From: Anaerococcus sp. AGMB09787
GTDB taxonomy: Bacteria > Bacillota > Clostridia > Tissierellales > Peptoniphilaceae
Assembly (NCBI RefSeq): GCF_022808955.1
Contig: NZ_JAKZEY010000050.1
Location: 1-64,000, forward strand
Direction: 5' to 3'
Length of the DNA: 64,000 bases
The notes beneath the pieces were generated by a model. That model worked only from the letters and a program-made list of their open reading frames with translations. It was not told the DNA's origin and did no database searches. Below are positions 1 through 64,000 of this stretch, in pieces. The first letter of the stretch is position 1; the number at the start of each line of letters is the position of its first letter. A program made the translations under genes and the position numbers.

Positions 1-234
1 GAATAAAAAGAGCTTTCTCCCTACTAAGGGACGAAAGCTCGTGATACCACCCATATTCATCTATTCCTCACGGAATAGACCTCTTCAAGTACATACATAC
101 TCTAACTCTGTAACGGGAGTTCCCGTATAAGTCTCCTTGTATCGACATATATGCTCTAAGATTCTCTTCTGTACCCTTCCCCTTGTCCTCTCACACCAAA
201 ACGGACTCGCTTTAAGCTTTCAGATACATACTCT
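1..234 (-). promoter_or_regulatory. T-box riboswitch leader
   Basis: On the minus strand this reads as a T-box leader. The T-box bulge sequence GGGTGGTATCACG is at 40-52. It is followed by a terminator hairpin at about 4-40 (GAGCTTTC pairing with GAAAGCTC around inner TCCC/GGGA) and a run of T. Upstream, at about 180-215, is the distal Stem I motif (GTCC, GGTGTGAGA, GGAC). The specifier side reads GAA GAG AATCTTAGAGC near 150-166, so the specifier may be a Glu codon, but this assignment is weak. T-boxes sense uncharged tRNA and control aminoacyl-tRNA synthetase or amino-acid genes. The controlled gene lies beyond the left edge. Confidence 0.85.
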
Positions 235-366
235 TCTCTTCAACACATTTAACAAACTAATTATTTGATGGTTATATTATATATCCGTTATTCTACTTTG
301 TCAAATTAACTTAATAATTTTAAAAATTAATTTATAGACTAAGAAAATTAACATACTTGTCATAAA

Positions 367-2331
367 TTAAATAAACAAGCTTGCACATACAACTGAAACC
401 ACAGTCATAAGTTTGATTAGGATATTTAGAGATGGTCCAGATGTATCCTTGAAAGGATCTCCTACAGTATCTCCTACAACTGCTGCCTTGTGGGCATCAG
501 ATCCCTTGCCCTCATCTCCATCGAGAGTTTCGATGTACTTCTTGGCATTATCCCATGCTCCACCAGCATTTGACATAAAGATTGCCATCAAGACACCCGT
601 TACCAAAGCTCCTGCCAAAAGTCCACCTAGGGCATAGGCTCCGAGGACCTTACCTACAAGTAATGGAACAACTATAGCAAGCACTCCTGGCACAATCATT
701 TCTCTGAGCGATGCTGTAGTTGAAATATCAATACACCTAGCATAGTCAGGTTCGGCTTCTCCCCTCAAAATCCTATCATCAGACCTAAATTGTCTTCTAA
801 CTTCAGCAATCATTTGTGATGCTGCCTTGCCAACTGAATTCATAGTTAGGGCAGTAAAGAGGAATGGAAGCATAGCTCCAATAAACATACCAGCTACAAC
901 TTGTGGCTCAAGTATCGAAATTGATCCAAGATTTAGACTTTGGCTATAGGTTACAAAGAGTGATAAGGCAGTTAAAGCTGCACTTCCTATGGCAAAACCC
1001 TTACCAATAGCTGCTGTAGTATTTCCAATTGAATCTAGCTCATCAGTTATATCCCTAACCTCACTTGGCAAATAGCTCATCTCTGCTATACCACCTGCAT
1101 TATCAGTTATAGGGCCATAGGCATCAACTGTAATAGTCGTCGCTGTTGTAGAAAGCATACCCACTGCACTTAGGGCTATACCGAATACTCCATTAGCCCA
1201 GTAGGCTATGATTATACCAAGGGCAATAAGGATTATTGGCAAGACTGTAGATAGCATTCCTACTGAAAGGCCTGAGATAATATTTGTAGCAACTCCTGTC
1301 TTTGACTCATCAGCTATATTTCTAACATGCCTATACTTATCAGAAGTATAGTACTCTGTCAAAAGTCCTATCAAAATACCAACCACAATTCCAACAATTA
1401 TAGCAAGGGCTGCATTGAGTTTCTTAAAGTAATAAAAAGATAAAATCAATGATGCTACGAGTACTAGTGCCCCTGACACATAAATTGTAGACATAAGGGA
1501 CTTTTGAGGATCCTTGTGCTTGCTAGTAAGAAACATAAAGCTTGCAAAAATAGAGGCTAAAATTCCTATAGCAACCAAGAAGAAGGTAAACTTCGTACCA
1601 GCATCCCCACTTGCTACAATACCCAGAGTTATAGCTGAAATAATGGCACCAGAATATGATTCAAAAAGGTCAGCACCCATACCAGCCACATCACCTACAT
1701 TATCGCCTACATTATCAGCTATAACTGCAGGATTTCTAGGATCGTCTTCAGGGATACCTTCCTCAACCTTACCAACCAAATCAGCTCCGAGATCTGCTGC
1801 CTTGGTATAGATACCTCCACCAACTCTAGCAAAAAGTGCAACTGATGATGCACCAAGGGAATAGCCCATAATAATGGCTGGGTCTCTAAAAATTAGATAT
1901 GAAATCATAATTCCCAAAAATCCAAGTCCTGTTACAGCAAAACCCATAACAGATCCACCAGCAAAAGCAAGATTCAAGGCACCACTCGAACCCTTTTCAT
2001 AGGCCATATTAGTACACCTAGCATTGGCTGCTGTAGACACCCTCATTCCTATAAAGCCTGCAAGCATAGAGAAAATTGATCCCAAAATATAGCAGACCAT
2101 AATCCTAACATCGAGAAAAATCGCTATTAGGACAGAAACAATAACCACAAAAACCGTAATAAAAATATATTCACGTCTAATAAAAGTCATGGCCCCATCC
2201 TTGATATGGGCAGCAATTTCACTCATCCTCTTATTACCTAAGGATACAGGTAATATCTTCTTTGTAATTGTAAATCCCATAAATAAAATCGCAAGGATTG
2301 CAACAATTAAAGAAATAATCTCTACTAACAT
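367..2331 (-). CDS. hppA: Membrane-bound K+-dependent pyrophosphatase
   Basis: Integral membrane pyrophosphatase that couples hydrolysis of pyrophosphate to pumping of Na+ or H+ across the cytoplasmic membrane. The 654 residues match the usual family length and contain many hydrophobic helices. The substrate-site signatures are clear: [20 protein letters not shown] at 171-190, then DDPRNP and [12 protein letters not shown] at about 197-217. The motif [10 protein letters not shown] at 436-445 has Ala where K+-independent enzymes have Lys, so this is the K+-dependent class, which includes all known Na+ pumps and some H+ pumps. The ion cannot be settled by eye. The start follows AGGAGG with good spacing. 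The gene has its own promoter at 2353-2381 and is probably a single-gene unit. Confidence 0.96.
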
Positions 2332-2352
2332 ATATACCTCCTGTCTATATAT

Positions 2353-2381
2353 AATATAATATAAAAAATGATTCTTGACAA
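2353..2381 (-). promoter_or_regulatory. SigA-type promoter of hppA
   Basis: On the minus strand TTGTCA and TATATT are separated by 17 bases, about 25 bases upstream of the hppA ribosome site. It lies between the stop of the upstream gene and hppA. Confidence 0.6.
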
Positions 2382-2404
2382 GGTTTTCTTTTCAATAAAA
2401 TAAA

Positions 2405-2878
2405 TTAAAATATAATGGAAGAAAAAATTAACATTTGGAAAGAAGCTAGAAGGTTACCGAGGGCAATAGTAACAAAGGCCTTCTTCTTATCCAGATCCAA
2501 AAGATCCGCTATGAGAGAACCCATCCAGACACCAGTACCAGGTAGAGGTAGGGCCGTAAAAACAAATAGACCCAGGTACTCGTACTTCCTGATCTTCTCA
2601 TCCTTCCTATGGGCCTTATCTACAATCTTTCCTACAAACTTCCTTAGAGACTTGGACCTCGCCATAAGAGAAAAAACTTTCTTTATCCAAATTAAAATAA
2701 AAATCGCTGGTAGGGTTGACCCTACAAAAGAAATACCATAAGTCTTAAAGACAGATAGCCCCATGACAAAACCTATGGGGATTGCCCCCTTCACCTCAAT
2801 AAGAGGGAGCATGGAAATCAAAAATAAGGCTATTTCACTTGTAAAATGGTCTTTAATAAATTCAACTAAACCAGTCAT
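2405..2878 (-). CDS. Small multidrug-export family protein (COG2426 type)
   Basis: A 157-residue membrane protein with about four hydrophobic segments (residues about 15-35, 42-65, 100-125 and 135-157). Segments LPLIEVKGAIPIG and FTALPLPGTGVWMGS are typical of the COG2426 family, often labelled small multi-drug export protein. That label is old and weakly supported, so the transported substrate is unknown. The two similar glycine/proline re-entrant motifs resemble the repeated half-structure of DedA-like proteins. It lies between the rpsR terminator and the hppA promoter and is probably transcribed alone. Confidence 0.75.
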   Translation of the reverse strand: MTGLVEFIKDHFTSEIALFLISMLPLIEVKGAIPIGFVMGLSVFKTYGISFVGSTLPAIFILIWIKKVFSLMARSKSLRKFVGKIVDKAHRKDEKIRKYEYLGLFVFTALPLPGTGVWMGSLIADLLDLDKKKAFVTIALGNLLASFQMLIFSSIIF

Positions 2879-2920
2879 AAATACTTCCTTAGCTACTATT
2901 ATAACCTAGAAATAAATAAT

Positions 2921-2942
2921 AAAAAAGAGCATTTGTATGCCC
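2921..2942 (-). terminator. Rho-independent terminator after rpsR
   Basis: On the minus strand GGGCAT, loop ACAA, ATGCTC, then TTTTTT. It closes the rpsF-ssb-rpsR operon. Confidence 0.7.
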
Positions 2943-2982
2943 TTTGATATTGCTTATTGAAAAATTGTCTAATATCTATCTA

Positions 2983-3210
2983 TTAATTTTCTTCGTATGG
3001 TAGTAATGCAACTTGTCTAGCTCTTTTAATAGCTCTAGTAATCTCTCTTTGATGTTTTGCATTAAGACCTGTTACTCTTCTAGGTAGAATCTTACCTCTT
3101 TCAGTTATAAATCTTTTTAGAGTTTCGATATCTTTATAATCTATAACCTTTGAAGGATCTTTAACAAATGGGTCTACCTTTTTTCTTGGTCTAAATCTTC
3201 TTCCTGCCAT
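2983..3210 (-). CDS. rpsR: 30S ribosomal protein S18
   Basis: A basic protein of 75 residues, the normal length for bacterial S18. It contains the conserved core [20 protein letters not shown] and the [21 protein letters not shown] segment that binds rRNA and contacts S6. It is the last gene of rpsF-ssb-rpsR, the standard bacterial order, and starts after AAGGAA. There is no CxxC zinc motif at the N-terminus, so this is the zinc-free form. Transcription ends at the hairpin at 2921-2942. Confidence 0.97.
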
Positions 3211-3227
3211 TTATAATTCCTTTCTTA

Positions 3228-3752
3228 TTAGAATGGAATCCTACCATCGTCTTCTATTTCAGTAAAGTCATCATCGAAAAAGTCATCATCTGCAGAAAAT
3301 GAATCATTTTGACTATTTGGTCTTTGATTATTTTGAGTTTGTGAATAGGAATTATTATAAATATCTTGGTTGTCATTACTGTGATTATTATAGGATGAAT
3401 AAGAATTATCTGATCTTGATCCTAAAAACTCAACATTATCAGCGACAACATCTGTTGTATAAACTGTTTTTCCTGTTTCCCTATCTTGGTAAGATCCAGT
3501 TTCGATCCTACCTTCTACTGCGCATTGACTTCCTTTTCTTAAATATTTACTAGAATTTTCAGCTTGAGCTCCCCAAACTGTTATTCTAATAAAATCAGCT
3601 GTCGGACGATTTTGGGCTTCCATTTCGTTACGTCTTTCCCTACTAAGTCGCTTGTCGACTGCTAGTGTGAATGTACACACCGCTCTTTGTCCTTGAGTAT
3701 ACCTTAAGTCCGGATCTCTAGTAAGTCTTCCTATAAGTGTTACTCTATTCAT
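3228..3752 (-). CDS. ssb: Single-stranded DNA-binding protein
   Basis: Binds single-stranded DNA during replication, repair and recombination. Residues 1-110 form the OB fold (MNRVTLIGRLTRDPDLRYTQ, FTLAVDKR, ADFIRITVWG, GSQCAVEGRIETGSYQD). A flexible Asn/Gln/Ser-rich linker follows (about 118-155). The acidic tail ends DDGRIPF, the usual tip that docks partner proteins. It lies between rpsF and rpsR with gaps of 3 and 17 bases, so the three are co-transcribed. The 174-residue length is typical of Firmicutes SSB. Confidence 0.97.
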   Translation of the reverse strand: MNRVTLIGRLTRDPDLRYTQGQRAVCTFTLAVDKRLSRERRNEMEAQNRPTADFIRITVWGAQAENSSKYLRKGSQCAVEGRIETGSYQDRETGKTVYTTDVVADNVEFLGSRSDNSYSSYNNHSNDNQDIYNNSYSQTQNNQRPNSQNDSFSADDDFFDDDFTEIEDDGRIPF

Positions 3753-3755
3753 TGC

Positions 3756-4040
3756 TTAGTCCTCTTTTCTGATAACCATGTATCTGATTATAAAATCTGA
3801 AAGTCTTAGTCTTCTTTCAAATTCTTTGATATGGTCTGGGTTAGCTGTAAAGTCTACGATATAGTAATAACCTTCTTTTAGGTAATTAATTTCGTAAGCT
3901 AATTTTCTCTTTCCCCAATCGTCGACGTTAGTTACTTCACCATCTTGACCAATGATTTGTTTAAATCTCTCAAGAAGGTCAGTTCTATCACTGTCAGCCA
4001 TATCAGCTTTGAAAATCAATACTGCTTCGTAATTATTCAT
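3756..4040 (-). CDS. rpsF: 30S ribosomal protein S6
   Basis: S6 pairs with S18 on the platform of the small subunit. The 94-residue sequence starts MNNYEAVLIFKADM and contains the conserved WGKRKLAYEINYLKEGYYYIVDF segment split over two strands, ending RLSDFIIRYMVIRKED. First gene of the S6-SSB-S18 operon. It is preceded by a good ribosome site (AGGGAGGTG), a structured leader with a CCG motif, and a strong promoter at 4103-4131. In this family S6:S18 can repress its own operon through such a leader. Confidence 0.97.
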   Translation of the reverse strand: MNNYEAVLIFKADMADSDRTDLLERFKQIIGQDGEVTNVDDWGKRKLAYEINYLKEGYYYIVDFTANPDHIKEFERRLRLSDFIIRYMVIRKED

Positions 4041-4098
4041 TATTTCACCTCCCTACGGTCTATGACCCCGCTTATTAATACGGAGTAGAGAATTACCC
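4041..4098 (-). promoter_or_regulatory. Candidate S6:S18 autoregulatory leader
   Basis: The rpsF 5' leader on the minus strand can fold: CTCTAC at its start can pair with GTAGGGAG before the start codon, enclosing GGTC-ATA-GACC followed by CCG. Known S6:S18 leaders present a conserved CCG in a bulge next to a hairpin. Position and motif fit, but I folded it by eye only. Confidence 0.4.
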
Positions 4099-4102
4099 TT
4101 AT

Positions 4103-4131
4103 ATGTTACTCTCTAAGGGGGAGCTTGTCAA
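4103..4131 (-). promoter_or_regulatory. Promoter of rpsF-ssb-rpsR
   Basis: Consensus TTGACA and TAACAT separated by exactly 17 bases on the minus strand, about 60 bases before rpsF. The -35 box abuts the stop of the upstream peptidase gene. Confidence 0.75.
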
Positions 4132-5073
4132 CTAATTTTCTTGACTTTGGCTACTATAAATTGCATTGGCTATAGCCCTTGCCATAACCTTTGCTCCGAG
4201 GGCCCCTACGAGTGTGATGTCGGCTTCTACCTTGTTGGTTGCTATGGAAAAGATTGTATCTCCATCAAACATGGTATGGACTGGGTTTATAGCTCTGGCG
4301 TAGCCATCATGGGTCATTTGGGTGACCTTGGTTAGCCCTGTTTTATCGAAGGTCGCATTGGTTGCGACTATTCCTATGGTAGTGTTTTTTCCTTCGAGGT
4401 CAGCGAAGTTTTGGGCAATTTTTTCGATATTATCCATTGTTTTTACCATCTTGCCATCTACCCTTGGGCCTGCTATTTGTTCATTTCTTTCGTTATCGAA
4501 TATATCCCCAAAGGCATTTACTGCTACCATAGCACTTACTACAAGCTCTCCAAGCTTTATGCTTGCTTGGCCAAGTCCTGACTTTTGGGCGAAATTCATT
4601 CCGAAGGCCTTGCCAACTGTCGCTCCACTTCCTGCTCCAATTAGTCCCATTTCTTTGCTGTCATAGCTAGCCTTAGCTAGGGCTTCCCTTCCCATGGCTT
4701 CGTCTGGACGGGTTGAGCTATCCTTGTAGGCAAGGTCAAAGAGGACTGCCGAGCTTACTATAGGGACGACTCCGACTCCTACGTCAAGTCCTATCTTTTC
4801 TTCTTCTAGGGCCTTCATTACTCCACTTGCAGCTTCAAGTCCATAGGCTGATCCTCCTGCAAGGACTACTGCATTAAGGGAGCTAACTTGGTTGGTTGGG
4901 CTTAGGAGGTCTGTTTCACGAGTTCCTGGAGCTGACCCCCTTACTTCTACTGCACCGGTGTTTCCTTCATCGGGAATTATTACTGAGCAACCTGTTCCTG
5001 CTTCTAGGTTTTGGGCATGGCCCACCTTGATATTGCCAACATCTGTCAAAAATCCTGGATATAATTTATTCAT
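4132..5073 (-). CDS. P1-family (DmpA-like) aminopeptidase
   Basis: Belongs to the P1/DmpA N-terminal nucleophile family, whose precursors cleave themselves before a catalytic Ser or Thr to form an aminopeptidase. The family core is visible: IKVGHAQNLEAGTGCSVIIP, AVEVRGSAPGTRETDLL, VVLAGGSAYGLEAASG, and GAGSGATVGK with the likely processing region. About 313 residues. I place the start at 5073 (second of two tandem ATGs), because AGGAGAG then has normal spacing; it overlaps the upstream gene by 8 bases, suggesting translational coupling. The physiological substrate is unknown. Confidence 0.85.
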   Translation of the reverse strand: MNKLYPGFLTDVGNIKVGHAQNLEAGTGCSVIIPDEGNTGAVEVRGSAPGTRETDLLSPTNQVSSLNAVVLAGGSAYGLEAASGVMKALEEEKIGLDVGVGVVPIVSSAVLFDLAYKDSSTRPDEAMGREALAKASYDSKEMGLIGAGSGATVGKAFGMNFAQKSGLGQASIKLGELVVSAMVAVNAFGDIFDNERNEQIAGPRVDGKMVKTMDNIEKIAQNFADLEGKNTTIGIVATNATFDKTGLTKVTQMTHDGYARAINPVHTMFDGDTIFSIATNKVEADITLVGALGAKVMARAIANAIYSSQSQEN

Positions 5074-5755
5074 CATCTCTCCTATTTCTATAAGCATCCA
5101 TCATACTTGCAAAGACTTCAGAGCTTGAAGGTGGTGTATAGGATATGGCATTGGCACCAGCTTCGATTGTTTCTAAGATATGGTGGTTCTGCTTGCCCCC
5201 ACTTGCGATTATTGGGAATTCATTGCCGATATTTTTTCTAATCTCCCTTACTAGGTCTGCTGTGTACTTGCCACCTGCCACATTTAGGATCTCAGCCCCT
5301 GCTTCAATCTTACCCATATAGTCATTATCAAAGCTACTTACTGTGGCGATAACTGGTATATCTAAGAATTCTGCAATGGATTCTATATCCTTATTGGGCA
5401 TGGGAGAGTTCACTACTACCCCGTAAGCTCCCATAAGTTCTGCTTCTATGGCTATATATTTTGACCTAAGGCCTTGGGTTGTGCCCCCTCCAACTCCTAC
5501 AAAGCATGGCACATTTGCCACATCTAGGATGGCGCTAGTGATGGTGTTTTGTGGGGTATAGGGATAGACTGCCATGATTGAGTCAGCGTTTGAATTTCTA
5601 ATTATGGCGAGGTCTGTCGTAAAGAGAAGGGATTTTATTCTCTTATCAAAAATCTTAATCCCAGATGCCCTATAGATCTCTTCTGGTACCTTTATAAATG
5701 ATTTTCTAAGCTTGGAATGAACTTCCGGAATATACTTGTTGGTCTTTTTTTCCAT
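5066..5755 (-). CDS. TIM-barrel family protein of unknown function
   Basis: A 229-residue protein that reads as a (beta/alpha)8 barrel: alternating strands such as DLAIIRN, VPCFVGVGGG, GAYGVVVNSP, IPVIATVSSF, AEILNVAGG and FPIIASGGK end in Gly-rich loops. The last two loops (GGKYTAD and ASGGKQNHH) resemble phosphate-binding loops of flavin or phosphosugar barrels. Homologues in clostridia are usually labelled only hydrolase. I do not recognise the reaction. It starts 2 bases after the stop of the sugar dehydrogenase gene and overlaps the P1 peptidase gene, so the three probably form one operon. Confidence 0.6.
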   Translation of the reverse strand: MEKKTNKYIPEVHSKLRKSFIKVPEEIYRASGIKIFDKRIKSLLFTTDLAIIRNSNADSIMAVYPYTPQNTITSAILDVANVPCFVGVGGGTTQGLRSKYIAIEAELMGAYGVVVNSPMPNKDIESIAEFLDIPVIATVSSFDNDYMGKIEAGAEILNVAGGKYTADLVREIRKNIGNEFPIIASGGKQNHHILETIEAGANAISYTPPSSSEVFASMMDAYRNRRDDE

Positions 5756-5757
5756 AG

Positions 5758-6918
5758 TTAATCCCTATTAAATACATCTCTTGAATAAACTTTATCTTCT
5801 ACATCTACTAGATTTTCATCAATCCTATTTGCAACAATTATATCAGCCTTTTTAAATTCATCTAGGTCATTTACTACCCTCATGCCTTCAAAGTTTTCCT
5901 TATCTACATTTGGTTCATAGACTATTAGGTCAGATCCCTTGGCTTTGAGGTTCTTAACTACATCAAAGATGGCAGATTTTCTGAAGTTATCAGAGCCTTT
6001 TTTCATAACTAGCCTATAGATTCCTATGGTTTTTGGCTCCTTGGTCAAGATCCTGTCAGATACAAAGTCCTTACGGATTTTATTGGCATCTACTACTGCA
6101 TTAAACATGGCATTTGGCACATCTCTAAAGTTGGAGCTTAGTTGCATGGAATCTTTTGGTAAGCAGTAACCCCCATAGCCAAAAGAAGGGTTGTTGTAGT
6201 GGTTACCAATCCTTGGATCTCCACAGACTCCCTTGATTATATCCTTGGAATTAAGTCCCTTTACTTCAGCAAAAGAATCTAGTTCATTAAAGTAAGCCAC
6301 CCTCATAGCAAGGTAGGTATTGGCAAAGAGCTTGACTGCTTCAGCTTCGCTTGATTCCATGAGGATAATTTCAGGATCATTGAGGGCTTCATGCTTGAAA
6401 AGCTCTGCAATTTCCATCCCCCTATCAGATTTTTCTCCAACAATTATACGACTTGGATGGAGGCAGTCATAGAGAGCCCTACCCTCTCTCAAAAATTCTG
6501 GTGAGAAGATGATATTATCGCATCCATATTCCTTGTTTTTGCTCTCGGTGTAGCCAATTGGAATAGTAGATTTTATTAAAATAGTAACGTCCTCATTGAC
6601 TTCCTTGACTTCCTTGATAGCCCCATCTAGGTAGGAGGTATCGAAGTGTTCCTTGACCTCATCATAGTTGGTTGGAAGGGCAAGGATTACTAGGTCGCTA
6701 TCCTTGTAATGGACCTTAGGAGCCCTTTCAGCTCTCAAATTTAGGTCTTTATTTTCTAAGTATTCTATAATTTCCTTATCTACTAAGGGTGATTTTTTAT
6801 TATTAATCATGTCGATTTTTCTATCGTCAACGTCTATGCCTATAACTTCATTAGAAAGTCCAAGCAATATCGCGTTTGATAGGCCGACATAACCTAGTCC
6901 TACTAGTGTAATTTTCAT
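5758..6918 (-). CDS. ugd: UDP-glucose 6-dehydrogenase family enzyme
   Basis: NAD-dependent nucleotide-sugar dehydrogenase, probably oxidising UDP-glucose to UDP-glucuronate for surface polysaccharide. The N-terminal Rossmann fold has GLGYVGLS at 7-14 and an acidic residue after the second strand (IGIDVDD). The catalytic Cys is C252 in GYGGYCLPKDS, and FSPEFLREG at 138-146 is a family substrate motif. The 386 residues match the short bacterial UGDH type. Start follows AAGGAGA. First gene of a three-gene unit with the barrel protein and the P1 peptidase. Other substrates such as UDP-N-acetylmannosamine are possible, as there are no other polysaccharide genes nearby. Confidence 0.9.
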   Translation of the reverse strand: MKITLVGLGYVGLSNAILLGLSNEVIGIDVDDRKIDMINNKKSPLVDKEIIEYLENKDLNLRAERAPKVHYKDSDLVILALPTNYDEVKEHFDTSYLDGAIKEVKEVNEDVTILIKSTIPIGYTESKNKEYGCDNIIFSPEFLREGRALYDCLHPSRIIVGEKSDRGMEIAELFKHEALNDPEIILMESSEAEAVKLFANTYLAMRVAYFNELDSFAEVKGLNSKDIIKGVCGDPRIGNHYNNPSFGYGGYCLPKDSMQLSSNFRDVPNAMFNAVVDANKIRKDFVSDRILTKEPKTIGIYRLVMKKGSDNFRKSAIFDVVKNLKAKGSDLIVYEPNVDKENFEGMRVVNDLDEFKKADIIVANRIDENLVDVEDKVYSRDVFNRD

Positions 6919-6987
6919 AATGTCTCCTTAACTTTTATAAAATCACTTTACAGCTTTTAGTATTTTTATCAATTATTGAACTTTACC

Positions 6988-7412
6988 TTAGTCTCTAACA
7001 AATACTACTACTTCGTAGGACCTCATAACTAGAGGGTCGACCATAACCCATTTGTCATAATTGAATAGGACAAATTGGTTTAAATCGTAGGCTGGTTATA
7101 TACATTTGCTTTGTGGAAGAATTATTTTAGACTTAGGTTAATAATAACTAGGACCTTATCTCCAATAAAATACTTGGTAAAGGCAAGAATACCTTTTTCT
7201 CTTTTAAAAATTCTAACTGTCCTCGCTACAATCTTATTTGCTTACTTAAAGGAAATTATTCTTTTATAGAAAGAAAATACCTTAACCATATATTAAACCA
7301 TGTCAAAGGTCGAATAAAAGCCTGATTTAACTCTTAGTTCTTCCACCTTTTCATAAAATAATCGAAGTTCTCAGAAGGAAGAATGCTCCAATCCTTGCAC
7401 TTTGGCATTCCT
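6988..7412 (-). pseudogene. Decayed glycosidase C-terminal remnant (GH13-like)
   Basis: This stretch has no intact gene, but the minus strand holds pieces of a protein in shifting frames separated by stops. One piece, about 7225-7124, reads RIFKREKGILAF then TKYFIGDKVLVIINLSLK, resembling the C-terminal beta domain of alpha-glucosidases. Another, about 7081-6988, reads NQFVLFNYDKWVMVDPLVM and ends RSYEVVVFVRD, like the usual final strand of that domain (treC here ends LRPYECLALIKRF). A third piece near 7412-7350 reads CKDWSILPSENFDYFMKRW and was not identified. The rest of 6919-7587 shows only the alsT promoter. Confidence 0.5.
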
Positions 7413-7525
7413 ATGAGTAGTTTAGATTAGCATTGGCTTTTGTATATAACCCAAAAGTAGTTTTTAAATCTAAATAATTAATCTATTAAAATAAATTAGT
7501 AATTTCTATTAAATTATTTTTTTAA

Positions 7526-7554
7526 TTGAATATTCTTTCTTTGCTTAGTATAAT
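7526..7554 (+). promoter_or_regulatory. SigA-type promoter of alanine symporter gene
   Basis: TTGAAT and TATAAT separated by 17 bases, 33 bases before the start codon. Confidence 0.7.
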
Positions 7555-7587
7555 TATATATATTAAATTGTATTTGAGGTATAAGAT

Positions 7588-8970
7588 ATGCATTTTATTA
7601 TGACAATTAACAAATCACTTAACTCCATAGTTTGGGGCTGGCCTATGATAATATTGTTATTGGGAACTGGCATTTTATTATTTATAGCAACAAATGGACT
7701 AGTAATTAGAAATTTCAACTATATTTTTAAATCAACTTTCCTTAAGTTATTTAAAAAAGATACTACTGGAAGTGGAGAATTAACTGCTTTTCAAGCTGTT
7801 TCTACTGCTCTTGCTGCAACAGTAGGTACTGGAAACATAGTAGGAGTAGCTACTGCGATTTCAATCGGTGGACCAGGAGCTATATTTTGGTTGTGGGTTA
7901 GTGCTTTTTTTGGGATGACAACTAAATTTGCAGAAGTTACTTTAGCAATAGCTTATAGAGAAAAAAATCCAGTAACAGGTGCCTATGTTGGTGGTCCTAT
8001 GTACTATTTAAAAAATGGTGTAAAGTGCAAGGCTCTAGGTTCAGTTTTTGCTATATTTTCTGCCCTAGCAGCTCTTGGAATAGGAAATATGACCCAAGCA
8101 AATTCAATTTCTATGACACTTAAAGATAGTTTTGGACTTAGCCCTTACTTAGTTGGATTTGTTCTAATCATACTAACATCTCTTATTATAATACGAGGTA
8201 TTAATAGCATAGGAAAAGTTACAGAAAAACTGGTACCTTTTATGGCTATTTTTTATATACTAGCTTGCCTTTTTATTATTTTTTCAAATATTAATAAGTT
8301 AGGCCCTATTTTAACAAGTATTTTTGCAAATGCTTTTAATCCAAGTGCAGCAGCGGGAGGAATAGCTGGCATTAGTCTTAAATCATCTATGAAAGCTGGT
8401 ATTTCTAGGGGACTTTTTTCAAATGAAGCAGGACTTGGTTCTGGACCTATTGCACATGCAGCTTCTAAAACTGATCATCCAGTAAGACAAGGACTCTGGG
8501 GAGTCTTCGAAGTTTTAGTAGATTCCTTTATAATTTGTAGTTTGACATCTTTTGTTATTCTTATAAGTGACAATTATAAAGAAGGATTAGAGGGAGCAGC
8601 AATAACTACTCAATCTTTTAATAGTGGCATACCTTATGGAGCTTATATAGTTAGCATTAGTTTAACATTATTTGCTTTTTCTACAATAATAGGTTGGTAT
8701 TATTACGGAGAAAAAAGCCTTGAATATCTTTTTGGATCAAAAGGCTCAAAGTTTTATAAATTAATCTATCTTCCTATTATTTTTTTAGGAGCTGTGGGTG
8801 GACTAAAAGAAATTTGGTCTATATCTGATACTATGAACGGTCTAATGGCCATACCAAACCTAATTGGTTTAATCGTTTTAACACCTACCTTAAAGCGATT
8901 AATTAAAAATTTCTTTGAAGATCCGGATAGGATTCGCCAAATTAATGAATATGAAGATCTCCTTAGATAA
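7588..8970 (+). CDS. alsT: Sodium:alanine (AGCS) symporter
   Basis: Na+-coupled alanine/glycine uptake protein of the AGCS family. The 460 residues contain about 11 hydrophobic helices. Family signatures include FQAVSTALAATVGTGNIVGV, GGPGAIFWLWVSAFFGM, GAYVGGPMYY and LFSNEAGLGSGPIAHA. The start follows GAGGT. It is the only plus-strand gene in the first 12 kb and is noticeably more AT-rich in codon use than the neighbouring minus-strand genes. Together with the decayed DNA upstream, that suggests a rearranged or acquired segment. Monocistronic, with its own promoter and a terminator hairpin that includes its last codons. Confidence 0.93.
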   Translation: MHFIMTINKSLNSIVWGWPMIILLLGTGILLFIATNGLVIRNFNYIFKSTFLKLFKKDTTGSGELTAFQAVSTALAATVGTGNIVGVATAISIGGPGAIFWLWVSAFFGMTTKFAEVTLAIAYREKNPVTGAYVGGPMYYLKNGVKCKALGSVFAIFSALAALGIGNMTQANSISMTLKDSFGLSPYLVGFVLIILTSLIIIRGINSIGKVTEKLVPFMAIFYILACLFIIFSNINKLGPILTSIFANAFNPSAAAGGIAGISLKSSMKAGISRGLFSNEAGLGSGPIAHAASKTDHPVRQGLWGVFEVLVDSFIICSLTSFVILISDNYKEGLEGAAITTQSFNSGIPYGAYIVSISLTLFAFSTIIGWYYYGEKSLEYLFGSKGSKFYKLIYLPIIFLGAVGGLKEIWSISDTMNGLMAIPNLIGLIVLTPTLKRLIKNFFEDPDRIRQINEYEDLLR

Positions 8971-8984
8971 AAAGGAGATCTTTC
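8953..8984 (+). terminator. Hairpin overlapping the alsT stop codon
   Basis: GAAGATCTCCTT and AAGGAGATCTTTC form a 12-base stem with the TAA stop (8968-8970) in the loop. The T tract is short, so it may act partly as a 3' stabiliser. Confidence 0.6.
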
Positions 8985-9000
8985 ATAGTTAATAAATATT

Positions 9001-9025
9001 TATAGGTTCTTATAAGAAACCTATA
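9001..9025. repeat. Inverted repeat between alsT and treC
   Basis: TATAGGTT and AACCTATA flank a 9-base centre that is itself nearly palindromic (CTTATAAGA). On the minus strand it is followed by an AT-rich tail, so it may be the weak terminator of the treB-treC operon. Nothing else was seen in 9026-9119. Confidence 0.45.
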
Positions 9026-9119
9026 CGCTTAATCTCTTGTCGACAGGTTCTTTAACTATATTCCTTAGAAAGCTTTCTGATATAACTAAAATTTATAGTA
9101 GTTTTGTAATAACCATGGA

Positions 9120-10781
9120 TTAAAATCTTTTTATGAGGGCAAGGCATTCGTAGGGTCTTAGATTTATTTTTTTATTTATTTCGACTCTTCCGTAGTTACC
9201 TAGCAAGTATTCATATTCTTGGTAGGAGTCAACCATGTTTTCTAGATCAACTTCTAAGCTCTTGCCAGTAAAGTTGGAGAAGTTCACTAGGACATTACCC
9301 TCATATTCTCTTACAAAGGCAAGGATATTCTCATCATCTTCAAGAATTGGGAAATACAAACCATCTGATATTAGATTTTCTTCCTTCCTATGCTCTATTA
9401 GTTTTTTGTAATAATAAAAGATAGAATTTTTATCTGCAAGGGCCTTTTTTACATTAATTTCCTTGTAATTATCATTTACCCTAATCCAAGGAGTCTCCTC
9501 ACTAAAGCCAGCATTTGAGCTGTCATTCCATTGCATAGGAGTCCTTGAGTTATCCCTAGACTTAAGCTTAATTATCTTTAGGGCATCATCTTCACTCATC
9601 CCCTTAGCAAGGAGGGCATCGTAGGCATTGAGGCTCTCGACATCCCTATAATCTCCTATGGAATCATAGTCAGGATCTGTCATACCTATTTCTTCTCCCT
9701 GATAAATGAAAGGAGTCCCCCTCATTAGGTGGATGGTTTGAGCTAGCATGGTAGAAGTTTGGTAGTGGTACTTGTCTACATCGCCAAACCTCGTATTTGC
9801 CCTAGTCTGGTCATGGTTATTAAAAAATAAGGCGTTCCACCCACTATGCTCTTGCATCTCGCCTTGCCAGTAGTTTAGGGTGCCCTTTAGTTTTTTGAAA
9901 TCAAAGCTTGCGTCAGTCCATTTTTCTCCGTCCTTATAGTCAACTTTGAGGTGGTGGAAGCTAAAGACCATGGATAATTCACTTCCCTCAGGATTACTAT
10001 AGAGAGCTGAGTTATGAACATCTGTTGAACTCATCTCCCCTACAGTTATTATATCCTCATCCTTGCCAAAGGTATTTTTATTTAGCTCCTCTATCCATTC
10101 ATGGACAATCCTGGTATCGGTGTAGAGCTTCTTCTCTTCATCTATATTGCCTGAACTATCCTTAAGGTCCTTGGACTTACCGATGACATTTAGGACATCA
10201 AACCTAAAGCCCTTGATACCTTTATCTATCCAATAATTTACTATCTTGTAGACTTCTTTGCGGACATTTTTATTGTGCCAATTCAAATCAGCCTGGGTCT
10301 TATCATAAAGGCAGAGGTAATACTTGTCAGTATCACCAAATTTATTCCAGGCTGGACCCCCAAATTTGGAAGTCCAGTTGTTTGGATAAGACCCATCCTT
10401 GCCATCTCTTATATAATAGAAATCTTGGTAGTACTCATCTCCATCTAGTGCCTTTTGGAACCACTCATGAGAGGTGGATGTATGGTTTAAGACCATATCA
10501 AACATTAGACCAAGCCCCTTTTCATCAAAGGTCTCTATTAACTTATCCAGTTCCTCATCAGTCCCAAACAAGGGATCTACATGGTAGTAGTCGGCTATGT
10601 CATAGCCATTATCATTTTGAGGTGATACAAAGAAGGGATTTATCCAAACCATATCAACTCCTAACTTCTTAAAATAATCAGCCTTTTGCCTAATCCCTTC
10701 AAGGTCTCCTATACCATTTCCACTAGTATCTTTAAAAGACCTGGGATAGGCTTGATATATAACTTTCTTACCTAAATTCAT
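9120..10781 (-). CDS. treC: Trehalose-6-phosphate hydrolase (phosphotrehalase)
   Basis: GH13 enzyme that splits trehalose 6-phosphate into glucose and glucose 6-phosphate in the cytoplasm. The catalytic set is intact: nucleophile D195 in GFRFDVLN, acid/base E249 in VGEMSS, and D324 in NNHDQTR; DMVLNHTS is at 95-102. The small C-terminal beta domain ends LRPYECLALIKRF. The 553 residues are normal for TreC. The gene follows the trehalose PTS permease after 8 bases, which makes this substrate far more likely than the related oligo-1,6-glucosidase role. No treR regulator is present nearby. Confidence 0.93.
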   Translation of the reverse strand: MNLGKKVIYQAYPRSFKDTSGNGIGDLEGIRQKADYFKKLGVDMVWINPFFVSPQNDNGYDIADYYHVDPLFGTDEELDKLIETFDEKGLGLMFDMVLNHTSTSHEWFQKALDGDEYYQDFYYIRDGKDGSYPNNWTSKFGGPAWNKFGDTDKYYLCLYDKTQADLNWHNKNVRKEVYKIVNYWIDKGIKGFRFDVLNVIGKSKDLKDSSGNIDEEKKLYTDTRIVHEWIEELNKNTFGKDEDIITVGEMSSTDVHNSALYSNPEGSELSMVFSFHHLKVDYKDGEKWTDASFDFKKLKGTLNYWQGEMQEHSGWNALFFNNHDQTRANTRFGDVDKYHYQTSTMLAQTIHLMRGTPFIYQGEEIGMTDPDYDSIGDYRDVESLNAYDALLAKGMSEDDALKIIKLKSRDNSRTPMQWNDSSNAGFSEETPWIRVNDNYKEINVKKALADKNSIFYYYKKLIEHRKEENLISDGLYFPILEDDENILAFVREYEGNVLVNFSNFTGKSLEVDLENMVDSYQEYEYLLGNYGRVEINKKINLRPYECLALIKRF

Positions 10782-10789
10782 ACAGTCTC

Positions 10790-12235
10790 CTATGAGAAAC
10801 TTGGTGTCTTAAATTCAATCTTGTTTTTAAACATAGATCTTTTTTCAAAGATAATGGTCAAGATTATCGGAACAATTATCGCTATTGCCATGGCTATAGC
10901 AAAGGTAATATAGGATCCAGACTTGATTGATAGGATGCCTGGTAGTCCTCCAATTCCAATATTATAGGCCATAGTCTTGGTTGATACAGAAAATACTCCT
11001 GCTAGGGCTGAGCCTATCATACCTGCTATAAAAGGAAAGCCATATTTGATATTGATACCAAAAAGTGCTGGCTCTGTTACACCCAGGTAGGCTGAAATCG
11101 CTGCAGGGATAGAGATTTGTTCTTCTTTAGTGTCTCCCCTATGAAGATAAATTACAGCAATAACTGCACTGGCTTGGGCTATATTGGATAGGGCGATCAT
11201 TGGCCAAAGGATTGTTCCACCAAAGTCATTAGCTAATTGCAAGTCTATAGCATTGGTCATATGATGGAGACCAGTTATAACAAGTGGTGCATAGAAGAGT
11301 CCAAATATACCACCAAAAATCCAACTAAAGGTTGAAGTTAGTCCACTATAAACTAAATTAGAAATCATAGATCCGACCTTCCAGCCTATAGGTCCCAAAA
11401 TCAAATGAGCCAAGAGTACTGTAGGGACTAGGGAGAACAAAGGTACAAAAATCATTGAAATAGCCTGAGGGATGACCTTTTTGAAGAACCTCTCCAAATA
11501 AACAAGCAAAAAACCTGCAAGCATTGCTGGAATTACTTGAGCTTGATAGCCTATCCTTTGTATTTGGAAAAATCCGAAGTCCCATATAGGAATTTCGCCA
11601 CCATTGGCTACTTCATAGGCATTTAGAAGTAAATTAGGTGAGATAAGGGTAATACCCAAAACTATTCCCAAAATTTGACTTGTACCCATCTTCCTTGTGA
11701 TAGACCAAGTAATGCCTACTGGTAGGTAGTGGAAAATAGCCTCACATATTAGCCACAAGAAGTCATTAACTCCCCTCCAAAAGACATAAGATTCTACTAT
11801 GGTTTGTCCACCCAAAAAACCAAACTGAATTCCCTCCAAGATATTTCTAAAACCTAAGAGCAGACCTCCTACAATAATAGCAGGAATTAGTGGTGCAAAA
11901 ATTTCTGCCAAAACAGAAGATATCCTTTGCAAGACATTTTGATTCTTACTAGCGTCCTTTTTGACTTCATCCTTACTAGCTTCGGTAGCACTAGATATAG
12001 CTATGAAATCATTATAGAAATTATCGACATCATTTCCTATGATAACTTGGAACTGTCCTGCCTGAGTAAAAGAACCCTTGACTGAAGGAATATCCTCAAT
12101 AGCCTCTACATCAGCCTTGGAAGGGTCGTTCAAAACAAAACGCATCCTCGTTACACAGTGAGTTACAGTAGAGATATTGCCATCTCCACCAACATATTCA
12201 TTGAGCTTTTTAGCATCTTCACTATACTTACCCAT
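10790..12235 (-). CDS. treB: PTS trehalose transporter, EIIBC
   Basis: Imports trehalose and phosphorylates it. The EIIB domain (about 1-80) has the phosphocysteine C27 in THCVTRMRF. The EIIC membrane domain (about 105-470) has around ten helices and contains PAIIVGGLLLGFRNILEG and TGLHHMTNAIDLQL. The 481 residues have no C-terminal EIIA domain, so phosphate must come from a separate glucose-type EIIA encoded elsewhere. It is first in the treB-treC operon. Start follows AGGAGG. Assignment to trehalose, not sucrose, rests on treC. Confidence 0.92.
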   Translation of the reverse strand: MGKYSEDAKKLNEYVGGDGNISTVTHCVTRMRFVLNDPSKADVEAIEDIPSVKGSFTQAGQFQVIIGNDVDNFYNDFIAISSATEASKDEVKKDASKNQNVLQRISSVLAEIFAPLIPAIIVGGLLLGFRNILEGIQFGFLGGQTIVESYVFWRGVNDFLWLICEAIFHYLPVGITWSITRKMGTSQILGIVLGITLISPNLLLNAYEVANGGEIPIWDFGFFQIQRIGYQAQVIPAMLAGFLLVYLERFFKKVIPQAISMIFVPLFSLVPTVLLAHLILGPIGWKVGSMISNLVYSGLTSTFSWIFGGIFGLFYAPLVITGLHHMTNAIDLQLANDFGGTILWPMIALSNIAQASAVIAVIYLHRGDTKEEQISIPAAISAYLGVTEPALFGINIKYGFPFIAGMIGSALAGVFSVSTKTMAYNIGIGGLPGILSIKSGSYITFAIAMAIAIIVPIILTIIFEKRSMFKNKIEFKTPSFS

Positions 12236-12327
12236 AATACCTCCTTTAATTTTAGTATTACATATATACCCATTTATCTAAAATTAGGACTTAATTCGTA
12301 GTTATTAGGCTGCTTTCTTGATTTTCA

Positions 12328-12355
12328 TTGTAAAAAAAGTAAACAAGCATATAAT
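12328..12355 (+). promoter_or_regulatory. Promoter of the permease-phosphoribosyltransferase pair
   Basis: TTGTAA and TATAAT separated by 16 bases. The leader to the start codon is about 115 bases; no purine riboswitch fold was recognised in it. Confidence 0.5.
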
Positions 12356-12475
12356 ATCTTTGCAATTATTTCAAGTATAAGTCACTGGTAAAACAACCTA
12401 GCTAGTAAGCTTTTCTTTTACTAAGTAATTTTGATCTAATTGACTAAAATAAAGATTATATTATTAGGAGGATTT

Positions 12476-13531
12476 ATGACTTTAAATGATATCATCGCTG
12501 CCCTAGGGGTTGTTATTAATGGTATACCTCAAGCACTTCTAGCCCTTAGTGTCGGTTTTGAAGCCTTTCCAACTTCATTGGGCTTCTTGGTAGGGGTTAT
12601 CGCTTGTTTATTTTTGCAATCTCCCATACCAATATCCATGCAGGCTGAAACTATAGCCCTAGCTGGTTCTATGGGTAGGGATAAGAGAGAAAGACTATCG
12701 ATAATCTTTTGGACAGGTATTATCATGGCAATACTAGGCTTAACAGGACTCCTATCCTTTATAGTTGGTATAGCCGGAGATGAAATAATAAATGCTATGA
12801 TGGCAGGAGTAGGGCTTATCTTGGCAAAGATCGCCATAGATGGAATTAAAATTAACCCACAAATATCTGGAATTTCTACAGGAGTTGCTATAGTTATATA
12901 CTTCCTATCAGGAAGAAATTTGGTATATACTATAGTGGTTTCAGTTCTTGTTTCTTCAATCTACGCTAATATAAAAAAGATGGACATAGGTAATAAAATA
13001 GTAGCCGAAGAGAGAAAGTTTAGGTTAAGAAAGCCTACTATGTCAACTCATATACTTAGAGGGGCCTTGGCCCTATCCTGCTTAACTATAGGAGCAAACA
13101 TTGCCTTTGGAAATATTACAGCAAGCCTCGGTAATGGAGCTGCAAATGTTGATCATTTAACTATCTATTCTGGTATAGCTGATTCTGTATCAGCCCTCTT
13201 TGGTGGAGCACCTGTTGAATCTATAATTTCTGCAACAGGTGCTAGTGATAATCCAGTCAACTCTGGAGTCTTGATGATGGTGATTTTGGGCTTAATAATG
13301 TTTTTAGGACTTTTGCCAAAGCTTGGTAAGTATGTCCCAGGCGAATCCATCCATGGTTTCCTTTTTGTACTAGGAGCCTTGGTAACAGTTCCTACCAATG
13401 CTGCTGTAGCCTTTAGTGGAGTAAGCCCAGATGCAGCAATTCTTTCTGCCATAACTATGACAGTAACAGCTTCAACAGATCCATTCTTTGGTCTCATGGC
13501 AGGAATAATTTTGAAATTTATATTATTTTAA
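12476..13531 (+). CDS. NCS2-related purine/xanthine permease-like membrane protein
   Basis: A polytopic membrane protein with about 11 hydrophobic segments. The start at 12476 is chosen because AGGAGG lies five bases upstream; that gives 351 residues, shorter than typical NCS2 permeases (about 430). Features such as QSPIPISMQAETIALAG, ITASLGNGAANVDHLTIYSG and VPTNAAVAFSGVSPDAAILS resemble the substrate-helix regions of the xanthine/uracil permease superfamily. The next gene, 9 bases later, encodes a phosphoribosyltransferase, so uptake and salvage of a purine base is a sensible inference. The exact base is unknown. Confidence 0.65.
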   Translation: MTLNDIIAALGVVINGIPQALLALSVGFEAFPTSLGFLVGVIACLFLQSPIPISMQAETIALAGSMGRDKRERLSIIFWTGIIMAILGLTGLLSFIVGIAGDEIINAMMAGVGLILAKIAIDGIKINPQISGISTGVAIVIYFLSGRNLVYTIVVSVLVSSIYANIKKMDIGNKIVAEERKFRLRKPTMSTHILRGALALSCLTIGANIAFGNITASLGNGAANVDHLTIYSGIADSVSALFGGAPVESIISATGASDNPVNSGVLMMVILGLIMFLGLLPKLGKYVPGESIHGFLFVLGALVTVPTNAAVAFSGVSPDAAILSAITMTVTASTDPFFGLMAGIILKFILF

Positions 13532-13540
13532 GGAGATATA

Positions 13541-14092
13541 ATGAATACTTATAAGCTAGAACTTGCAGGTCTAAAAAGGGACCTACCTATAATAGATATT
13601 TCAGATGACTTATCTATAGCAAGCTTTGTACTCCTAGGTGATACTGAAATGACTGAGAAGGCCGCATCAAAGCTCGATGAATTGATACCAAAAGTCGATG
13701 TTTTTATAAGTGCAGAAGCCAAAGGCATCCCCTTGGTTTATGAACTATCTAAGTTAAGAAATATCAAAAGATATGTAGTATGTAGGAAGTCTATTAAAAC
13801 CTATATGACAGATTCAATTGGAGTTTCTGTCAATTCAATAACTACTAAAGATGAGCAAAATCTTTACTTAAATGGTGACGATATAGAATTAATAAAAGAC
13901 AAAGATGTTTGTATCTTGGATGATGTAATCTCTACTGGAGAATCTATTAAGGCTATAGAAGAATTAGTTATTAAGGCTGGTGGTAATATTAAGTCAAAAG
14001 CTGCCATCCTAGCCGAAGGTGATGCAAGCGAGAGGGATGATATAATATTTTTTGAAAGCTTGCCTATTAATCCAAAAAAAATAAATATATAA
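13541..14092 (+). CDS. Adenine phosphoribosyltransferase-like protein
   Basis: Type I phosphoribosyltransferase, transferring phosphoribose from PRPP to a base. The PRPP loop VCILDDVISTGES spans 123-135, the two acidic residues followed by TG being diagnostic. FISAEAKGIPLVYELS at 55-70 resembles the adenine phosphoribosyltransferase segment around GIxL. The 183 residues match that enzyme class. It sits directly behind the permease and shares its transcript. It may be the salvage partner of the imported base or a regulator of the purine response; enzyme identity beyond the fold is inferred. Confidence 0.75.
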   Translation: MNTYKLELAGLKRDLPIIDISDDLSIASFVLLGDTEMTEKAASKLDELIPKVDVFISAEAKGIPLVYELSKLRNIKRYVVCRKSIKTYMTDSIGVSVNSITTKDEQNLYLNGDDIELIKDKDVCILDDVISTGESIKAIEELVIKAGGNIKSKAAILAEGDASERDDIIFFESLPINPKKINI

Positions 14093-14207
14093 AAGGAAAT
14101 TTTTTTAAGATACTTTGTAGAATTAAATGCGACAGCATATGTAAGAAAAACTCATACTAACTTCGGGTAAAATGGTAATAACCACAAAAACATTCACGGT
14201 GGTTAAT

Positions 14208-14818
14208 ATGAGTTATAAAAATCTTACCATAAATGATAGATATAAGATAGAAGTATTAAAAAAAGAGGGCTATTCTTCTAGAATAATAGCGAAAATTCTT
14301 GAACTTCATCACTCGACTATTTCTAGAGAGTTAAAAAGATCCAATAACACTTTTTCGGCTATAGAAGCAAGCAAAGATAGAGAAACCTAGTATTCACATA
14401 AAGGAAGAAAAAGAAAAGTTACAGAAACAATAAAGGATAAAATCATTGAGAAATTGAATTGTAAGTGGTCTCCAGAACAAATTGCCGTTACTGTATTAAA
14501 AGGTGTAATTTCCTTTAAAACTATATACAATTGGCTTTATTCAGGACTAATTCAATTTGAAATAAGTAAACTTAGAAGAAAAGGAAAATCAAGAAAAACT
14601 AAATAAACTAGAGGTAGCTTTAACCTTGGAACTTCCATAAGAAAGAGACCAATCAAAGTCAAGAAAAAAGTAGAGTTTGGACACTGGCAATTAGATACAG
14701 TAGTATCATCTATAGGCAAAATAAAGGATGCTTAGCTACATTCCTTGAGAGAAAAACAAGATTTTATATAGCCTTACCAATGCAAGATATGAGTAAGTGT
14801 TCTATGTTTGAAGCTATC
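14208..14818 (+). pseudogene. Degraded IS30-family transposase
   Basis: The first 61 codons read MSYKNLTINDRYKIEVLKKE and continue through an HTH (SRIIAKILELHHSTISRELKR), then hit TAG at 14388-14390. The same protein continues in frame past that stop (KDKIIEKLNCKWSPEQIAV, KTIYNWLYSGLIQFEISK), hits another stop near 14603, then reads KVEFGHWQLDTVVS, the first catalytic-Asp region, before further stops and frameshifts. The catalytic domain is lost. The remnant ends at an IS200 fragment. A dead insertion sequence. Confidence 0.85.
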
Positions 14819-14896
14819 TTGCCTTCTATATTTTGGTGCAAATACTATATGATATTTGCAATCGTAGGCTTTATGTGATAAAGTATTTTTATCCAT
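14819..14896 (-). pseudogene. IS200/IS605 tnpA 5' fragment
   Basis: On the minus strand an ATG at 14896 behind AAGGAGA begins MDKNTLSHKAYDCKYHIVFA then PKYRRQ, the conserved N-terminus of the IS200/IS605 HUH transposase TnpA. Homology stops at about 14819, where the IS30 remnant begins, so only about 26 codons remain and the HUH and catalytic Tyr are absent. The leader to about 15000 (including TATAAT near 14937) is probably the left end of the same element. Confidence 0.8.
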
Positions 14897-15052
14897 GAAT
14901 GTCTCCTTTTTTAATTGTGCATGTGATTATCACAATTATACTTTAAGGAGGCTTTCTTGGTGCTTGAAGCTAAAGCTAATTTCCTCCACCTTGACCGCAG
15001 GTGATTTTTTTGTTTTGCTCTCTTTCCTTCGCTCAACTCACTTAAGTGAACA

Positions 15053-15092
15053 GAAAAAACAACCCTAATCCTTGCTTGGAATATGGGTTGTT
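15053..15092 (-). terminator. Terminator after the YkvI-like gene
   Basis: On the minus strand AACAACCC, a long loop, GGGTTGTT and then TTTTCTG, 20 bases beyond the stop of the 15112-16362 gene. Confidence 0.75.
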
Positions 15093-15111
15093 GGTAGATT
15101 TCCTATAAATT

Positions 15112-16362
15112 TTAATCTTCGTCATCACTTTCGTTCTCCATAGCTTCTTTTACTGTTTCTTCAGCCTTTTCTTTTATTACTTCATTATCGATGATTGAAG
15201 AGTCTACTAGTTTTTCTAATTTTTTCTTATCTTTTTTGGTGTAGACTTTGTCATCATCAAGTTTTTTTCTCATGAAGTGGCTGATGGCATATCTTTTTTT
15301 CATTTCTACATCTATTGATTCTTTTTCTCTAAAGTAGGCAAAGACTAGGACTATTAGTAATACCATGCCGGTGTAGCCTATAATTGGGTAGAATAACGAT
15401 ACTAGTTGTTTGAAGCCTCCAAAGCTTAGTACAAATCCTACCAGGGTCATTCCTATTAAGAGGATTCTAAATTTCTTTTCATCTCCATTGGAGAATCTCC
15501 TAGCTAGAGCATAAAAGAGTGATACTGCTGTATTGAAGATCATTCCAAAGATAACTATTGACATTACAAAGCCTAGAATTCTGTTTATGTTTGTTACTAC
15601 ATAGAGCATTGGTATATCTAGGCTAGCTACTTCTCCTATTCTTAAAAAGAGGGTTAGGGCTATCATAACTCCAAGGATTCCTACTATTAGTCCACCAAAT
15701 ATTCCCCCCTTGAAGGCTTCTTTGGAGTTAAATTCATCTCCACCTAGGACAAAGGCCATGGATACTCCTGTCATGGTGCAAAGACCGAAGTAGTTTATGG
15801 TTGATATAATTACATTATCGAAGGTTGATGGTACTTGTAGGGCAATTTGTTCTAGTTGGTCAAAGTTCATCGGGTATCTTATGAAGGTATAGATACTAGC
15901 TATCAAGGTAAAGATAATTATAAGCGGTGTGAAGGATCCTATGACCTTGCTTACTTTGTCAAAGTCTAGCATCCCTACACCGATTACAAGAATAGCACAG
16001 ATTACTGATCCCACCCAGTTTTGGATACCAAAGGCTTGGTTTAGGTTGGATCCTGCTCCCGCTATCATTACAAATCCGATTACGAAGCAAGTAAATATTA
16101 ATGATAAGTCCAAAAATTTGCTTATGAATTTGTTTGTTATTTCGTCAAATACATCACTATGGTCATTGGCCATGTAGTGGGATCCTAGTTGTAGGATTAC
16201 TCCTCCTATTAGCATATGTAGGATAGCTACTACTCCAATTCCAATAAGTCCTGGAAGGCCAAGGGATACGAAGTACTGAAGTAGTTCTTGACCAGATGCC
16301 AGTCCTGCCCCCGTCAATACTCCTACATAGGCAAGCATTATGGTTATTGTTTTTTTGTTCAT
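15112..16362 (-). CDS. YkvI-like membrane transporter
   Basis: A 416-residue membrane protein with about ten hydrophobic helices (residues about 8-345) and a charged cytoplasmic tail rich in Lys, Asp and Glu (350-416). The start MNKKTITIMLAYVGVLTGAGLASGQELLQYF, broken here only by reading, shows the unwound first helix typical of LeuT-fold carriers (GAGLASGQE). The family matches Bacillus YkvI, whose substrate is not established. It lies downstream of tuf on the same strand, but a terminator separates them. I infer a small-molecule or amino-acid carrier. Confidence 0.7.
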   Translation of the reverse strand: MNKKTITIMLAYVGVLTGAGLASGQELLQYFVSLGLPGLIGIGVVAILHMLIGGVILQLGSHYMANDHSDVFDEITNKFISKFLDLSLIFTCFVIGFVMIAGAGSNLNQAFGIQNWVGSVICAILVIGVGMLDFDKVSKVIGSFTPLIIIFTLIASIYTFIRYPMNFDQLEQIALQVPSTFDNVIISTINYFGLCTMTGVSMAFVLGGDEFNSKEAFKGGIFGGLIVGILGVMIALTLFLRIGEVASLDIPMLYVVTNINRILGFVMSIVIFGMIFNTAVSLFYALARRFSNGDEKKFRILLIGMTLVGFVLSFGGFKQLVSLFYPIIGYTGMVLLIVLVFAYFREKESIDVEMKKRYAISHFMRKKLDDDKVYTKKDKKKLEKLVDSSIIDNEVIKEKAEETVKEAMENESDDED

Positions 16363-16385
16363 TTAGTCTCCATTTTCTATTATTT

Positions 16386-16416
16386 AAAAAAGCTGACCCA
16401 AAGAGTCGGGCCAGCT
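16386..16416 (-). terminator. Terminator of the str operon
   Basis: On the minus strand AGCTGGCCC and GGGTCAGCT pair around GACTCTTT, followed by TTTTTT. It ends rpsL-rpsG-fusA-tuf transcription. Confidence 0.85.
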
Positions 16417-16434
16417 GATTTTGATTTTTACTTA

Positions 16435-17631
16435 TTACTTAACAACTTTAGTAACAACTCCTGATGCTACTGTTCTTCCACCTTCACGTACTGCGAATCT
16501 TAGTCCTTCTTCTAGAGCTATTGGCTTTTGTAGAGTTATCTTGAAGGTTGCGTTGTCTCCTGGCATTACCATTTCTACGCCTTCTTCTAGTTGGATATCT
16601 CCTGTTACGTCTGTTGTTCTAAAGAAGAATTGTGGTCTATAGCCTGAGAAGAATGGGGTGTGTCTTCCTCCTTCTTCTTTGCTTAGTACGTATACTTGTC
16701 CTTCAAATTCTGTATGTGGGTTTACTGAACCTGGTTTTGCTAGTACTTGTCCTCTTGAAATTTCGTTTCTTTGTACTCCTCTTAGTAGTACTCCTACGTT
16801 GTCTCCTGATTCTGCTTGGTCAAGTGATTTGTGGAACATTTCTACTCCAGTTACTACTGCTTGGCTGGTTTTTTCTGTTAGTCCTACGATTTCTACTGAA
16901 TCGCCTACTTTTAGTGTTCCTCTTTCTACTCTTCCTGTTGCTACTGTTCCTCTTCCTGAGATTGTCATTACGTCTTCTACTGGCATTAGGAATGGTAGGT
17001 CGTTGTCTCTTTCTGGAATGTCAAAGTATTCGTCTACTTCATCCATTAGTTGTAGGATCTTATCTGACCATGGGCCTTCTCCACCTTCTTCTAGGGATTT
17101 TAGTGCTGATCCTACTACTACTGGACAGTTGTCTCCGTCAAAATCGTATTCGCTTAGTAGGTCTCTGATTTCCATTTCTACTAGTTCAATTAGTTCTGGA
17201 TCGTCTACTTGGTCTTCTTTGTTTAGGAATACTGCAATTTTTGGAACGCCTACTTGTCTTGCTAGTAGAATGTGTTCTCTTGTTTGTGGCATTGGACCGT
17301 CAGCTGCACTTACTACGATGATTGCACCGTCCATTTGTGCTGCACCTGTGATCATGTTTTTAACGTAGTCAGCGTGGCCTGGAGCATCAATGTGGGCGTA
17401 GTGTCTTTTTTCTGTTTCGTATTCTACTACTGATGTGTTGATTGTGATTCCACGTTCTCTTTCTTCTGGAGCCTTGTCGATGTGTTCGTAGTCTACGAAT
17501 TCACCTGTTCCATATTTTTTGTTTAGAGCTTGTGTTATAGCTGCTGTTGTTGTTGTTTTACCGTGGTCTACGTGGCCTATTGTACCAATGTTAATATGTG
17601 GTTTGCTTCTGTCAAATGTTTCTTTACTCAT
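16435..17631 (-). CDS. tuf: Elongation factor Tu
   Basis: GTPase that delivers aminoacyl-tRNA to the ribosome. The 398 residues carry all G motifs: GHVDHGKT at 19-26, DAPGHADY, and NKEDQVDD. The effector segment [11 protein letters not shown] precedes the second domain ([20 protein letters not shown]). The C-terminal domain ends [11 protein letters not shown]. It is last in the str operon, 18 bases after fusA. Codon use is strongly biased, as expected for a very highly expressed gene. Confidence 0.99.
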
Positions 17632-17649
17632 TTTTTTCTCCTATATTAA

Positions 17650-19722
17650 TTATTTATCTAATACTTGTTCTTTTACGCTTTCTGGAACTTGTGCGTAGTG
17701 GTCAAATTGCATTGAATAGGTTGCTCTACCTTGGGTTTTACTTCTTAGGTCTGTAGCATAGCCGAACATTTCTGATAGTGGAATGAAAGCATTTAGTACG
17801 TGAATGCCATCTTTTGGATTCATACCATCGATCTTTCCTCTTCTTGATGAAACATCGCCCATTACATCTCCAAGGTATTCATCCGGTGTTGTGATTTCAA
17901 CTTTTTCGATAGGTTCAAGTAGGACCGGACCTGCTTTTTCAACAGCGTTTTTGAATCCCATAGATCCAGCTACTTGGAAGGCAACTTCTGATGAGTCGAC
18001 TTCGTGGTAAGATCCATCGAATAGGACTACGTGGAGGTCTACCATTGGGTATCCACCTAGTATACCACTTTCAGCTGCTTCACGAACACCTGCTTCAACT
18101 GGTTTGATGTATTCTTTAGGTACAGCACCGCCGACAATCTTAGATTCGAAGGTAATTCCTTCTCCTTCTTTGTTTGGTGATACTCTTAGGTATACATCAC
18201 CGTATTGACCTGAACCACCGGATTGTCTTACGAACTTACCTTGTGCTTCAGCTTCCTTAGTGATTGATTCTCTGTAAGCTACTTGTGGGTTACCTATGTT
18301 TGCTTCTACCTTAAATTCTCTTAGTAGTCTATCTACGATAACTTCAAGGTGAAGCTCTCCCATTCCTGAGATAATTGTTTGACCTGTCTCTTCATCTGAT
18401 CTTGTTTGGAAAGTTGGATCTTCTTCAGCAAGTTTTTGAAGTCCTACGATCATCTTATCTTGACTTGCTCTTGTTTTTGGTTCAATAGCAACTGAGATAA
18501 CTGGATCAGGGAATTCCATGTTTTCAAGGATAATTGGATTATCTTGATCACATAAACTATCACCTGTTGTTGTATCTTTTAGTCCTAGTAGGGCTACGAT
18601 ATCTCCTGAATAACCAACTTCGATTTCTTGTTGCTTATTGGAGTGCATTTGCATAATACGTCCAACTCTTTCTCTCTTGCCCTTGGTTGCATTGTAGATA
18701 TATGATCCTGATTCGATTGTACCAGAGTAAATTCTAACGTAGATTAGTTTACCTACATAAGGGTCTGTTACAACCTTGAAAGCTAGCGCTGATAGAGGTT
18801 CGTCATCTCCAGGATGTCTTTCTAGTACAACACTTTCATCTTTAGGATCTGTACCTTCAATAGCAGGTACGTCTACTGGACTTGGCATATATTCAACAAT
18901 TGCATCAAGTAGTGCTTGAACACCCTTATTCTTGTATGCTGATCCACATAGGCATGGGAAAATTTTCTTTTCTATAGTTCCCTTTCTGATAGCTTTTTTA
19001 ATCTCTTCTGGTGTAACTTCTTCACCTTCAAGATATTTCATCATGATATCATCATCTACTTCAGAAAGTTCTTCTAATAGGTTTGCCCTATATTCTTCTG
19101 CTTGTTCCTTTAGGTTATCAGGAATTTCTCCTATAACTGGGTGAGCTCCGAGGTCTTCTGTGTTGTAGGTAACTGAGTTCATTTCAACTAGGTCTACTAC
19201 ACCTTCGAATTGTTGTTCAGCTCCTATCGGAATTTCTATAGGAACAGCGTTAGCCTTTAATTTATCTTCGATTGTATCAACAGCCATGAAGAAGTCAGCT
19301 CCTGTAGCATCCATCTTGTTAATAAAACAAATTCTAGGAATATCGTACTTATCAGCTTGTCTCCATACTGTTTCTGATTGAGGTTCTACACCGCTTTTTG
19401 CATCAAATAATGCAACTGCACCGTCCAATACTCTTAATGATCTTTCAACTTCTACAGTAAAGTCAACGTGACCTGGAGTATCTATGATATTAATTCTATG
19501 ATCATTCCAATAACAAGTTGTGGCAGCAGAACCGATTGTGATTCCTCTTTCCTTTTCTTGATCCATGGAGTCCATAACAGCTGTACCATCATGGGTATCA
19601 CCGATTTTATAAATCTTTCCAGTGTAATACAACATTCTTTCTGTAACTGTTGTCTTACCAGCATCTATGTGGGCCATGATACCAATATTTCTGGTATCTT
19701 TTAATGAGACTTCTCTTTTCAT
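17650..19722 (-). CDS. fusA: Elongation factor G
   Basis: Translocation GTPase, 690 residues, the normal length. The P-loop AHIDAGKTT is at 17-25, followed by [22 protein letters not shown] and [10 protein letters not shown]. Domain IV shows the loop [15 protein letters not shown] and the family C-terminus [15 protein letters not shown]. It is in the str operon between rpsG and tuf with short gaps. No fusidic-acid resistance judgement can be made by eye. Confidence 0.99.
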
Positions 19723-19736
19723 TAATCCCCCGATTC

Positions 19737-20207
19737 TTAGTATCTATAGTGTGCGAAAGCTTTGTTTGCTTCTGCAGCTCTGTGCATTTCTTCTTTTCTT
19801 TTAACTGCTGCACCAGAATTGTTAGCTGCATCAAGTATTTCTTTAGAAAGTCTTTCAACCATAGTCTTTTCTCCCCTTGCTCTAGCAAAGTTAACTAACC
19901 ATCTAAGAGCTAAGGTTTGTCTTCTTTCAGGTCTAACTTCCATTGGTACTTGATAGTTTGCACCACCGATTCTTCTAGCTTTTACTTCTAGTGTTGGCAT
20001 TATGTTTTCAATAGCTTGGTAGAATACTTCTAATGCATCATTGCCTGTTGTTTCAGCTACGGCATCAAAAGCGTCATAAACTATTCTTGTAGCAAGGCCT
20101 TTTTTACCATCTAACATTATGTTGTTGATTAGCTTAGTAACAACTCTATCGTTGTACTTAGCATCAGGCATTACCTCTCTTTTTGGTATATGTCCTTTTC
20201 TTGACAC
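19737..20207 (-). CDS. rpsG: 30S ribosomal protein S7
   Basis: Primary 16S rRNA binder that nucleates the 30S head. I place the start at a GTG at 20207, giving [20 protein letters not shown] and 156 residues, the family length; AAGGAGGG lies eight bases upstream. An in-frame upstream ATG would add 23 non-conserved residues and is rejected. The core has [20 protein letters not shown] and [20 protein letters not shown]. Part of the str operon, between rpsL and fusA. Confidence 0.98.
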
Positions 20208-20322
20208 TTTTCTTCCCTCCTTTACCAATAATGTGTAATATCTTGAGTACTCGATTAACAAATCGTTAGTGTGCACATATACTCTCTATATATTAAGTAC
20301 ATTATGCACTAAATTCTAAGTC

Positions 20323-20730
20323 TTAAGCCTTCTTTGCTCCATACTTAGATCTACCTTGTTTTCTTCCATCAACACCTGCTGTATCTAGTGTACCTCTGAT
20401 AATATGGTATCTAACACCAGGAAGGTCTTTTACTCTTCCTCCTCTGATTAATACAACGCTGTGCTCTTGAAGATTGTGTCCAATTCCAGGAATGTAAGAT
20501 AGTACTTCAGCTCCGTTAGTAAGTCTTACTCTGGCAACCTTTCTTAAAGCTGAGTTAGGCTTTTTAGGTGTTACAGTTCTTACTGATGTACAAACTCCAC
20601 GTTTTTGTGGTGATTGGTTCTTAGTTATTCTACTTTTTAATGTGTTGTAGTTGTAACCTAAAGCCGGAGTATTTGATTTTGTTACTTCGCTTTTTCTACC
20701 CTTTCTAACAAGTTGATTAATTGTAGGCAT
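20323..20730 (-). CDS. rpsL: 30S ribosomal protein S12
   Basis: Decoding-centre protein of the small subunit. The 135 residues contain the conserved [18 protein letters not shown] and [18 protein letters not shown]. The two Lys positions linked to streptomycin resistance appear unmutated. It is the first gene of the str operon and follows AGGAGG. Its promoter at 20789-20817 is close to consensus. In most Firmicutes rpoB-rpoC lie just upstream; here they are 13 kb away. Confidence 0.98.
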
Positions 20731-20788
20731 AATGCACCTCCTTTTCTTTTATAATTAAATAATTGGCAACATCTGCCAATCCTTAAAT

Positions 20789-20817
20789 ATTCTACACGTA
20801 AATGCTCATTATGTCAA
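20789..20817 (-). promoter_or_regulatory. Promoter of the str operon
   Basis: TTGACA and TAGAAT with 17-base spacing on the minus strand. The leader contains a hairpin at 20762-20780 (ATTGGCA, loop, TGCCAAT) without a T tract. It may be a processing or regulatory element. Confidence 0.8.
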
Positions 20818-20937
20818 GTAAATACTTATTTTCTAATATAATCTTATGTTTTTATCATAATTTCTTATCCATTTAGTTATAAACCAGTAAAATATTATTA
20901 TAGGTAGGTATATATGTTTCCTCTAATCGTCTTCATA

Positions 20938-21774
20938 CTAATTTCCTCTTTTCCTATATGCTAGCCAATAAGCTAATCCTACAAATATCGCTCCGCCTAT
21001 AATATTTCCTATAGTTACAGGCAATAGATTATTAGCAAAAAATCCACCCCAAGTTAAATTACCAAGTGCACTAGCTTCAAGACCACTAGCAGCAACATAT
21101 TCTGGTATAGACTTTGCAAAAATTCCTGCAGGAACGTAGTACATATTTGCTATGCTATGCTCAAAACCTGAAAGCACAAAAAGCATAACAGGGAAAAATG
21201 CAGACAACATCTTTCCTACTTGACTATCTGATCCAAATGACATCCATACACCAAGGCAAACTAACCAGTTACAAAAAACACCAAATATAAGGGCTTCAAA
21301 AAAGCCCAAATTAACTTTAGAATTTGCAAGCAAGATTACTCTTGCCCCCAAGGCCATATCTCCTGCCTTCCATTGACCTGACTTTGAAAGTAAAAAAGCA
21401 ACAAAGATTGAACCAATAAAATTCCCTATGTAAACTAAGCCCCAAGCCCTAAAAAGTTCTTTTATCCTAAGCTTTTTATCAAAAACTGATATTACCATAA
21501 GATTATTACCAGTAAAAAGCTCAGCTCCTGCTATTAAAACAAAAATAAGACCAGGTGTAAATGTAAGACCTTGGATTAACTTTCCTATTCCTAAAGTCTT
21601 ATTATCCGCAAGCAAATTAAAAGATGCATAAGTAGACCCTGCTGCTGCAAAAGCTATAAAAACTCCCGCTATAAAAGAAAGAATCAGTAATTTTTTGCTA
21701 CTTGCTCTAGCTTTTGTGATATAAACATCACTTATCTTCTCTAGTATCTTGTCGGGACCTAATATATTCTGCAT
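20938..21774 (-). CDS. Formate/nitrite transporter (FNT family channel)
   Basis: A 278-residue protein with six hydrophobic helices, matching FocA/NirC channels that move formate or nitrite. Family features are AAGSTYASF at about residues 39-47, GAELFTGNNLM near 103-113, NWLVCLGVW near 188-196, FEHSIANMYYVPAGIF near 223-238 and NIIGGAIFVGLAYWLAY near the end. No pfl, fdh or nitrite reductase gene is adjacent, so formate export from pyruvate fermentation is the simplest guess. It has its own strong promoter. Start follows GAGGAGGAG. Confidence 0.93.
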   Translation of the reverse strand: MQNILGPDKILEKISDVYITKARASSKKLLILSFIAGVFIAFAAAGSTYASFNLLADNKTLGIGKLIQGLTFTPGLIFVLIAGAELFTGNNLMVISVFDKKLRIKELFRAWGLVYIGNFIGSIFVAFLLSKSGQWKAGDMALGARVILLANSKVNLGFFEALIFGVFCNWLVCLGVWMSFGSDSQVGKMLSAFFPVMLFVLSGFEHSIANMYYVPAGIFAKSIPEYVAASGLEASALGNLTWGGFFANNLLPVTIGNIIGGAIFVGLAYWLAYRKRGN

Positions 21775-21834
21775 AACTCCTCCTCTATGTATTATATAAG
21801 TTCATATATTGTATAAATTTATATATTTGAAATA

Positions 21835-21863
21835 AGTATAAAACATTTTCCTATTTAGGTCAA
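21835..21863 (-). promoter_or_regulatory. Promoter of the FNT channel gene
   Basis: TTGACC and TATACT separated by 17 bases on the minus strand, about 60 bases before the start. The leader is very AT-rich with short palindromes such as TATAAATTTATA that could bind a regulator. Confidence 0.65.
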
Positions 21864-22003
21864 GTTTATTTATTTTTTAACATTATTATCTAATTATTAA
21901 TAAAAATCTATTAGAAAAATAATTATCAACCCTTTCCTTATAGAGAAATTTTATTTATTTTTATAATTATACTTCTATGTTCTATATGTGGTTTTTTGTC
22001 ATA

Positions 22004-22047
22004 AGAAAAACTGAGCTCCTACCTGGAGATCTTCAACTTTGAAGATT
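22004..22047. repeat. Tandem inverted repeats in the gap upstream of the FNT gene
   Basis: A perfect 8-base inverted repeat, ATCTTCAA-CT-TTGAAGAT, is at 22029-22046. Next to it CTCC-TACCT-GGAG (about 22016-22028) forms a second small stem. On the plus strand the first is followed by TATTTTCTT. No gene ends here, so its role is unclear: operator, relic terminator or remnant end. The rest of 21864-22120 shows nothing recognisable. Confidence 0.4.
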
Positions 22048-22120
22048 ATTTTCTTAATTATACTAGTATCCTATAATCCTAGATAGGTGGCTAATTCCTA
22101 TCGGCAATACTTTTTGATAC

Positions 22121-22152
22121 AAAAGAAAAACTAGGGTATAACCTACCCTAGT
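22121..22152 (-). terminator. Terminator after the hydroxyacid dehydrogenase gene
   Basis: On the minus strand ACTAGGGT and ACCCTAGT pair around AGGTTAT, followed by TTTTTCTTTT. Confidence 0.85.
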
Positions 22153-22165
22153 CTTTGTTTGATAG

Positions 22166-23134
22166 TTAACCTTTATATTTTACTTCGTCTCCGTTTAGGG
22201 CTCTGACTACTTCTTCTGCAGCAGCCTTACTCATTTCAACTCTTGCTTCGTAGGTATCATTTCCTATGTGAGGAGTTAACACCGCCTTGTCCATTTTTAT
22301 AAGTCTTTCATTCATTTTAGGTTCATTCTCATGAACATCAAGTCCAGCACCAGCTAATTTGCCTTCTTCTAAGTAATCTGCTAGGACTTCTTCATCTAAT
22401 ACATCTCCCCTAGCTGTGTTGATAAGGTAGGCGTCTTCTTTCATTAAAGATAGCTTATCTTTATCTATAAAATGATAGTTTTCATCAGTGTAGTTCATTT
22501 GAAGGATAACATAGTCTGCATTTTTTAATCCTTCTTCAAGCTCTACATACTTAGCAGAAGTTTCTTCTTCTGCCTCTTTAAATTCACTTCTATCTTTTAT
22601 ATCGTAATAATTTATATCCATATGGAAGGCTTTTGCCATCTTAGCTATTTCTTGGCCTATATTTCCAAATCCTATGATCAAAAGGTTCTTATAAGAAACT
22701 TGGTGTGATCCTAAAAATCCCATTACTTGCCACCCATCAAAGGAATTTTCATTTACCATATCTTGGTTTTTCAAAATATTTCTAGACACGGCAAGCATTA
22801 GGCCAATTGCTAACTCAGCTGTAGAAGCGACGGAATCTCTTCCTGGAGTTTTGCTAACTACAATGCCTTTTTCTTCTGCCTTATCTATATCTAAGTTATT
22901 TGTACCAGCACCAATATTTGCTATTATTTTCATATTTTCATTAGCTTCGATTACTTTAGAAGTTACTTCTACATTAACTCCTGATATAAGCGCATCTACG
23001 TCTTTTACCTTTTCAATTATCTCATCTTCTGATGGTGTAGTTAACTCATCATGCATTGTAAGTTCAATTTCATTATCTTCCAAGATATCTATAGCTTCTT
23101 GTGGAAGTTTTACAGCTGAATATACTTTCTTCAT
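22166..23134 (-). CDS. D-2-hydroxyacid dehydrogenase (SerA-like)
   Basis: NAD-dependent oxidoreductase of the D-isomer 2-hydroxyacid family, 322 residues. The Rossmann motif is IIGFGNIGQEIA at about 153-164. The conserved catalytic Arg lies in NTARGDVLDEEVL, the Glu in the NEP segment after AGLDVHENEP, and the His in TPHIGND. There is no C-terminal ACT domain, so it is not the long feedback-regulated phosphoglycerate dehydrogenase. It could act on 3-phosphoglycerate, glycerate/hydroxypyruvate or another 2-ketoacid. It stands alone, divergent from tpx. Confidence 0.88.
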   Translation of the reverse strand: MKKVYSAVKLPQEAIDILEDNEIELTMHDELTTPSEDEIIEKVKDVDALISGVNVEVTSKVIEANENMKIIANIGAGTNNLDIDKAEEKGIVVSKTPGRDSVASTAELAIGLMLAVSRNILKNQDMVNENSFDGWQVMGFLGSHQVSYKNLLIIGFGNIGQEIAKMAKAFHMDINYYDIKDRSEFKEAEEETSAKYVELEEGLKNADYVILQMNYTDENYHFIDKDKLSLMKEDAYLINTARGDVLDEEVLADYLEEGKLAGAGLDVHENEPKMNERLIKMDKAVLTPHIGNDTYEARVEMSKAAAEEVVRALNGDEVKYKG

Positions 23135-23299
23135 TGTTTCCCCTTTCTTTGTATTATCAATGTCTGTTTTATATTGATACCCATTTTTATAAAAAATAAC
23201 ATATTTAAATTATCAAATAATATGAACAAATAATTTTACTAGTTTTTATCAAATTTGGGTATAATAATTCTAGTTAATTTTAAATTAAAGGAGTTATAT

Positions 23300-23800
23300 A
23301 TGAAAATTACATTTGGCGGAGATGAAGTTACTCTTATTGGAAATCAAGTACAAATAGGAGATGAAGCAAAAAGCTTTAAGGCTACCAAAAATGACCTATC
23401 TGATTTTAATTCAGATGATCTTTTGGGAAAAGTTCTTATCTATTCAGTTGCTCCTTCCTTAGATACAGATGTATGTGCTTTCCAAGCTAAAAGATTTAAT
23501 AAAGAAGCCCTAGATCTTTCTGATGATATAGCTATAGTTCAAATCACAGAAGACCTTCCATTTGCCCAAGCACGTTTCTGTGCAAATGAAGATATTAAAA
23601 ACCTTCTAACAATATCTGACTACAAAGAAAGAGAATTTGGTGAAAAATACGGATTTTTAATAGATGAGTTGAAACTTTTAGCTAGAGGTATTGTAATAGT
23701 AGATAAGGATGGAATAGTCCAATATGTAGAATATGTTCCAGAAGTAACTAACGAAGTTAACTTTGAAAAAGCCTTAGAAGAAGTTAAAAAATTAATTTGA
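23300..23800 (+). CDS. tpx: Thiol peroxidase
   Basis: Peroxiredoxin of the Tpx class, reducing hydroperoxides. I start it at 23300, behind AAGGAG, giving 166 residues; the upstream ATG would add unrelated residues. The peroxidatic Cys is C59 in PSLDTDVCAFQAKRF and the resolving Cys is C94 in FAQARFC, the fixed Tpx arrangement. The thioredoxin-fold core LGKVLIYSVAPS precedes it. It is useful for an anaerobe meeting oxygen. It is monocistronic and convergent with the CLC gene across a shared terminator. Confidence 0.95.
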   Translation: MKITFGGDEVTLIGNQVQIGDEAKSFKATKNDLSDFNSDDLLGKVLIYSVAPSLDTDVCAFQAKRFNKEALDLSDDIAIVQITEDLPFAQARFCANEDIKNLLTISDYKEREFGEKYGFLIDELKLLARGIVIVDKDGIVQYVEYVPEVTNEVNFEKALEEVKKLI

Positions 23801-23838
23801 TTTAAAAGAGCCTTTGGTATAGCGAAGGCTCTTTTAAA
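23801..23838. terminator. Bidirectional terminator between tpx and clc
   Basis: TTTAAAAGAGCCTT and AAGGCTCTTTTAAA form a long symmetrical stem with T runs on both strands. It serves tpx (plus) and probably the CLC gene (minus). Confidence 0.85.
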
Positions 23839-23886
23839 ATATTTTACATACTCACAAAAATATAATCTTAAATATCTGTTTGGGTA

Positions 23887-25200
23887 TTAATTTTTCATTC
23901 TATCATATAAGTCACTATAAAAGGGTTTTGATTTACATAACTCAACTATGCTATAAGATATCAAGCTTACAAGAAATAAACCAAGTAGGTAGTTAAAGAC
24001 TCCCCCACTCATTTCGAAAACTAAAATTATTGCAGTAATCGGCGCCCTTATTATAGCAGAAAAATGTCCACACATAGCTAGCATAGAAAATAAAAGGATA
24101 GATGAGCTATCAATCAAACCTAAGTTAAAAAGTATACTCGCTACTATATTTCCTAATATAGATCCCAAAACTATTAAAGGAACCAAACTTCCACCCGGAA
24201 TTGATTGGCTAAAAGCTAAGGATAATAGACCTATCTTTACAAAATATAAGGCTATTAAGCCTCCTATAGACTTATTTTCACCAAGAGGAAGGAAAATAAA
24301 TTCTTCTCCTGATGCAAAAAGTTCTATATCAAATAACAAAACAATAGCTGTTAGTACAAAAGGAAGGAGATATTTTATAAAGGGATTAATTTTAATTTTT
24401 CCAAAAAAATCTTTAGATCCTATAACTATTTTATTAAAAAATACTCCCGATAGACCACAAATTACTCCAAGTAATATGACATAAAAGACATTAGATAAGT
24501 CTGTATCTTTTATCATTGGTAAATTAGCAAGGGATGGTAAGTTTCCAAAAAGTATATTTGATGTCAGTACAGCCGAAAATATGGTAATAGCAGAAGATAA
24601 GAATATTTTCCTATTGGTCTTATTGTAAATTTCCTCAATAGTAAATAACAAGCCTGTAATAGGTGCATTAAAGGCTACGGATATACCAGCACCAGCAGCT
24701 GCTCCTATGTAATAAATCTTATTTTCCTTACACTTTAGAAGTTTATGACCAAGTTGACCAATCAGAGCACCTATTTGAACAGATGGGCCTTCCCTACCTA
24801 GGCTAAGACCAGAACCAATCGCCAAGGAACTTGCTAGAAACTTACTTAGCAAAGTATTAGCTAGCTTAGGTTCAAACTTACCTTCTAACATCCCATAGAC
24901 TATTGGGATTCCAGAACCTGCAATCATAGGATTTTTCTTAGCTAAATAATAAATAAAGCTTCCTATAATAATAAATAAAATAATTATTGCGACCGATAAG
25001 GTAATATTTCCACTAGCCCTAGTTAGAAAGTTAATATTATGACCAGATATAAAGGCAATTGATTTTTTAAAAAGACCAATGCTTACACCACAGGCTATGC
25101 CGACTAAGACAAAGGATATAATATTCAAAATAGAATCTTTATTTCTTCTTATCACAAAACTTCTTGCTCTTTTATAATCTTTATTTTTCTTTTTCATCAT
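23887..25200 (-). CDS. CLC-family chloride channel or H+/Cl- antiporter
   Basis: A 437-residue CLC protein with about 12 hydrophobic segments. The ion-path motifs are GSGIP at 95-99, GREGP at 135-139 with the gating Glu at 137, and the GGSLVP region near 340. The intact GSGIP and GREGP make it chloride-type, not the fluoride-exporting CLC-F branch. There is no C-terminal CBS or TrkA-C domain. Likely role: anion movement linked to pH or acid stress. It stands alone, convergent with tpx and divergent from the OPT gene. Confidence 0.92.
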   Translation of the reverse strand: MMKKKNKDYKRARSFVIRRNKDSILNIISFVLVGIACGVSIGLFKKSIAFISGHNINFLTRASGNITLSVAIIILFIIIGSFIYYLAKKNPMIAGSGIPIVYGMLEGKFEPKLANTLLSKFLASSLAIGSGLSLGREGPSVQIGALIGQLGHKLLKCKENKIYYIGAAAGAGISVAFNAPITGLLFTIEEIYNKTNRKIFLSSAITIFSAVLTSNILFGNLPSLANLPMIKDTDLSNVFYVILLGVICGLSGVFFNKIVIGSKDFFGKIKINPFIKYLLPFVLTAIVLLFDIELFASGEEFIFLPLGENKSIGGLIALYFVKIGLLSLAFSQSIPGGSLVPLIVLGSILGNIVASILFNLGLIDSSSILLFSMLAMCGHFSAIIRAPITAIILVFEMSGGVFNYLLGLFLVSLISYSIVELCKSKPFYSDLYDRMKN

Positions 25201-25277
25201 TCCCCCTATCTAATTATAGCAAATTTTTAAAGCTCTGTTAATTTAAGATTTTTAGCTTTCTTAAGGCATTTTGAGAT

Positions 25278-25305
25278 TTGTAAAATCTTAACTTGCATAT
25301 ATAAT
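25278..25305 (+). promoter_or_regulatory. Promoter of the OPT-PqqD operon
   Basis: TTGTAA and TATAAT separated by 16 bases, 38 bases before the OPT start codon. Confidence 0.6.
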
Positions 25306-25343
25306 CAATATATAACTATGAATTAATTAAAGAAAGGATTATT

Positions 25344-27242
25344 ATGAAAAACAAAAGAGATACAGTAGTACCTAATAGCAAGGGTGAACTTAGGGAATTT
25401 ACCCCACTAGCAATTATTCTTGGTATCTTACTATCAATCCTATTTGGTGCAGCAAATGCCTATCTTGGACTACGTGTAGGTCTTACAATTTCTGCTTCAA
25501 TACCCGCAGCAGTAATCTCTATGGGCATTGTTAGAATTATTTTAAAAAGAGACTCTATACTTGAAAACAATATAGTCCAAACAATAGGATCTGCCGGTGA
25601 ATCCCTTGCCGCTGGTGCAATATTTACCCTACCTGCTGCCTTCCTATGGGAAAGTGAATGGGGCGAACCAGGACATATGTCGTTTATGAACATATTTTTA
25701 TTAGCATTAATAGGTGGTATCCTGGGTGTTGTATTTATGATCCCATTAAGAAGAGCCCTTATTGTTAAAGAAGATGGAACTCTTCCTTATCCTGAAGGAA
25801 AAGCCTGTGCAGAAGTTCTAATATCTGGAGAAGAAGGTGGAGCTAAGGCTTCTACAGTATTTAAAGCCCTAGGACTTTCAGCCTTGTATAAGTTCTTTTC
25901 TAACGGACTTAAAGTCTTCCCAGAAGGAATTAATTTTGATATAAACACTAAGGTTTTTGGAGGAACAGCCTTTGGTATGGATGCCCTACCTGCCCTAATG
26001 GGTGTAGGTTATATAGTTGGACCAAAGATATCTGCCTTTATGTTATCAGGTGGTATCTTGGCTTGGTTTGTCCTTATGCCTTTATTAAATATGATTGGTG
26101 GCTCTGAGATAGCTTCTATGGCACCTTCCGATGTTTGGGGATCATATATAAGATATATCGGTGCAGGAGCTGTTGCAGCTGGTGGTATTATGTCACTTAT
26201 CAAATCTTTGCCAATGATTATATCTTCATTTAAAGAATCAATGATTTCTTTAAAAAACAAGGACAAAAAAGCTGTTACAGATAGACTAGATACAGATATG
26301 TCTTCAAAATTATCTATTATCCTGATAGTAATATCTGTTATCCTAATCTTCCTACTACCATCAGTTCCTGTTGGAATAGTTGGAGCTATCTTAATTGTTG
26401 TATTTGGATTTTTCTTTGCAACAGTTTCAAGCAGGATGGTAGGTATAATAGGATCAAGTAACAACCCAGTAAGTGGTATGTCTATAGCAACCTTACTTAT
26501 ATCAACCCTAATCTTAAGGGCTACAGGAAATGTCGGCCACAGTGGTATGCTTGCAGCAATCTCAATTGGTACAATCATTTGTATCATAGCAGCTATAGCA
26601 GGTGATGCTTCTCAAGACCTAAAAACAGGCTATATAGTAGGAGCTACTCCAAAATACCAACAAATAGGAGAATTAATTGGTGCCATAGCAGCTGCCCTTG
26701 CCATAGGTGGAGTATTGTGGTTACTTAACACAACTTGGGGCTTTGGTGGAGCAGAACTTCCAGCACCACAAGCTACACTAATGAAGCTAATAGTAGAAGG
26801 TGTTATGGATGGTAACCTCCCATGGAACCTAGTAATAATAGGAGTATTTATAGCAATTATGGCAGAACTTGTAGGCATATCAGTACTTCCATTTGCTATC
26901 GGTCTATACCTACCCCTATCAACATCAACTGGTATTATGGTCGGAGGAATAGTAAGACTTATAATTGATAAGGTTAAGAGTAAATCAAGCGAAGAAAAAG
27001 AAGCTGCAATTACATCAGGTACCCTTTATTCTGCAGGGCTTATAGCAGGTGAAGGACTTATGGGAATAATCCTTGCAGTATTTGCCCTAATTCCAATAGG
27101 AGCAAGCACCCTAGCTGATAAGATCGACCTAAGTGGATCAACCCCACTTACTCAAAGTGTAACTATAATTGTTTACTTCTTACTTGCTCTAAACCTACTA
27201 AGAGTTGTATTTAAAAATTTTAAAAACAAAAAAGAAAAATAG
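25344..27242 (+). CDS. OPT-family oligopeptide transporter
   Basis: A 632-residue membrane protein with about 15 hydrophobic segments, matching the bacterial branch of the OPT family, which takes up peptides or metal chelates using the proton gradient. Family features include GAANAYLGLRVGLTISASIP near 34-53, NIVQTIGSAGESLAAGAIFTLPA near 74-96, LPYPEGKACAEVLISG near 145-160 and SNNPVSGMSIATL near 373-385. It follows AAAGGA and is co-transcribed with a PqqD-like gene that starts directly after its stop codon. The substrate is unknown. Confidence 0.9.
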   Translation: MKNKRDTVVPNSKGELREFTPLAIILGILLSILFGAANAYLGLRVGLTISASIPAAVISMGIVRIILKRDSILENNIVQTIGSAGESLAAGAIFTLPAAFLWESEWGEPGHMSFMNIFLLALIGGILGVVFMIPLRRALIVKEDGTLPYPEGKACAEVLISGEEGGAKASTVFKALGLSALYKFFSNGLKVFPEGINFDINTKVFGGTAFGMDALPALMGVGYIVGPKISAFMLSGGILAWFVLMPLLNMIGGSEIASMAPSDVWGSYIRYIGAGAVAAGGIMSLIKSLPMIISSFKESMISLKNKDKKAVTDRLDTDMSSKLSIILIVISVILIFLLPSVPVGIVGAILIVVFGFFFATVSSRMVGIIGSSNNPVSGMSIATLLISTLILRATGNVGHSGMLAAISIGTIICIIAAIAGDASQDLKTGYIVGATPKYQQIGELIGAIAAALAIGGVLWLLNTTWGFGGAELPAPQATLMKLIVEGVMDGNLPWNLVIIGVFIAIMAELVGISVLPFAIGLYLPLSTSTGIMVGGIVRLIIDKVKSKSSEEKEAAITSGTLYSAGLIAGEGLMGIILAVFALIPIGASTLADKIDLSGSTPLTQSVTIIVYFLLALNLLRVVFKNFKNKKEK

Positions 27243-27572
27243 ATGAACTTTGAAATCGATCAAATACCTGTAAGAAATACAGAATCATACTTTGACGAAG
27301 AAAAAAAGATTTATGTACTTAAGATGTACCATAAGGGATTAAACCATAAGCTGGCCCAAAAATTTTTCAAAAAGCCTAAATATTCCAATATAAAATTAGA
27401 CGAGTTAGGAAGTCTAGTTTGGAAGAATATCAATGGCACAAACACTATAGAAGATATAGCAAAAATAATTGATGAAAAATACGGCCAAGCTGCCGATCCC
27501 CTATACAAAAGATTATTTAAGTACCTAATCTTATTAGAAAAAAACAAATTCATAGTGATAAAAAAAGACTAA
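27243..27572 (+). CDS. PqqD-like small protein next to OPT transporter
   Basis: A 109-residue soluble protein. The C-terminal 60 residues (LDELGSLVWKNINGTNTIED followed by IAKIIDEKYG) have the winged-helix pattern of the PqqD family, where aLxe.a..vW..idG..tv.eI is the hallmark. In RiPP pathways PqqD domains bind leader peptides for a radical SAM partner. Here no radical SAM enzyme and no precursor-like peptide is nearby; instead the ATG abuts the OPT stop codon (TAG ATG), a translationally coupled pair. A role in peptide handling linked to the transporter is inferred only. Confidence 0.7.
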   Translation: MNFEIDQIPVRNTESYFDEEKKIYVLKMYHKGLNHKLAQKFFKKPKYSNIKLDELGSLVWKNINGTNTIEDIAKIIDEKYGQAADPLYKRLFKYLILLEKNKFIVIKKD

Positions 27573-27574
27573 AA

Positions 27575-27606
27575 AAGAGGATGCCATTTAGCTAGCATCC
27601 TTTTTT
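27575..27606. terminator. Bidirectional terminator after the PqqD-like gene
   Basis: AGGATGC and GCATCCT with flanking A and T runs. It can end both the plus-strand OPT operon and the minus-strand ABC gene. Confidence 0.85.
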
Positions 27607-28175
27607 CATATAAACTTTTATTTCTTGCTTAGCCTTCCATCTTCCATGTAGTAGACTTCATCACACAAATCTTCTATTATCTCTTTCTCATGGCTAGATA
27701 AAAGAATTGTTTTGCCTTTTGCTTTCTCTTCTTTTATTATCTCTATCAATGCCTCAACGCCTCTTTTATCCAAGGCTATTGTGGGTTCATCGAAAATTAA
27801 AATCTTCGGATCTTCAAGTATTACATTGGCAAGACCTAGCCTTTGCTTCATCCCAAGAGAATAAGTCTTATATAACTTATCCTTGGCATCATAAAGTCCT
27901 ACCTTTTTAAGTACTTCAATAATCTTATTCCTGCCTACAATTTTTCTAATTGATGCTATCATTGCCAAATTATCAAAACCAGATAGGTCTTCTATGAAAG
28001 AAGGATTTTCTAAAAGTAAGCCTATATCATTGTAAATATGATTGCCATCAACCATAACTTCATCTATCTGAATACTTCCAGAATCAAGCCTAATAAAGCC
28101 ACATATAGCCCTAAAAAGCATAGTCTTGCCTGAGCCATTTTGAAGTGTACCCATAAAACTGGACATAATATTTAA

Positions 28176-28970
28176 TTAATTAGTTGTAGTGGATGCTAAC
28201 CTATATCTTGTAGGTGGCATCCATTTTGTTTTCTCCTGAATTCTCTCGTTATTGTAATAATAAATATATTTTTCTATTGCCTTCGAAAATTCTTCAAAAG
28301 AGCTATAGCTCTTTTCGTAACCATAATAAACTTCATTCTTTAATCTTCCAAAAAATGTTTCCATAATTGAGTTATCATAACAATTACCTTTTCTTGACAT
28401 TGATTGAACTATACCATGTTTCTTAAGTTCATTTATATAATATTTATGTTGGTATTGCCAACCTTGATCTGAATGTAATATTAAGCTGTTTAGTTTTGGA
28501 AATTTGTTAAATGCTTTCATTAACATATTAGATATTTGTTTTAAATTAGGACTTAAGGATAAGTCATAAGAGATTATCTCATTTGTATACATGTCAAGTA
28601 TCGGAGAGATGTAGCATTTACCCCATGAAAAGTTAAATTGAGATATATCAGTACTCCATTTTTGTAATGGCTTATCAGCTTTAAAATTTCTGTCTATTAT
28701 ATTGTCAGCAATCTTTCCTACTTTACCTTTATATGAATGATACTTTTCTCTAGGTCTTTTACCAAATAGTTTTAATTCATGCATTATTCTCTGAACTTTT
28801 TTATGATTTATTTTATATCCTTGATTCAATAATTCTCTATATACTCTTCTTACACCATATCTTCCTTTATGATTGTCGAATATCTCAGATATTTTATTTT
28901 CTATATTTTTATTTCTAATCTTAACCACATCAACTTTATTAATTTCAAAGTAGTATGTCGACTTCGGCAA
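28176..28970 (-). CDS. IS3-family transposase OrfB (DDE catalytic part)
   Basis: Catalytic half of the transposase. The DDE triad is visible: Asp in WSTDISQF, Asp in LHSDQGWQYQ and Glu in NSIMETFFGRLKNE; the family HTH-like N-terminal part GRYGVRRVYRELL precedes it. The first possible start in this frame is a TTG (28970). The frame is open further upstream (KLKEKGYRLKYLLIAIDLPK) and overlaps orfA, so the product is most likely made as an OrfAB fusion through frameshifting at 29018-29024, with no independent start. Confidence 0.92.
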   Translation of the reverse strand: MPKSTYYFEINKVDVVKIRNKNIENKISEIFDNHKGRYGVRRVYRELLNQGYKINHKKVQRIMHELKLFGKRPREKYHSYKGKVGKIADNIIDRNFKADKPLQKWSTDISQFNFSWGKCYISPILDMYTNEIISYDLSLSPNLKQISNMLMKAFNKFPKLNSLILHSDQGWQYQHKYYINELKKHGIVQSMSRKGNCYDNSIMETFFGRLKNEVYYGYEKSYSSFEEFSKAIEKYIYYYNNERIQEKTKWMPPTRYRLASTTTN

Positions 28971-28993
28971 ATCGATAGCTATTAAAAGATATT

Positions 28994-29563
28994 TTAGTCT
29001 GTAGCCTTTTTCTTTGAGTTTTTTGACAATCGCTGCTTTTTCGCCTTGAGTTGCGCAGCGTAATTCTTTTCTCTCAAGGCGATTTCTTTTTTTATTATTT
29101 CGTTTTCAGCCTTTATATATTCATTTTCAGCTCTAAGTCTTATTAGCTCTTCTCGTTCAAATTCATTAAGTTTTTTTGGTTTATGGATATTTGTTTTTTT
29201 CATGGTTGTATTTTTAGATTTACGACCTTTCTTTTTATTTACAAGACCATTATATCCGTAAATTTTGTAATTGTTAATCCAGTTTTGAATATTACCTTCA
29301 CTGATTCCTAATTCAATAGAAACTTGATAAGTAGATTTTCCTTTAACAACTTCTAATACACTATTATATTTATCCTCTACTGAAAAACTATTGTTATGAG
29401 ATTTATGCTTTAATATCTCAATTCCATGTGTTTCTACTAAATTATACCATCTTCTTATGTAGTTACGGAAGTAATATTTGTTGATACCTCTAGGTGTATC
29501 AGCCCATTTACCTTGTTTGTATAATTCTATACAGTTCTTTTTAAACTCATAGCTATATTTCAT
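28994..29563 (-). CDS. IS3-family transposase OrfA (DNA-binding part)
   Basis: Protein of 189 residues starting MKYSYEFKKNCIELYKQGKW behind AAGGAGGG. It has two helix-turn-helix regions (about 5-60 and 65-105, e.g. STYQVSIELGISEGNIQNWI) and a C-terminal coiled coil (EFEREELIRLRAENEYIKAE) typical of IS3 OrfA. It ends at 28994, beyond a slippery sequence, so part of the ribosomes can shift to the orfB frame. The start is chosen by the ribosome site; an upstream extension would run into the inverted repeat. Confidence 0.92.
   Translation of the reverse strand: MKYSYEFKKNCIELYKQGKWADTPRGINKYYFRNYIRRWYNLVETHGIEILKHKSHNNSFSVEDKYNSVLEVVKGKSTYQVSIELGISEGNIQNWINNYKIYGYNGLVNKKKGRKSKNTTMKKTNIHKPKKLNEFEREELIRLRAENEYIKAENEIIKKEIALREKNYAAQLKAKKQRLSKNSKKKATD
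29018..29024 (-). other. Programmed -1 frameshift site A_AAA_AAC
   Basis: On the minus strand the orfA frame reads TTG TCA AAA AAC TCA. The heptamer A AAA AAC is in the correct phase for tandem slippage; after a -1 shift the reading becomes AAA AAA CTC AAA GAA, entering the orfB frame. This is one of the most efficient bacterial slippery heptamers and is used by IS3-family elements. Confidence 0.8.
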
Positions 29564-29713
29564 AAAAATACCCTCCTTACTGGTTTGTCCAGTAAAGAGG
29601 GTACATATCATTTTCCCCTTCAAATCCATAGACTTTATTATCTTCTAGGGTTAAATTTATATCTATAAGAACCTTTTTACCTGAAATCTGCTTGTTGGCA
29701 TTTGTAATTTTTA

Positions 29714-30454
29714 TCATCTCTTCCTCCCGAAGTAGTCATAATGTTTTGGCAAGTAATAGGCCAATAGGCAAAATACAATAGCATAAATTACCACAACTCC
29801 TATATTTAACCCCAGGCTAAACAATCCTCCATAGAAATCTTGTTTCATAACCAAAGATCCCTGACCTAGGATAAAGGGAATATTAGTAACCATAGCTAGG
29901 GCAAGATTTGCCATATAAATAAATAAAGCTAGCCTAAAGCCTGTAAATAAAGCGATAAGTAGGGTAAAATTTGTAAGCAAAATATTTTCTATAGTATAAA
30001 AAATACCGACCCTAATAAAACCTACCATAAGCATAGAATTCTTCTCCCCTACTAGACTCACATATAAACATAGGAAAGAAAAAAAGAAAAATCCTATACA
30101 GGCATTGACAAGCGAAGCAGCTAGGAACTTGTTTGCAAAATACTCCCTCTTTGAGTGAAACTTGCCAATATTATATGAACCCATATTCAAATTATCCCTA
30201 TACAAAATCTCACTAATAGCAAAGCTAGGCAAGAAATGTATTACCAAGAATCCTATGGGAAAGGCAAAATTCTTAAAATCAATAAAATTCCCATTGTCCT
30301 TAAATATTGAATCAAACAAGGTCTCCAAGGGACTCCTAGTATCAAAAGACCCATAAGACAAGAGGATAGTCAGGAGGAGAAAAATCCCTAAAAATACAAA
30401 ATACTTCCTCCCCCTCCTAATCAAAATCTCTATATCCCTATCCAATGACCTCAT
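29714..30454 (-). CDS. ABC-2 type permease subunit (first)
   Basis: A 246-residue membrane protein with about six hydrophobic segments (residues about 18-35, 60-80, 105-130, 140-165, 175-195 and 215-240), as in ABC-2 export permeases. Its stop overlaps the start of the ATPase gene (ATGA), and its own start overlaps the stop of the preceding permease by 4 bases, so all are translated together. No family-specific motif allows a substrate call. With the ATPase gene broken by the IS, the exporter is probably not functional. Confidence 0.75.
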   Translation of the reverse strand: MRSLDRDIEILIRRGRKYFVFLGIFLLLTILLSYGSFDTRSPLETLFDSIFKDNGNFIDFKNFAFPIGFLVIHFLPSFAISEILYRDNLNMGSYNIGKFHSKREYFANKFLAASLVNACIGFFFFSFLCLYVSLVGEKNSMLMVGFIRVGIFYTIENILLTNFTLLIALFTGFRLALFIYMANLALAMVTNIPFILGQGSLVMKQDFYGGLFSLGLNIGVVVIYAIVFCLLAYYLPKHYDYFGRKR

Positions 30455-31257
30455 AGCACTTCCCTATCCTTCTTTATTACAAAGAAATATACTAGGGGTA
30501 TGACTAATAGAAGCATAAGATATAGAAAGTCTATAAGACCTAAATTTAATGCAAGTCCATCGACAAGTCTAGTAAGTCCACCAAAACTTCCTGGTTTGCC
30601 AATCTTTTCAAATATAATTGTTCCAACAAGAGAAATTACTATATCTAAAATAAAAACTCCCCCTATTCCAATATACCTAGACTTAAATAGGTCATTTAAA
30701 AACATAGCGAAAGAAGCCATAGTACCCCCTACTACAAAGAGCCTTAACAACATAGCTATATAGTAGAAGATAGGACTCTTCTCCAATAAGTCTATCAAGA
30801 AAAAGTTATTAAGTAAATTCACATTGTAATGAGTTACAGGTGAAGATGGCCTAAGCATCATCCATACCAATAAATTGATAAAGATAACTACAGCCAGGCT
30901 AAGTCCACCATAAACAAAATTCAAAAGAAACCTATCTCTAAGATATTTTTTCTTAGATATCTTCAATAGATAAATCTTATTTATACCAGTATCCCTATCT
31001 TCTACTAGACAATCTGCCATAGGTAGACTTGCTAGGATAAAGGATAGAAAAGTAAAGGCTACATAAGGTGATCCGTAAGCTCCATTAATCATTATATTAT
31101 CTACAAAGGCTGATTGTATAATCGGACTTGAAGCAGCAAGCGTAAGAGCATTCCTAGGGATAATATCAAAGACATTTATCCCTATTATTACAAGTAAAAT
31201 CAGGAAAATCCTCTTTCTCTTAAAAACCCTATAAAAACTTTCCCTAATCATAAACAT
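30451..31257 (-). CDS. ABC-2 type permease subunit (second)
   Basis: A 268-residue membrane protein with about six to seven hydrophobic segments. It begins MFMIRESFYRVFKRKRIFLI, a basic cytoplasmic start before the first helix, and contains SFILASLPMADCLVEDRDTGINK, a common ABC-2 pattern after the second helix. It overlaps the preceding membrane-anchored gene by 14 bases and the next permease by 4. Together with the other permease it would form the membrane part of one exporter. Confidence 0.75.
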   Translation of the reverse strand: MFMIRESFYRVFKRKRIFLILLVIIGINVFDIIPRNALTLAASSPIIQSAFVDNIMINGAYGSPYVAFTFLSFILASLPMADCLVEDRDTGINKIYLLKISKKKYLRDRFLLNFVYGGLSLAVVIFINLLVWMMLRPSSPVTHYNVNLLNNFFLIDLLEKSPIFYYIAMLLRLFVVGGTMASFAMFLNDLFKSRYIGIGGVFILDIVISLVGTIIFEKIGKPGSFGGLTRLVDGLALNLGLIDFLYLMLLLVIPLVYFFVIKKDREVL

Positions 31258-31786
31258 CTCCTAAGTCTATAACTTCATAGTAAAGAATACCATCATCATA
31301 TTTATCCTGACGTATTTCACTATAATACTCCCCATTCAAGAGTAAATTATTGAAATAATCTCCCTCTTTGCTCAATTGAAAATAAATAGTTATTTCCTTG
31401 CTAGAGTTCTTATCCAAATCAAGGTCTTCTAGATGATAGGCTTGGTCAAACAACTCATCCTCATTCCCCCTCTCAATCATGTTTTGAGGAATAGAAGTAG
31501 CGAAATTTTGATAAAATTTAGGTAAGAGATTAGATCTAGCTATATTTAAGTCCTTAGATTTATTGGTATATTCAAGGTCTACTCCCAGATAATCTTGTCC
31601 TTCGAAATTTTTGATATATCTATCCAAGACTTTAACTTCCACATTTCCTAATTTAACTTTATCTTCCATATCGTAAGTTTTTATTTCACTTTTTTTAGGA
31701 TAAGAAGCATTTACTCTTCTATATTGAAATGTAAATAACAATACAAAGGCAAGTAAACCTCCTATCCATATAGTTTTCTTTCTCAT
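31244..31786 (-). CDS. Membrane-anchored extracellular protein of unknown function
   Basis: A 180-residue protein. Residues 5-23 are one hydrophobic segment after a KK start (MRKKTIWIGGLLAFVLLFTF), so it is probably anchored with the rest outside. The exported part (about 30-180) has no Cys and reads as beta-rich (VKLGNVEVKVLDRYIKNFEG, DLNIARSNLLP, SSKEITIYFQLSKEGDYFNN), similar in style to DUF4352-type Ig-like domains. It overlaps both neighbours by a few bases and is part of the lipoprotein/ABC operon. Function unknown. Confidence 0.6.
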   Translation of the reverse strand: MRKKTIWIGGLLAFVLLFTFQYRRVNASYPKKSEIKTYDMEDKVKLGNVEVKVLDRYIKNFEGQDYLGVDLEYTNKSKDLNIARSNLLPKFYQNFATSIPQNMIERGNEDELFDQAYHLEDLDLDKNSSKEITIYFQLSKEGDYFNNLLLNGEYYSEIRQDKYDDGILYYEVIDLGDVYD

Positions 31787-32580
31787 GGTTTCTTCCTTGG
31801 ATGTTTTCTTACTAAATTTCCCTTTTCATATTCTTGGTCAGGATACCAGTTTATACTAGCTAGAGAATCCTCTTCCAAATAATCCTCTATCAAAGACTTA
31901 TAATAATCATATACTTCTTCTGGATTTTCTTCTTCTTTTATCAACTTTATAGTAACTAACGAATCCCCACTATGCTGAGTTTCTTCGAGCAATACATAAT
32001 TTTTGTTGTATATACTATATGTTCCATCAGAGAAATCTATCCTCGTATTGCCATCTTCTTCTTGTATATCAGTGATAGTATTGTCAATTAATTTATCACT
32101 TAAATTGGAAGCATCAGGATATTCTAAGTCTTCATCTGTATATTTAATTCCTCTATTCTTCTTTGTATCCTTATAGTACATTTTCTCAAATATATTGATA
32201 TATAAAGCATCATCTCCTTCATTGAGACCAACCAATTCTTTCATATCTTCCAAATCACCATCTTGGTATAGTAAGTTTTTTGTATAGGAGATTCCTTTAT
32301 CCCCAAATCTTTCAGTTGCTGTTATATTTTTAATAGACCCATCATCGCTTGTGGCTTCATAATATAACACCACCTTACCTCGTGCCTTAAATATATTTTC
32401 TACCAAGGTAGCTGTCTTCTCATCAAGTTTAGATAATTGGTCTTTTTTTCTTTTGTATGTTTCAGGATCTACTTCAGCATCTATATATTTTTTGTCTGAT
32501 GCACTTGTGTTTTGTTTATTATCTCCTCCACCACAAGCAACCAGTGCTATGGATAGGAGTGCTAGTATAAAATATTTTTT
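31783..32580 (-). CDS. Putative lipoprotein, paralogue A
   Basis: A 265-residue lipoprotein. I start it at 32580 (MKKYFILALLSIALVACGGG), behind TAGGAAG; the lipobox is LVAC with C17 as the lipidated Cys. The mature part is acidic and aligns along its length with the product of the upstream gene: ALYYEATSDDGSIKN with ALYYDTYDSEGNLIT, NTRIDFSDGTYSIYNKNYVL with ETLIEFDNNTSMKFDKENIL, and EEVYDYYKSLIED with DKIFNSYKDLTKD. No known domain recognised. Part of the ABC operon. Confidence 0.75.
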   Translation of the reverse strand, partial: KKYFILALLSIALVACGGGDNKQNTSASDKKYIDAEVDPETYKRKKDQLSKLDEKTATLVENIFKARGKVVLYYEATSDDGSIKNITATERFGDKGISYTKNLLYQDGDLEDMKELVGLNEGDDALYINIFEKMYYKDTKKNRGIKYTDEDLEYPDASNLSDKLIDNTITDIQEEDGNTRIDFSDGTYSIYNKNYVLLEETQHSGDSLVTIKLIKEEENPEEVYDYYKSLIEDYLEEDSLASINWYPDQEYEKGNLVRKHPRKKP

Positions 32581-32635
32581 CATTGTTCTTCCTAACATTC
32601 CTCTCACTATAAATATTCACTCTCGCTAAATTATT

Positions 32636-33340
32636 TTAGTTAGATGACATAGATTGGTCTTTTATGCCTTCCATAGAAGTAACTTCTTCCATATCTTTTG
32701 TCAGATCCTTGTAGGAATTAAAGATCTTATCTAAATCGCTTTCCTTATGACTAAGTTTGGTATTTATCTTTTGACCTGCACTCATATTGCTTTCTTCTAG
32801 CAAAATATTCTCTTTGTCAAATTTCATAGATGTATTGTTATCAAATTCTATTAGAGTTTCTCCTTTTTTCTCACTTATATCTGATATATTAAAATATTCT
32901 ATTTTTTCATTTAGCAAGAAAGGGTCAGGATATTTCTTCTTACTTACACTTATTATTTCAGGTACTTTCTCTAGAGTTCTTTTATAGAATTTATTATTTA
33001 CAAGGTCTATGTAGTATACTTCCTTTCCCTCAAACAAGTCGACTCTTTCTACTGGACTATTGAGATTGTAGGTATTTTTACTATAGGTCATAGACTTATC
33101 GTCCCACTGAGCTCCCATATTGGTGGTTATCAAATTGCCTTCTGAGTCATAGGTATCATAGTATAGGGCTTCTTCTACTTTTAGGGAGCATATATCATCA
33201 ACTACATCCCTATACTCTTTACTTAGCTTATTTATGTTTTCTTCTATCCTTTTATCTTCTTCATTGCTCGTACTATGGCAGGATGAAAGTATGAGCAATG
33301 ACATGGCAGCTAGGAAAGTTTTTCTTAATTTTTTGTTCAT
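32636..33340 (-). CDS. Putative lipoprotein, paralogue B
   Basis: A 234-residue lipoprotein, first gene of the operon. The signal MNKKLRKTFLAAMSLLILSS is followed by Cys in the lipobox LSSC. The mature part (EEDKRIEENINKLSKEYRD and onward) is acidic and is a diverged paralogue of the next gene, suggesting tandem duplication. It has a strong promoter at 33392-33419. The operon order is lipoprotein, lipoprotein, anchored protein, two permeases, ATPase. The layout suggests export of, or response to, something at the cell surface, but this is inference. Confidence 0.75.
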   Translation of the reverse strand: MNKKLRKTFLAAMSLLILSSCHSTSNEEDKRIEENINKLSKEYRDVVDDICSLKVEEALYYDTYDSEGNLITTNMGAQWDDKSMTYSKNTYNLNSPVERVDLFEGKEVYYIDLVNNKFYKRTLEKVPEIISVSKKKYPDPFLLNEKIEYFNISDISEKKGETLIEFDNNTSMKFDKENILLEESNMSAGQKINTKLSHKESDLDKIFNSYKDLTKDMEEVTSMEGIKDQSMSSN

Positions 33341-33391
33341 GGTAGTCTCCTTTATCCTTATAGGCTTCTTTTATCTCCTCCTTATACTTCA

Positions 33392-33419
33392 ATTATAAAA
33401 TGTTTTTAAATTTTGTCAA
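33392..33419 (-). promoter_or_regulatory. Promoter of the lipoprotein/ABC operon
   Basis: Full consensus TTGACA and TATAAT separated by 16 bases on the minus strand, about 50 bases before the first lipoprotein gene. Confidence 0.85.
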
Positions 33420-33529
33420 TATTTATTTTAAATATTTTAAGTTGTTAGATAGATATATTTATCTATCGGAGGGGGGATTTCTTGTCATTTTTTATATATG
33501 CTTTAATATATCAATTAGGCCCTTATGAG

Positions 33530-33560
33530 GATAAAAATAACCCCGTCCTAGGGTCGGGGC
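33530..33560 (-). terminator. Terminator of rpoB-rpoC
   Basis: On the minus strand CCCCGACCC and GGACGGGG pair around a short loop, followed by TTATTTTTAT. Confidence 0.85.
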
Positions 33561-33573
33561 TAAGTTTGCTTTT

Positions 33574-36500
33574 TTAGTTTTGCATTTGTTCTTGCTCTTC
33601 ATTTTCCATAGCTTCTATGTTCATGGCTATCTGAGCATCTTCTGCTTCTTTGGTTTCGTAATCTATTTCAACATCGTTGTACCTTCTAAGGCCTGTACCT
33701 GCTGGGATTAGTTTACCTATGATGATGTTTTCTTTTAGACCCTTAAGGTCATCTACTTTACCCTTGATTGAAGCGTCAGTTAGAACTCTGGTTGTTTCTT
33801 GGAAGGATGCTGCTGATAGCCAGCTATCTGTAGCAAGGCTTGCCTTGGTTATACCTAATAGTTCTTGGGTATAGGTTGCGACTTTCTTGCCGCAAGCTTC
33901 TAGTTTTTCGTTGGCTAGGTCAACTTCTCTTCTATCTTGGAGGCTACCTGGTAGGAATTCTGTATCTCCTGATTCTTCGATTTTGACTTTCTTTAGCATT
34001 TGACGAGCTATGACTTCGATGTGTCTATCGTCTATTTCTACACCTTGAAGCCTGTATACTTTTTGGACTTCCTTGGTAATGTAGTCTTGGACTCCTACCT
34101 TGCCTAGGACGTTTAGGACATCGTGCGGGTCTAGGGATCCTTCTGTTAGTTGGTCACCCTTTTTGACTATATCGCCATCTTTTACCAATATTCTTGAGCC
34201 AAATGGTATGTTGTATTTTTTAGCATAGCCATCATCTGATAGGATTTCGATATCGGTTTTCTTTTCGTTTTGGATGAGGGTAACTTCACCAGAGTTTTCT
34301 GCCATGTAGGCAAGTCCCTTTGGTTTTCTAGCTTCGAATAGCTCCTCAACTCTAGGAAGACCTTGGGTGATTCCTACACCAGCTATACCACCTGAGTGGA
34401 AGGTCCTCATTGTAAGTTGGGTACCAGGTTCTCCGATTGATTGGGCAGCTATGATTCCTACTGCCTCTCCCACGTTTACATGTTTGCCTGTAGCTAGGTT
34501 TCTACCATAGCATGAAGCACATACTCCATGTTTTGCCTTACATTCTAGGACTGAACGGAGTTTAACTTCTTTTATACCACTATCTACTATGGCATCAGCC
34601 ATATCTTCATCAATGATTTCATTCTTGTGGACTATTATTTCTCCATTTTGATCTTTGATGTCTTCGAAGCTTGTTCTACCAGTGATTCTAGTTTGGAGGT
34701 TTTCGATTATTTCGTTACCATCTCTAAATTCATGGGCTACTACAAAGCCATCTGTATGACAATCATCTTCTGTTACTATTACATCTTGGGAGATGTCTAC
34801 CATTCTTCTGGTCAAGTAACCTGAGTCGGCTGTTCTTAGGGCTGTATCTGTAAGTCCCTTTCTAGATCCGTGGGTTGATATGAAGTATTCTTGTACGGAT
34901 AGTCCTTCACGGAAGTTAGCCTTGATAGGAATTTCTATGATTTTACCATCGGCTTGACTCATTAGTCCACGCATACCACCAAGTTGCCTAATTTGGTTGG
35001 TTGAACCACGGGCACCGGAATCAGCGAAGATCTTGATGTTGTTGTCATCTTTTAGGTCTGCTAGCAAGGCATCTGTTACTAGGTTTGTTGTCTTGGTCCA
35101 GATGTCTACGACTTTTTCGTATCTTTCTTGGTCTGTTATTAGACCCCTTCTGTAGAGTTTTTCGTACCTGTCTACTTCGTTGTCAGCGTCTTTGATTAGG
35201 TTCCATTTTTCTTTTGGTATGTTTACGTCTGACATGGATACTGTTAGTCCTGATAGGGTTGAGTACTTGTAACCTGTTTGTTTGATGTAGTCTAGGACTT
35301 CAGCGGTCTTGATGTTGCCGTGTTTTCTAAAGCATCTGTCGATTATATCTTTTAGGGTTCCAGAATCTGCTACCATATCAATTTCTAGGGAATATGGATC
35401 TTCTTTTCTATTTACATAGCCTAGGTCTTGTGGGATGCCTTGGTTGTAGAGAAATCTACCTACAGAAGATTCTACGATCTTACCAGGGTCTTCTGGGCTC
35501 TTTCTCATTCTTACTGAACATCTGGTTTGGTATTCTACGAATCCAGCATCTAAGGCCTTAAGCATTTCGTTTATTGATTCGAAGATCATTCCCTCTCCCT
35601 TGGCACCTTCTTTTATTGTTGTTAGGTAATAAGCACCCAGTACCATATCTTGGGATGGGGTTGTGATTGGCTTACCGTCTTTTAGTCCAAGGATGTTGTT
35701 GGTTGACATCATTAGTAGTCTTGCTTCGATTTGGGCTTCGTTAGATAGAGGCAAGTGGATAGCCATTTGGTCTCCATCGAAGTCGGCATTGAAGGCGTTA
35801 CATGCCAATGGATGTAGTTTAATTGCCTTACCTTCTACTAGGACAGGTTCAAAGGCTTGGATACCTAGTCTGTGAAGGGTAGGGGCACGGTTTAACAAGA
35901 CTGGATGGTCTTTTATTACATCTTCTAGGATTTCATAGACCCTTGGGTCTTTTTTCTCTACCATTTTTTTTGCTGATTTTAGGTTGTGGGCTATGCCTGA
36001 ATCTACAACCTTGTTCATGATAAATGGCTTAAATAGTTCGAGGGCCATCTCTTGTGGGAGGCCACATTGGTTGAACTTTAGGTCTGGACCTACTACTATT
36101 ACAGATCTTCCTGAGTAGTCTACCCTCTTTCCTAGAAGGTTTTGTCTAAATCTACCAGATTTTCCCTTCAATAGGTCTGATAGGGACTTCATGTTTCTGT
36201 TGGAAGCACCTGTTACAGCCCTACCTCTTCTACCGTTATCTATGAGGGCATCTACTGCTTCTTGGAGCATTCTCTTTTCGTTACGGACGATAATCTCTGG
36301 AGCTCCGATATCTAGTAGTCTCTTTAGTCTGTTATTTCTATTGATTACTCTTCTATATAAATCGTTTAGGTCAGATGTCGCAAATCTACCACCTTCTAGT
36401 TGAACCATAGGTCTTAGTTCTGGTGGCATAACTGGGAGGACATCTAGGATCATCCATTCAGGTTTGTTGCCTGATGTTAGGAAGGCATCTACTACTTCTA

Positions 36501-37134
36501 GTCTTCTTGATACTCTAACCTTCTTTTGACCTGTTGACTCATCTAGTTCTTTTAGTAGAGAGTTGTATTCCTTCTTTAGGTCGACATTTTTTAGGAGTTC
36601 TTTTACTGCTTCTGCTCCCATAGCAGCCTTAAATTCTGTGTCATCTGGATAAGCTTCTATAATATCTTGGTATTCATTTTCTGATATCTCTTGTTTTTCC
36701 ATAAGGTCTGTTTGACCAGGATTTATAACTACATATGATGCAAAGTATAAGATTTTCTCCAACACTCTTGGGCTCATATCAAGGAGGAGTCCCATTTTGG
36801 ATGGGATTCCCTTGAAGTACCAGATATGACTTACAGGAGCTGCAAGTTCTATATGGCCCATTCTCTCACGGCGGACCTTAGACTTGGTTACTTCTACTCC
36901 ACACTTTTCGCAGACTACGCCCTTGTATCTTATTCTCTTATATTTACCACAAGCACATTCATAATCCTTGGTTGGTCCAAAGATTTTTTCACAGAAAAGT
37001 CCATCTTTCTCAGGCTTTAGGGTTCTGTAGTTAATAGTCTCTGGTTTTTTTACTTCTCCATGGGACCAGGATCTGATTTTTTCAGGGGATGCTATCTTCA
37101 TCCTCATTCCATCAAATTGACTTAATTCGCTCAT
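33574..37134 (-). CDS. rpoC: RNA polymerase beta' subunit
   Basis: Catalytic large subunit, 1186 residues. The N-terminal zinc site is [10 protein letters not shown] with a second CEKC pair; the active-site motif [10 protein letters not shown] binds Mg2+ through three Asp. The trigger loop and bridge helix regions follow ([41 protein letters not shown]). A second zinc-binding Cys cluster ([14 protein letters not shown]) is present. It starts 8 bases after rpoB and the pair is one transcript. The acidic Gln-rich tail ends NEEQEQMQN. Confidence 0.99.
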
Positions 37135-37142
37135 TTATTCCC

Positions 37143-40100
37143 CTATTCTACTTCGTTAGCACTAAGGCTTTGGCTATCTTCTTTTCCATCTAGAGCTTCT
37201 ACAACTTGGCTGTCCTTGCTCTCTTTAGCTGTTTTGCTATTCTTACTTGATCCAAGTGTTCCTGTTATAGACTTGATCTTGCTTGGGTCGATCTTGTCTA
37301 CTTGGGAGAACCTGTCTTGATCATCTATATTTTCTTTAAGTTCTATTACATTACCGTCATTGTCTATTAGTTCAACATCTAGTGCCAAGCTTTGGAGTTC
37401 TTTTACTAGAACCTTGAAGGATTCTGGTGTTCCAGGCTCTGGGATGTTTTCTCCCTTGACTATTGATTCGTAGGTCTTAACCCTTCCTGTAACATCGTCT
37501 GACTTAACAGTCAAGATTTCTTGGAGAGTGTGGCTTGCACCATAAGCTTCTAGGGCCCATACTTCCATCTCTCCAAATCTTTGGCCACCAAATTGTGCTT
37601 TACCACCTAGAGGTTGTTGGGTTACTAGTGAGTATGGTCCAATAGATCTTGCGTGGATCTTCTCTTCTACCATATGGTGGAGTTTAAGCATATACATGAC
37701 TCCAACTGTAACAGGGTTTTCGAAAGGCAATCCTGTTCTTCCATCACGGAGGACGATTTTTCCAGTTTTATTTACATAAGGAGCTACCTTCTTAGCATCT
37801 TCTAGGACTTCTTCTATCTCTGTATCCAAGGCACCATCAAATACTGGAGTTGCTATCTTCCAACCAAGGGTTCTAGCTGCTAGTCCCATGTGGACTTCTA
37901 GTACTTGTCCAAGGTTCATACGACTTGGGATACCTAGTGGGTTTAGACAGATTTGAAGTGGGGTACCATCTGGCAAGAATGGCATATCTTCACGAGGAAG
38001 GATTCTTGAAACGACACCCTTGTTACCGTGACGACCACACATTTTATCTCCTACCATGATCTTTCTCTTAGCAGCCACATAGACTCTGATTACCTTGTTT
38101 ACTCCAGGTGATAGTTCATCTCCGTCTTTCTTGTTGTATTCCTTGACATCGACTACGATACCACTTTCTCCATGAGGTACCTTGAGGGAGGTATCACGCA
38201 CCTCACGAGCCTTCTCACCAAAGATTGCCCTTAGGAGTCTTTCTTCTGGTGATAGTTCGGTCTCACCCTTAGGTGATACCTTACCAACTAGGATATCGCC
38301 TGACTTAACCTCTGCACCAATTCTGATAATTCCATTTTCGTCAAGGTCTTTTTTCATATCATCGCCGACATTTGGAATATCCTTGGTAATCTCTTCTGCA
38401 CCTAGCTTGGTTTCTCTAGCTTCACACTCATGTTCTTCTATATGAACTGATGTCAATACATCATCTATTACAAGCTCTTCGTTAAGGAGCATAGCATCCT
38501 CGAAGTTGTATCCTTCCCAGGTTGTGAAGGCTATAAGGATGTTTTTACCTAGGGCAAGCTCACCATTTTCTGTTGATGGGCCATCTGCTAGGATTTCGTT
38601 AGCTTCTACCCTATCTCCTCTTTTTACTATAGGTCTTTGGTTGATAGTTGTTCCTTGGTTAGCTCTTTCGAATTTAAGAAGTTCATAGTCTTCTATTTCT
38701 CCATCGCTATCCCTCTTTAGTTTTATATGTTCATCTCCTACATAGACAATTTCACCGGCAGATTTTGATACTACACAAACTCCACTATCCTTGGCAGCCC
38801 TATGCTCAATTCCTGTAGCAACTATAGGTGCTTCAGTTTTGATAAGAGGTACTGCTTGCCTTTGCATGTTGGCGCCCATCAAGGCTCTAGTTGAGTCGTC
38901 ATTTTCCAAGAAAGGTATCAAGCTTGCTCCAACTGATACGATTTGTTGTGGAGATACGTCCATGTATTGGATCTTGTTTCTAGGATAGATATCATTTACA
39001 CCATTTATACCACGTCCAGATACCCTATCATTGACAAACCTATTATTCTCATCAAGGGGTTCGTTGGCTTGGGCAATTATATAGTTATCTTCGATATCTG
39101 CTGTTAGGTATTCTATCTCATCTGTTACAACTCCACCTTCTCCTACTATCCTGTAAGGAGTTTCGATAAAGCCGTATTTATTTACCCTTGAGTAGGTGGT
39201 AAGGGAGGTTATAAGACCGATGTTTGGTCCTTCTGGAGTCTCTATCGGACAAATTCTACCATAGTGGGAATCGTGTACGTCCCTTACTTCAACTCCTGCC
39301 CTATCTCTTGATAGACCACCTGGTCCTAGGGCTGATAGTCTTCTCTTGTGGGTTAGCTCACTCATAGGGTTTGTTTGATCCATGAATTGGGATAATTGGG
39401 ATGAGCCAAAGAATTCCTTAATAACTGCTGTAACTGGCTTAATATTTATAAGGCCTTGTGGGGTTGCAAGGTCTGGATCTTGGGTAGTCATTCTCTCACG
39501 AACAACTCTTTCCATACGGGCAAGTCCTACCCTAAATTGGTTTTGTAGGAGCTCTCCTACTCCTCTTACACGTCTGTTACCTAGGTGGTCTATATCATCA
39601 ACAGATCCAATTCCTTCAAATAGGTTGAATTGGTAGTTAACTATTGCTAGGATATCTGACTTAGTAATGTGCTTAGGAGCAAGTTCTTTCTTTCTCCTCT
39701 CCATCATTGCCTTAATCTCTTCATCTGAGGAGGCTTGGTCAATGATCTCTCTCATTACTGGGTAGTATACTTTTTCACTAAATTCATCGACATCTATGTC
39801 AAGGTCCTTTAATTCTTCGAATGAGTTTATATCTACAAAGTTATTTCCAACTATCCTAAGTACCTTGTCATCTTCTACATTGTATTGGTCCTTCATGATG
39901 ACATCTACTGTTACGATACCAGCATTTTCTATAGCCTTTGCCTTATCAAAGTCAATTACTTCTCCAGCATTTACAAAGACTTCTCCAGTTTCTGGATCTA
40001 TTATGTCATCTTTTGAAATTAGTCCTTCTATCCTTGATGCCAAGTCTAGTTTGAGGTTGTACTTATACCTACCTACCCTCGCTAGGTCATATCTCCTATC

Positions 40101-40886
40101 GTCAAAGAGGAGGTTGTTGATAAGGTTGGTGGCACTTTCAATACTAGCTGGGTCCCCAGGTTTTAATTTCTTATAGATTTCTATTAGGGCTTCTTCTGTA
40201 GTCTCGCTATTTTCCTTCTCTAGGGTCATCCTTAGGTGCTTGGTATCACCCAAAGCTTCGATTATCTCATCATCTGTTTCAAATAGCAAGGCCCTAACAA
40301 GGGTTGTTGCAGGAAGTTTCCTAGTCCTATCAAGTCTTACATTTACAGTATGGGCTGCATCTGTGTCGAATTCTATCCAAGCTCCACGGTTAGGAATTAC
40401 TGTAGAAGAATACATCTTGTCCCCGCTCTTGTCGGTTTCCTCAGCATAGTAGACTCCTGGACTTCTAACAAGCTGACTTACAATAACTCTCTCAGCACCA
40501 TTTATTACAAAGGTAGCACTATCAGTCATCATTGGGAAATCTCCCATAAAGACTTCTTGTTCCTTAACTTCTTCTGTTTCCTTGTTTATAAGTCTTGCCT
40601 TGACCTTAAGGTCCCTAGAATAAGTAGCGTCCTTATACTTGGCTTCTTTTACAGTATACTTAGGTTCATCATCAAACTCATAGCCAATAAATTCAAGAAT
40701 TAGGTTGCCATTGTAGTCTTCTATTGGTGAAATATCCTCTAATATCTCTCCTAGACCTTCATTTAGGAACCATTCATATGAATCCTTTTGTACTTTGAGT
40801 AGATTAGGTAAATCTAGCACTTGAGGGAATTTGGAGAAAGATTTTCTCTTAGTTCTCCCAAACATTTCTTCATGGAATTGGGCCAT
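37143..40886 (-). CDS. rpoB: RNA polymerase beta subunit
   Basis: Second-largest polymerase subunit, 1247 residues. The rifampicin pocket reads [20 protein letters not shown] and then [14 protein letters not shown], the wild-type pattern. Other conserved parts include [20 protein letters not shown] and the C-terminal clamp ([18 protein letters not shown]). A charged tail of about 60 residues follows the last conserved block. It has its own promoter at 40996-41024 and is not preceded by rplJ-rplL here, unlike most bacteria. Confidence 0.99.
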
Positions 40887-40950
40887 TAATTATACTCCTT
40901 GTCCGTTTTAAAACTTATCTGTCCTATTAATATCTGATAAAATAAGTGTT

Positions 40951-40982
40951 TCAAAAATAAAAAAATCTCGAAAATTAGATTT
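40951..40982 (-). terminator. Possible attenuator in the rpoB leader
   Basis: On the minus strand AAATCT and AGATTT flank AATTTTCG and are followed by TTTTATTTTTGA, between the promoter and rpoB. A weak intrinsic hairpin that could lower read-through into rpoBC. Confidence 0.35.
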
Positions 40983-40995
40983 CTAGCAATTGTTA

Positions 40996-41024
40996 ATTAT
41001 ACCATAAGCTCAAAATTATATCAA
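40996..41024 (-). promoter_or_regulatory. Promoter of rpoB-rpoC
   Basis: TTGATA and TATAAT with 17-base spacing on the minus strand, about 110 bases before rpoB. Confidence 0.8.
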
Positions 41025-41097
41025 GTCTTTTTCTCTAGCTCTTATAACCTTACTTGACTTTTCTTTCTTTATATATAAGGGGAAATATTAGTGAAGC

Positions 41098-41607
41098 TTA
41101 TCCTATAAAATTTGCCCTTATCTTATGGTCCTTAGGAGGATTTTCTTTCTTGCTATGTCCTAGGATGATTCCACTTACTGGATGGAATTTATTAGCTAGG
41201 TCTAGGCTATCAAGATAGGTCGCATCATTTCCTAGGCTTTGGATAGCTCCTCTTATATAGCAAGATCCAAGTCCCATAGCTGTTGCCTTGAGGGCTATAT
41301 TTTCCAACACACAGCCACAATCTTCGAAGGCAGCAGATGTCTCCTTAGAAGATGCGAAGAGAATCATGACAGGTGCTCCATAGAGGGCATCGTGCTTGAC
41401 CCCTGCCTTATTTCTATACTCTTCTGATATTTCTTCCAATAGGGCCTTATCCCTTATTACAAAAAGCTGGCACTTATCATACTCCCCCATAGCAATGGGC
41501 GCTTTGTTGGCTGCATCCAAGATTTCAGCGACTTCTTCATCTGTCAGTTTTTGATCAGTAAAGTCCCTGGCTGATACTCTTTTTTCTAAAACTTTATCAA
41601 ATTCCAT
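41098..41607 (-). CDS. Nitroreductase-family protein
   Basis: A 169-residue FMN enzyme of the nitroreductase fold: KRVSARDFTDQKLTDEEVAE at the start binds the FMN phosphate, APIAMGEYDKCQLFVIRD is the second block and IALKATAMGLGSCYIRG the fourth. The usual PS...QPW segment is replaced by APIAMGEYDK. It is short, like the minimal SagB/nitroreductase-like group. Substrate unknown; reduction of small electrophiles is possible. It has its own unit upstream of rpoB. Confidence 0.85.
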   Translation of the reverse strand: MEFDKVLEKRVSARDFTDQKLTDEEVAEILDAANKAPIAMGEYDKCQLFVIRDKALLEEISEEYRNKAGVKHDALYGAPVMILFASSKETSAAFEDCGCVLENIALKATAMGLGSCYIRGAIQSLGNDATYLDSLDLANKFHPVSGIILGHSKKENPPKDHKIRANFIG

Positions 41608-41698
41608 AGAATCCTCCTAGCTTTTGTGTATTTGGGATAATTATACTTTAAGATTTTATTCAAACAAATAAGATTTATATGCTATATTTGCTTTTTTA

Positions 41699-41707
41699 TG
41701 CTATAAT
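41699..41707 (+). promoter_or_regulatory. Extended -10 promoter of the 236-residue membrane protein gene
   Basis: TGCTATAAT, a TGn extended -10, 18 bases before the start codon. No good -35 box is visible. Confidence 0.5.
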
Positions 41708-41725
41708 TAAATAAACGGAGGCTAT

Positions 41726-42436
41726 ATGAAAACTTTAATTAATTTCTTATCAAAATTATCAGGTCTATTTAGGTCTGTTATTACTATATTATTTTTACTG
41801 GCTACGATTTTTACAGGTTTTGCTGACAAAAAATCCCTAGCGTCCTTATTGGACATAATCAATTTTAATAATGTACCATTAAACTTTATAAAGCCCTTTG
41901 CGATTTTTGCCCTACTTTTGATATTTATCTTTAACTTTATAGTAACTAGGAATATCTTTAGACAAGCAAGTACTGGTGAAAGGGCCATAGTTAATTTGTT
42001 CTTTGGTTTATTATTTATAGCTATCGACATATTTATCTATGTTTTTATTCTAAGAGAAAGACTAATCTTCCTTCTTATGCTCTTAAATGCCCTAGTTGTT
42101 ATTAGTGCGATTTTTACAATTATAGGAAGGTCCAAGGGAGTCTTTGAGGATTATTCTGAAAGTCCTAAGGAAGTAGAGATTAATAAAGCAGAAGAAAGCT
42201 ACCAAGCTCCTTACACTCCAAGTAAACCTGCCAGCTACAGGAAGATTGACGCAGAGCCAGTTAATTTAAATTTTGTAAACCCAGACCCTCAAGACGACCT
42301 CTATACTGAGTCCGAGAATTCCGAGGATACAGAAAGTCCTTATATAGAGGAAGGTAATAAAGAAGACTTAGATAAGGATGATTTACCAACAGACGCTACA
42401 AGTGAAGAAATCCCTTCAGAAGTGGAAGGGGATTAA
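41726..42436 (+). CDS. Membrane protein with acidic C-terminal tail, unknown function
   Basis: A 236-residue protein. Four hydrophobic segments fall at about 15-33, 55-75, 85-107 and 112-130. The rest (135-236) is a Pro-, Ser-, Asp- and Glu-rich soluble tail, probably disordered (PYTPSKPASYRKIDAEPVNL, later ESPYIEEGNKEDLDKDDLP). No family was recognised. Start follows CGGAGG. It precedes fbp on the same strand with a gap of 77 bases and could share its transcript. Confidence 0.65.
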   Translation: MKTLINFLSKLSGLFRSVITILFLLATIFTGFADKKSLASLLDIINFNNVPLNFIKPFAIFALLLIFIFNFIVTRNIFRQASTGERAIVNLFFGLLFIAIDIFIYVFILRERLIFLLMLLNALVVISAIFTIIGRSKGVFEDYSESPKEVEINKAEESYQAPYTPSKPASYRKIDAEPVNLNFVNPDPQDDLYTESENSEDTESPYIEEGNKEDLDKDDLPTDATSEEIPSEVEGD

Positions 42437-42513
42437 TTTGCCTACAAAGGGATGAGTATGTTCATCTCTTTTATTATAAGACGTTTTAGCAGAAATTATA
42501 GAAAGGAGCCATT

Positions 42514-44421
42514 ATGGACAAAAATTATTTAAAACTACTCGAAGAGATGTTTCCAGACACTACCAGTATCAAGGATGAATTGATATCACTTAATGCCAGC
42601 CTATATTTGCCAAAGGGAACCGAATATTTCTTTTCAGATATTCACGGGGAAAGCAATGCCTTCCTCCACCTCTTGCGTTCAGCTTCCGGTAATATAAGGG
42701 AGAAGATCGAAAAACTATTTTCAGACTCCCTAGTTCAAAAGGACCAAGACGACCTAGCGACCCTCATCTATAATCCCGAGAGATTTCTTAAAAATTTTGA
42801 AGATGAAAACCTTTTGACTGATGACTACCTCACTATTACCATCTATAGGCTAATCAAACTCTTTAGATTTGTATCAACCAAGTACCCTAAGTCCTATGTA
42901 AAATCCAAATTCCACGGCTCTTACACAGGTATCATTGATGAACTCCTCTATACCAACAACACCGAGTTTAACAAGAAGGAATACTATGATTCCCTAGTAT
43001 CTAATATAGTAAAATATGGCTCAGCCAATGACTTTATCATCTCCCTATCATCCCTTATCCAAAGGGTGAGCGTTGATAAGCTCCACATAATAGGCGATAT
43101 TTACGACAGAGGCCCATCCCCTCACATTATTATGGATGAGCTACTTAACTTCCCCAATATAGATATCCAATGGGGCAACCACGATGTTGAATGGATGGGA
43201 GCAGCCTCTGGTAACCAAGCCCTTATAGCAGCCTGCCTAGCCAATGCCTTCTCCTACAATAACTTTGATATGCTTGAAGATGGCTATGGAATAAACCTAA
43301 GACCCCTCTACCAATTTGCAGTAACTACCTATAAGGATGATCCATGTGAGCTATTTATGCCTAAGGTCTTTGATAGCAATATTTATGATAATATCTCTGC
43401 CAAGGTAGCTGCCAAGATGTTTAAAGCCATATCCATTATAAGATTTAAGCTAGATGGCAAGCTAATTGACAGAAACCCTGACTTCGGAGTAGATGATAGG
43501 AACTTCCTCAAATTTATTGACTTTGACAAGGGTACCTACAAGGGTGTCCCTATGAAGGATACAATTTTGCCAACAGTCGACCCTAAAGACCCCCTAAAAT
43601 TAACCAAGGAAGAAGAATTTATTATAAAGGTCCTAACCAACGAATTTACCAAGGCAGAGAAGCTTCAAAGGCACATTAGGTTCCTCTATGACCACGGATC
43701 AATGTATAAGATCGAAAACGGCTCCCTCCTCTTCCATGGCTGCATCCCTCTAAATGAAGACGGTGGCTTTGCAGAAGTTAAGATCAAGGGCAAGACCTAC
43801 AAGGGTAAGGCCCTCATGGATAAGCTAGACAAGCTAGTTAGAAGGTCATATTTTTCTGATGACATCTATGCCAAGGATGTTATGTGGTACCTAATCAATG
43901 GAAAGTATTCACCAATCTTTGGAAAGAGCCAATACTCTTATTTTGAAAACATCTTTGTAGACGATAAGAAACTTAAGGAAGAAATCTACAACCCTTACTA
44001 CAAGCTATCAGAAAAGGAAGAAATAGTAGATATGATCCTAGATGAATTTGGAGTAGACCATGATAAGAGAAGGATTATAAATGGCCACGTGCCTGTCAAA
44101 ACCAACAAGGGAGATAGTCCAGTCAAGGCCAATGGCAAGCTCTATGTAATAGATGGAGGCATCTCTAAGCCTTACCAAGCTAAAACTGGCATAGCTGGCT
44201 ACACTCTAATCTATAACTCCCACCATGTAGCCTTGGCAGAACACAAGTCCTACAAGTCCATAACAGATGACCTATCATCCTACACCCCAAATATCAGCGA
44301 GATTGAGATAATGCTCCCTAGGATGCTCAAGAAGGACACAGACGAGGGAAATATCATCAAAGAAAAAATCGACATCCTCGAAGAACTCCTAAGAATTTAT
44401 CAATCCGATCAAATTAATTAA
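42514..44421 (+). CDS. fbp: Fructose-1,6-bisphosphatase, class III
   Basis: Gluconeogenic phosphatase of the Firmicutes type, 635 residues, unrelated to class I FBPase. It has a metallophosphatase core: FSDIHGE near residue 42, GDIYDRG near 194 and WGNHDVEW near 220 supply the metal ligands, and a later His lies in INGHVPVKTNKG. The C-terminal region (DGGISKPYQAKTGIAGYTL) is typical of this class. Start follows AAAGGAG. Its terminator is at 44433-44461. Confidence 0.96.
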   Translation: MDKNYLKLLEEMFPDTTSIKDELISLNASLYLPKGTEYFFSDIHGESNAFLHLLRSASGNIREKIEKLFSDSLVQKDQDDLATLIYNPERFLKNFEDENLLTDDYLTITIYRLIKLFRFVSTKYPKSYVKSKFHGSYTGIIDELLYTNNTEFNKKEYYDSLVSNIVKYGSANDFIISLSSLIQRVSVDKLHIIGDIYDRGPSPHIIMDELLNFPNIDIQWGNHDVEWMGAASGNQALIAACLANAFSYNNFDMLEDGYGINLRPLYQFAVTTYKDDPCELFMPKVFDSNIYDNISAKVAAKMFKAISIIRFKLDGKLIDRNPDFGVDDRNFLKFIDFDKGTYKGVPMKDTILPTVDPKDPLKLTKEEEFIIKVLTNEFTKAEKLQRHIRFLYDHGSMYKIENGSLLFHGCIPLNEDGGFAEVKIKGKTYKGKALMDKLDKLVRRSYFSDDIYAKDVMWYLINGKYSPIFGKSQYSYFENIFVDDKKLKEEIYNPYYKLSEKEEIVDMILDEFGVDHDKRRIINGHVPVKTNKGDSPVKANGKLYVIDGGISKPYQAKTGIAGYTLIYNSHHVALAEHKSYKSITDDLSSYTPNISEIEIMLPRMLKKDTDEGNIIKEKIDILEELLRIYQSDQIN

Positions 44422-44432
44422 ATCTAATGATG

Positions 44433-44461
44433 AGGTGGAAGCAAATCCACCTTGTTTTTTT
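44433..44461 (+). terminator. Terminator of fbp
   Basis: AGGTGG and CCACCT around AAGCAAAT, followed by TGTTTTTTT. Confidence 0.85.
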
Positions 44462-44519
44462 GCCAAAATTTACAAGCCCTAGGAAAAATTTTAGAGATCT
44501 ACTTATAAAAATGACATAG

Positions 44520-44546
44520 AAAAAGACTCAGCCTATTACTGAGCCT
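44520..44546 (-). terminator. Terminator of the cyclophilin operon
   Basis: On the minus strand GGCTCAG and CTGAGTC pair around TAATAGG, followed by TTTTTC. Confidence 0.8.
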
Positions 44547-44554
44547 TAAATTCC

Positions 44555-45079
44555 TTATAGGGTTTCTGGTTTTGGGAAGTCGCATCCTTTAGTATCTACA
44601 CTAACTTCTGCCATCACTTGGTCTTCTTTAGGTTTGTCCCTAAAGTCTGTTTTAACTTCTGCAATCTTGTCTACTACTTCTATTCCTTCGATTACCTTGC
44701 CGAAGGCTGCATATTGGCCATCTAGGTGGGGACTGTTTTGGTGCATGATAAAGAATTGGCTACCTGCACTATTTGGCATCATTGACCTCGCCATAGATAG
44801 GACTCCCCTATCGTGCTTTAGGTCGTTTTTAAAGCCATTGGCAGAAAATTCGCCTTTTATTGCATAGCCTGGTCCACCCGTTCCATTTCCATCAGGGTCT
44901 CCTCCTTGGATCATGAAGCCCTTGATTACCCTATGGAAGATTAGTCCATCATAGTAGCCAGAGTTGGCAAGATCTATGAAGTTGTTTACTGTGTTTGGAG
45001 CCTTGTCAGGGTAGAGTTCTGCCTTGATTGTATCTCCAGATTCCATCTTTATTGTTAGTATTGGTTTTGTATTTTCCAT
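44555..45079 (-). CDS. Peptidyl-prolyl cis-trans isomerase, cyclophilin type
   Basis: Folding helper, 174 residues from the ATG at 45079 ([20 protein letters not shown]), behind AAAGGAG. Earlier in-frame ATGs overlap the upstream gene and lack a ribosome site. The active site reads [20 protein letters not shown] with the catalytic Arg, then [20 protein letters not shown]. There is no signal peptide, so it is cytoplasmic. It follows the DUF711 gene after 10 bases and ends the ACT-DUF711-cyclophilin operon. Confidence 0.96.
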
Positions 45080-45089
45080 ATTATCTCCT

Positions 45090-46445
45090 TTAGTTTTTAA
45101 ATGAATGTAGGGGAGCTGGGATATGCCCACCCCTATTAACCATTATATCAGAATTTGAGTCGCCTACATCAATTATTGGCGCCCTACCAAGAAGTCCCCC
45201 AAAGTCTGCCATCTCTCCTGGCTTTTTGCCATAGACTGGGATGACCCTAACAGCAGTAGTCTTAGAATTGATAACTCCTATGGCAGCTTCATCAGCTATC
45301 ATAGCAGAGATGGTCTCGGCACTGGTATCTCCTGGTATGGCTATCATATCAAGACCTACAGAGCAGACTGAGGTCATTGCCTTTAGCTCATCAAAGCTCA
45401 TAGAGCCATTTCCTACAGCCTCTATCATGGCTTCATCTTCACTAACTGGGATAAAGGCACCAGAAAGTCCTCCTACACTAGATGATGCCATAAGACCACC
45501 CTTCTTTACTGCATCATTTAGCATGGCAAGGGCTGCTATAGTTCCATGGCCTCCTACCTTGTCTATTCCTATATCTTCAAGAATCCTACCAACAGAATCC
45601 CCAATAGCAGGAGTTGGAGCAAGAGATAAGTCGAGGATACCAAAATTCTTGCCAAGTTTCTTAGCAACATCACGACCCACCAGCTCTCCCATCCTAGTTA
45701 TCTTGAAGGCAGTCTTTTTGATTATTTCATAGATTTCATTAATAGCTAGGTCTTCCTTGCCACTTATAGCAGCCTTTACTACTCCAGGGCCAGAAACTCC
45801 TACATTTATAACAGTATCAGCTTCTCCTACCCCAAGGAAAGACCCTGCCATAAAGGGATTGTCTTCAACTGCATTGGCAAAGACAACAAACTTAGCACAA
45901 CCTAGGGAGTCTTTATCAGCCGTATTTTGGGCAAGGTCTTTTACGACTTGGCCTGTCATCTTTACTGCATCCATATTTATACCAGCCTTGGTGGAGCCTA
46001 TATTTACACTAGAGCAAACATAGTCTGTTTCTGCCAAGGCCCTAGGAATTGACTTTATCAAGATCTCATCAGCCCTGGTCATCCCCTTGTGGACTAGGGC
46101 AGAAAATCCTCCAATGAAGTCAACCCCTATTTCCTTAGCTGCCTTATCTAGGGTTAGGGCAAAGGGTGTATAGTCATCTAAGTCAGTAGCTCCTCCTATC
46201 AAGGCTATAGGAGTAACTGATATCCTATTATTTATAATAGGGACTCCATAGATTTTGGATACTTCCTTACTTGTTTCTATGAACCCCTCTGTCTCCCTCA
46301 TTAATTTGTCATAGATCTTGCGGCAGGCCACCTTGTAGTCCCTATCTATACAGTCAAAGAGGGAAATCCCCATAGTAATTGTCCTGATATCAAGGTTCTC
46401 TTGGTCAAGCATCTTTATTGTATCTAATATATTTCCTGTATCCAT
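45090..46445 (-). CDS. DUF711 / PFL-family protein (UPF0210)
   Basis: A 451-residue protein of the DUF711 family. Conserved blocks: [18 protein letters not shown] near the start, [52 protein letters not shown] and [17 protein letters not shown]. The fold is related to glycyl-radical and ribonucleotide-reductase cores, but the family lacks a proven reaction. It is almost always next to the small ACT-domain gene, as here (gap of 2 bases), so the two probably work together. Confidence 0.93.
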
Positions 46446-46447
46446 AC

Positions 46448-46717
46448 CTATATCCTATGCATCTTATCAAAGAGTTTTTCATTTTGTAGCCTTATACTTA
46501 GGCCGTTTTCTTCTCCAAGCTTAGTAAAATAATCGCTTATATTAGTAAAGTCATCACTAGCCTTGGCTAGGTCAATATTAATTATAGCCACAAACTTATC
46601 TTCCATAATGGTTTGACTAAAGTCTAAGATATTAATATTAAATTTGTATAAGGCTTCAGACACCCTATAAATTATTCCGGGCCTATCTATGCCCACTACT
46701 GTTAAAATTGCTTTCAT
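46448..46717 (-). CDS. ACT-domain protein (UPF0237)
   Basis: An 89-residue single ACT domain, starting at 46717 ([20 protein letters not shown]) behind GGAGG; the ATG four codons upstream is too close to that site. The pattern of two beta-alpha-beta units ([37 protein letters not shown]) is clear. ACT domains bind amino acids. It pairs with DUF711 and may sense the ligand for it. Ligand unknown. Confidence 0.9.
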
Positions 46718-46761
46718 CACTACCTCCAATATTTTTATTAAATATATTTTACCACTTTATC

Positions 46762-46797
46762 AAAAAAAGACCCAAGATGATTAACTCACCCTAGGTC
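46762..46797 (-). terminator. Terminator after the wall hydrolase gene
   Basis: On the minus strand GACCTAGG and CTTGGGTC pair around a 13-base loop, followed by TTTTTTT. Confidence 0.8.
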
Positions 46798-46818
46798 AAT
46801 TAAGTCAATTATTTATTT

Positions 46819-47691
46819 TTAGTACCATCCATTAGCTGCCCAGAAAGCTTGAGCATTTTCCCATGATCCGTATCTTGAATATACATAAGAGTCAGCTGCT
46901 GCTTCTTGTTCTGCAGGGCTTGCTCCATAAGATACTAATGATGGGTTAAGTTGGTATCTACCATAGTAGCCACCGTTTGGATTGTAAGCTGTGTATGATC
47001 CACCTGATTCTCTTTGTGCTATCCATTCCTTAGCCCAGTTAGAATCTCCTTGGTAGCTTGTAGTTTCTTCTTCATAGTATTCTGTTGCTGGTTCTGTGTA
47101 TGTTTCTTCTGTATAAGTTGGTACTGTGTAGCTAGTTTCATAGCTTTCTGTGTATGAAGCTTGGTTGTTGCTTGCTACACTAGTATTTTGGCTAGCTTGG
47201 TTAGCCTTATCTTCTGCCTTCTTATCTACTATAGCCTTTAGTAGGTTGTGGTAGATATATCCAACCTTATCTTCAACTTTCACCTTTACAAAGCCATTTT
47301 CACTTTCTTCAATAAGTGTAACCTTGCTACCTTCTTCTAGTACTTCGTGGATTTCTGAACTTAGGTTAGGTTCTTTTCTAAAGTTTGTAGGAGCTACTAC
47401 TTCAGTTTCCTTTCTAACGTTAAACCAAGGCATTCCTACATAAGCTTCTTTTCCTTCGAAGTCAATCTTGAACCATCCGTTTACCTCGTCTTTGATTTCG
47501 TAAGATTTGCTATCATCATCGATAGTACCTATAACGTTGTTAGTTTCTTCTGCAGAGCTTCTTACATTAACTGCTCCTGCTACTTGCTTATTAATTACTA
47601 TACTGTCAGCCTTAGCACTATTTGCTCCTAGTCCAAATACCGTAGGCAATACTAGGGCTGCTGCTAGAGCGTACTTTCTTAATTTATTCAT
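46819..47691 (-). CDS. Secreted SH3-domain protein with Apf/lysozyme-like C-terminus
   Basis: A 290-residue exported wall protein. Signal peptide 1-28 ends SAKADS (cleavage about residue 28). Two bacterial SH3 domains follow (about 30-95 with VNVRSSAEETNNVIG, and 97-155 with TNFRKEPNLSSEIHEVL). A linker rich in Thr, Tyr and Glu spans about 165-222 (YTVPTYTEETYTEPATEYY). The C-terminal 65 residues (WAKEWIAQRESGGSYTAYNP, GYYGRYQL, then NAQAFWAANGWY) match the lysozyme-like domain of lactobacillar aggregation-promoting factor, with the likely catalytic Glu in RESGG. Upstream is a WalR-type box. Confidence 0.88.
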   Translation of the reverse strand: MNKLRKYALAAALVLPTVFGLGANSAKADSIVINKQVAGAVNVRSSAEETNNVIGTIDDDSKSYEIKDEVNGWFKIDFEGKEAYVGMPWFNVRKETEVVAPTNFRKEPNLSSEIHEVLEEGSKVTLIEESENGFVKVKVEDKVGYIYHNLLKAIVDKKAEDKANQASQNTSVASNNQASYTESYETSYTVPTYTEETYTEPATEYYEEETTSYQGDSNWAKEWIAQRESGGSYTAYNPNGGYYGRYQLNPSLVSYGASPAEQEAAADSYVYSRYGSWENAQAFWAANGWY

Positions 47692-47733
47692 TATCTATAT
47701 TCCTCCAAATTATTTTCGTAATTTTATATTCGT

Positions 47734-47759
47734 GTTACATTGGTTACAAAATGTTAACA
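47734..47759 (-). promoter_or_regulatory. WalR-type regulatory box
   Basis: On the minus strand TGTTAA-CATTT-TGTAAC (47743-47759) fits the WalR consensus TGTWAH-N5-TGTWAH exactly, and a third half-site TGTAAC follows at 47734-47739. A TATAAA at 47723-47728 lies just downstream, so the box sits where an activator would. The gene behind it is a cell-wall hydrolase, the usual WalR target class. Confidence 0.6.
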
Positions 47760-47774
47760 ACTCTTTCTCAACTG

Positions 47775-47792
47775 CTCATATTATACTATGAG
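47775..47792 (-). promoter_or_regulatory. -10 element inside an 18-base palindrome
   Basis: CTCATA-GTATAA-TATGAG on the minus strand is a perfect palindrome whose centre includes TATAAT (47780-47785). It could be an operator over a second promoter for the wall hydrolase. No convincing -35 box was found. Confidence 0.4.
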
Positions 47793-48033
47793 ATTGTGTA
47801 GAAATTATGTATATTGAAGATTTTTTTTAAAATTTTTTTAAAATAAAGTAATTCAAATGTTTTCCCATCTTATTTTCCTAGTTTATTTTCTAACAAAGGT
47901 CTTATTTTATTAAAGATGGATAAATTGTGTTGATTGTCCAAGATAAAATTAACAAATTAACTTTATGGCCATTGTTACTAATGTAATTATTTTGGATAGA
48001 TTTTGTGAAAACCCTTCAAATTTATTCTTTTTG

Positions 48034-48061
48034 TTTATAGTCTCATAAGTTGAAGTATAAT
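48034..48061 (+). promoter_or_regulatory. Candidate promoter of ddl-murF
   Basis: TATAAT at 48056-48061 with TTTATA 16 bases upstream. Apart from this and the minus-strand sites above, the gap 47793-48033 holds only AT-rich sequence with nothing recognisable. Confidence 0.45.
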
Positions 48062-48102
48062 TAAGGTATAAAAAACTAAGAAAGAGAGCATTTTAGCAGT
48101 TA

Positions 48103-49143
48103 ATGATTAGTGTTTACATTTTGTGTGGTGGCCCTTCTAGCGAACATGATATCGCTTTAAGGAGCGCCTTGAACATAAGCAAAAATTTAAATAAAGATAA
48201 GTACGATCTAAAGCTATGTTATATAGATAAGAAAGGAAAGTTCTCCCCTATCTTTGATAACTTTGATCCAGACGATGAGTTTTCTTTAGTCAAAGATATT
48301 AAGGAAGGAAAGACTAAGTCTATAGCTAATTTTCTAAAGACTATTAGCGAAGAAGACCTCGATAATACTATTGTTATTCCTTGTGTCCATGGTACCTACG
48401 GAGAAGATGGTACTATCCAAGGATTCTTGGATGGAGCAGGTCTTGCCTATATCGGAAACGGACTCTTATCCTCAGCTATTTGTATGGATAAGGTAACTAC
48501 TAACGATATTTTTGAGAAGAATGACCTCCTCCAAGCCAAGTACCTATATGCTAGAAAAGAAGACCTAGGCGAGGACTTTGCTGATAAATGTATCAGGGAA
48601 ATTGGTCTTCCCCTTATAGTAAAGCCATCAGCCAATGGGTCATCAGTCGGAGTATCTAGGGTTTCTTCAAAAGAAGAATTAATTCCAGCCTGTAAGAACG
48701 CCTTGCAATATGACAAAAAGGCCTTGGTTGAAGAGCTAATAGAGGGCCAAGAGCTAGAGTTTGCAGTAGTTGGCACTAAGGATCTCAAGCTATCCAAGGC
48801 TGCAGCCTATACAACAGACCATGACCTCTTGGATTATGATGCCAAGTATTTTTCTAAGACAACCAAGGAATGCCTACCTTATGATTTACCAGAAGATAAG
48901 CTAAGAGATGCCCAAGACTTTGTAAGTGCTTGCTACAAGGCTTGTGGTTGTGAGGGTTTTGCAAGGGTTGATATTTTCTATGGCAAGGATGGTCGTTTTT
49001 ATGTCAATGAAATAAATACCTTCCCTGGCTTTACCCCATCTTCATTTTTTGCAAGACTCCTTATGGAAGAATATGGAATAAGTTTTGCTGAAGTTTTGGA
49101 TATGCTAATTGATGATGGACTAGCGAGGTATAGAAATGATTGA
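48103..49143 (+). CDS. ddl: D-alanine--D-alanine ligase
   Basis: Cytoplasmic ATP-grasp enzyme that joins two D-Ala for peptidoglycan. The 346 residues contain HGTYGEDGTIQGFLDGAGL near residues 96-114, then PLIVKPSANGSSVGVSRV near 172-189, and the Mg/ATP motif GFARVDIFYGKDG with VNEINTFPGFTPSS. The Tyr/Phe position that separates D-Ala-D-Ala from D-Ala-D-Lac ligases reads as the D-Ala type as far as I can tell. The ribosome site is weak. It overlaps murF by 8 bases. Confidence 0.96.
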   Translation: MISVYILCGGPSSEHDIALRSALNISKNLNKDKYDLKLCYIDKKGKFSPIFDNFDPDDEFSLVKDIKEGKTKSIANFLKTISEEDLDNTIVIPCVHGTYGEDGTIQGFLDGAGLAYIGNGLLSSAICMDKVTTNDIFEKNDLLQAKYLYARKEDLGEDFADKCIREIGLPLIVKPSANGSSVGVSRVSSKEELIPACKNALQYDKKALVEELIEGQELEFAVVGTKDLKLSKAAAYTTDHDLLDYDAKYFSKTTKECLPYDLPEDKLRDAQDFVSACYKACGCEGFARVDIFYGKDGRFYVNEINTFPGFTPSSFFARLLMEEYGISFAEVLDMLIDDGLARYRND

Positions 49144-50515
49144 GAGAAGTCTAGGTCAAATCGCCGCAATGATTGGTGGAGAGCTTTCTGATGAATCTTT
49201 TAAGGACCTAAGGGTCAAGGGAGTATCTACCGATTCAAGGACTATAGAAGAGGGTAACCTTTATATTCCCTTGATAGGAGAGGTCTTTGATGGAAGAATC
49301 TTTATTAAGGAGAGTGAAGATAAAAAGGCAGCAGCCTTCCTTATAGATAGGGACTACCAAGTTAAGTCAAATATTTCCCTTCCATATATAAGGGTAGATG
49401 ATACCCTAGGGGCCCTCCAAAATCTGGCTAGGGCCTATAGGAAAGAGCTTGACATAAAGGTAGTAGCCATTACTGGATCAAACGGCAAAACCACTACCAA
49501 GGACCTCCTCTATGAAGTCCTTAGCCAAAAATATAAGGTAAATAAGACTACCGGCAATTTGAATAACGAAATCGGTGTTCCTAAGACCATCCTTTCCTTT
49601 GATGAGGATATTGATATAGGGATAACAGAGCTTGGTACAGATTCCTTTGGAGATATCTCCCTTACCACATCCATTGCCAAGCCAGATATAGTCATCATAA
49701 CCAACATAGGAGATAGCCACCTCCAAAATCTCAAGACCAAGGAGGGAATTTTTAAGGCAAAGATGGAAATAATCGAGGGATTAGCTTACGATGGGGTCTT
49801 TATCTACAATGGGGACGACGAGATTATCAAGAAAGAACTCCCATCCTATGACTTAAGGCAAAAAACCATCTCCTTTGGTCTAGGTGAAGATGTAGACTTT
49901 AAAGTAAAAGAAGAAAACACCTTTGCCAACATGGTTAAGTTTTCTAAGGACAGCGATACTTACCAAATAGGGCTCCTGGGCAGGCACAATATCTACAATG
50001 GAGCCTGCGCCCTCCTAGTAGCTAAGTTATTTGACCTGACAAGTGATGAAGTTAAAAGAGGCTTTGCCAATATGAAACCTTCCCTAAATAGGGGCCATAT
50101 TATAGAATATAGTGGCTTTGATGTCTATGATGACACCTACAAGTCCAACCCCCAATCCCTAAGGGCAGGACTCAAAAGTGCAGCCCTAGTCGAAGGTTAC
50201 AATTCAAAAATTGCAGTCTTGGGAGATATGCTAGAACTAGGAGAAAGAGAAGAAGAACTTCACTATGAGGTTGGCCTAGATATAGATCCAAACGACTTTG
50301 AATATGTCCTCTTATTTGGAGACCTATCCTACCACACCTACAAGGCAGCCCTAAATAACTTCCCAAAAAATCGCCTCTTCCACTTCCACAATAAGGATGA
50401 GCTAATAGAAAAATTAAAATCTCTTATAAGTAAGTCTACCCTAGTCTTTGTAAAGGGTAGCCATGGCATGCATATGAACGAAGTAATTGATGCTATAAGC
50501 AAACTCAAAGTCTAA
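49136..50515 (+). CDS. murF: UDP-N-acetylmuramoyl-tripeptide--D-alanyl-D-alanine ligase
   Basis: Adds D-Ala-D-Ala to the UDP-MurNAc-tripeptide in peptidoglycan synthesis; the preceding gene makes its dipeptide substrate, and the 8-base overlap couples them. The 459 residues show the N-terminal substrate domain (GVSTDSRTIEEGNLYIPL), the ATP-binding P-loop ITGSNGKTTTKDLL near residues 112-125, NLNNEIGVPKTIL, and the C-terminal domain with DDTYKSNPQSLRAGL, AVLGDMLELG and VFVKGSHGM. Complete and normal. Confidence 0.97.
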   Translation: MIERSLGQIAAMIGGELSDESFKDLRVKGVSTDSRTIEEGNLYIPLIGEVFDGRIFIKESEDKKAAAFLIDRDYQVKSNISLPYIRVDDTLGALQNLARAYRKELDIKVVAITGSNGKTTTKDLLYEVLSQKYKVNKTTGNLNNEIGVPKTILSFDEDIDIGITELGTDSFGDISLTTSIAKPDIVIITNIGDSHLQNLKTKEGIFKAKMEIIEGLAYDGVFIYNGDDEIIKKELPSYDLRQKTISFGLGEDVDFKVKEENTFANMVKFSKDSDTYQIGLLGRHNIYNGACALLVAKLFDLTSDEVKRGFANMKPSLNRGHIIEYSGFDVYDDTYKSNPQSLRAGLKSAALVEGYNSKIAVLGDMLELGEREEELHYEVGLDIDPNDFEYVLLFGDLSYHTYKAALNNFPKNRLFHFHNKDELIEKLKSLISKSTLVFVKGSHGMHMNEVIDAISKLKV

Positions 50516-50525
50516 AGGAGTAATT

Positions 50526-51458
50526 ATGATCTACACTGTAACACTTAATCCGTCCATAGACCTTTTCGTAAAACTTAAGGAACTAAAAACTGGAATGGTA
50601 AATGACATAGTTTCTGAAAGGGCCCTACCAGGAGGCAAGGCTCTAAATGTTTCTAGAATTCTAGCATCCCTAAGAATTCCTACCATTGCTACAGGATTTT
50701 CGGGAGGCTTCCAAGGGGCCTTTATAGAAAACTGGCTTTCTAAGGAAGGGATAAACACCTCCTTCATACAAATGGACAATCCTAATAGAACAAATATCAA
50801 ACTTTATGAGGGTGGCAAGCATACAACTATCAACTTCCCAGGCTCTCTTATGAAAAGCGAAACTGTAGATGAGCTAATCTACTACCTATCAAGGGTTAGA
50901 GAGGGAGATACCATCATCCTGGGTGGATCAGTTCCTCCAATGGAAGATCCAACAGACAATGACATCTACTATAGACTAGTATCAGTTGCCAAGGCCAATG
51001 GGGCTGACTTCGTAGCAGATGTGCCTAGTGAGTTTTTGATAAATATAGTGAAGGAAAAACCCCTCTTAGTAAAACCAAATGGAGAAGATATAGAAGAAAT
51101 CTTTGATGTAAAAATTCAAAATATAGACGAATATATCCCTTATGGCAAAAAACTTATAGAGCTTGGGGCCAAGAATGTAATCATATCCTACGGGGCTCAA
51201 GGATCTATGTTCTTTAACAAAGATTCCATATACAGGACCCACGAAATTGAAGATGGAAAATCTATAATAAACACAGTAGCCTGTAGGGATGCCATGATAG
51301 CAGGCTTCATAGGAACCTTGGTTCGTGACGGCGATCCAATCGAATCTTATAGGGTATCCGTAGCAAGCGCTACAGCCACAGCCAGAGTCCTAGACCTGCC
51401 ATCAAGAGATGCAATAATGGATATGCTTCCTTTGGTTGATATAGAAAAAGTTCAATGA
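50526..51458 (+). CDS. fruK: PfkB sugar-phosphate kinase (1-phosphofructokinase-like)
   Basis: A 310-residue PfkB/ribokinase-family protein most like 1-phosphofructokinase or tagatose-6-phosphate kinase: MIYTVTLNPSIDLFVKL, GGKALNVSRILASL near residues 38-51, DFVADVPSEFL and KPNGEDIEEIF. The usual anion-hole motif GAGD reads ACRD at 252-255 (NTVACRDAMIAGF): both Gly are lost while the catalytic Asp255 remains. So the product may be an altered or weak kinase. It follows murF by 10 bases; there is no PTS gene beside it. The fruK name is tentative. Confidence 0.75.
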   Translation: MIYTVTLNPSIDLFVKLKELKTGMVNDIVSERALPGGKALNVSRILASLRIPTIATGFSGGFQGAFIENWLSKEGINTSFIQMDNPNRTNIKLYEGGKHTTINFPGSLMKSETVDELIYYLSRVREGDTIILGGSVPPMEDPTDNDIYYRLVSVAKANGADFVADVPSEFLINIVKEKPLLVKPNGEDIEEIFDVKIQNIDEYIPYGKKLIELGAKNVIISYGAQGSMFFNKDSIYRTHEIEDGKSIINTVACRDAMIAGFIGTLVRDGDPIESYRVSVASATATARVLDLPSRDAIMDMLPLVDIEKVQ

Positions 51459-51537
51459 TGCGAATAATTCGGTAAATTCTGACCCGAACCAGTAAACACG
51501 GAATAATATAATAATCTTTTAAGCGGAATGTAATACA

Positions 51538-51566
51538 AAGGGAGACCTAGAAGTCTCCCCTTTTTA
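51538..51566. terminator. Terminator after the PfkB gene
   Basis: GGGAGAC and GTCTCCC around CTAGAA, followed by CTTTTT. It overlaps the 3' end of the convergent HAD gene. Between 51459 and 51537 nothing else was seen. Confidence 0.8.
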
Positions 51567-52242
51567 ATCTTTCTATTAAGTTACTTATGTTTTTTACTTT
51601 AAAGTTTACAGCCCCCAAGACCTCCTCTTCTTTTACATAGTCAAGGGTAAAGGAAAGGGGGGTAGATTTTAGGAAGCTTATATCGTTAAAGTCATCTCCT
51701 ATTGCTATTATGTCATCCTTGTATGAGTAATATTCTTTGATAAGGTCGATTCCTCTTTGTTTGTTTACTTCTAGACTAGTTATGTCGTAGACTCCTTTTG
51801 ACCTGTGGTAGGAAAATTCATACTTTCGATTAAAATCAATTTTTTCTTCTATGTAGATGGCTAGGCTTATAATCTCCTCGCCATCGTTTACATCACTGAT
51901 AGAGCCAGCCTTCCTATCTTGGTCAGTGAAGATATTTATTTCATAGGAATGATATTTACTTATAAAGTCCCTTACCTTATCCTTATCCATAGGGTCCCTA
52001 TAAATCTTGGTCAAGGCCTTGTTTTGTCTTGTCAGTATTTCTCCCCCGTTATTTGCTATTATAAAATCAGGGGCAAGTTTGTTTTCTATAAGGGGTCTTA
52101 GGGAAAAATATGGTCTTCCTGTTACTATGCCAAAAACATGACCTTCCTCTTGAAAGTCCCCTATGGCCCTCCTATCTTCTTCGCTTATTGCTTCATTTAT
52201 ATAGATTGTCCCATCAAAGTCTGATGCTAATAGCCTAATCAA
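51547..52242 (-). CDS. Cof-type HAD phosphatase
   Basis: A 231-residue HAD-superfamily hydrolase: nucleophile motif ASDFDGTIY at 6-14, FGIVTGRPYFSLRPLIEN for motif II, and the final acidic motif IAIGDDFNDISFLK. The large cap domain between is of the Cof type, whose members dephosphorylate small phosphosugars or cofactors. The start overlaps the stop of the dCMP deaminase gene by 4 bases. Substrate unknown. Confidence 0.9.
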   Translation of the reverse strand: MIRLLASDFDGTIYINEAISEEDRRAIGDFQEEGHVFGIVTGRPYFSLRPLIENKLAPDFIIANNGGEILTRQNKALTKIYRDPMDKDKVRDFISKYHSYEINIFTDQDRKAGSISDVNDGEEIISLAIYIEEKIDFNRKYEFSYHRSKGVYDITSLEVNKQRGIDLIKEYYSYKDDIIAIGDDFNDISFLKSTPLSFTLDYVKEEEVLGAVNFKVKNISNLIERLKRGDF

Positions 52243-52682
52243 AGCTCATCCACCTCGATTTTCTCATAGGGAATATTATTTCTATCTAGAAGCTCTAGGG
52301 CGTAGTCATCTACCCTGTAGGCTTCATTGTAGTAAATCTTCCTAATACCTGCTTGGATAAGGGCCTTGGTACAGTTTAGGCAAGGAAAATGGGTTACATA
52401 GCATATACATTCATTTACCTTAATCCCCTCCTTAGCACAATACAAGAGAGCGTTCATCTCAGCGTGGATTGTAGCTATGCAGTGGCCATCTCTCATAGTA
52501 TGGCCCACCTCGTCACAATGGGGATTTCCCTTGATTGATCCATTGTAGCCAGTTGATACTATCCTATTTTCTTCATTTACTATAACGCAACCCACATAGG
52601 CCCTATCACAAGTGCCTCGCATGGCCACGTTTTTGGCAAGCTTCATAAAATATTCTTGCCAACTTAACCTATCTTTTGCCAT
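52239..52682 (-). CDS. Deoxycytidylate deaminase
   Basis: A 147-residue zinc deaminase of the ComE/dCMP type, converting dCMP to dUMP for thymidylate synthesis. The zinc site is HAEMNALLYCAKEG with the proton-shuttle Glu, and PCLNCTKALIQAGI for the two Cys. MRGTCDRAYVGCVIV and STGYNGSIKGNPHCDEVGH are also typical. It starts 11 bases after the ABC permease stop and overlaps the HAD gene, so it may share the GntR/ABC transcript. Confidence 0.94.
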   Translation of the reverse strand: MAKDRLSWQEYFMKLAKNVAMRGTCDRAYVGCVIVNEENRIVSTGYNGSIKGNPHCDEVGHTMRDGHCIATIHAEMNALLYCAKEGIKVNECICYVTHFPCLNCTKALIQAGIRKIYYNEAYRVDDYALELLDRNNIPYEKIEVDEL

Positions 52683-52693
52683 AAATAACCTCC

Positions 52694-53932
52694 CTAGAAC
52701 TTAAGTTTAATCTTAAAGATGATGTCAAAGAACTTGTAGGAGAATAACAAGCAAATTGCAAATAAGATAATCCCTACTATAGGGTGAACTTCCATAAATA
52801 CTGATAGGGTTATGGATGTCGCCATATTAGCTAGTGTTAAAACTCCAAAGAACTTGCACACCATAGCTATAGGCTTATATATAATCATATAGCCTGACCT
52901 TTCTGCTATAAATTTCTTCGATGTAAAATAAGCTATAGCAAATACTATTAGACTTACTAGCAAGAATGCTAGGATTGAATTAATATTATCTTGTCTTAAA
53001 TTAGAAAGGGATAAGACAGTCGCAGGAAACCTATCTAGCCCTCTAATAAAGTCATTATATTTCATATCTATATCAGCATATATTCTTAAACTAAATATAG
53101 ATAAGAAGGTTGCTATATTGAAGTTTATTAGGTGGGTTCCTGTAAAGATCATAAAACCAAGTCCTATGTGGCCTAGGAAATTTCCTGCAATAAATCCTAG
53201 AGAAGTTGTTATGATACTTGTTCCTAGGAGGATCAAGATATCCCTCACTATCTGGTTTATTAGACTTGTGTAGTCCAAGATACTGCCAAAGGCTGAGCTT
53301 TTTAAGGCAAAAGTTACAAAGATTATATTGACCACATAGACAAATAGTGAAAGTAAGAAGGTAAAGACAACCTTCATTGCCAAATCTTCTCTCTTCTTCC
53401 AAGGTAGCATCCTAGTAAAGTCATAAATAGGCATAGATTGCTCTAGAGATGTTATTATTATGGAAAATATTATTATAAATACCATAATAGGCCCCAAGAG
53501 ATTTTCGTAGTAGGAAGTTGGATTAAGCCCCTTCTCATTGAACTTCTCTATGAAGTAATGATAGGAATTGTAGGTCAAGTTCTGAGCATCATGGCCTGTA
53601 TTGTTGATTCTCTCATAATAATAAGTAGCCTCAGCATCACTTACACTTTCTAATTCCCTGCCTGACATGAGCTTATACTTATCCTTAAACTTGAAGGCTA
53701 TTATCCTAGTTTCCTTAATAAGCTCATCATTAATGACGATATCCTTCCCAAAGCTATCCTTATCAATGTCTTCTTTCATTTCATTTATGTTATTAATAAA
53801 AGTCTGGTATTCAGATTTTAAGGTATTTCTTGATCCAAAACTTAAAACTATTACCAAAAATATTAAGGCTGGAATTAAAAGCAGGTAAAATCTCTTAATA
53901 ATAAAAATTGAAAGATCCTTAAATTTCCTCAT
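52694..53932 (-). CDS. ABC-2 type permease of a GntR-controlled transporter
   Basis: A 412-residue membrane protein with a first helix (about 12-32), a long extracellular loop (about 35-140, mostly charged), then about six more hydrophobic segments to the C-terminus. It overlaps the ATPase gene by 14 bases. The arrangement GntR regulator, ATPase, permease is that of Bacillus YtrA-type export systems, which often respond to wall-active compounds. No close family motif is seen, so the substrate is open. Confidence 0.75.
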   Translation of the reverse strand: MRKFKDLSIFIIKRFYLLLIPALIFLVIVLSFGSRNTLKSEYQTFINNINEMKEDIDKDSFGKDIVINDELIKETRIIAFKFKDKYKLMSGRELESVSDAEATYYYERINNTGHDAQNLTYNSYHYFIEKFNEKGLNPTSYYENLLGPIMVFIIIFSIIITSLEQSMPIYDFTRMLPWKKREDLAMKVVFTFLLSLFVYVVNIIFVTFALKSSAFGSILDYTSLINQIVRDILILLGTSIITTSLGFIAGNFLGHIGLGFMIFTGTHLINFNIATFLSIFSLRIYADIDMKYNDFIRGLDRFPATVLSLSNLRQDNINSILAFLLVSLIVFAIAYFTSKKFIAERSGYMIIYKPIAMVCKFFGVLTLANMATSITLSVFMEVHPIVGIILFAICLLFSYKFFDIIFKIKLKF

Positions 53933-54797
53933 AGTTTATTCCTCCAGCTTCAAGATAGAAATAATCTTCTACCTTAGGATTTAATATATCATATTGGACA
54001 ACATCATCCCTATTCAAAAACCTAGATAACTTGCTCTCGTCTATATTTATAAGGACTGTTGCTACCCTTCCTATCTTGTTGACTACTATAGTTTGGTCAA
54101 GAAATTCCCTTGGGATTTCATCCTTGAAGACTACTTGGACCTTATTTAGCTGATTAATTTCCCTATTTGATGTATCTATTAAATTGCCAGCTAGGCTTAG
54201 GTAGTAGATATTATCTGCTATACCAGAGAGCTTATCTATTTGGTGGGATGATGCAAAAATAGCCCTACCTTGGTCCTTGGCATCTATTAAATAGGTCAAA
54301 ATCTTCTCGCTGTTTAAAATATCCATCCCATCAAGAACCTCATCAATTAGGAGAATATCAGCCCTACTCGCAAGGATTGTAATAAGCCCTAGGATATTCT
54401 TTTCTCCCTTAGAAAAAATTCTAATATTTTGATTAGGATCTATCTTATTTTTATTAATTTGAGTAAAAAAGAAGTCTGTATCAAAGTCTTTATAAATAAC
54501 CCTATAAAAATCAGGAATAGCCCTAGCCCTATAATAATTAAAGTATTCAAACCTATCAGGCAAAAAGGCAATCTTTGAAATCAAGGCCTTATCATCCTTT
54601 AGGCTCACACCATCTATTGTAAAATCTCCCTCGTCTATGTCATATATGCCTGACATACACTTAAATAAGGTGGTCTTACCTGATCCATTCCTTCCAACAA
54701 GACCTGTTATAAGGCCCTTCTCTAGGTCTAGGGAGATCTTATCTAGGACCCTCCTATCTTCAAAAGATTTAACCAAATTATTAACCCTTATTTTCAT
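53919..54797 (-). CDS. ABC transporter ATP-binding protein
   Basis: A 292-residue ATPase. Walker A is GRNGSGKT near residues 36-43, Walker B ILLIDEVLD near 147-155, and the switch His is in FASSHQIDKL. The signature sequence is FSKGEKN, a departure from the usual LSGGQ but found in some ABC-2 ATPases. The last 80 residues (FKDEIPREFLDQTIVVNKIG onward) form an extra C-terminal domain common in this group. It overlaps the GntR gene by 17 bases. Confidence 0.9.
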   Translation of the reverse strand: MKIRVNNLVKSFEDRRVLDKISLDLEKGLITGLVGRNGSGKTTLFKCMSGIYDIDEGDFTIDGVSLKDDKALISKIAFLPDRFEYFNYYRARAIPDFYRVIYKDFDTDFFFTQINKNKIDPNQNIRIFSKGEKNILGLITILASRADILLIDEVLDGMDILNSEKILTYLIDAKDQGRAIFASSHQIDKLSGIADNIYYLSLAGNLIDTSNREINQLNKVQVVFKDEIPREFLDQTIVVNKIGRVATVLINIDESKLSRFLNRDDVVQYDILNPKVEDYFYLEAGGINYEEI

Positions 54798-55161
54798 CGA
54801 TCATCCTTTCACATCTACTAAACAAGTCAGAAAGCTCATCCTTGCTATAGCCCAAGAAAATAGCCTGCTTAAAATCCTCTATGAGATTTTTTTCAAACTT
54901 CCCCTTATCATTGACAATCTTACCCTTATCTATTTTGATAAAAGTCCCGACTCCTGGCCTAGTTTCAATCAGACCTATCTTGTCAAGTTCTTTGAAGGCC
55001 TTGGAGACTGTAGTCTGATTTATAGTAAGAATTTTGGCAAGTTCTCTTACAGAAGGAAACTTGTCCCCCTCTTTCAAGATACCTGCTGCTAGAAGGCTCT
55101 TAGTTTGTTCAACGATCTGCATATATAAGGGAGTATTTGAATTGTAATTTAAATCAAACAT
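54781..55161 (-). CDS. GntR/YtrA-family transcription regulator
   Basis: A 126-residue regulator starting at 55161 (MFDLNYNSNTPLYMQIVEQT) behind GGAGGGG; an upstream ATG would run over the operator. The winged-helix domain (1-80) has FPSVRELAKILTINQTTVSK and AFKELDKIGLIETRPGVG. The short C-terminal tail (about 95-126), without a ligand domain, defines the YtrA subfamily that controls adjacent ABC genes. It is first in the operon and sits behind a palindromic operator, so it probably represses itself and the transporter. Confidence 0.92.
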   Translation of the reverse strand: MFDLNYNSNTPLYMQIVEQTKSLLAAGILKEGDKFPSVRELAKILTINQTTVSKAFKELDKIGLIETRPGVGTFIKIDKGKIVNDKGKFEKNLIEDFKQAIFLGYSKDELSDLFSRCERMIDENKG

Positions 55162-55182
55162 ATACCCCTCCATTGGTGTTAT

Positions 55183-55198
55183 GCGTATCACCATACAC
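55183..55198 (-). promoter_or_regulatory. Probable GntR operator
   Basis: GTGTAT-GGTG-ATACGC, a near-perfect inverted repeat (one mismatch), sits between the -10 box and the GntR start, similar to YtrA-type operators with GTGTA half-sites. Confidence 0.6.
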
Positions 55199-55205
55199 TA
55201 CTATT

Positions 55206-55233
55206 ATTATAGCCAGTTTTATGAAGATTTCAA
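55206..55233 (-). promoter_or_regulatory. Promoter of the GntR/ABC operon
   Basis: TTGAAA and TATAAT separated by 16 bases on the minus strand, directly upstream of the operator. Confidence 0.75.
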
Positions 55234-55340
55234 GAAGTAAGTTCACAATTATCTTTTTATATAAAATATAATAGGAATTAAACATACTTCACAGAAAGTT
55301 TATAATTTAATGTTTTACTATTTTAATAATAATTTAAACT

Positions 55341-55369
55341 TTGAATATTATTGTTATTTAAACTATAAT
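55341..55369 (+). promoter_or_regulatory. Promoter of the Rnf/Nqr operon
   Basis: TTGAAT and TATAAT with exactly 17-base spacing, 73 bases before the first gene. A second possible start is the extended -10 TGTTATAAT at 55414-55422, just before the ribosome site. Confidence 0.65.
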
Positions 55370-55442
55370 ATCTAAAACTATTAGCAAGATTTTTTTATTT
55401 ATTTTTTTTAATATGTTATAATATAAATAATGGAGGTGAAAT

Positions 55443-56408
55443 ATGGCTTTAAAAAATCTATTTTTAAAACAAAAAATGATGAGAACAGTTTTGTTCGCCC
55501 TTATTCCTATTATGATATTTTCAGTTCTAAATTTCGGCTGGCGTGTTCTATGTCTTTATATTTTCAACATAGTTATCGCTTGCCTAGTGGAATATCTATC
55601 TCAAGCTAAGTTATATAAAAACAAAAAAATCTCAGAAGCTGCTATAGTATCTGCGATTTTATATACAATGACTTTGCCAGCTAGTATTCCATTCTGGATA
55701 TCAGCAGTAGGAATTATCTTTGCAATGTTTTTCGGTAAGGCTGTTTTCGGTGGTTTTGGTAAAAACGTATTTAACCCAGCTCTAGTTGGTAGAGTTTTTA
55801 TCTATGTTAACTTCCCACAACCACTAACTATTAGTTGGAACCAAAATTCTTTCCCAGCTATTTCTAATTGGTTAACTCCTGTAATTGATGATGTATCAAT
55901 GGCAACACCAATGCTAATGTTTAAGAACGGAAATGAGCTTGCTAGCATTTCTGATTTATTCTTTGGTTTGGTGCCAGGATCTATTGGTGAGACTTCTAAA
56001 TTATTAATTATCCTTGGTGGTATTTATTTAATTGTTAAGAAAGTTGCATCATGGGAAATTATGGTCTCATCACTTATTGGATTTACAGGTTTGTCCCTAA
56101 TCTTGAGAATGATGGGATTTGATAGTGTCCTACCACCATTTTATGGTATCTTATCAGGTGGATTCTTGTTTGGTACTGTATTTATGGCAACAGATCCTAT
56201 CTCTGCACCTAAGACTAAGATAGCTAAGTGGTGCTACGGAATTATCATAGGTGTAGTTACTGTAATTATCAGAGGTTTCGCCCTATTCTCAGGTGGTATG
56301 ATGTTTGCAATCCTTATAGGCAATACTTTTGGACCTATAATCGATTACGCAGTAAGAAAGAGTCAACAAGCTAAAAAAGCAAAACAAAGGAGATGGCAGC
56401 ATGAGTAA
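55443..56408 (+). CDS. rnfD: RnfD/NqrB-like flavinylated membrane subunit
   Basis: Membrane subunit of an Rnf/Nqr-type ion-pumping complex. The 321 residues match RnfD length (NqrB is longer), with about nine to ten hydrophobic segments. The motif VSMATPM carries the probable FMN attachment Thr155, following the S-x-A-T pattern. Conserved parts include GKAVFGGFGKNVFNPALVGR near 98-117 and MATDPISAPKT near 250-260. First of five genes, overlapping the next by 8 bases. It follows GGAGGTG. Confidence 0.92.
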   Translation: MALKNLFLKQKMMRTVLFALIPIMIFSVLNFGWRVLCLYIFNIVIACLVEYLSQAKLYKNKKISEAAIVSAILYTMTLPASIPFWISAVGIIFAMFFGKAVFGGFGKNVFNPALVGRVFIYVNFPQPLTISWNQNSFPAISNWLTPVIDDVSMATPMLMFKNGNELASISDLFFGLVPGSIGETSKLLIILGGIYLIVKKVASWEIMVSSLIGFTGLSLILRMMGFDSVLPPFYGILSGGFLFGTVFMATDPISAPKTKIAKWCYGIIIGVVTVIIRGFALFSGGMMFAILIGNTFGPIIDYAVRKSQQAKKAKQRRWQHE

Positions 56409-57009
56409 TAAAAAATCAATGGTAAAACCTGTTATCTTTATGATTATATTGTCCGTAATCTTGACTTTTATTTTAGCTTTTGTAAATGAAATCACAAGCC
56501 CAAAGATATCAGAAAATACAGAGCTTGCCCTAATGGAAAAGATCCTCTATGTTTTTGATATCGACTATGACGCAAATGACCCTGAATCTATAAAGGCTAC
56601 CTTTAACGAAAATGTAGAAGAAGATGAATACGATGGTAAAGCATTGTTTGTATACAAGCCAAGTGGTGAGGTTGAGGGCTATGCTGTTCAAGTTAACGGA
56701 CCAGGTCTTTGGGGATCTATCTCAGGTTATGTAGGAATCAGTGCTGACTTTAATAGCCTCCTTGGTATTTCCTTTACAGAGCAAGATGAAACACCAGGAC
56801 TAGGTGGTCGTATAGAAGAGGAAGAGTACAAGAGCCAATACAGGGGGCTTGATATAGAAGGTAAGGATAGCGACTTTGTTATCAACAAACCTGCCCCAGG
56901 TGGAAATATCGATGCTATATCAGGCGCTACTCAAACCTCAACCTTTGTTGTCGACTTAGTAAATGACGATCTTCAAAGTTTCATAGAAGATATGGGAGGA
57001 AATAAGTAA
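56401..57009 (+). CDS. rnfG: RnfG/NqrC-like FMN-binding subunit
   Basis: Single N-terminal membrane helix (about 9-29) and an extracytoplasmic FMN-binding domain. The motif AISGATQTS gives covalent FMN attachment at Thr177. Family segment PGLWGSISGYVGISADFNSL then LGGRI precede it. At 202 residues it has RnfG length, shorter than NqrC (about 255). The next gene starts on its stop codon (TAATG overlap). A flavin transferase (ApbE), needed to load FMN here and on RnfD, is not in the window. Confidence 0.93.
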   Translation: MSNKKSMVKPVIFMIILSVILTFILAFVNEITSPKISENTELALMEKILYVFDIDYDANDPESIKATFNENVEEDEYDGKALFVYKPSGEVEGYAVQVNGPGLWGSISGYVGISADFNSLLGISFTEQDETPGLGGRIEEEEYKSQYRGLDIEGKDSDFVINKPAPGGNIDAISGATQTSTFVVDLVNDDLQSFIEDMGGNK

Positions 57010-57617
57010 TGAAGAAATACAAAGAAATTCTTAAAAATGGAATACTCCACGACAATCCCGTATTAGTACAAGTAATAGGAATTTGTTCTGCCCTAGCAGT
57101 TACAAACCTTGCCCTTAACTCATTGATTATGGGTCTTGCCCTTACCTTTACTACAGCCCTATCATCTTTTATAATCTCATTAATTAAGGATGTAACTCCT
57201 AAACACATTAGGATGGTTGTTCAAGTATTTGTAATATCATTCTTCGTAATCTTGGTAGATATATTCCTCAAGGCCTACATGCCAGAAATGAGCAAGACAC
57301 TTGGACCTTATGTAGGACTTATAATTACCAACTGTATTATCATGGGTAGGGCTGAAGCCTTCGCAATTTCAAATCCACCAGTAGATTCCCTAGTAGATGG
57401 ATTTGCAGCAGGTATAGGTTATACTCTAGTTCTATTGGCAGTAGCAATCATTCGTGAAATCTTAGGATTCGGTGCAATATTTGGTATACAAATCCTACCA
57501 GATAGCTGGACACCATGGACCTTGATGGTAATGCCACCAGGAGCCTTCTTCATCCTACCTATTATAATGTGGGTTGCTTATAATTTAATGAATAAAAAGA
57601 AAGGAGCTAAAAACTAA
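57009..57617 (+). CDS. rnfE: RnfE/NqrD-like membrane subunit
   Basis: A 202-residue protein with six hydrophobic helices. Conserved blocks are GICSALAVTNLALNSLIMGL near 27-46 and LIITNCIIMGRAEAFA near 103-118. In Nqr and Rnf, Cys in these two half-repeats of NqrD/E or RnfE/A hold an intramembrane iron-sulfur centre; Cys are present at both equivalent places here. Start and stop overlap both neighbours by one base each. Confidence 0.94.
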   Translation: MKKYKEILKNGILHDNPVLVQVIGICSALAVTNLALNSLIMGLALTFTTALSSFIISLIKDVTPKHIRMVVQVFVISFFVILVDIFLKAYMPEMSKTLGPYVGLIITNCIIMGRAEAFAISNPPVDSLVDGFAAGIGYTLVLLAVAIIREILGFGAIFGIQILPDSWTPWTLMVMPPGAFFILPIIMWVAYNLMNKKKGAKN

Positions 57618-58201
57618 TGACTATACATCCATTGGTAATATTCTTTGCATCAATTTTTACGAGCAATATGATTTTCTCAAACTTCTTGGGAATGTGCTCC
57701 TTTATATCAGTTAGTAAAGAAGTTGAAACAGCAACAGGACTTGGAATAGCAGTAACTTTCGTACTTACAGTAACTACAATTTTGAACTATTTTGTCTACA
57801 AGCTCTTAATTTACTTTAACCTTGAGTATTTGAGGTTTATAGTCTTCATAATTGTAATCGCTGCCTTCGTACAAGTTCTCGAAATGTTCCTAGAAAGATA
57901 TATCGAAAATCTCTACTATGCCCTAGGAATCTTCCTACCACTTATAACTGTAAATTGTGCTATCCTCGGTGTATCACTATTTATGGTTATCAGAGAATAC
58001 AACTTCCTACAAACAGTATTTTTCGGTATGGGTTCAGGTATTGGTTGGGCTTTGGCTATAATTTCTATGGCAGGCATCAGAAGTCGTGTCAACGAAAATA
58101 TCCTACCTGAAGGACTTAGAGGAGCTCCAATCACACTAATAATCACAGGAATCATGGCACTAGCCTTTATAGGATTCTCTGGTATAGTACAAATTTCTTA
58201 G
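57617..58201 (+). CDS. rnfA: RnfA/NqrE-like membrane subunit
   Basis: A 194-residue membrane protein, partner of RnfE, with six helices in inverted topology. Conserved blocks are FTSNMIFSNFLGMCSFISVS near 14-33 and LPLITVNCAILGVSLFMV near 108-125, both with the Cys that should ligate the shared iron-sulfur centre. FFGMGSGIGWALAIISMAGI is the C-terminal family block. It starts on the last base of rnfE and is followed by the NqrF-type gene after 8 bases. Confidence 0.94.
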   Translation: MTIHPLVIFFASIFTSNMIFSNFLGMCSFISVSKEVETATGLGIAVTFVLTVTTILNYFVYKLLIYFNLEYLRFIVFIIVIAAFVQVLEMFLERYIENLYYALGIFLPLITVNCAILGVSLFMVIREYNFLQTVFFGMGSGIGWALAIISMAGIRSRVNENILPEGLRGAPITLIITGIMALAFIGFSGIVQIS

Positions 58202-58209
58202 GAGTTATT

Positions 58210-59325
58210 ATGGGTCAAATTTTAATAACAACTTTAGTAATAACATTAATCTCCGCAGTCCTCGCCATCATCCTTACTATAGCTGATAGGATAATGAATG
58301 ACTATGGAGAAGTTACAATTACTATCAACGATGAGAAAAACTTAAATGTAGACGGTGGATCAAGCCTTCTATCTTCCCTTACAAGTCAAAAAATCTTCAT
58401 CCCATCAGCTTGTGGTGGTAAGGGATCATGTGGTTATTGTAAGGTAAAGGTCCTTGATGGTGCAGGCCCAGTCCTTGCTACCGAAAAACCTTGGCTATCA
58501 GAAGAAGAGCTTGCCAATAATACAAGACTTTCTTGCCAAATAAAGGTTAAACAAGACTTAAAAATCGAAATCCCAGAAGAACTATTCAATGTAAAAGAGT
58601 TTGAAACAACCCTAGTTGAAAAGGAAATGGTAACAGATAGGATAGCTAAGATTAGACTTGAACTACCTGAAGGTGAAAAAGTTTCATTCAAGCCTGGTCA
58701 ATTTATGCAAATAAAAACCAAGCCTTACAAGGGTGGTAAGGACTATGAAGGCTCTGATGAATCTGTTATAAGAGCCTACTCAATAGCATCATCTATCAAA
58801 GATAAAAACCACTTAGAATTCTTGATTGGTTATACCAAGGGTATCTGTACAACCTATATCCACAAGGTCTTAGAAGTTGGAGATAAGGTTGAAGTTACTG
58901 GTCCTTATGGTGATTTCTACTACAAGGATGATGATAGTGACGAAATCCTACTAATCGCAGCAGGTACTGGTTTTGCACCAATTAGGTCAATCCTCTACCA
59001 TATGAGAGATAACGACATCCAAAAACCTGCAAGATTTTACTTCGGAGCCAAAACTCCAGACGACCTCTTCTTGGTCGATGAGATGAAGATGTTCGAAGAA
59101 GAACTTAACGACTACAAGTTCATGCCTACCCTATCAAGGGCTGATGATTACCCTGACTGGGCAGGAGATCGAGGAAGAGTTAATAAGTCTATCGATAAGT
59201 ATGTAAAAGAAGATGTAAAATACTCAGCCTACCTCTGTGGTAGTCCTAGAATGATCGAAGGTATTGTTAAAGACCTCAAAGACAGAGCTGTTGGAGAAGA
59301 CAAAATATTCTTTGATGAGTTCTAG
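58210..59325 (+). CDS. nqrF: NqrF-like NADH dehydrogenase subunit
   Basis: Electron-input subunit of 371 residues. A single membrane helix (about 4-24) is followed by a [2Fe-2S] ferredoxin domain with C68, C74, C77 and C109 (SACGGKGSCGYC and LSC). An FAD domain (RAYSIAS near 188) and an NAD-binding domain (AAGTGFAPIRSIL near 254; YLCGSP near the end) complete the NADH reductase. This is the NqrF type; true Rnf systems use RnfB and RnfC instead. It ends the five-gene operon. Confidence 0.93.
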   Translation: MGQILITTLVITLISAVLAIILTIADRIMNDYGEVTITINDEKNLNVDGGSSLLSSLTSQKIFIPSACGGKGSCGYCKVKVLDGAGPVLATEKPWLSEEELANNTRLSCQIKVKQDLKIEIPEELFNVKEFETTLVEKEMVTDRIAKIRLELPEGEKVSFKPGQFMQIKTKPYKGGKDYEGSDESVIRAYSIASSIKDKNHLEFLIGYTKGICTTYIHKVLEVGDKVEVTGPYGDFYYKDDDSDEILLIAAGTGFAPIRSILYHMRDNDIQKPARFYFGAKTPDDLFLVDEMKMFEEELNDYKFMPTLSRADDYPDWAGDRGRVNKSIDKYVKEDVKYSAYLCGSPRMIEGIVKDLKDRAVGEDKIFFDEF

Positions 59326-59338
59326 AAATATAAAATTA

Positions 59339-59372
59339 GTGCCAGGCCAGGGTATGGCTTGGTACTTTTTTT
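59339..59372 (+). terminator. Terminator of the Rnf/Nqr operon
   Basis: GTGCCAGGCCA and TGGCTTGGTAC form an 11-pair stem, followed by TTTTTTT. Confidence 0.9.
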
Positions 59373-59442
59373 GTCCCCTTCTATCTTATCTAGAGCCTAT
59401 GAAACTACCTATCCTTTAAAATATAACAAAATCCTTAGATAA

Positions 59443-59484
59443 GAAAAAAGAGATAAGACCCCGAATGGAGCCTACCTCCCTTTT
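59443..59484 (-). terminator. Terminator of the cardiolipin synthase gene
   Basis: On the minus strand a long, partly wobble-paired stem (GAGGTAGGCTCC with GGGGTCTTATCTC) closes on ATTC and ends in TTTTTTC. Confidence 0.7.
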
Positions 59485-59507
59485 AATTTATAATTATCTA
59501 TACTAAC

Positions 59508-61094
59508 CTACATCAAAACTCCAAATGGCTTGGCTAATTTTCCTACTATCCTATAACCTAGCTTGATATCTTTTACTTCTTTTTTAGTAATCTCAACTCC
59601 TATTTGGAAAAATATTTTGAAGTCTTCTTCGATTTGCTCGATTGCTTCTGAGTCATACATCAAGACCCCACACTCGAAGTTGTGGAAAAGTGACCTATAA
59701 TCCAAATTTACAGTACCTACCATAGCGACCTTGCCATCTGATAGCCATACCTTGGAGTGTACAAAGCCTGGAGTATATTCTATGATCCTAACTCCTGCTT
59801 CAATTAATTCCTTGTAGTTATCTTGGGTTAGGGCAAAAACTATCTTCTTGTCAGGTATATGAGGGACACAGATTCTTACATCTACTCCCCTATAGCTTGC
59901 AAGTTTAAATCCATTCATTATTTCATCATCTATGATGAGGTATGGTGTCATAAGGTAGAGGTAAGACTTGGATGAATAAATCATATCCATAAGAATGCTC
60001 TTGGATACGGCTTCATCATCTAATGGATTATCAGAAAATGGGATATAGGTTCCCCTACCCTCTTCGCATAGGTAATTCTTTAGGTAAGGTGAGAAGTCTT
60101 CAACCCTATCTCCAGTTGAATCCCATATTGATAAGAAAAGAATAGTAAAGGCATTGACTGCTGATCCTACTACCCTAACTCCACAGTCCTTCCAGTGGCC
60201 AAATCTCTCATACTCATTTATATATTCATCAGCCAAGTTGATTCCACCCGTATAGGCAAGTTTGCCATCGACAACCATAATCTTCCTATGGTCCCTATTG
60301 TTTAGGTAGGTAGAAATTATAGGATACATCTTTGAAAAAACCATACATTCTATACCAAGGGATTCCACTTCTTCGACAAAATTAGGTTTGAGCCTAGTTA
60401 TAAAGTTACTACCATCTAACAAGAGTCTAACCTTGACCCCTTCATTTACCTTCTTGACTAGCTCTTCTAGGAGAGTCCCCCACATAATACCATAATCGAC
60501 TATAAAAAATTCCATAAAGATAAACTCTTTGGCATTTCTGATATCGTAGAGCATAGCCTCAAACATATCATCTCCAACCTTAAAATAGGTTGACTTGGTA
60601 TCCTTGAAGGCTGGGAAGTGACCGACCTTGTCCAAGTAGTTGGCTATTGGATAGAAGGAGCATTCATTTTCTTTTATATGGTGGTAAAGCTCTGGTCTAT
60701 CATCCACATACTTTTGTGATTCGTGGTAGATATCTACTACCTTTTGTTGCTCCATCCTATATCCAAGGCTTCTATGACTAAGGGCAAAGAGAATAATACC
60801 AAATATTGGAAATATAGCCACAAGTAATAGCCAGGAGTTTTTATTCTCACTTGATACTGAGTTCATATTAATAATTACCATCATCAAAATAACCCTAATT
60901 ATAACATTACCTCCTATTGTTAGGGTTATATTTGGTTTCAAGCGATTGTAAATAAAAACCATAAGCATGATTTGGGCTAATATTATAAATAGAAATAAGC
61001 CGACACGTGAAAAAATTAAGCTGAAAATTCCTTTCTTGGTTTTTTCAACATATTTATTTTCATTTATTTTATTTACAATTTCTGACCTTTTCAT
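59508..61094 (-). CDS. cls: Cardiolipin synthase
   Basis: Membrane phospholipase-D-family enzyme that makes cardiolipin from phosphatidylglycerol. The 528 residues have two to three N-terminal hydrophobic segments (about 28-50, 62-78 and 88-105) and two HKD motifs: H269, K271, D276 (HRKIMVVDG) and H446, K448, D453 (HSKVWLSDG). Each is followed by the Gly-Gly or Gly-Thr and Asn pattern of the family. It appears complete and stands alone, divergent from the kinase gene. Confidence 0.95.
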   Translation of the reverse strand: MKRSEIVNKINENKYVEKTKKGIFSLIFSRVGLFLFIILAQIMLMVFIYNRLKPNITLTIGGNVIIRVILMMVIINMNSVSSENKNSWLLLVAIFPIFGIILFALSHRSLGYRMEQQKVVDIYHESQKYVDDRPELYHHIKENECSFYPIANYLDKVGHFPAFKDTKSTYFKVGDDMFEAMLYDIRNAKEFIFMEFFIVDYGIMWGTLLEELVKKVNEGVKVRLLLDGSNFITRLKPNFVEEVESLGIECMVFSKMYPIISTYLNNRDHRKIMVVDGKLAYTGGINLADEYINEYERFGHWKDCGVRVVGSAVNAFTILFLSIWDSTGDRVEDFSPYLKNYLCEEGRGTYIPFSDNPLDDEAVSKSILMDMIYSSKSYLYLMTPYLIIDDEIMNGFKLASYRGVDVRICVPHIPDKKIVFALTQDNYKELIEAGVRIIEYTPGFVHSKVWLSDGKVAMVGTVNLDYRSLFHNFECGVLMYDSEAIEQIEEDFKIFFQIGVEITKKEVKDIKLGYRIVGKLAKPFGVLM

Positions 61095-61182
61095 AATTTT
61101 ATTATATCAAATATTATTGGCTTTTTAAATACTTGTTTGACTTAAAGTGGATATAATCATAAGATATAAGTTGAGGTGTTTT

Positions 61183-61926
61183 ATGAAAAAAATATTAATT
61201 ATAAATGATTTTGTTTCTTTGGGTAAAATGGCAGGTAAGATGATGGATGCTATCCTATCATACAAGAACTACGATGTCTTTTTCCTACCAACTGCCCTTA
61301 TTGCAAACAACTTTTCTTATGGAAAAAATGCAGAACTTGATACTACAGAATATCTAAAGTCAGCCCTTGCTAATTGGGAGGACATAGGTTTTAAATTTGA
61401 CCTTATCTTTATAGGTTACATTAATTCTAAAGAACAAAAGGATATCTTGATCGATTATATAAATAAGCTATCTTACAAGCCAACAATCTTTGTAGACCCT
61501 ATTATGGGAGATGATGGAAGTCTTTACAAGGGCCTAGATGAGTCCATGGTCGATAACTACAAGGACCTAGTTAAAATAGCTGACCTAATAAGTCCTAACC
61601 AAACAGAAGCCGAACTCTTGGGCATCGACCTAAAATCCCTTGGTATTTCCTACTTCATAACTTCCAAAAACGAAGGAGATAAGTACTTTGTGGAAGGCTT
61701 TGACAAGGAAGAATTTACTATCCCCTTTGATAAGCTCCCAGGAAGACTTACAGGAACTGGAGATATGTTCGATGGATTTTTGATAATATATCTCCTAGAG
61801 GGAAAATCCTTAGAAGAAGCGGGCAAAAAAACAGTAGAGCTAATTTCTAAGATCTACAAGCTCGCCATAAAAGAAGCTTCTAATGAAAATATCAATATCG
61901 AAAGATACCTCTATCTAATGGATTAG
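61183..61926 (+). CDS. Pyridoxal/pyridoxamine kinase-like protein
   Basis: A 247-residue ribokinase-fold kinase, most like PdxK/PdxY, which phosphorylate vitamin B6. I start it at 61183 behind GAGGTG; an upstream ATG adds unrelated residues. The family features are NDFVSLGKMAG near the start, VDPIMGDDGSLY near 105-116, SPNQTEAELLG near 140-150 and the catalytic GTGDMFDGF. It is followed by a MATE gene after 10 bases. Sugar kinases share the fold, so the B6 role is likely but not certain. Confidence 0.8.
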   Translation: MKKILIINDFVSLGKMAGKMMDAILSYKNYDVFFLPTALIANNFSYGKNAELDTTEYLKSALANWEDIGFKFDLIFIGYINSKEQKDILIDYINKLSYKPTIFVDPIMGDDGSLYKGLDESMVDNYKDLVKIADLISPNQTEAELLGIDLKSLGISYFITSKNEGDKYFVEGFDKEEFTIPFDKLPGRLTGTGDMFDGFLIIYLLEGKSLEEAGKKTVELISKIYKLAIKEASNENINIERYLYLMD

Positions 61927-61936
61927 AAGGCCTATC

Positions 61937-63277
61937 GTGGAGTATAAAACATATTTTAAAAAAGCTCTAGCAGTTGCCTGGCCTGCCCTCTTGGAATTTT
62001 TCTTTATATCCCTAGCTGATATCATAGATACCTTTATGGTCTCTGGTCTTGGCCCAAGTGCTGTTGCTGCTGTAGGCCTTACTACCCAGCCTAAATTTAT
62101 AGCCCTTTCGGTATTTTTCGCTATAAATGCTGCTGTAAGTGCCTTGGTAGCTAGAAGACAAGGGGAAGAAGACCGTAAGGCAGCCAACCTTACCCTTATT
62201 ACCGCTATCTACATTACCTTAGCCTTTGTAGTCATAGCTGACTTGATTCTGATGCCCCTCTCATCATCTATCTTACGTTTTGCAGGATCATCTCCAGAAA
62301 CCCATGACTTAGCTAATTCCTATTACCTAATAATCATGGGAGGGATAGTCTTTAATGCCCTATCAACCTTGATAAATGCTGGACATAGGGGGTGTGGTAA
62401 CACAAGGATTGCCTTCGTATCAAACCTTGTAAGCTCCCTTGTAAATATTACCTTTAACTACCTACTTATTTATGGAAACTTCGGCTTTCCAAAGCTCGGT
62501 ATAAGGGGAGCAGCAATAGCTACAGTCCTTGGAACCTTTGTAGCAACTATAATGTGCCTCCTAACCTTAACTAGGAGAGATTCCTACCTTAACTTCAGGT
62601 GGATCAAGAAGGCGAACTTTGCCTTTAGCAAGAAGGTGGCAAGGTCTATTGGAGGCCTAGGCTTTAATATACTTGTAGAAAATGTCTCAATGAGGATAGG
62701 ATTTTTCATAACAGCAGTTACAGCAGCAAAACTTGGAACAGATTCCTTTGCTGCCCACAATGTCGGTATGAACCTCCTATCCATGACCTTCTCCTTCGGT
62801 AATGGTATGCAAGTAGCATCCATCTCCCTCACAGGAAATGCCCTAGGAGCAGGCAAGAAAAAACTCGCCATAATATATGGTAAGGTCTGCCAAAGAATTG
62901 GCCTTATAATCTCCATAATAACATCTATTATCCTCCTCGCATTTGGAGATGAGATATTCTACCTCTTCTTTGCTGAGAGCCATATTGTAGAAAAGGGAGA
63001 GCTAATAGCGAGGTTCTTGACTGTAATAGTTCTCCTCCAAATATCCCAAGTAATCTATGGTGGATCTTTGAGGGCTGCTGGAGATGTAAAATACACCCTC
63101 TTTGTAGCCTTAATCTCTGTAACCTTCATAAGATCAGCCGTAACCATCCTATCAGTTAACCTCCTAGGACTAGGGCTTGCTGGTATCCGGCTAGGAATAT
63201 TGTCAGACCAAGCATCGAGATTTATCTTCCTAAGACATAGGTTTAACAAGGGAGATTGGATAAATTATCAAATTTAA
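61937..63277 (+). CDS. MATE-family efflux transporter
   Basis: A 446-residue exporter with 12 hydrophobic helices, in two halves of six. Family features: AWPALLEFFFISLADIIDTF near the start, GLTTQPKFIALSVFFAINAA, GAGKKKLAIIYGKVCQRIGL between the halves, and VIYGGSLRAAGD near 372. It starts with GTG; the ribosome site is weak. Drug or metabolite:Na+/H+ antiport is the family role. Its 3' end overlaps the convergent PHP gene by 4 bases. Confidence 0.92.
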   Translation: MEYKTYFKKALAVAWPALLEFFFISLADIIDTFMVSGLGPSAVAAVGLTTQPKFIALSVFFAINAAVSALVARRQGEEDRKAANLTLITAIYITLAFVVIADLILMPLSSSILRFAGSSPETHDLANSYYLIIMGGIVFNALSTLINAGHRGCGNTRIAFVSNLVSSLVNITFNYLLIYGNFGFPKLGIRGAAIATVLGTFVATIMCLLTLTRRDSYLNFRWIKKANFAFSKKVARSIGGLGFNILVENVSMRIGFFITAVTAAKLGTDSFAAHNVGMNLLSMTFSFGNGMQVASISLTGNALGAGKKKLAIIYGKVCQRIGLIISIITSIILLAFGDEIFYLFFAESHIVEKGELIARFLTVIVLLQISQVIYGGSLRAAGDVKYTLFVALISVTFIRSAVTILSVNLLGLGLAGIRLGILSDQASRFIFLRHRFNKGDWINYQI

Positions 63278-64000
63278 GAAGTAAATGCTTTAAAAACGGA
63301 AGCAGCCTTATACAAAGACGAGCTTCCGTTTTCTAAAATTAATTTCTTTACCCCCTCAACCAGGCTCTCAAAGTCTTCTTGACTTAGGCCGTATTGGCCA
63401 AATTTTGTTTTCTTTGGATCGTGGAAGTCTGATCCCCCGCTAATTAGGAGGTCGTATTGTTCTGCAAATTTTTTGCTTGTAAGGAAATCTTCTTCCTTAC
63501 CCCTGCTGTGTCTAACTTCTATACCCCTAAGGCCATAGCCTACATATTTTTCGATTTGGCTATAGTTATCATATAGGAAAGGGTGGGCTATGAAGGGGAT
63601 GGCTCCATCTAATAGTGCTGCCTCTATGCCTTTTTTGACATCAATGTAGCCCATCTTGCGGTTCTTGGTCTTATCCTTTTGTCCACCAAAGATGTTTCTG
63701 TAAGTAAAGAAATCCCTTTTATCTGGATACCTCTCCTTTAGGTATTCGAGGATATTTGATTTGAATACTATGGAATAGGGAGAATATTTTTTTACCCTAG
63801 GGTAATCTATGTCATAGCCCTCAGCTTGGAGGTTTTTGATTGAGTCCTTGTGGTTTTCTTCCCTACTTGCTAGGGTCTTATCACATACTTCCTTGATGTG
63901 GGGAGACTCATCTCCCAAAAACAAGGCTAAAATATGAACTTTCTTGTCTACATCATAGTCATAGCAGCTCATCTCAACTCCCTTGACTAGGTCTATGCCT
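63274..64000 (-). CDS. PHP-domain metal-dependent phosphoesterase (partial)
   Basis: The C-terminal part of a PHP phosphoesterase related to RNase AM/TrpH (YciV). The open frame continues through the right edge: before the first internal Met it reads GIDLVKGVEMSCYDYD, matching the family GIEL..GVEIS block, so the gene is cut by the window and the start is not seen. Other blocks are PFIAHPF with metal-binding His and SGGSDFHDPKKTKFGQYG with Asp and His near the end. Family members act on RNA 3',5'-bisphosphates. The final codons lie inside the MATE terminator stem. Confidence 0.88.
   Translation of the reverse strand, partial: GIDLVKGVEMSCYDYDVDKKVHILALFLGDESPHIKEVCDKTLASREENHKDSIKNLQAEGYDIDYPRVKKYSPYSIVFKSNILEYLKERYPDKRDFFTYRNIFGGQKDKTKNRKMGYIDVKKGIEAALLDGAIPFIAHPFLYDNYSQIEKYVGYGLRGIEVRHSRGKEEDFLTSKKFAEQYDLLISGGSDFHDPKKTKFGQYGLSQEDFESLVEGVKKLILENGSSSLYKAASVFKAFTS
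63293..63332 (+). terminator. MATE terminator inside the PHP gene
   Basis: AAAACGGAAGC and GCTTCCGTTTT form an 11-pair stem, inside the last codons of the convergent PHP gene. Confidence 0.7.

Follow-up and report, generated by a model that had tools for sequence, protein, structure and literature searches.

The window analyzed in this work, i.e., the whole 64,000-nucleotide stretch of Anaerococcus sp. AGMB09787 DNA, carries between positions 55443 and 59325 five open reading frames of the forward strand, which encode, in this order, homologs of NqrB/RnfD (D), NqrC/RnfG (G), NqrD/RnfE (E), NqrE/RnfA (A) and NqrF (F) (Table 1). The genes are tightly linked, the consecutive spacings being -8, -1, -1 and +8 bases, and the sequence GGAGGTG, resembling a ribosome-binding site, lies directly upstream of the ATG codon of D. 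The positions and families proposed for these genes in the first-pass annotation were borne out by NCBIfam and Pfam searches, and no gene for NqrA, RnfB or RnfC was found beside the operon among the open reading frames of the window, as had been claimed. The strong terminator postulated there was also confirmed, as the stem has a predicted energy of -24.5 kcal/mol (z -5.4), equaled by none of 200 shuffled sequences. The sequence regarded as the only promoter of the operon is indeed present and agrees with the consensus at 10 of 12 bases; however, promoter-like matches were not clearly enriched (22 found versus 15.9 +/- 3.9 expected), and the single-promoter claim is thus unproven.

Table 1. 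Coordinates of the genes and putative signals of the five-gene operon
Feature	Position	Strand	Basis
D: membrane flavoprotein of the RnfD/NqrB type (321 aa); short, with no N-terminal docking arm	55443..56408	+	
G: RnfG/NqrC-type FMN_bind protein, 202 aa	56401..57009	+	
E: RnfE/NqrD-type membrane subunit, 202 aa	57009..57617	+	
A: RnfA/NqrE-type membrane subunit, 194 aa	57617..58201	+	
F: NADH dehydrogenase of the NqrF type (371 aa) with a hydrophobic N-terminal segment	58210..59325	+	
Intrinsic terminator: stem-loop, then T run	59338..59366	+	folding versus shuffles
Promoter-like TTGAAT-17-TATAAT	55341..55369	+	consensus match only

D matched Pfam PF03116 with 298.5 bits; it exceeded the cut-off of the NCBIfam rnfD model (234.8 bits, cut-off 207) and remained under those of two nqrB models (217.5 and 245.3 bits). 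G gave 57 bits with PF04205, and its NCBIfam scores for rnfG (99.6 bits) and nqrC (96.3 bits) were each under the cut-off. PF02508 was matched by both E (203 bits) and A (189 bits), while F, composed of the Pfam domains Fer2, FAD_binding_6 and NAD_binding_1, reached 257.8 bits with TIGR01941 (NqrF), which is under its cut-off of 295. Both flavinylation sites described previously as intact are so: Thr155 of D (codon 55905-55907) is invariant in 79/79 five-gene D rows (5 loci were fetched twice, which leaves 74 distinct ones), and Thr177 of G (codon 56929-56931), located in DAISGAT, occurs in 80/80 G rows. According to the alignment, the riboflavin ligands of D and its membrane acids, Glu50 and Asp301, are kept as well. 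The membrane [2Fe-2S] site is formed in half by Cys26 and Cys109 of E (Cys kept in 80/80 rows) and in half by Cys27 and Cys114 of A (83/83 rows), the latter protein containing also the invariant Glu89. The [2Fe-2S] ligands of F are Cys68, Cys74, Cys77 and Cys109 (Cys kept in 82/82 rows); its FAD motif, RAYS, spans residues 188-191, and the NAD-binding domain is kept. Rows shorter than 180, 180, 170 and 340 aa were excluded from the counts for E, A, G and F, respectively.

The N-terminal part of D deserves separate consideration, as the arm located there is buried in RnfC in the case of RnfD (Vitt 2022), and intertwined with NqrA in the case of NqrB (Kishikawa 2022). The median number of residues preceding the first transmembrane segment was 15 in the 79 five-gene D rows, versus 26 in 10 RNF rows and 57 both in 5 Nqr rows and in 5 FeS-Nqr rows, the last coming from five other genomes, in which the NqrA-like subunit of an Nqr operon retains the two [4Fe-4S] motifs of RnfC. 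The arm (PH) motif was found in 0/79 five-gene D proteins, compared with 10/10 RNF, 5/5 Nqr and 4/5 FeS-Nqr ones; this pattern was broadened after the misses had been inspected, the narrower initial version giving 0/79, 6/10, 4/5 and 4/5, respectively. Inspection of further RNF loci revealed the motif in 11 of 12, which makes 21/22 in total, with L214 as the exception. When the longest possible starts were assumed, 18 of the 79 five-gene D proteins reached the length of the shortest RNF arm (22 residues), none of them with the motif.

The first-pass annotation assumed that rnfB and rnfC found elsewhere in the genome as co-regulated partners would speak against a distinct complex. These genes do exist, in a complete rnfCDGEAB operon on a different contig, and rnfC is present in 199/199 genomes of the order, so DGEAF might be thought to borrow RnfC (or RnfB) from there. 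Nevertheless, since D has no docking arm, whereas the RnfD encoded by the same genome retains the motif, RnfC of the separate operon is unlikely to serve DGEAF. Moreover, as we reason, a system with NADH at its entry and NAD+ at its exit would gain no free energy. We consider such borrowing hardly credible, and reject the shared RnfC.

No match to NQRA_N was detected anywhere in the Anaerococcus genome, which extends the reported absence of NqrA to the genome as a whole. One apbE gene, another item that the first-pass annotation proposed to look for, is present. Across the order, NQRA_N matches appeared in 100/199 genomes, in 41 of them above the Pfam cut-off of 25 bits, with 29.6 bits for the best single stretch and frame totals of at most 31.2. 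The frames were mostly of 440-500, 130-150 or 1140-1170 aa, whereas a few differed in size; we read them as proteins of RnfC size, biotinyl proteins and proteins of pyruvate carboxylase size, respectively, and in genomes G053 and G200, for example, the matches fall within those to rnfC. Judged in bulk, they were not accepted as NqrA because of the low scores and the frame sizes. For comparison, NqrA of Bacteroidales scored 474 bits, albeit on the full NqrA model and not on NQRA_N.

The F gene was found in 72 of the 199 genomes, and at 67 of those loci it belongs to the same set of five genes. The sampled five-gene rows form one clade, extending to Spirochaetes, Limnochordia and Cloacimonadota. 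In a tree of D, E and A (47 rows, rooted with RNF), the five-gene group fell on the Nqr side, where it formed a separate clade, the sister group of the sampled Nqr (support 99/97); a quick tree did not resolve this grouping. The careful tree included 19 five-gene rows and 18 of the 22 RNF loci (without L196, L197, L202 and L214). In all comparisons, the RNF rows were taken only from the phylum of the window, and the Nqr rows from Bacteroidota loci, to which a single locus of Neomarinimicrobiota was added for A and F. Such a position does not bear out the earlier description of the operon as a hybrid and as resembling an intermediate step from Rnf to Nqr; rather than being a primitive intermediate, the complex seems to be a relative of Nqr which lost the NqrA subunit. 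Although the separate clade adjoining Nqr could also be a relic of the Rnf-to-Nqr transition, in which NqrF was gained before NqrA arose, we find this improbable, as an RnfC/NqrA homolog and the arm of D occur in the outgroup (RNF) as well as in the FeS-NqrA group, which makes loss in the five-gene group the simpler reading. Thus, judging from the sequences compared, the five-gene complex looks like a product of derived loss from the Nqr side. The operons with FeS-NqrA are a better candidate for the transitional form, and might constitute a concrete example of the RnfC-to-NqrA step, which was only postulated before (Reyes-Prieto 2014).

On balance, we lean towards the view that DGEAF is an NADH-oxidizing, probably Na+- or H+-translocating relative of Nqr, which lost its output subunit and uses an acceptor other than quinone; to this extent the earlier idea of a distinct NADH-driven complex is supported. 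Electrons from NADH would enter FAD and the [2Fe-2S] cluster of F, pass to the [2Fe-2S] cluster between A and E, then to FMN of G on the outer side, and further to FMN and riboflavin of D. Ion transport would be driven by the core common to Nqr and Rnf, and the electrons would presumably leave to an acceptor different from self-made quinone.

One could argue that the complex is an ordinary NADH:quinone reductase which has no need for NqrA, and which obtains quinone from neighboring organisms or by an unrecognized route. The riboflavin site of D is kept, and the recent structures, as excerpted from PMC10643135 and PMC12174285, locate ubiquinone on NqrB, with NqrA carrying no cofactor. However, the quinone head-ring was also placed on NqrA (Kishikawa 2022), which is missing here, and D is devoid of the N-terminal region of NqrB that helps to form the inhibitor/quinone site. 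Furthermore, the position of F159, a quinone-contact site of NqrB in the account by Hau 2023, is occupied by V, I, A or L in 79/79 five-gene D proteins, versus F or Y in 5/5 Nqr ones. This loss alone does not exclude quinone, because RNF is also devoid of F159 (Ala in 10/10). The Anaerococcus residues at the F159 and G141 positions are A67 and C47; G141 was dropped as a quinone marker, since Leu occurs there in 5/5 sampled Nqr. Positions of the V. cholerae protein were assigned manually on the basis of the alignments, G141, L138 and E144 lying outside the aligned block and being anchored on the invariant Glu. As for quinone synthesis, no UbiA was found in the Anaerococcus genome, and 59 of 71 carriers (G149 excluded) have none above the cut-off, hence probably no self-made quinone, while a UbiA-family protein in the other 12 would suit a quinone reductase. 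The carriers of this order thus mostly seem unable to make quinones, and we regard quinone reduction as rather unlikely. A connection between UbiA loss and the operon was unsupported (UbiA in 13/72 carriers and 13/127 non-carriers, p 0.13).

If DGEAF is a pump with a non-quinone acceptor, a separate problem is where its electrons go. As the FMN and riboflavin sites of D are both kept, the return route is probably used, and the preserved riboflavin site speaks for return of electrons to the cytosolic side and against their exit outside. A cytosolic redox protein of the flavodoxin, rubredoxin or rubrerythrin type could then take electrons from riboflavin at the bare face of D, in place of RnfC or NqrA, which we consider conceivable though not probable. 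At 5 of the 6 loci outside Tissierellia, a family of no known function is encoded directly 3' of F, followed at two of them by a rubrerythrin-family gene. This family gave no match to Pfam (4 members) or NCBIfam (1 member), and its predicted structure (pLDDT 87.7) corresponded to no PDB fold at E <= 0.001, so that its redox role is putative. A cluster including the rubrerythrin-type gene of locus L056 lies no more than 3 genes from the operon at 6 of 84 loci, two of which are one locus fetched twice. On the other hand, no such gene accompanies the operon in the window or at most loci of the order. Among 433 neighbors at the 84 loci, none was conserved in more than 16; the top clusters (16, 14 and 13 loci) appeared housekeeping-like by eye, from the sequence starts, and the peroxiredoxin-type cluster, like the rubrerythrin-type one, was found at 6 loci. 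With no cluster general across the loci, gene neighbors were dropped as a clue to the acceptor.

The Anaerococcus genome encodes two FMN_bind lipoprotein-like proteins, seemingly exported and flavinylated (one flavocytochrome-c-like). Exported flavinylated lipoproteins are the acceptors that we slightly favor in Anaerococcus, if tentatively, a cytosolic partner on the bare face of D being about as likely, though likewise doubtful. No link between the five-gene operon and the exported FMN_bind proteins was found in the survey of operon carriers; the "flavin-linked electron export" suggested by the first-pass annotation is possible.

It may even be speculated that DGEAF forms a class of its own, the third of the Rnf/Nqr superfamily to convert energy, next to ferredoxin:NAD+ (Rnf) and NADH:quinone (Nqr), i.e., an NADH-driven ion pump of quinone-free fermenters, donating electrons to outside flavoproteins or to a bare-face partner. 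If so, anaerobes commonly regarded as fermentative would pump ions at the expense of NADH with no quinones of their own making, and quinone-free bacteria would gain a respiration independent of these compounds. The five-gene family, being Nqr stripped of NqrA together with the arm by which it is held, would also provide a natural test of the role of NqrA, which a 2025 review, in the part available, left open.

NqrA-less NqrBCDEF is already in print for Pseudothermotoga, Clostridium ultunense and Izimaplasma. It was reported in Pseudothermotoga thermarum/lettingae (PMC4148951), in C. ultunense and, in the same figure, Alkaliphilus metalliredigens (PMC5924567), and in Ca. Izimaplasma ZiA1 (PMC6256511); in the excerpts at hand, the gene order together with the absence of NqrA is stated for C. 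ultunense and Pseudothermotoga, and the acceptor is called unknown or maybe of lower potential than quinone (PMC4148951, PMC5924567). By these published descriptions, the Anaerococcus system is alike: it has the same five subunits in the BCDEF order, no NqrA in the genome, and Rnf encoded elsewhere. New here are the clade, its order-wide spread, and the docking-arm and quinone-gene surveys, absent from the excerpted NqrBCDEF accounts. With RNF (rnfCDGEAB) DGEAF shares the core of D, G, E and A, and its D is of RNF length, but NqrF replaces RnfB and RnfC, and the docking-arm motif of RnfD is missing. With the six-subunit Na+-NQR of the Vibrio cholerae type it shares the NqrF-type input with [2Fe-2S], FAD and NADH domains, the homologs of NqrB, C, D and E, two threonines for covalent FMN, four cysteines, the riboflavin site and the membrane acids; it differs in having neither NqrA nor the N-terminal region of NqrB that anchors it, in the replaced quinone-contact Phe, and in the shorter F (371 versus 408 aa). 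Finally, two-subunit Nqr/Rnf-like systems, in which an NqrB/RnfD-like domain is fused to an NAD domain (PMC8238504, PMC11334425, as excerpted), likewise lead electrons from NAD(P)H to outer FMN, and one-way electron export was proposed for them; in DGEAF, by contrast, D and F are separate genes (no PF00175 fusion), and A and E are present.

The window operon consists of five tightly packed genes (spacing -8, -1, -1 and +8), homologues of NqrB/RnfD, NqrC/RnfG, NqrD/RnfE, NqrE/RnfA and NqrF, here called D, G, E, A and F. Their order and Pfam families (PF03116 for D, PF04205 for G, PF02508 for both E and A, and Fer2, FAD_binding_6 and NAD_binding_1 for F) confirm the five-gene operon described in the first-pass annotation; the strong terminator at its end is likewise confirmed. 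Among NCBIfam models, the Nqr and Rnf versions scored about equally for D and G, with D passing only the rnfD cut-off; E clearly, and A slightly, scored higher as NqrD and NqrE, and NqrF was the nearest model for F (257.8 bits, below the model cut-off of 295). Divergently upstream lie genes for a GntR-type regulator, for which PdxR scored best and PmtR next, and for an ABC transporter ATPase, for which PmtA scored best, with every match below cut-off; an ABC gene occupies the equivalent place in a 99% identical relative (L040).

Coordinates of the features discussed
Locus	Position	Strand	Feature
Window	53919-55194	-	GntR-type regulator, ABC transporter ATPase
Window	55443-59325	+	Operon D, G, E, A, F
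Window	56292-56294		Codon of D residue 284
L056	2168-2650		Family after F
L058	6319-6804		Family after F
L059	8123-8575		Family after F
L060	6208-6660		Family after F
L057			Family after F (gene after F)
L205	82-1890	-	FMN_bind + FAD_binding_2 protein, flavocytochrome-c-like reductase
L206	1486-1863	-	125-aa FMN_bind protein
L214 (G335)	379-5139		Odd RNF-like locus
L107 (G149)	5012-10577		Six-gene operon: 496-aa protein, NqrB with full N-terminal region, G, E, A, F
L193 (G540)	3-5168		Downstream of FeS-NqrA operon: 633-aa and 1077-aa proteins

The operon had been interpreted as a hybrid with no adjacent RnfB, RnfC or NqrA, perhaps a distinct NADH-driven ion pump or flavin-linked electron export system resembling a proposed step between Rnf and Nqr. 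This is supported in part, for a distinct NADH-driven complex but not for a hybrid or a step between the two. In the window genome (2.0 Mb, 98% complete, window on contig C46), neither NQRA_N nor the UbiA family found a match and apbE is present in one copy; rnfB and rnfC do occur, in a separate, complete rnfCDGEAB operon. The gene rnfC was found in all 199 genomes of the order.

Full-length F matched in only 2 of 31 genomes of the genus, and at E <= 1e-60 in 72 of 199 genomes of the order (43 of 81 genera). When all 72 loci were examined, 67, the window among them, had the order D-G-E-A-F, and the stretch examined showed no gene resembling NqrA or RnfC (two of the 67 have a cut or split F); four end inside the operon at contig ends, and one, in genome G149, bears an additional gene in front. 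The same arrangement occurs in Helcococcus sueciensis, Miniphocaeibacter, Spirochaetes, Limnochordia and Cloacimonadota, while in Mcinerneyibacterium the contig starts inside E. In all five Bacteroidota loci with a contig reaching upstream of nqrB, nqrA was there. NqrA-less NqrBCDEF is already in print (PMC4148951, PMC5924567, PMC6256511), the first two papers pointing out that NqrA is missing and that the acceptor is not settled. The window operon is a member of this variant, for which the literature searched gave neither a characterisation nor a study as a clade.

Trees of D, E and A rooted on RNF (a quick one of 54 rows and a careful one of 47) both divided the rows into RNF, Nqr, the five-gene type and a fourth group, in which the NqrA-like subunit keeps the RnfC [4Fe-4S] motifs; each of the four is supported at 99-100. 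The order of the last three was not settled in the quick tree; in the careful one the fourth group diverges before the five-gene type and Nqr, which are sisters (99/97). The AU test rejected both alternative orders weakly (p 0.031 and 0.015), and the Nqr branch is long. In an unrooted F tree the groups stay apart, with modest support for the five-gene one (82/74).

According to structural reports, the RnfD N-terminal arm lies buried within RnfC (Vitt 2022, PMC9588780), and the NqrB N-terminus is intertwined with an NqrA loop and forms the inhibitor site (Kishikawa 2022, PMC9325719). Among 79 rows of five-gene D (74 distinct loci), a median of 15 residues (5-43) precedes TM1, versus 26 (22-33) in RNF and 57 in both Nqr and the fourth group. 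The longest possible start was used, hence the arm is not understated; by this start 18 of the 79 reach the RNF minimum, still without the PH motif of the arm. This motif occurs in 0/79 five-gene, 10/10 RNF, 5/5 Nqr and 4/5 fourth-group rows, and in 11 of 12 further RNF loci. The odd one, L214, encodes an 802-aa D-containing protein; the first conserved cysteine of its E and A seems missing from the N-termini read.

Cofactor sites of D are preserved. Of the riboflavin ligands given in Hau 2023 (PMC10643135), N108, N111 and A113 are present in 79/79 rows, D251 in 78/79, and G106 and F247 in 77/79 each; position 70 is Thr or Ser. The FMN-attachment Thr155, previously noted as intact, is found in 79/79, as is Glu50, and Asp301 in 78/79. 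The quinone-contact Phe159 is replaced by Val, Ile, Ala or Leu in all 79, versus Ala in RNF, Phe or Tyr in Nqr and Phe or Leu in the fourth group. Residue 284, three positions ahead of the counterpart of an FMN-contacting residue in RnfD helix X, is Gly in 71/79 five-gene rows and Glu in all 20 RNF, Nqr and fourth-group rows.

Since all cofactor sites of the Nqr path up to the riboflavin of D are present, the complex would likely drive electrons from NADH across the membrane, and the kept core points to ion transport. Because the complex lacks the output subunit, its anchor and the Nqr quinone contact, a non-quinone acceptor is favoured. The order is mostly without UbiA (over cut-off in 26/199 genomes, 13 of which, including G149, carry F). 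With G149 set apart, no UbiA-family protein exceeds the cut-off in 59 of 71 carriers, the window genome among them, and two of the 59 show a weaker match of 19.5 bits. In this respect there is no difference between carriers and non-carriers (13/72 versus 13/127, p 0.13). Quinone uptake is possible. For the favoured non-quinone acceptor, electrons could leave on the cytosolic side, for which the kept riboflavin site argues, or outside, which two proteins that look exported and flavinylated make possible. The window genome encodes four FMN_bind proteins: G, RnfG and those of L205 (437 bits as flavocytochrome c) and L206. The latter two look like exported lipoproteins, judged by eye from a signal and a lipobox-like cysteine, and are candidate outer acceptors.

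In five of six five-gene loci outside Tissierellia, one family lies directly 3' of F (the four proteins read have 150-160 aa; the L057 member was assigned by clustering). It gave no match in Pfam (four members) or NCBIfam (one member) and no significant one in PDB; in L056 and L058 a rubrerythrin-type gene follows. Near the operon, peroxiredoxin-type genes occur in 6/84 loci (L048, L162, L163, L164, L166 (next to F), L049) and rubrerythrin-type ones in 6/84, one counted twice (L054, L056, L126, L140, L155). These types were assigned by eye from the beginnings of the sequences, apart from L056, where Pfam was used. An oxidative-stress setting is possible.

The six-gene operon of G149 came up during the search for NqrA. 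Its 496-aa protein keeps both RnfC CxxCxxCxxxC motifs, has an NqrA-type loop before the place of the first, and lacks GxGGAxFP and NGAECEP, which we take to be the FMN/NAD sites of RnfC. Flavin binding may have been lost, although the protein retains a match to the Pfam Nuo51 FMN-domain model (47.5 bits). The protein scored 241.6 with rnfC (cut-off 245.95) and 149.8 with nqrA, and its relative in L190 269.7 (over cut-off) and 159.8; the corresponding values are 33 and 474 for Bacteroidales NqrA, and 509.5 and 50.7 for the window genome's own RnfC. Relatives of 48-52% identity occur in 4 of 398 sampled genomes of the phylum (L190, L191, L192, L193). All four share the six-gene order and have the two Cys motifs, the loop being shortened in L193. 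Downstream in L193 are a weakly RnfC-like protein (633 aa, 43 bits) and a ferredoxin-like one (1077 aa), possibly NuoF- and NuoG-type subunits. In G149, the only one of the five genomes in which UbiA was sought, the operon is followed by a polyprenyl synthase gene, three ORFs, and genes for UbiA, a methyltransferase of the UbiE type and TatC, a setting to be expected if the enzyme is menaquinone-linked. A limited literature search returned no published account of this form. Reyes-Prieto 2014 (PMC4014512) postulated that NqrA arose from RnfC through loss of the NAD and FMN sites and of the Fe-S cysteines. Judged from its motifs, the fourth-group subunit seems to have lost the former and retains the latter, which makes the FeS-NqrA type of these five genomes a candidate transitional form between RnfC and NqrA.
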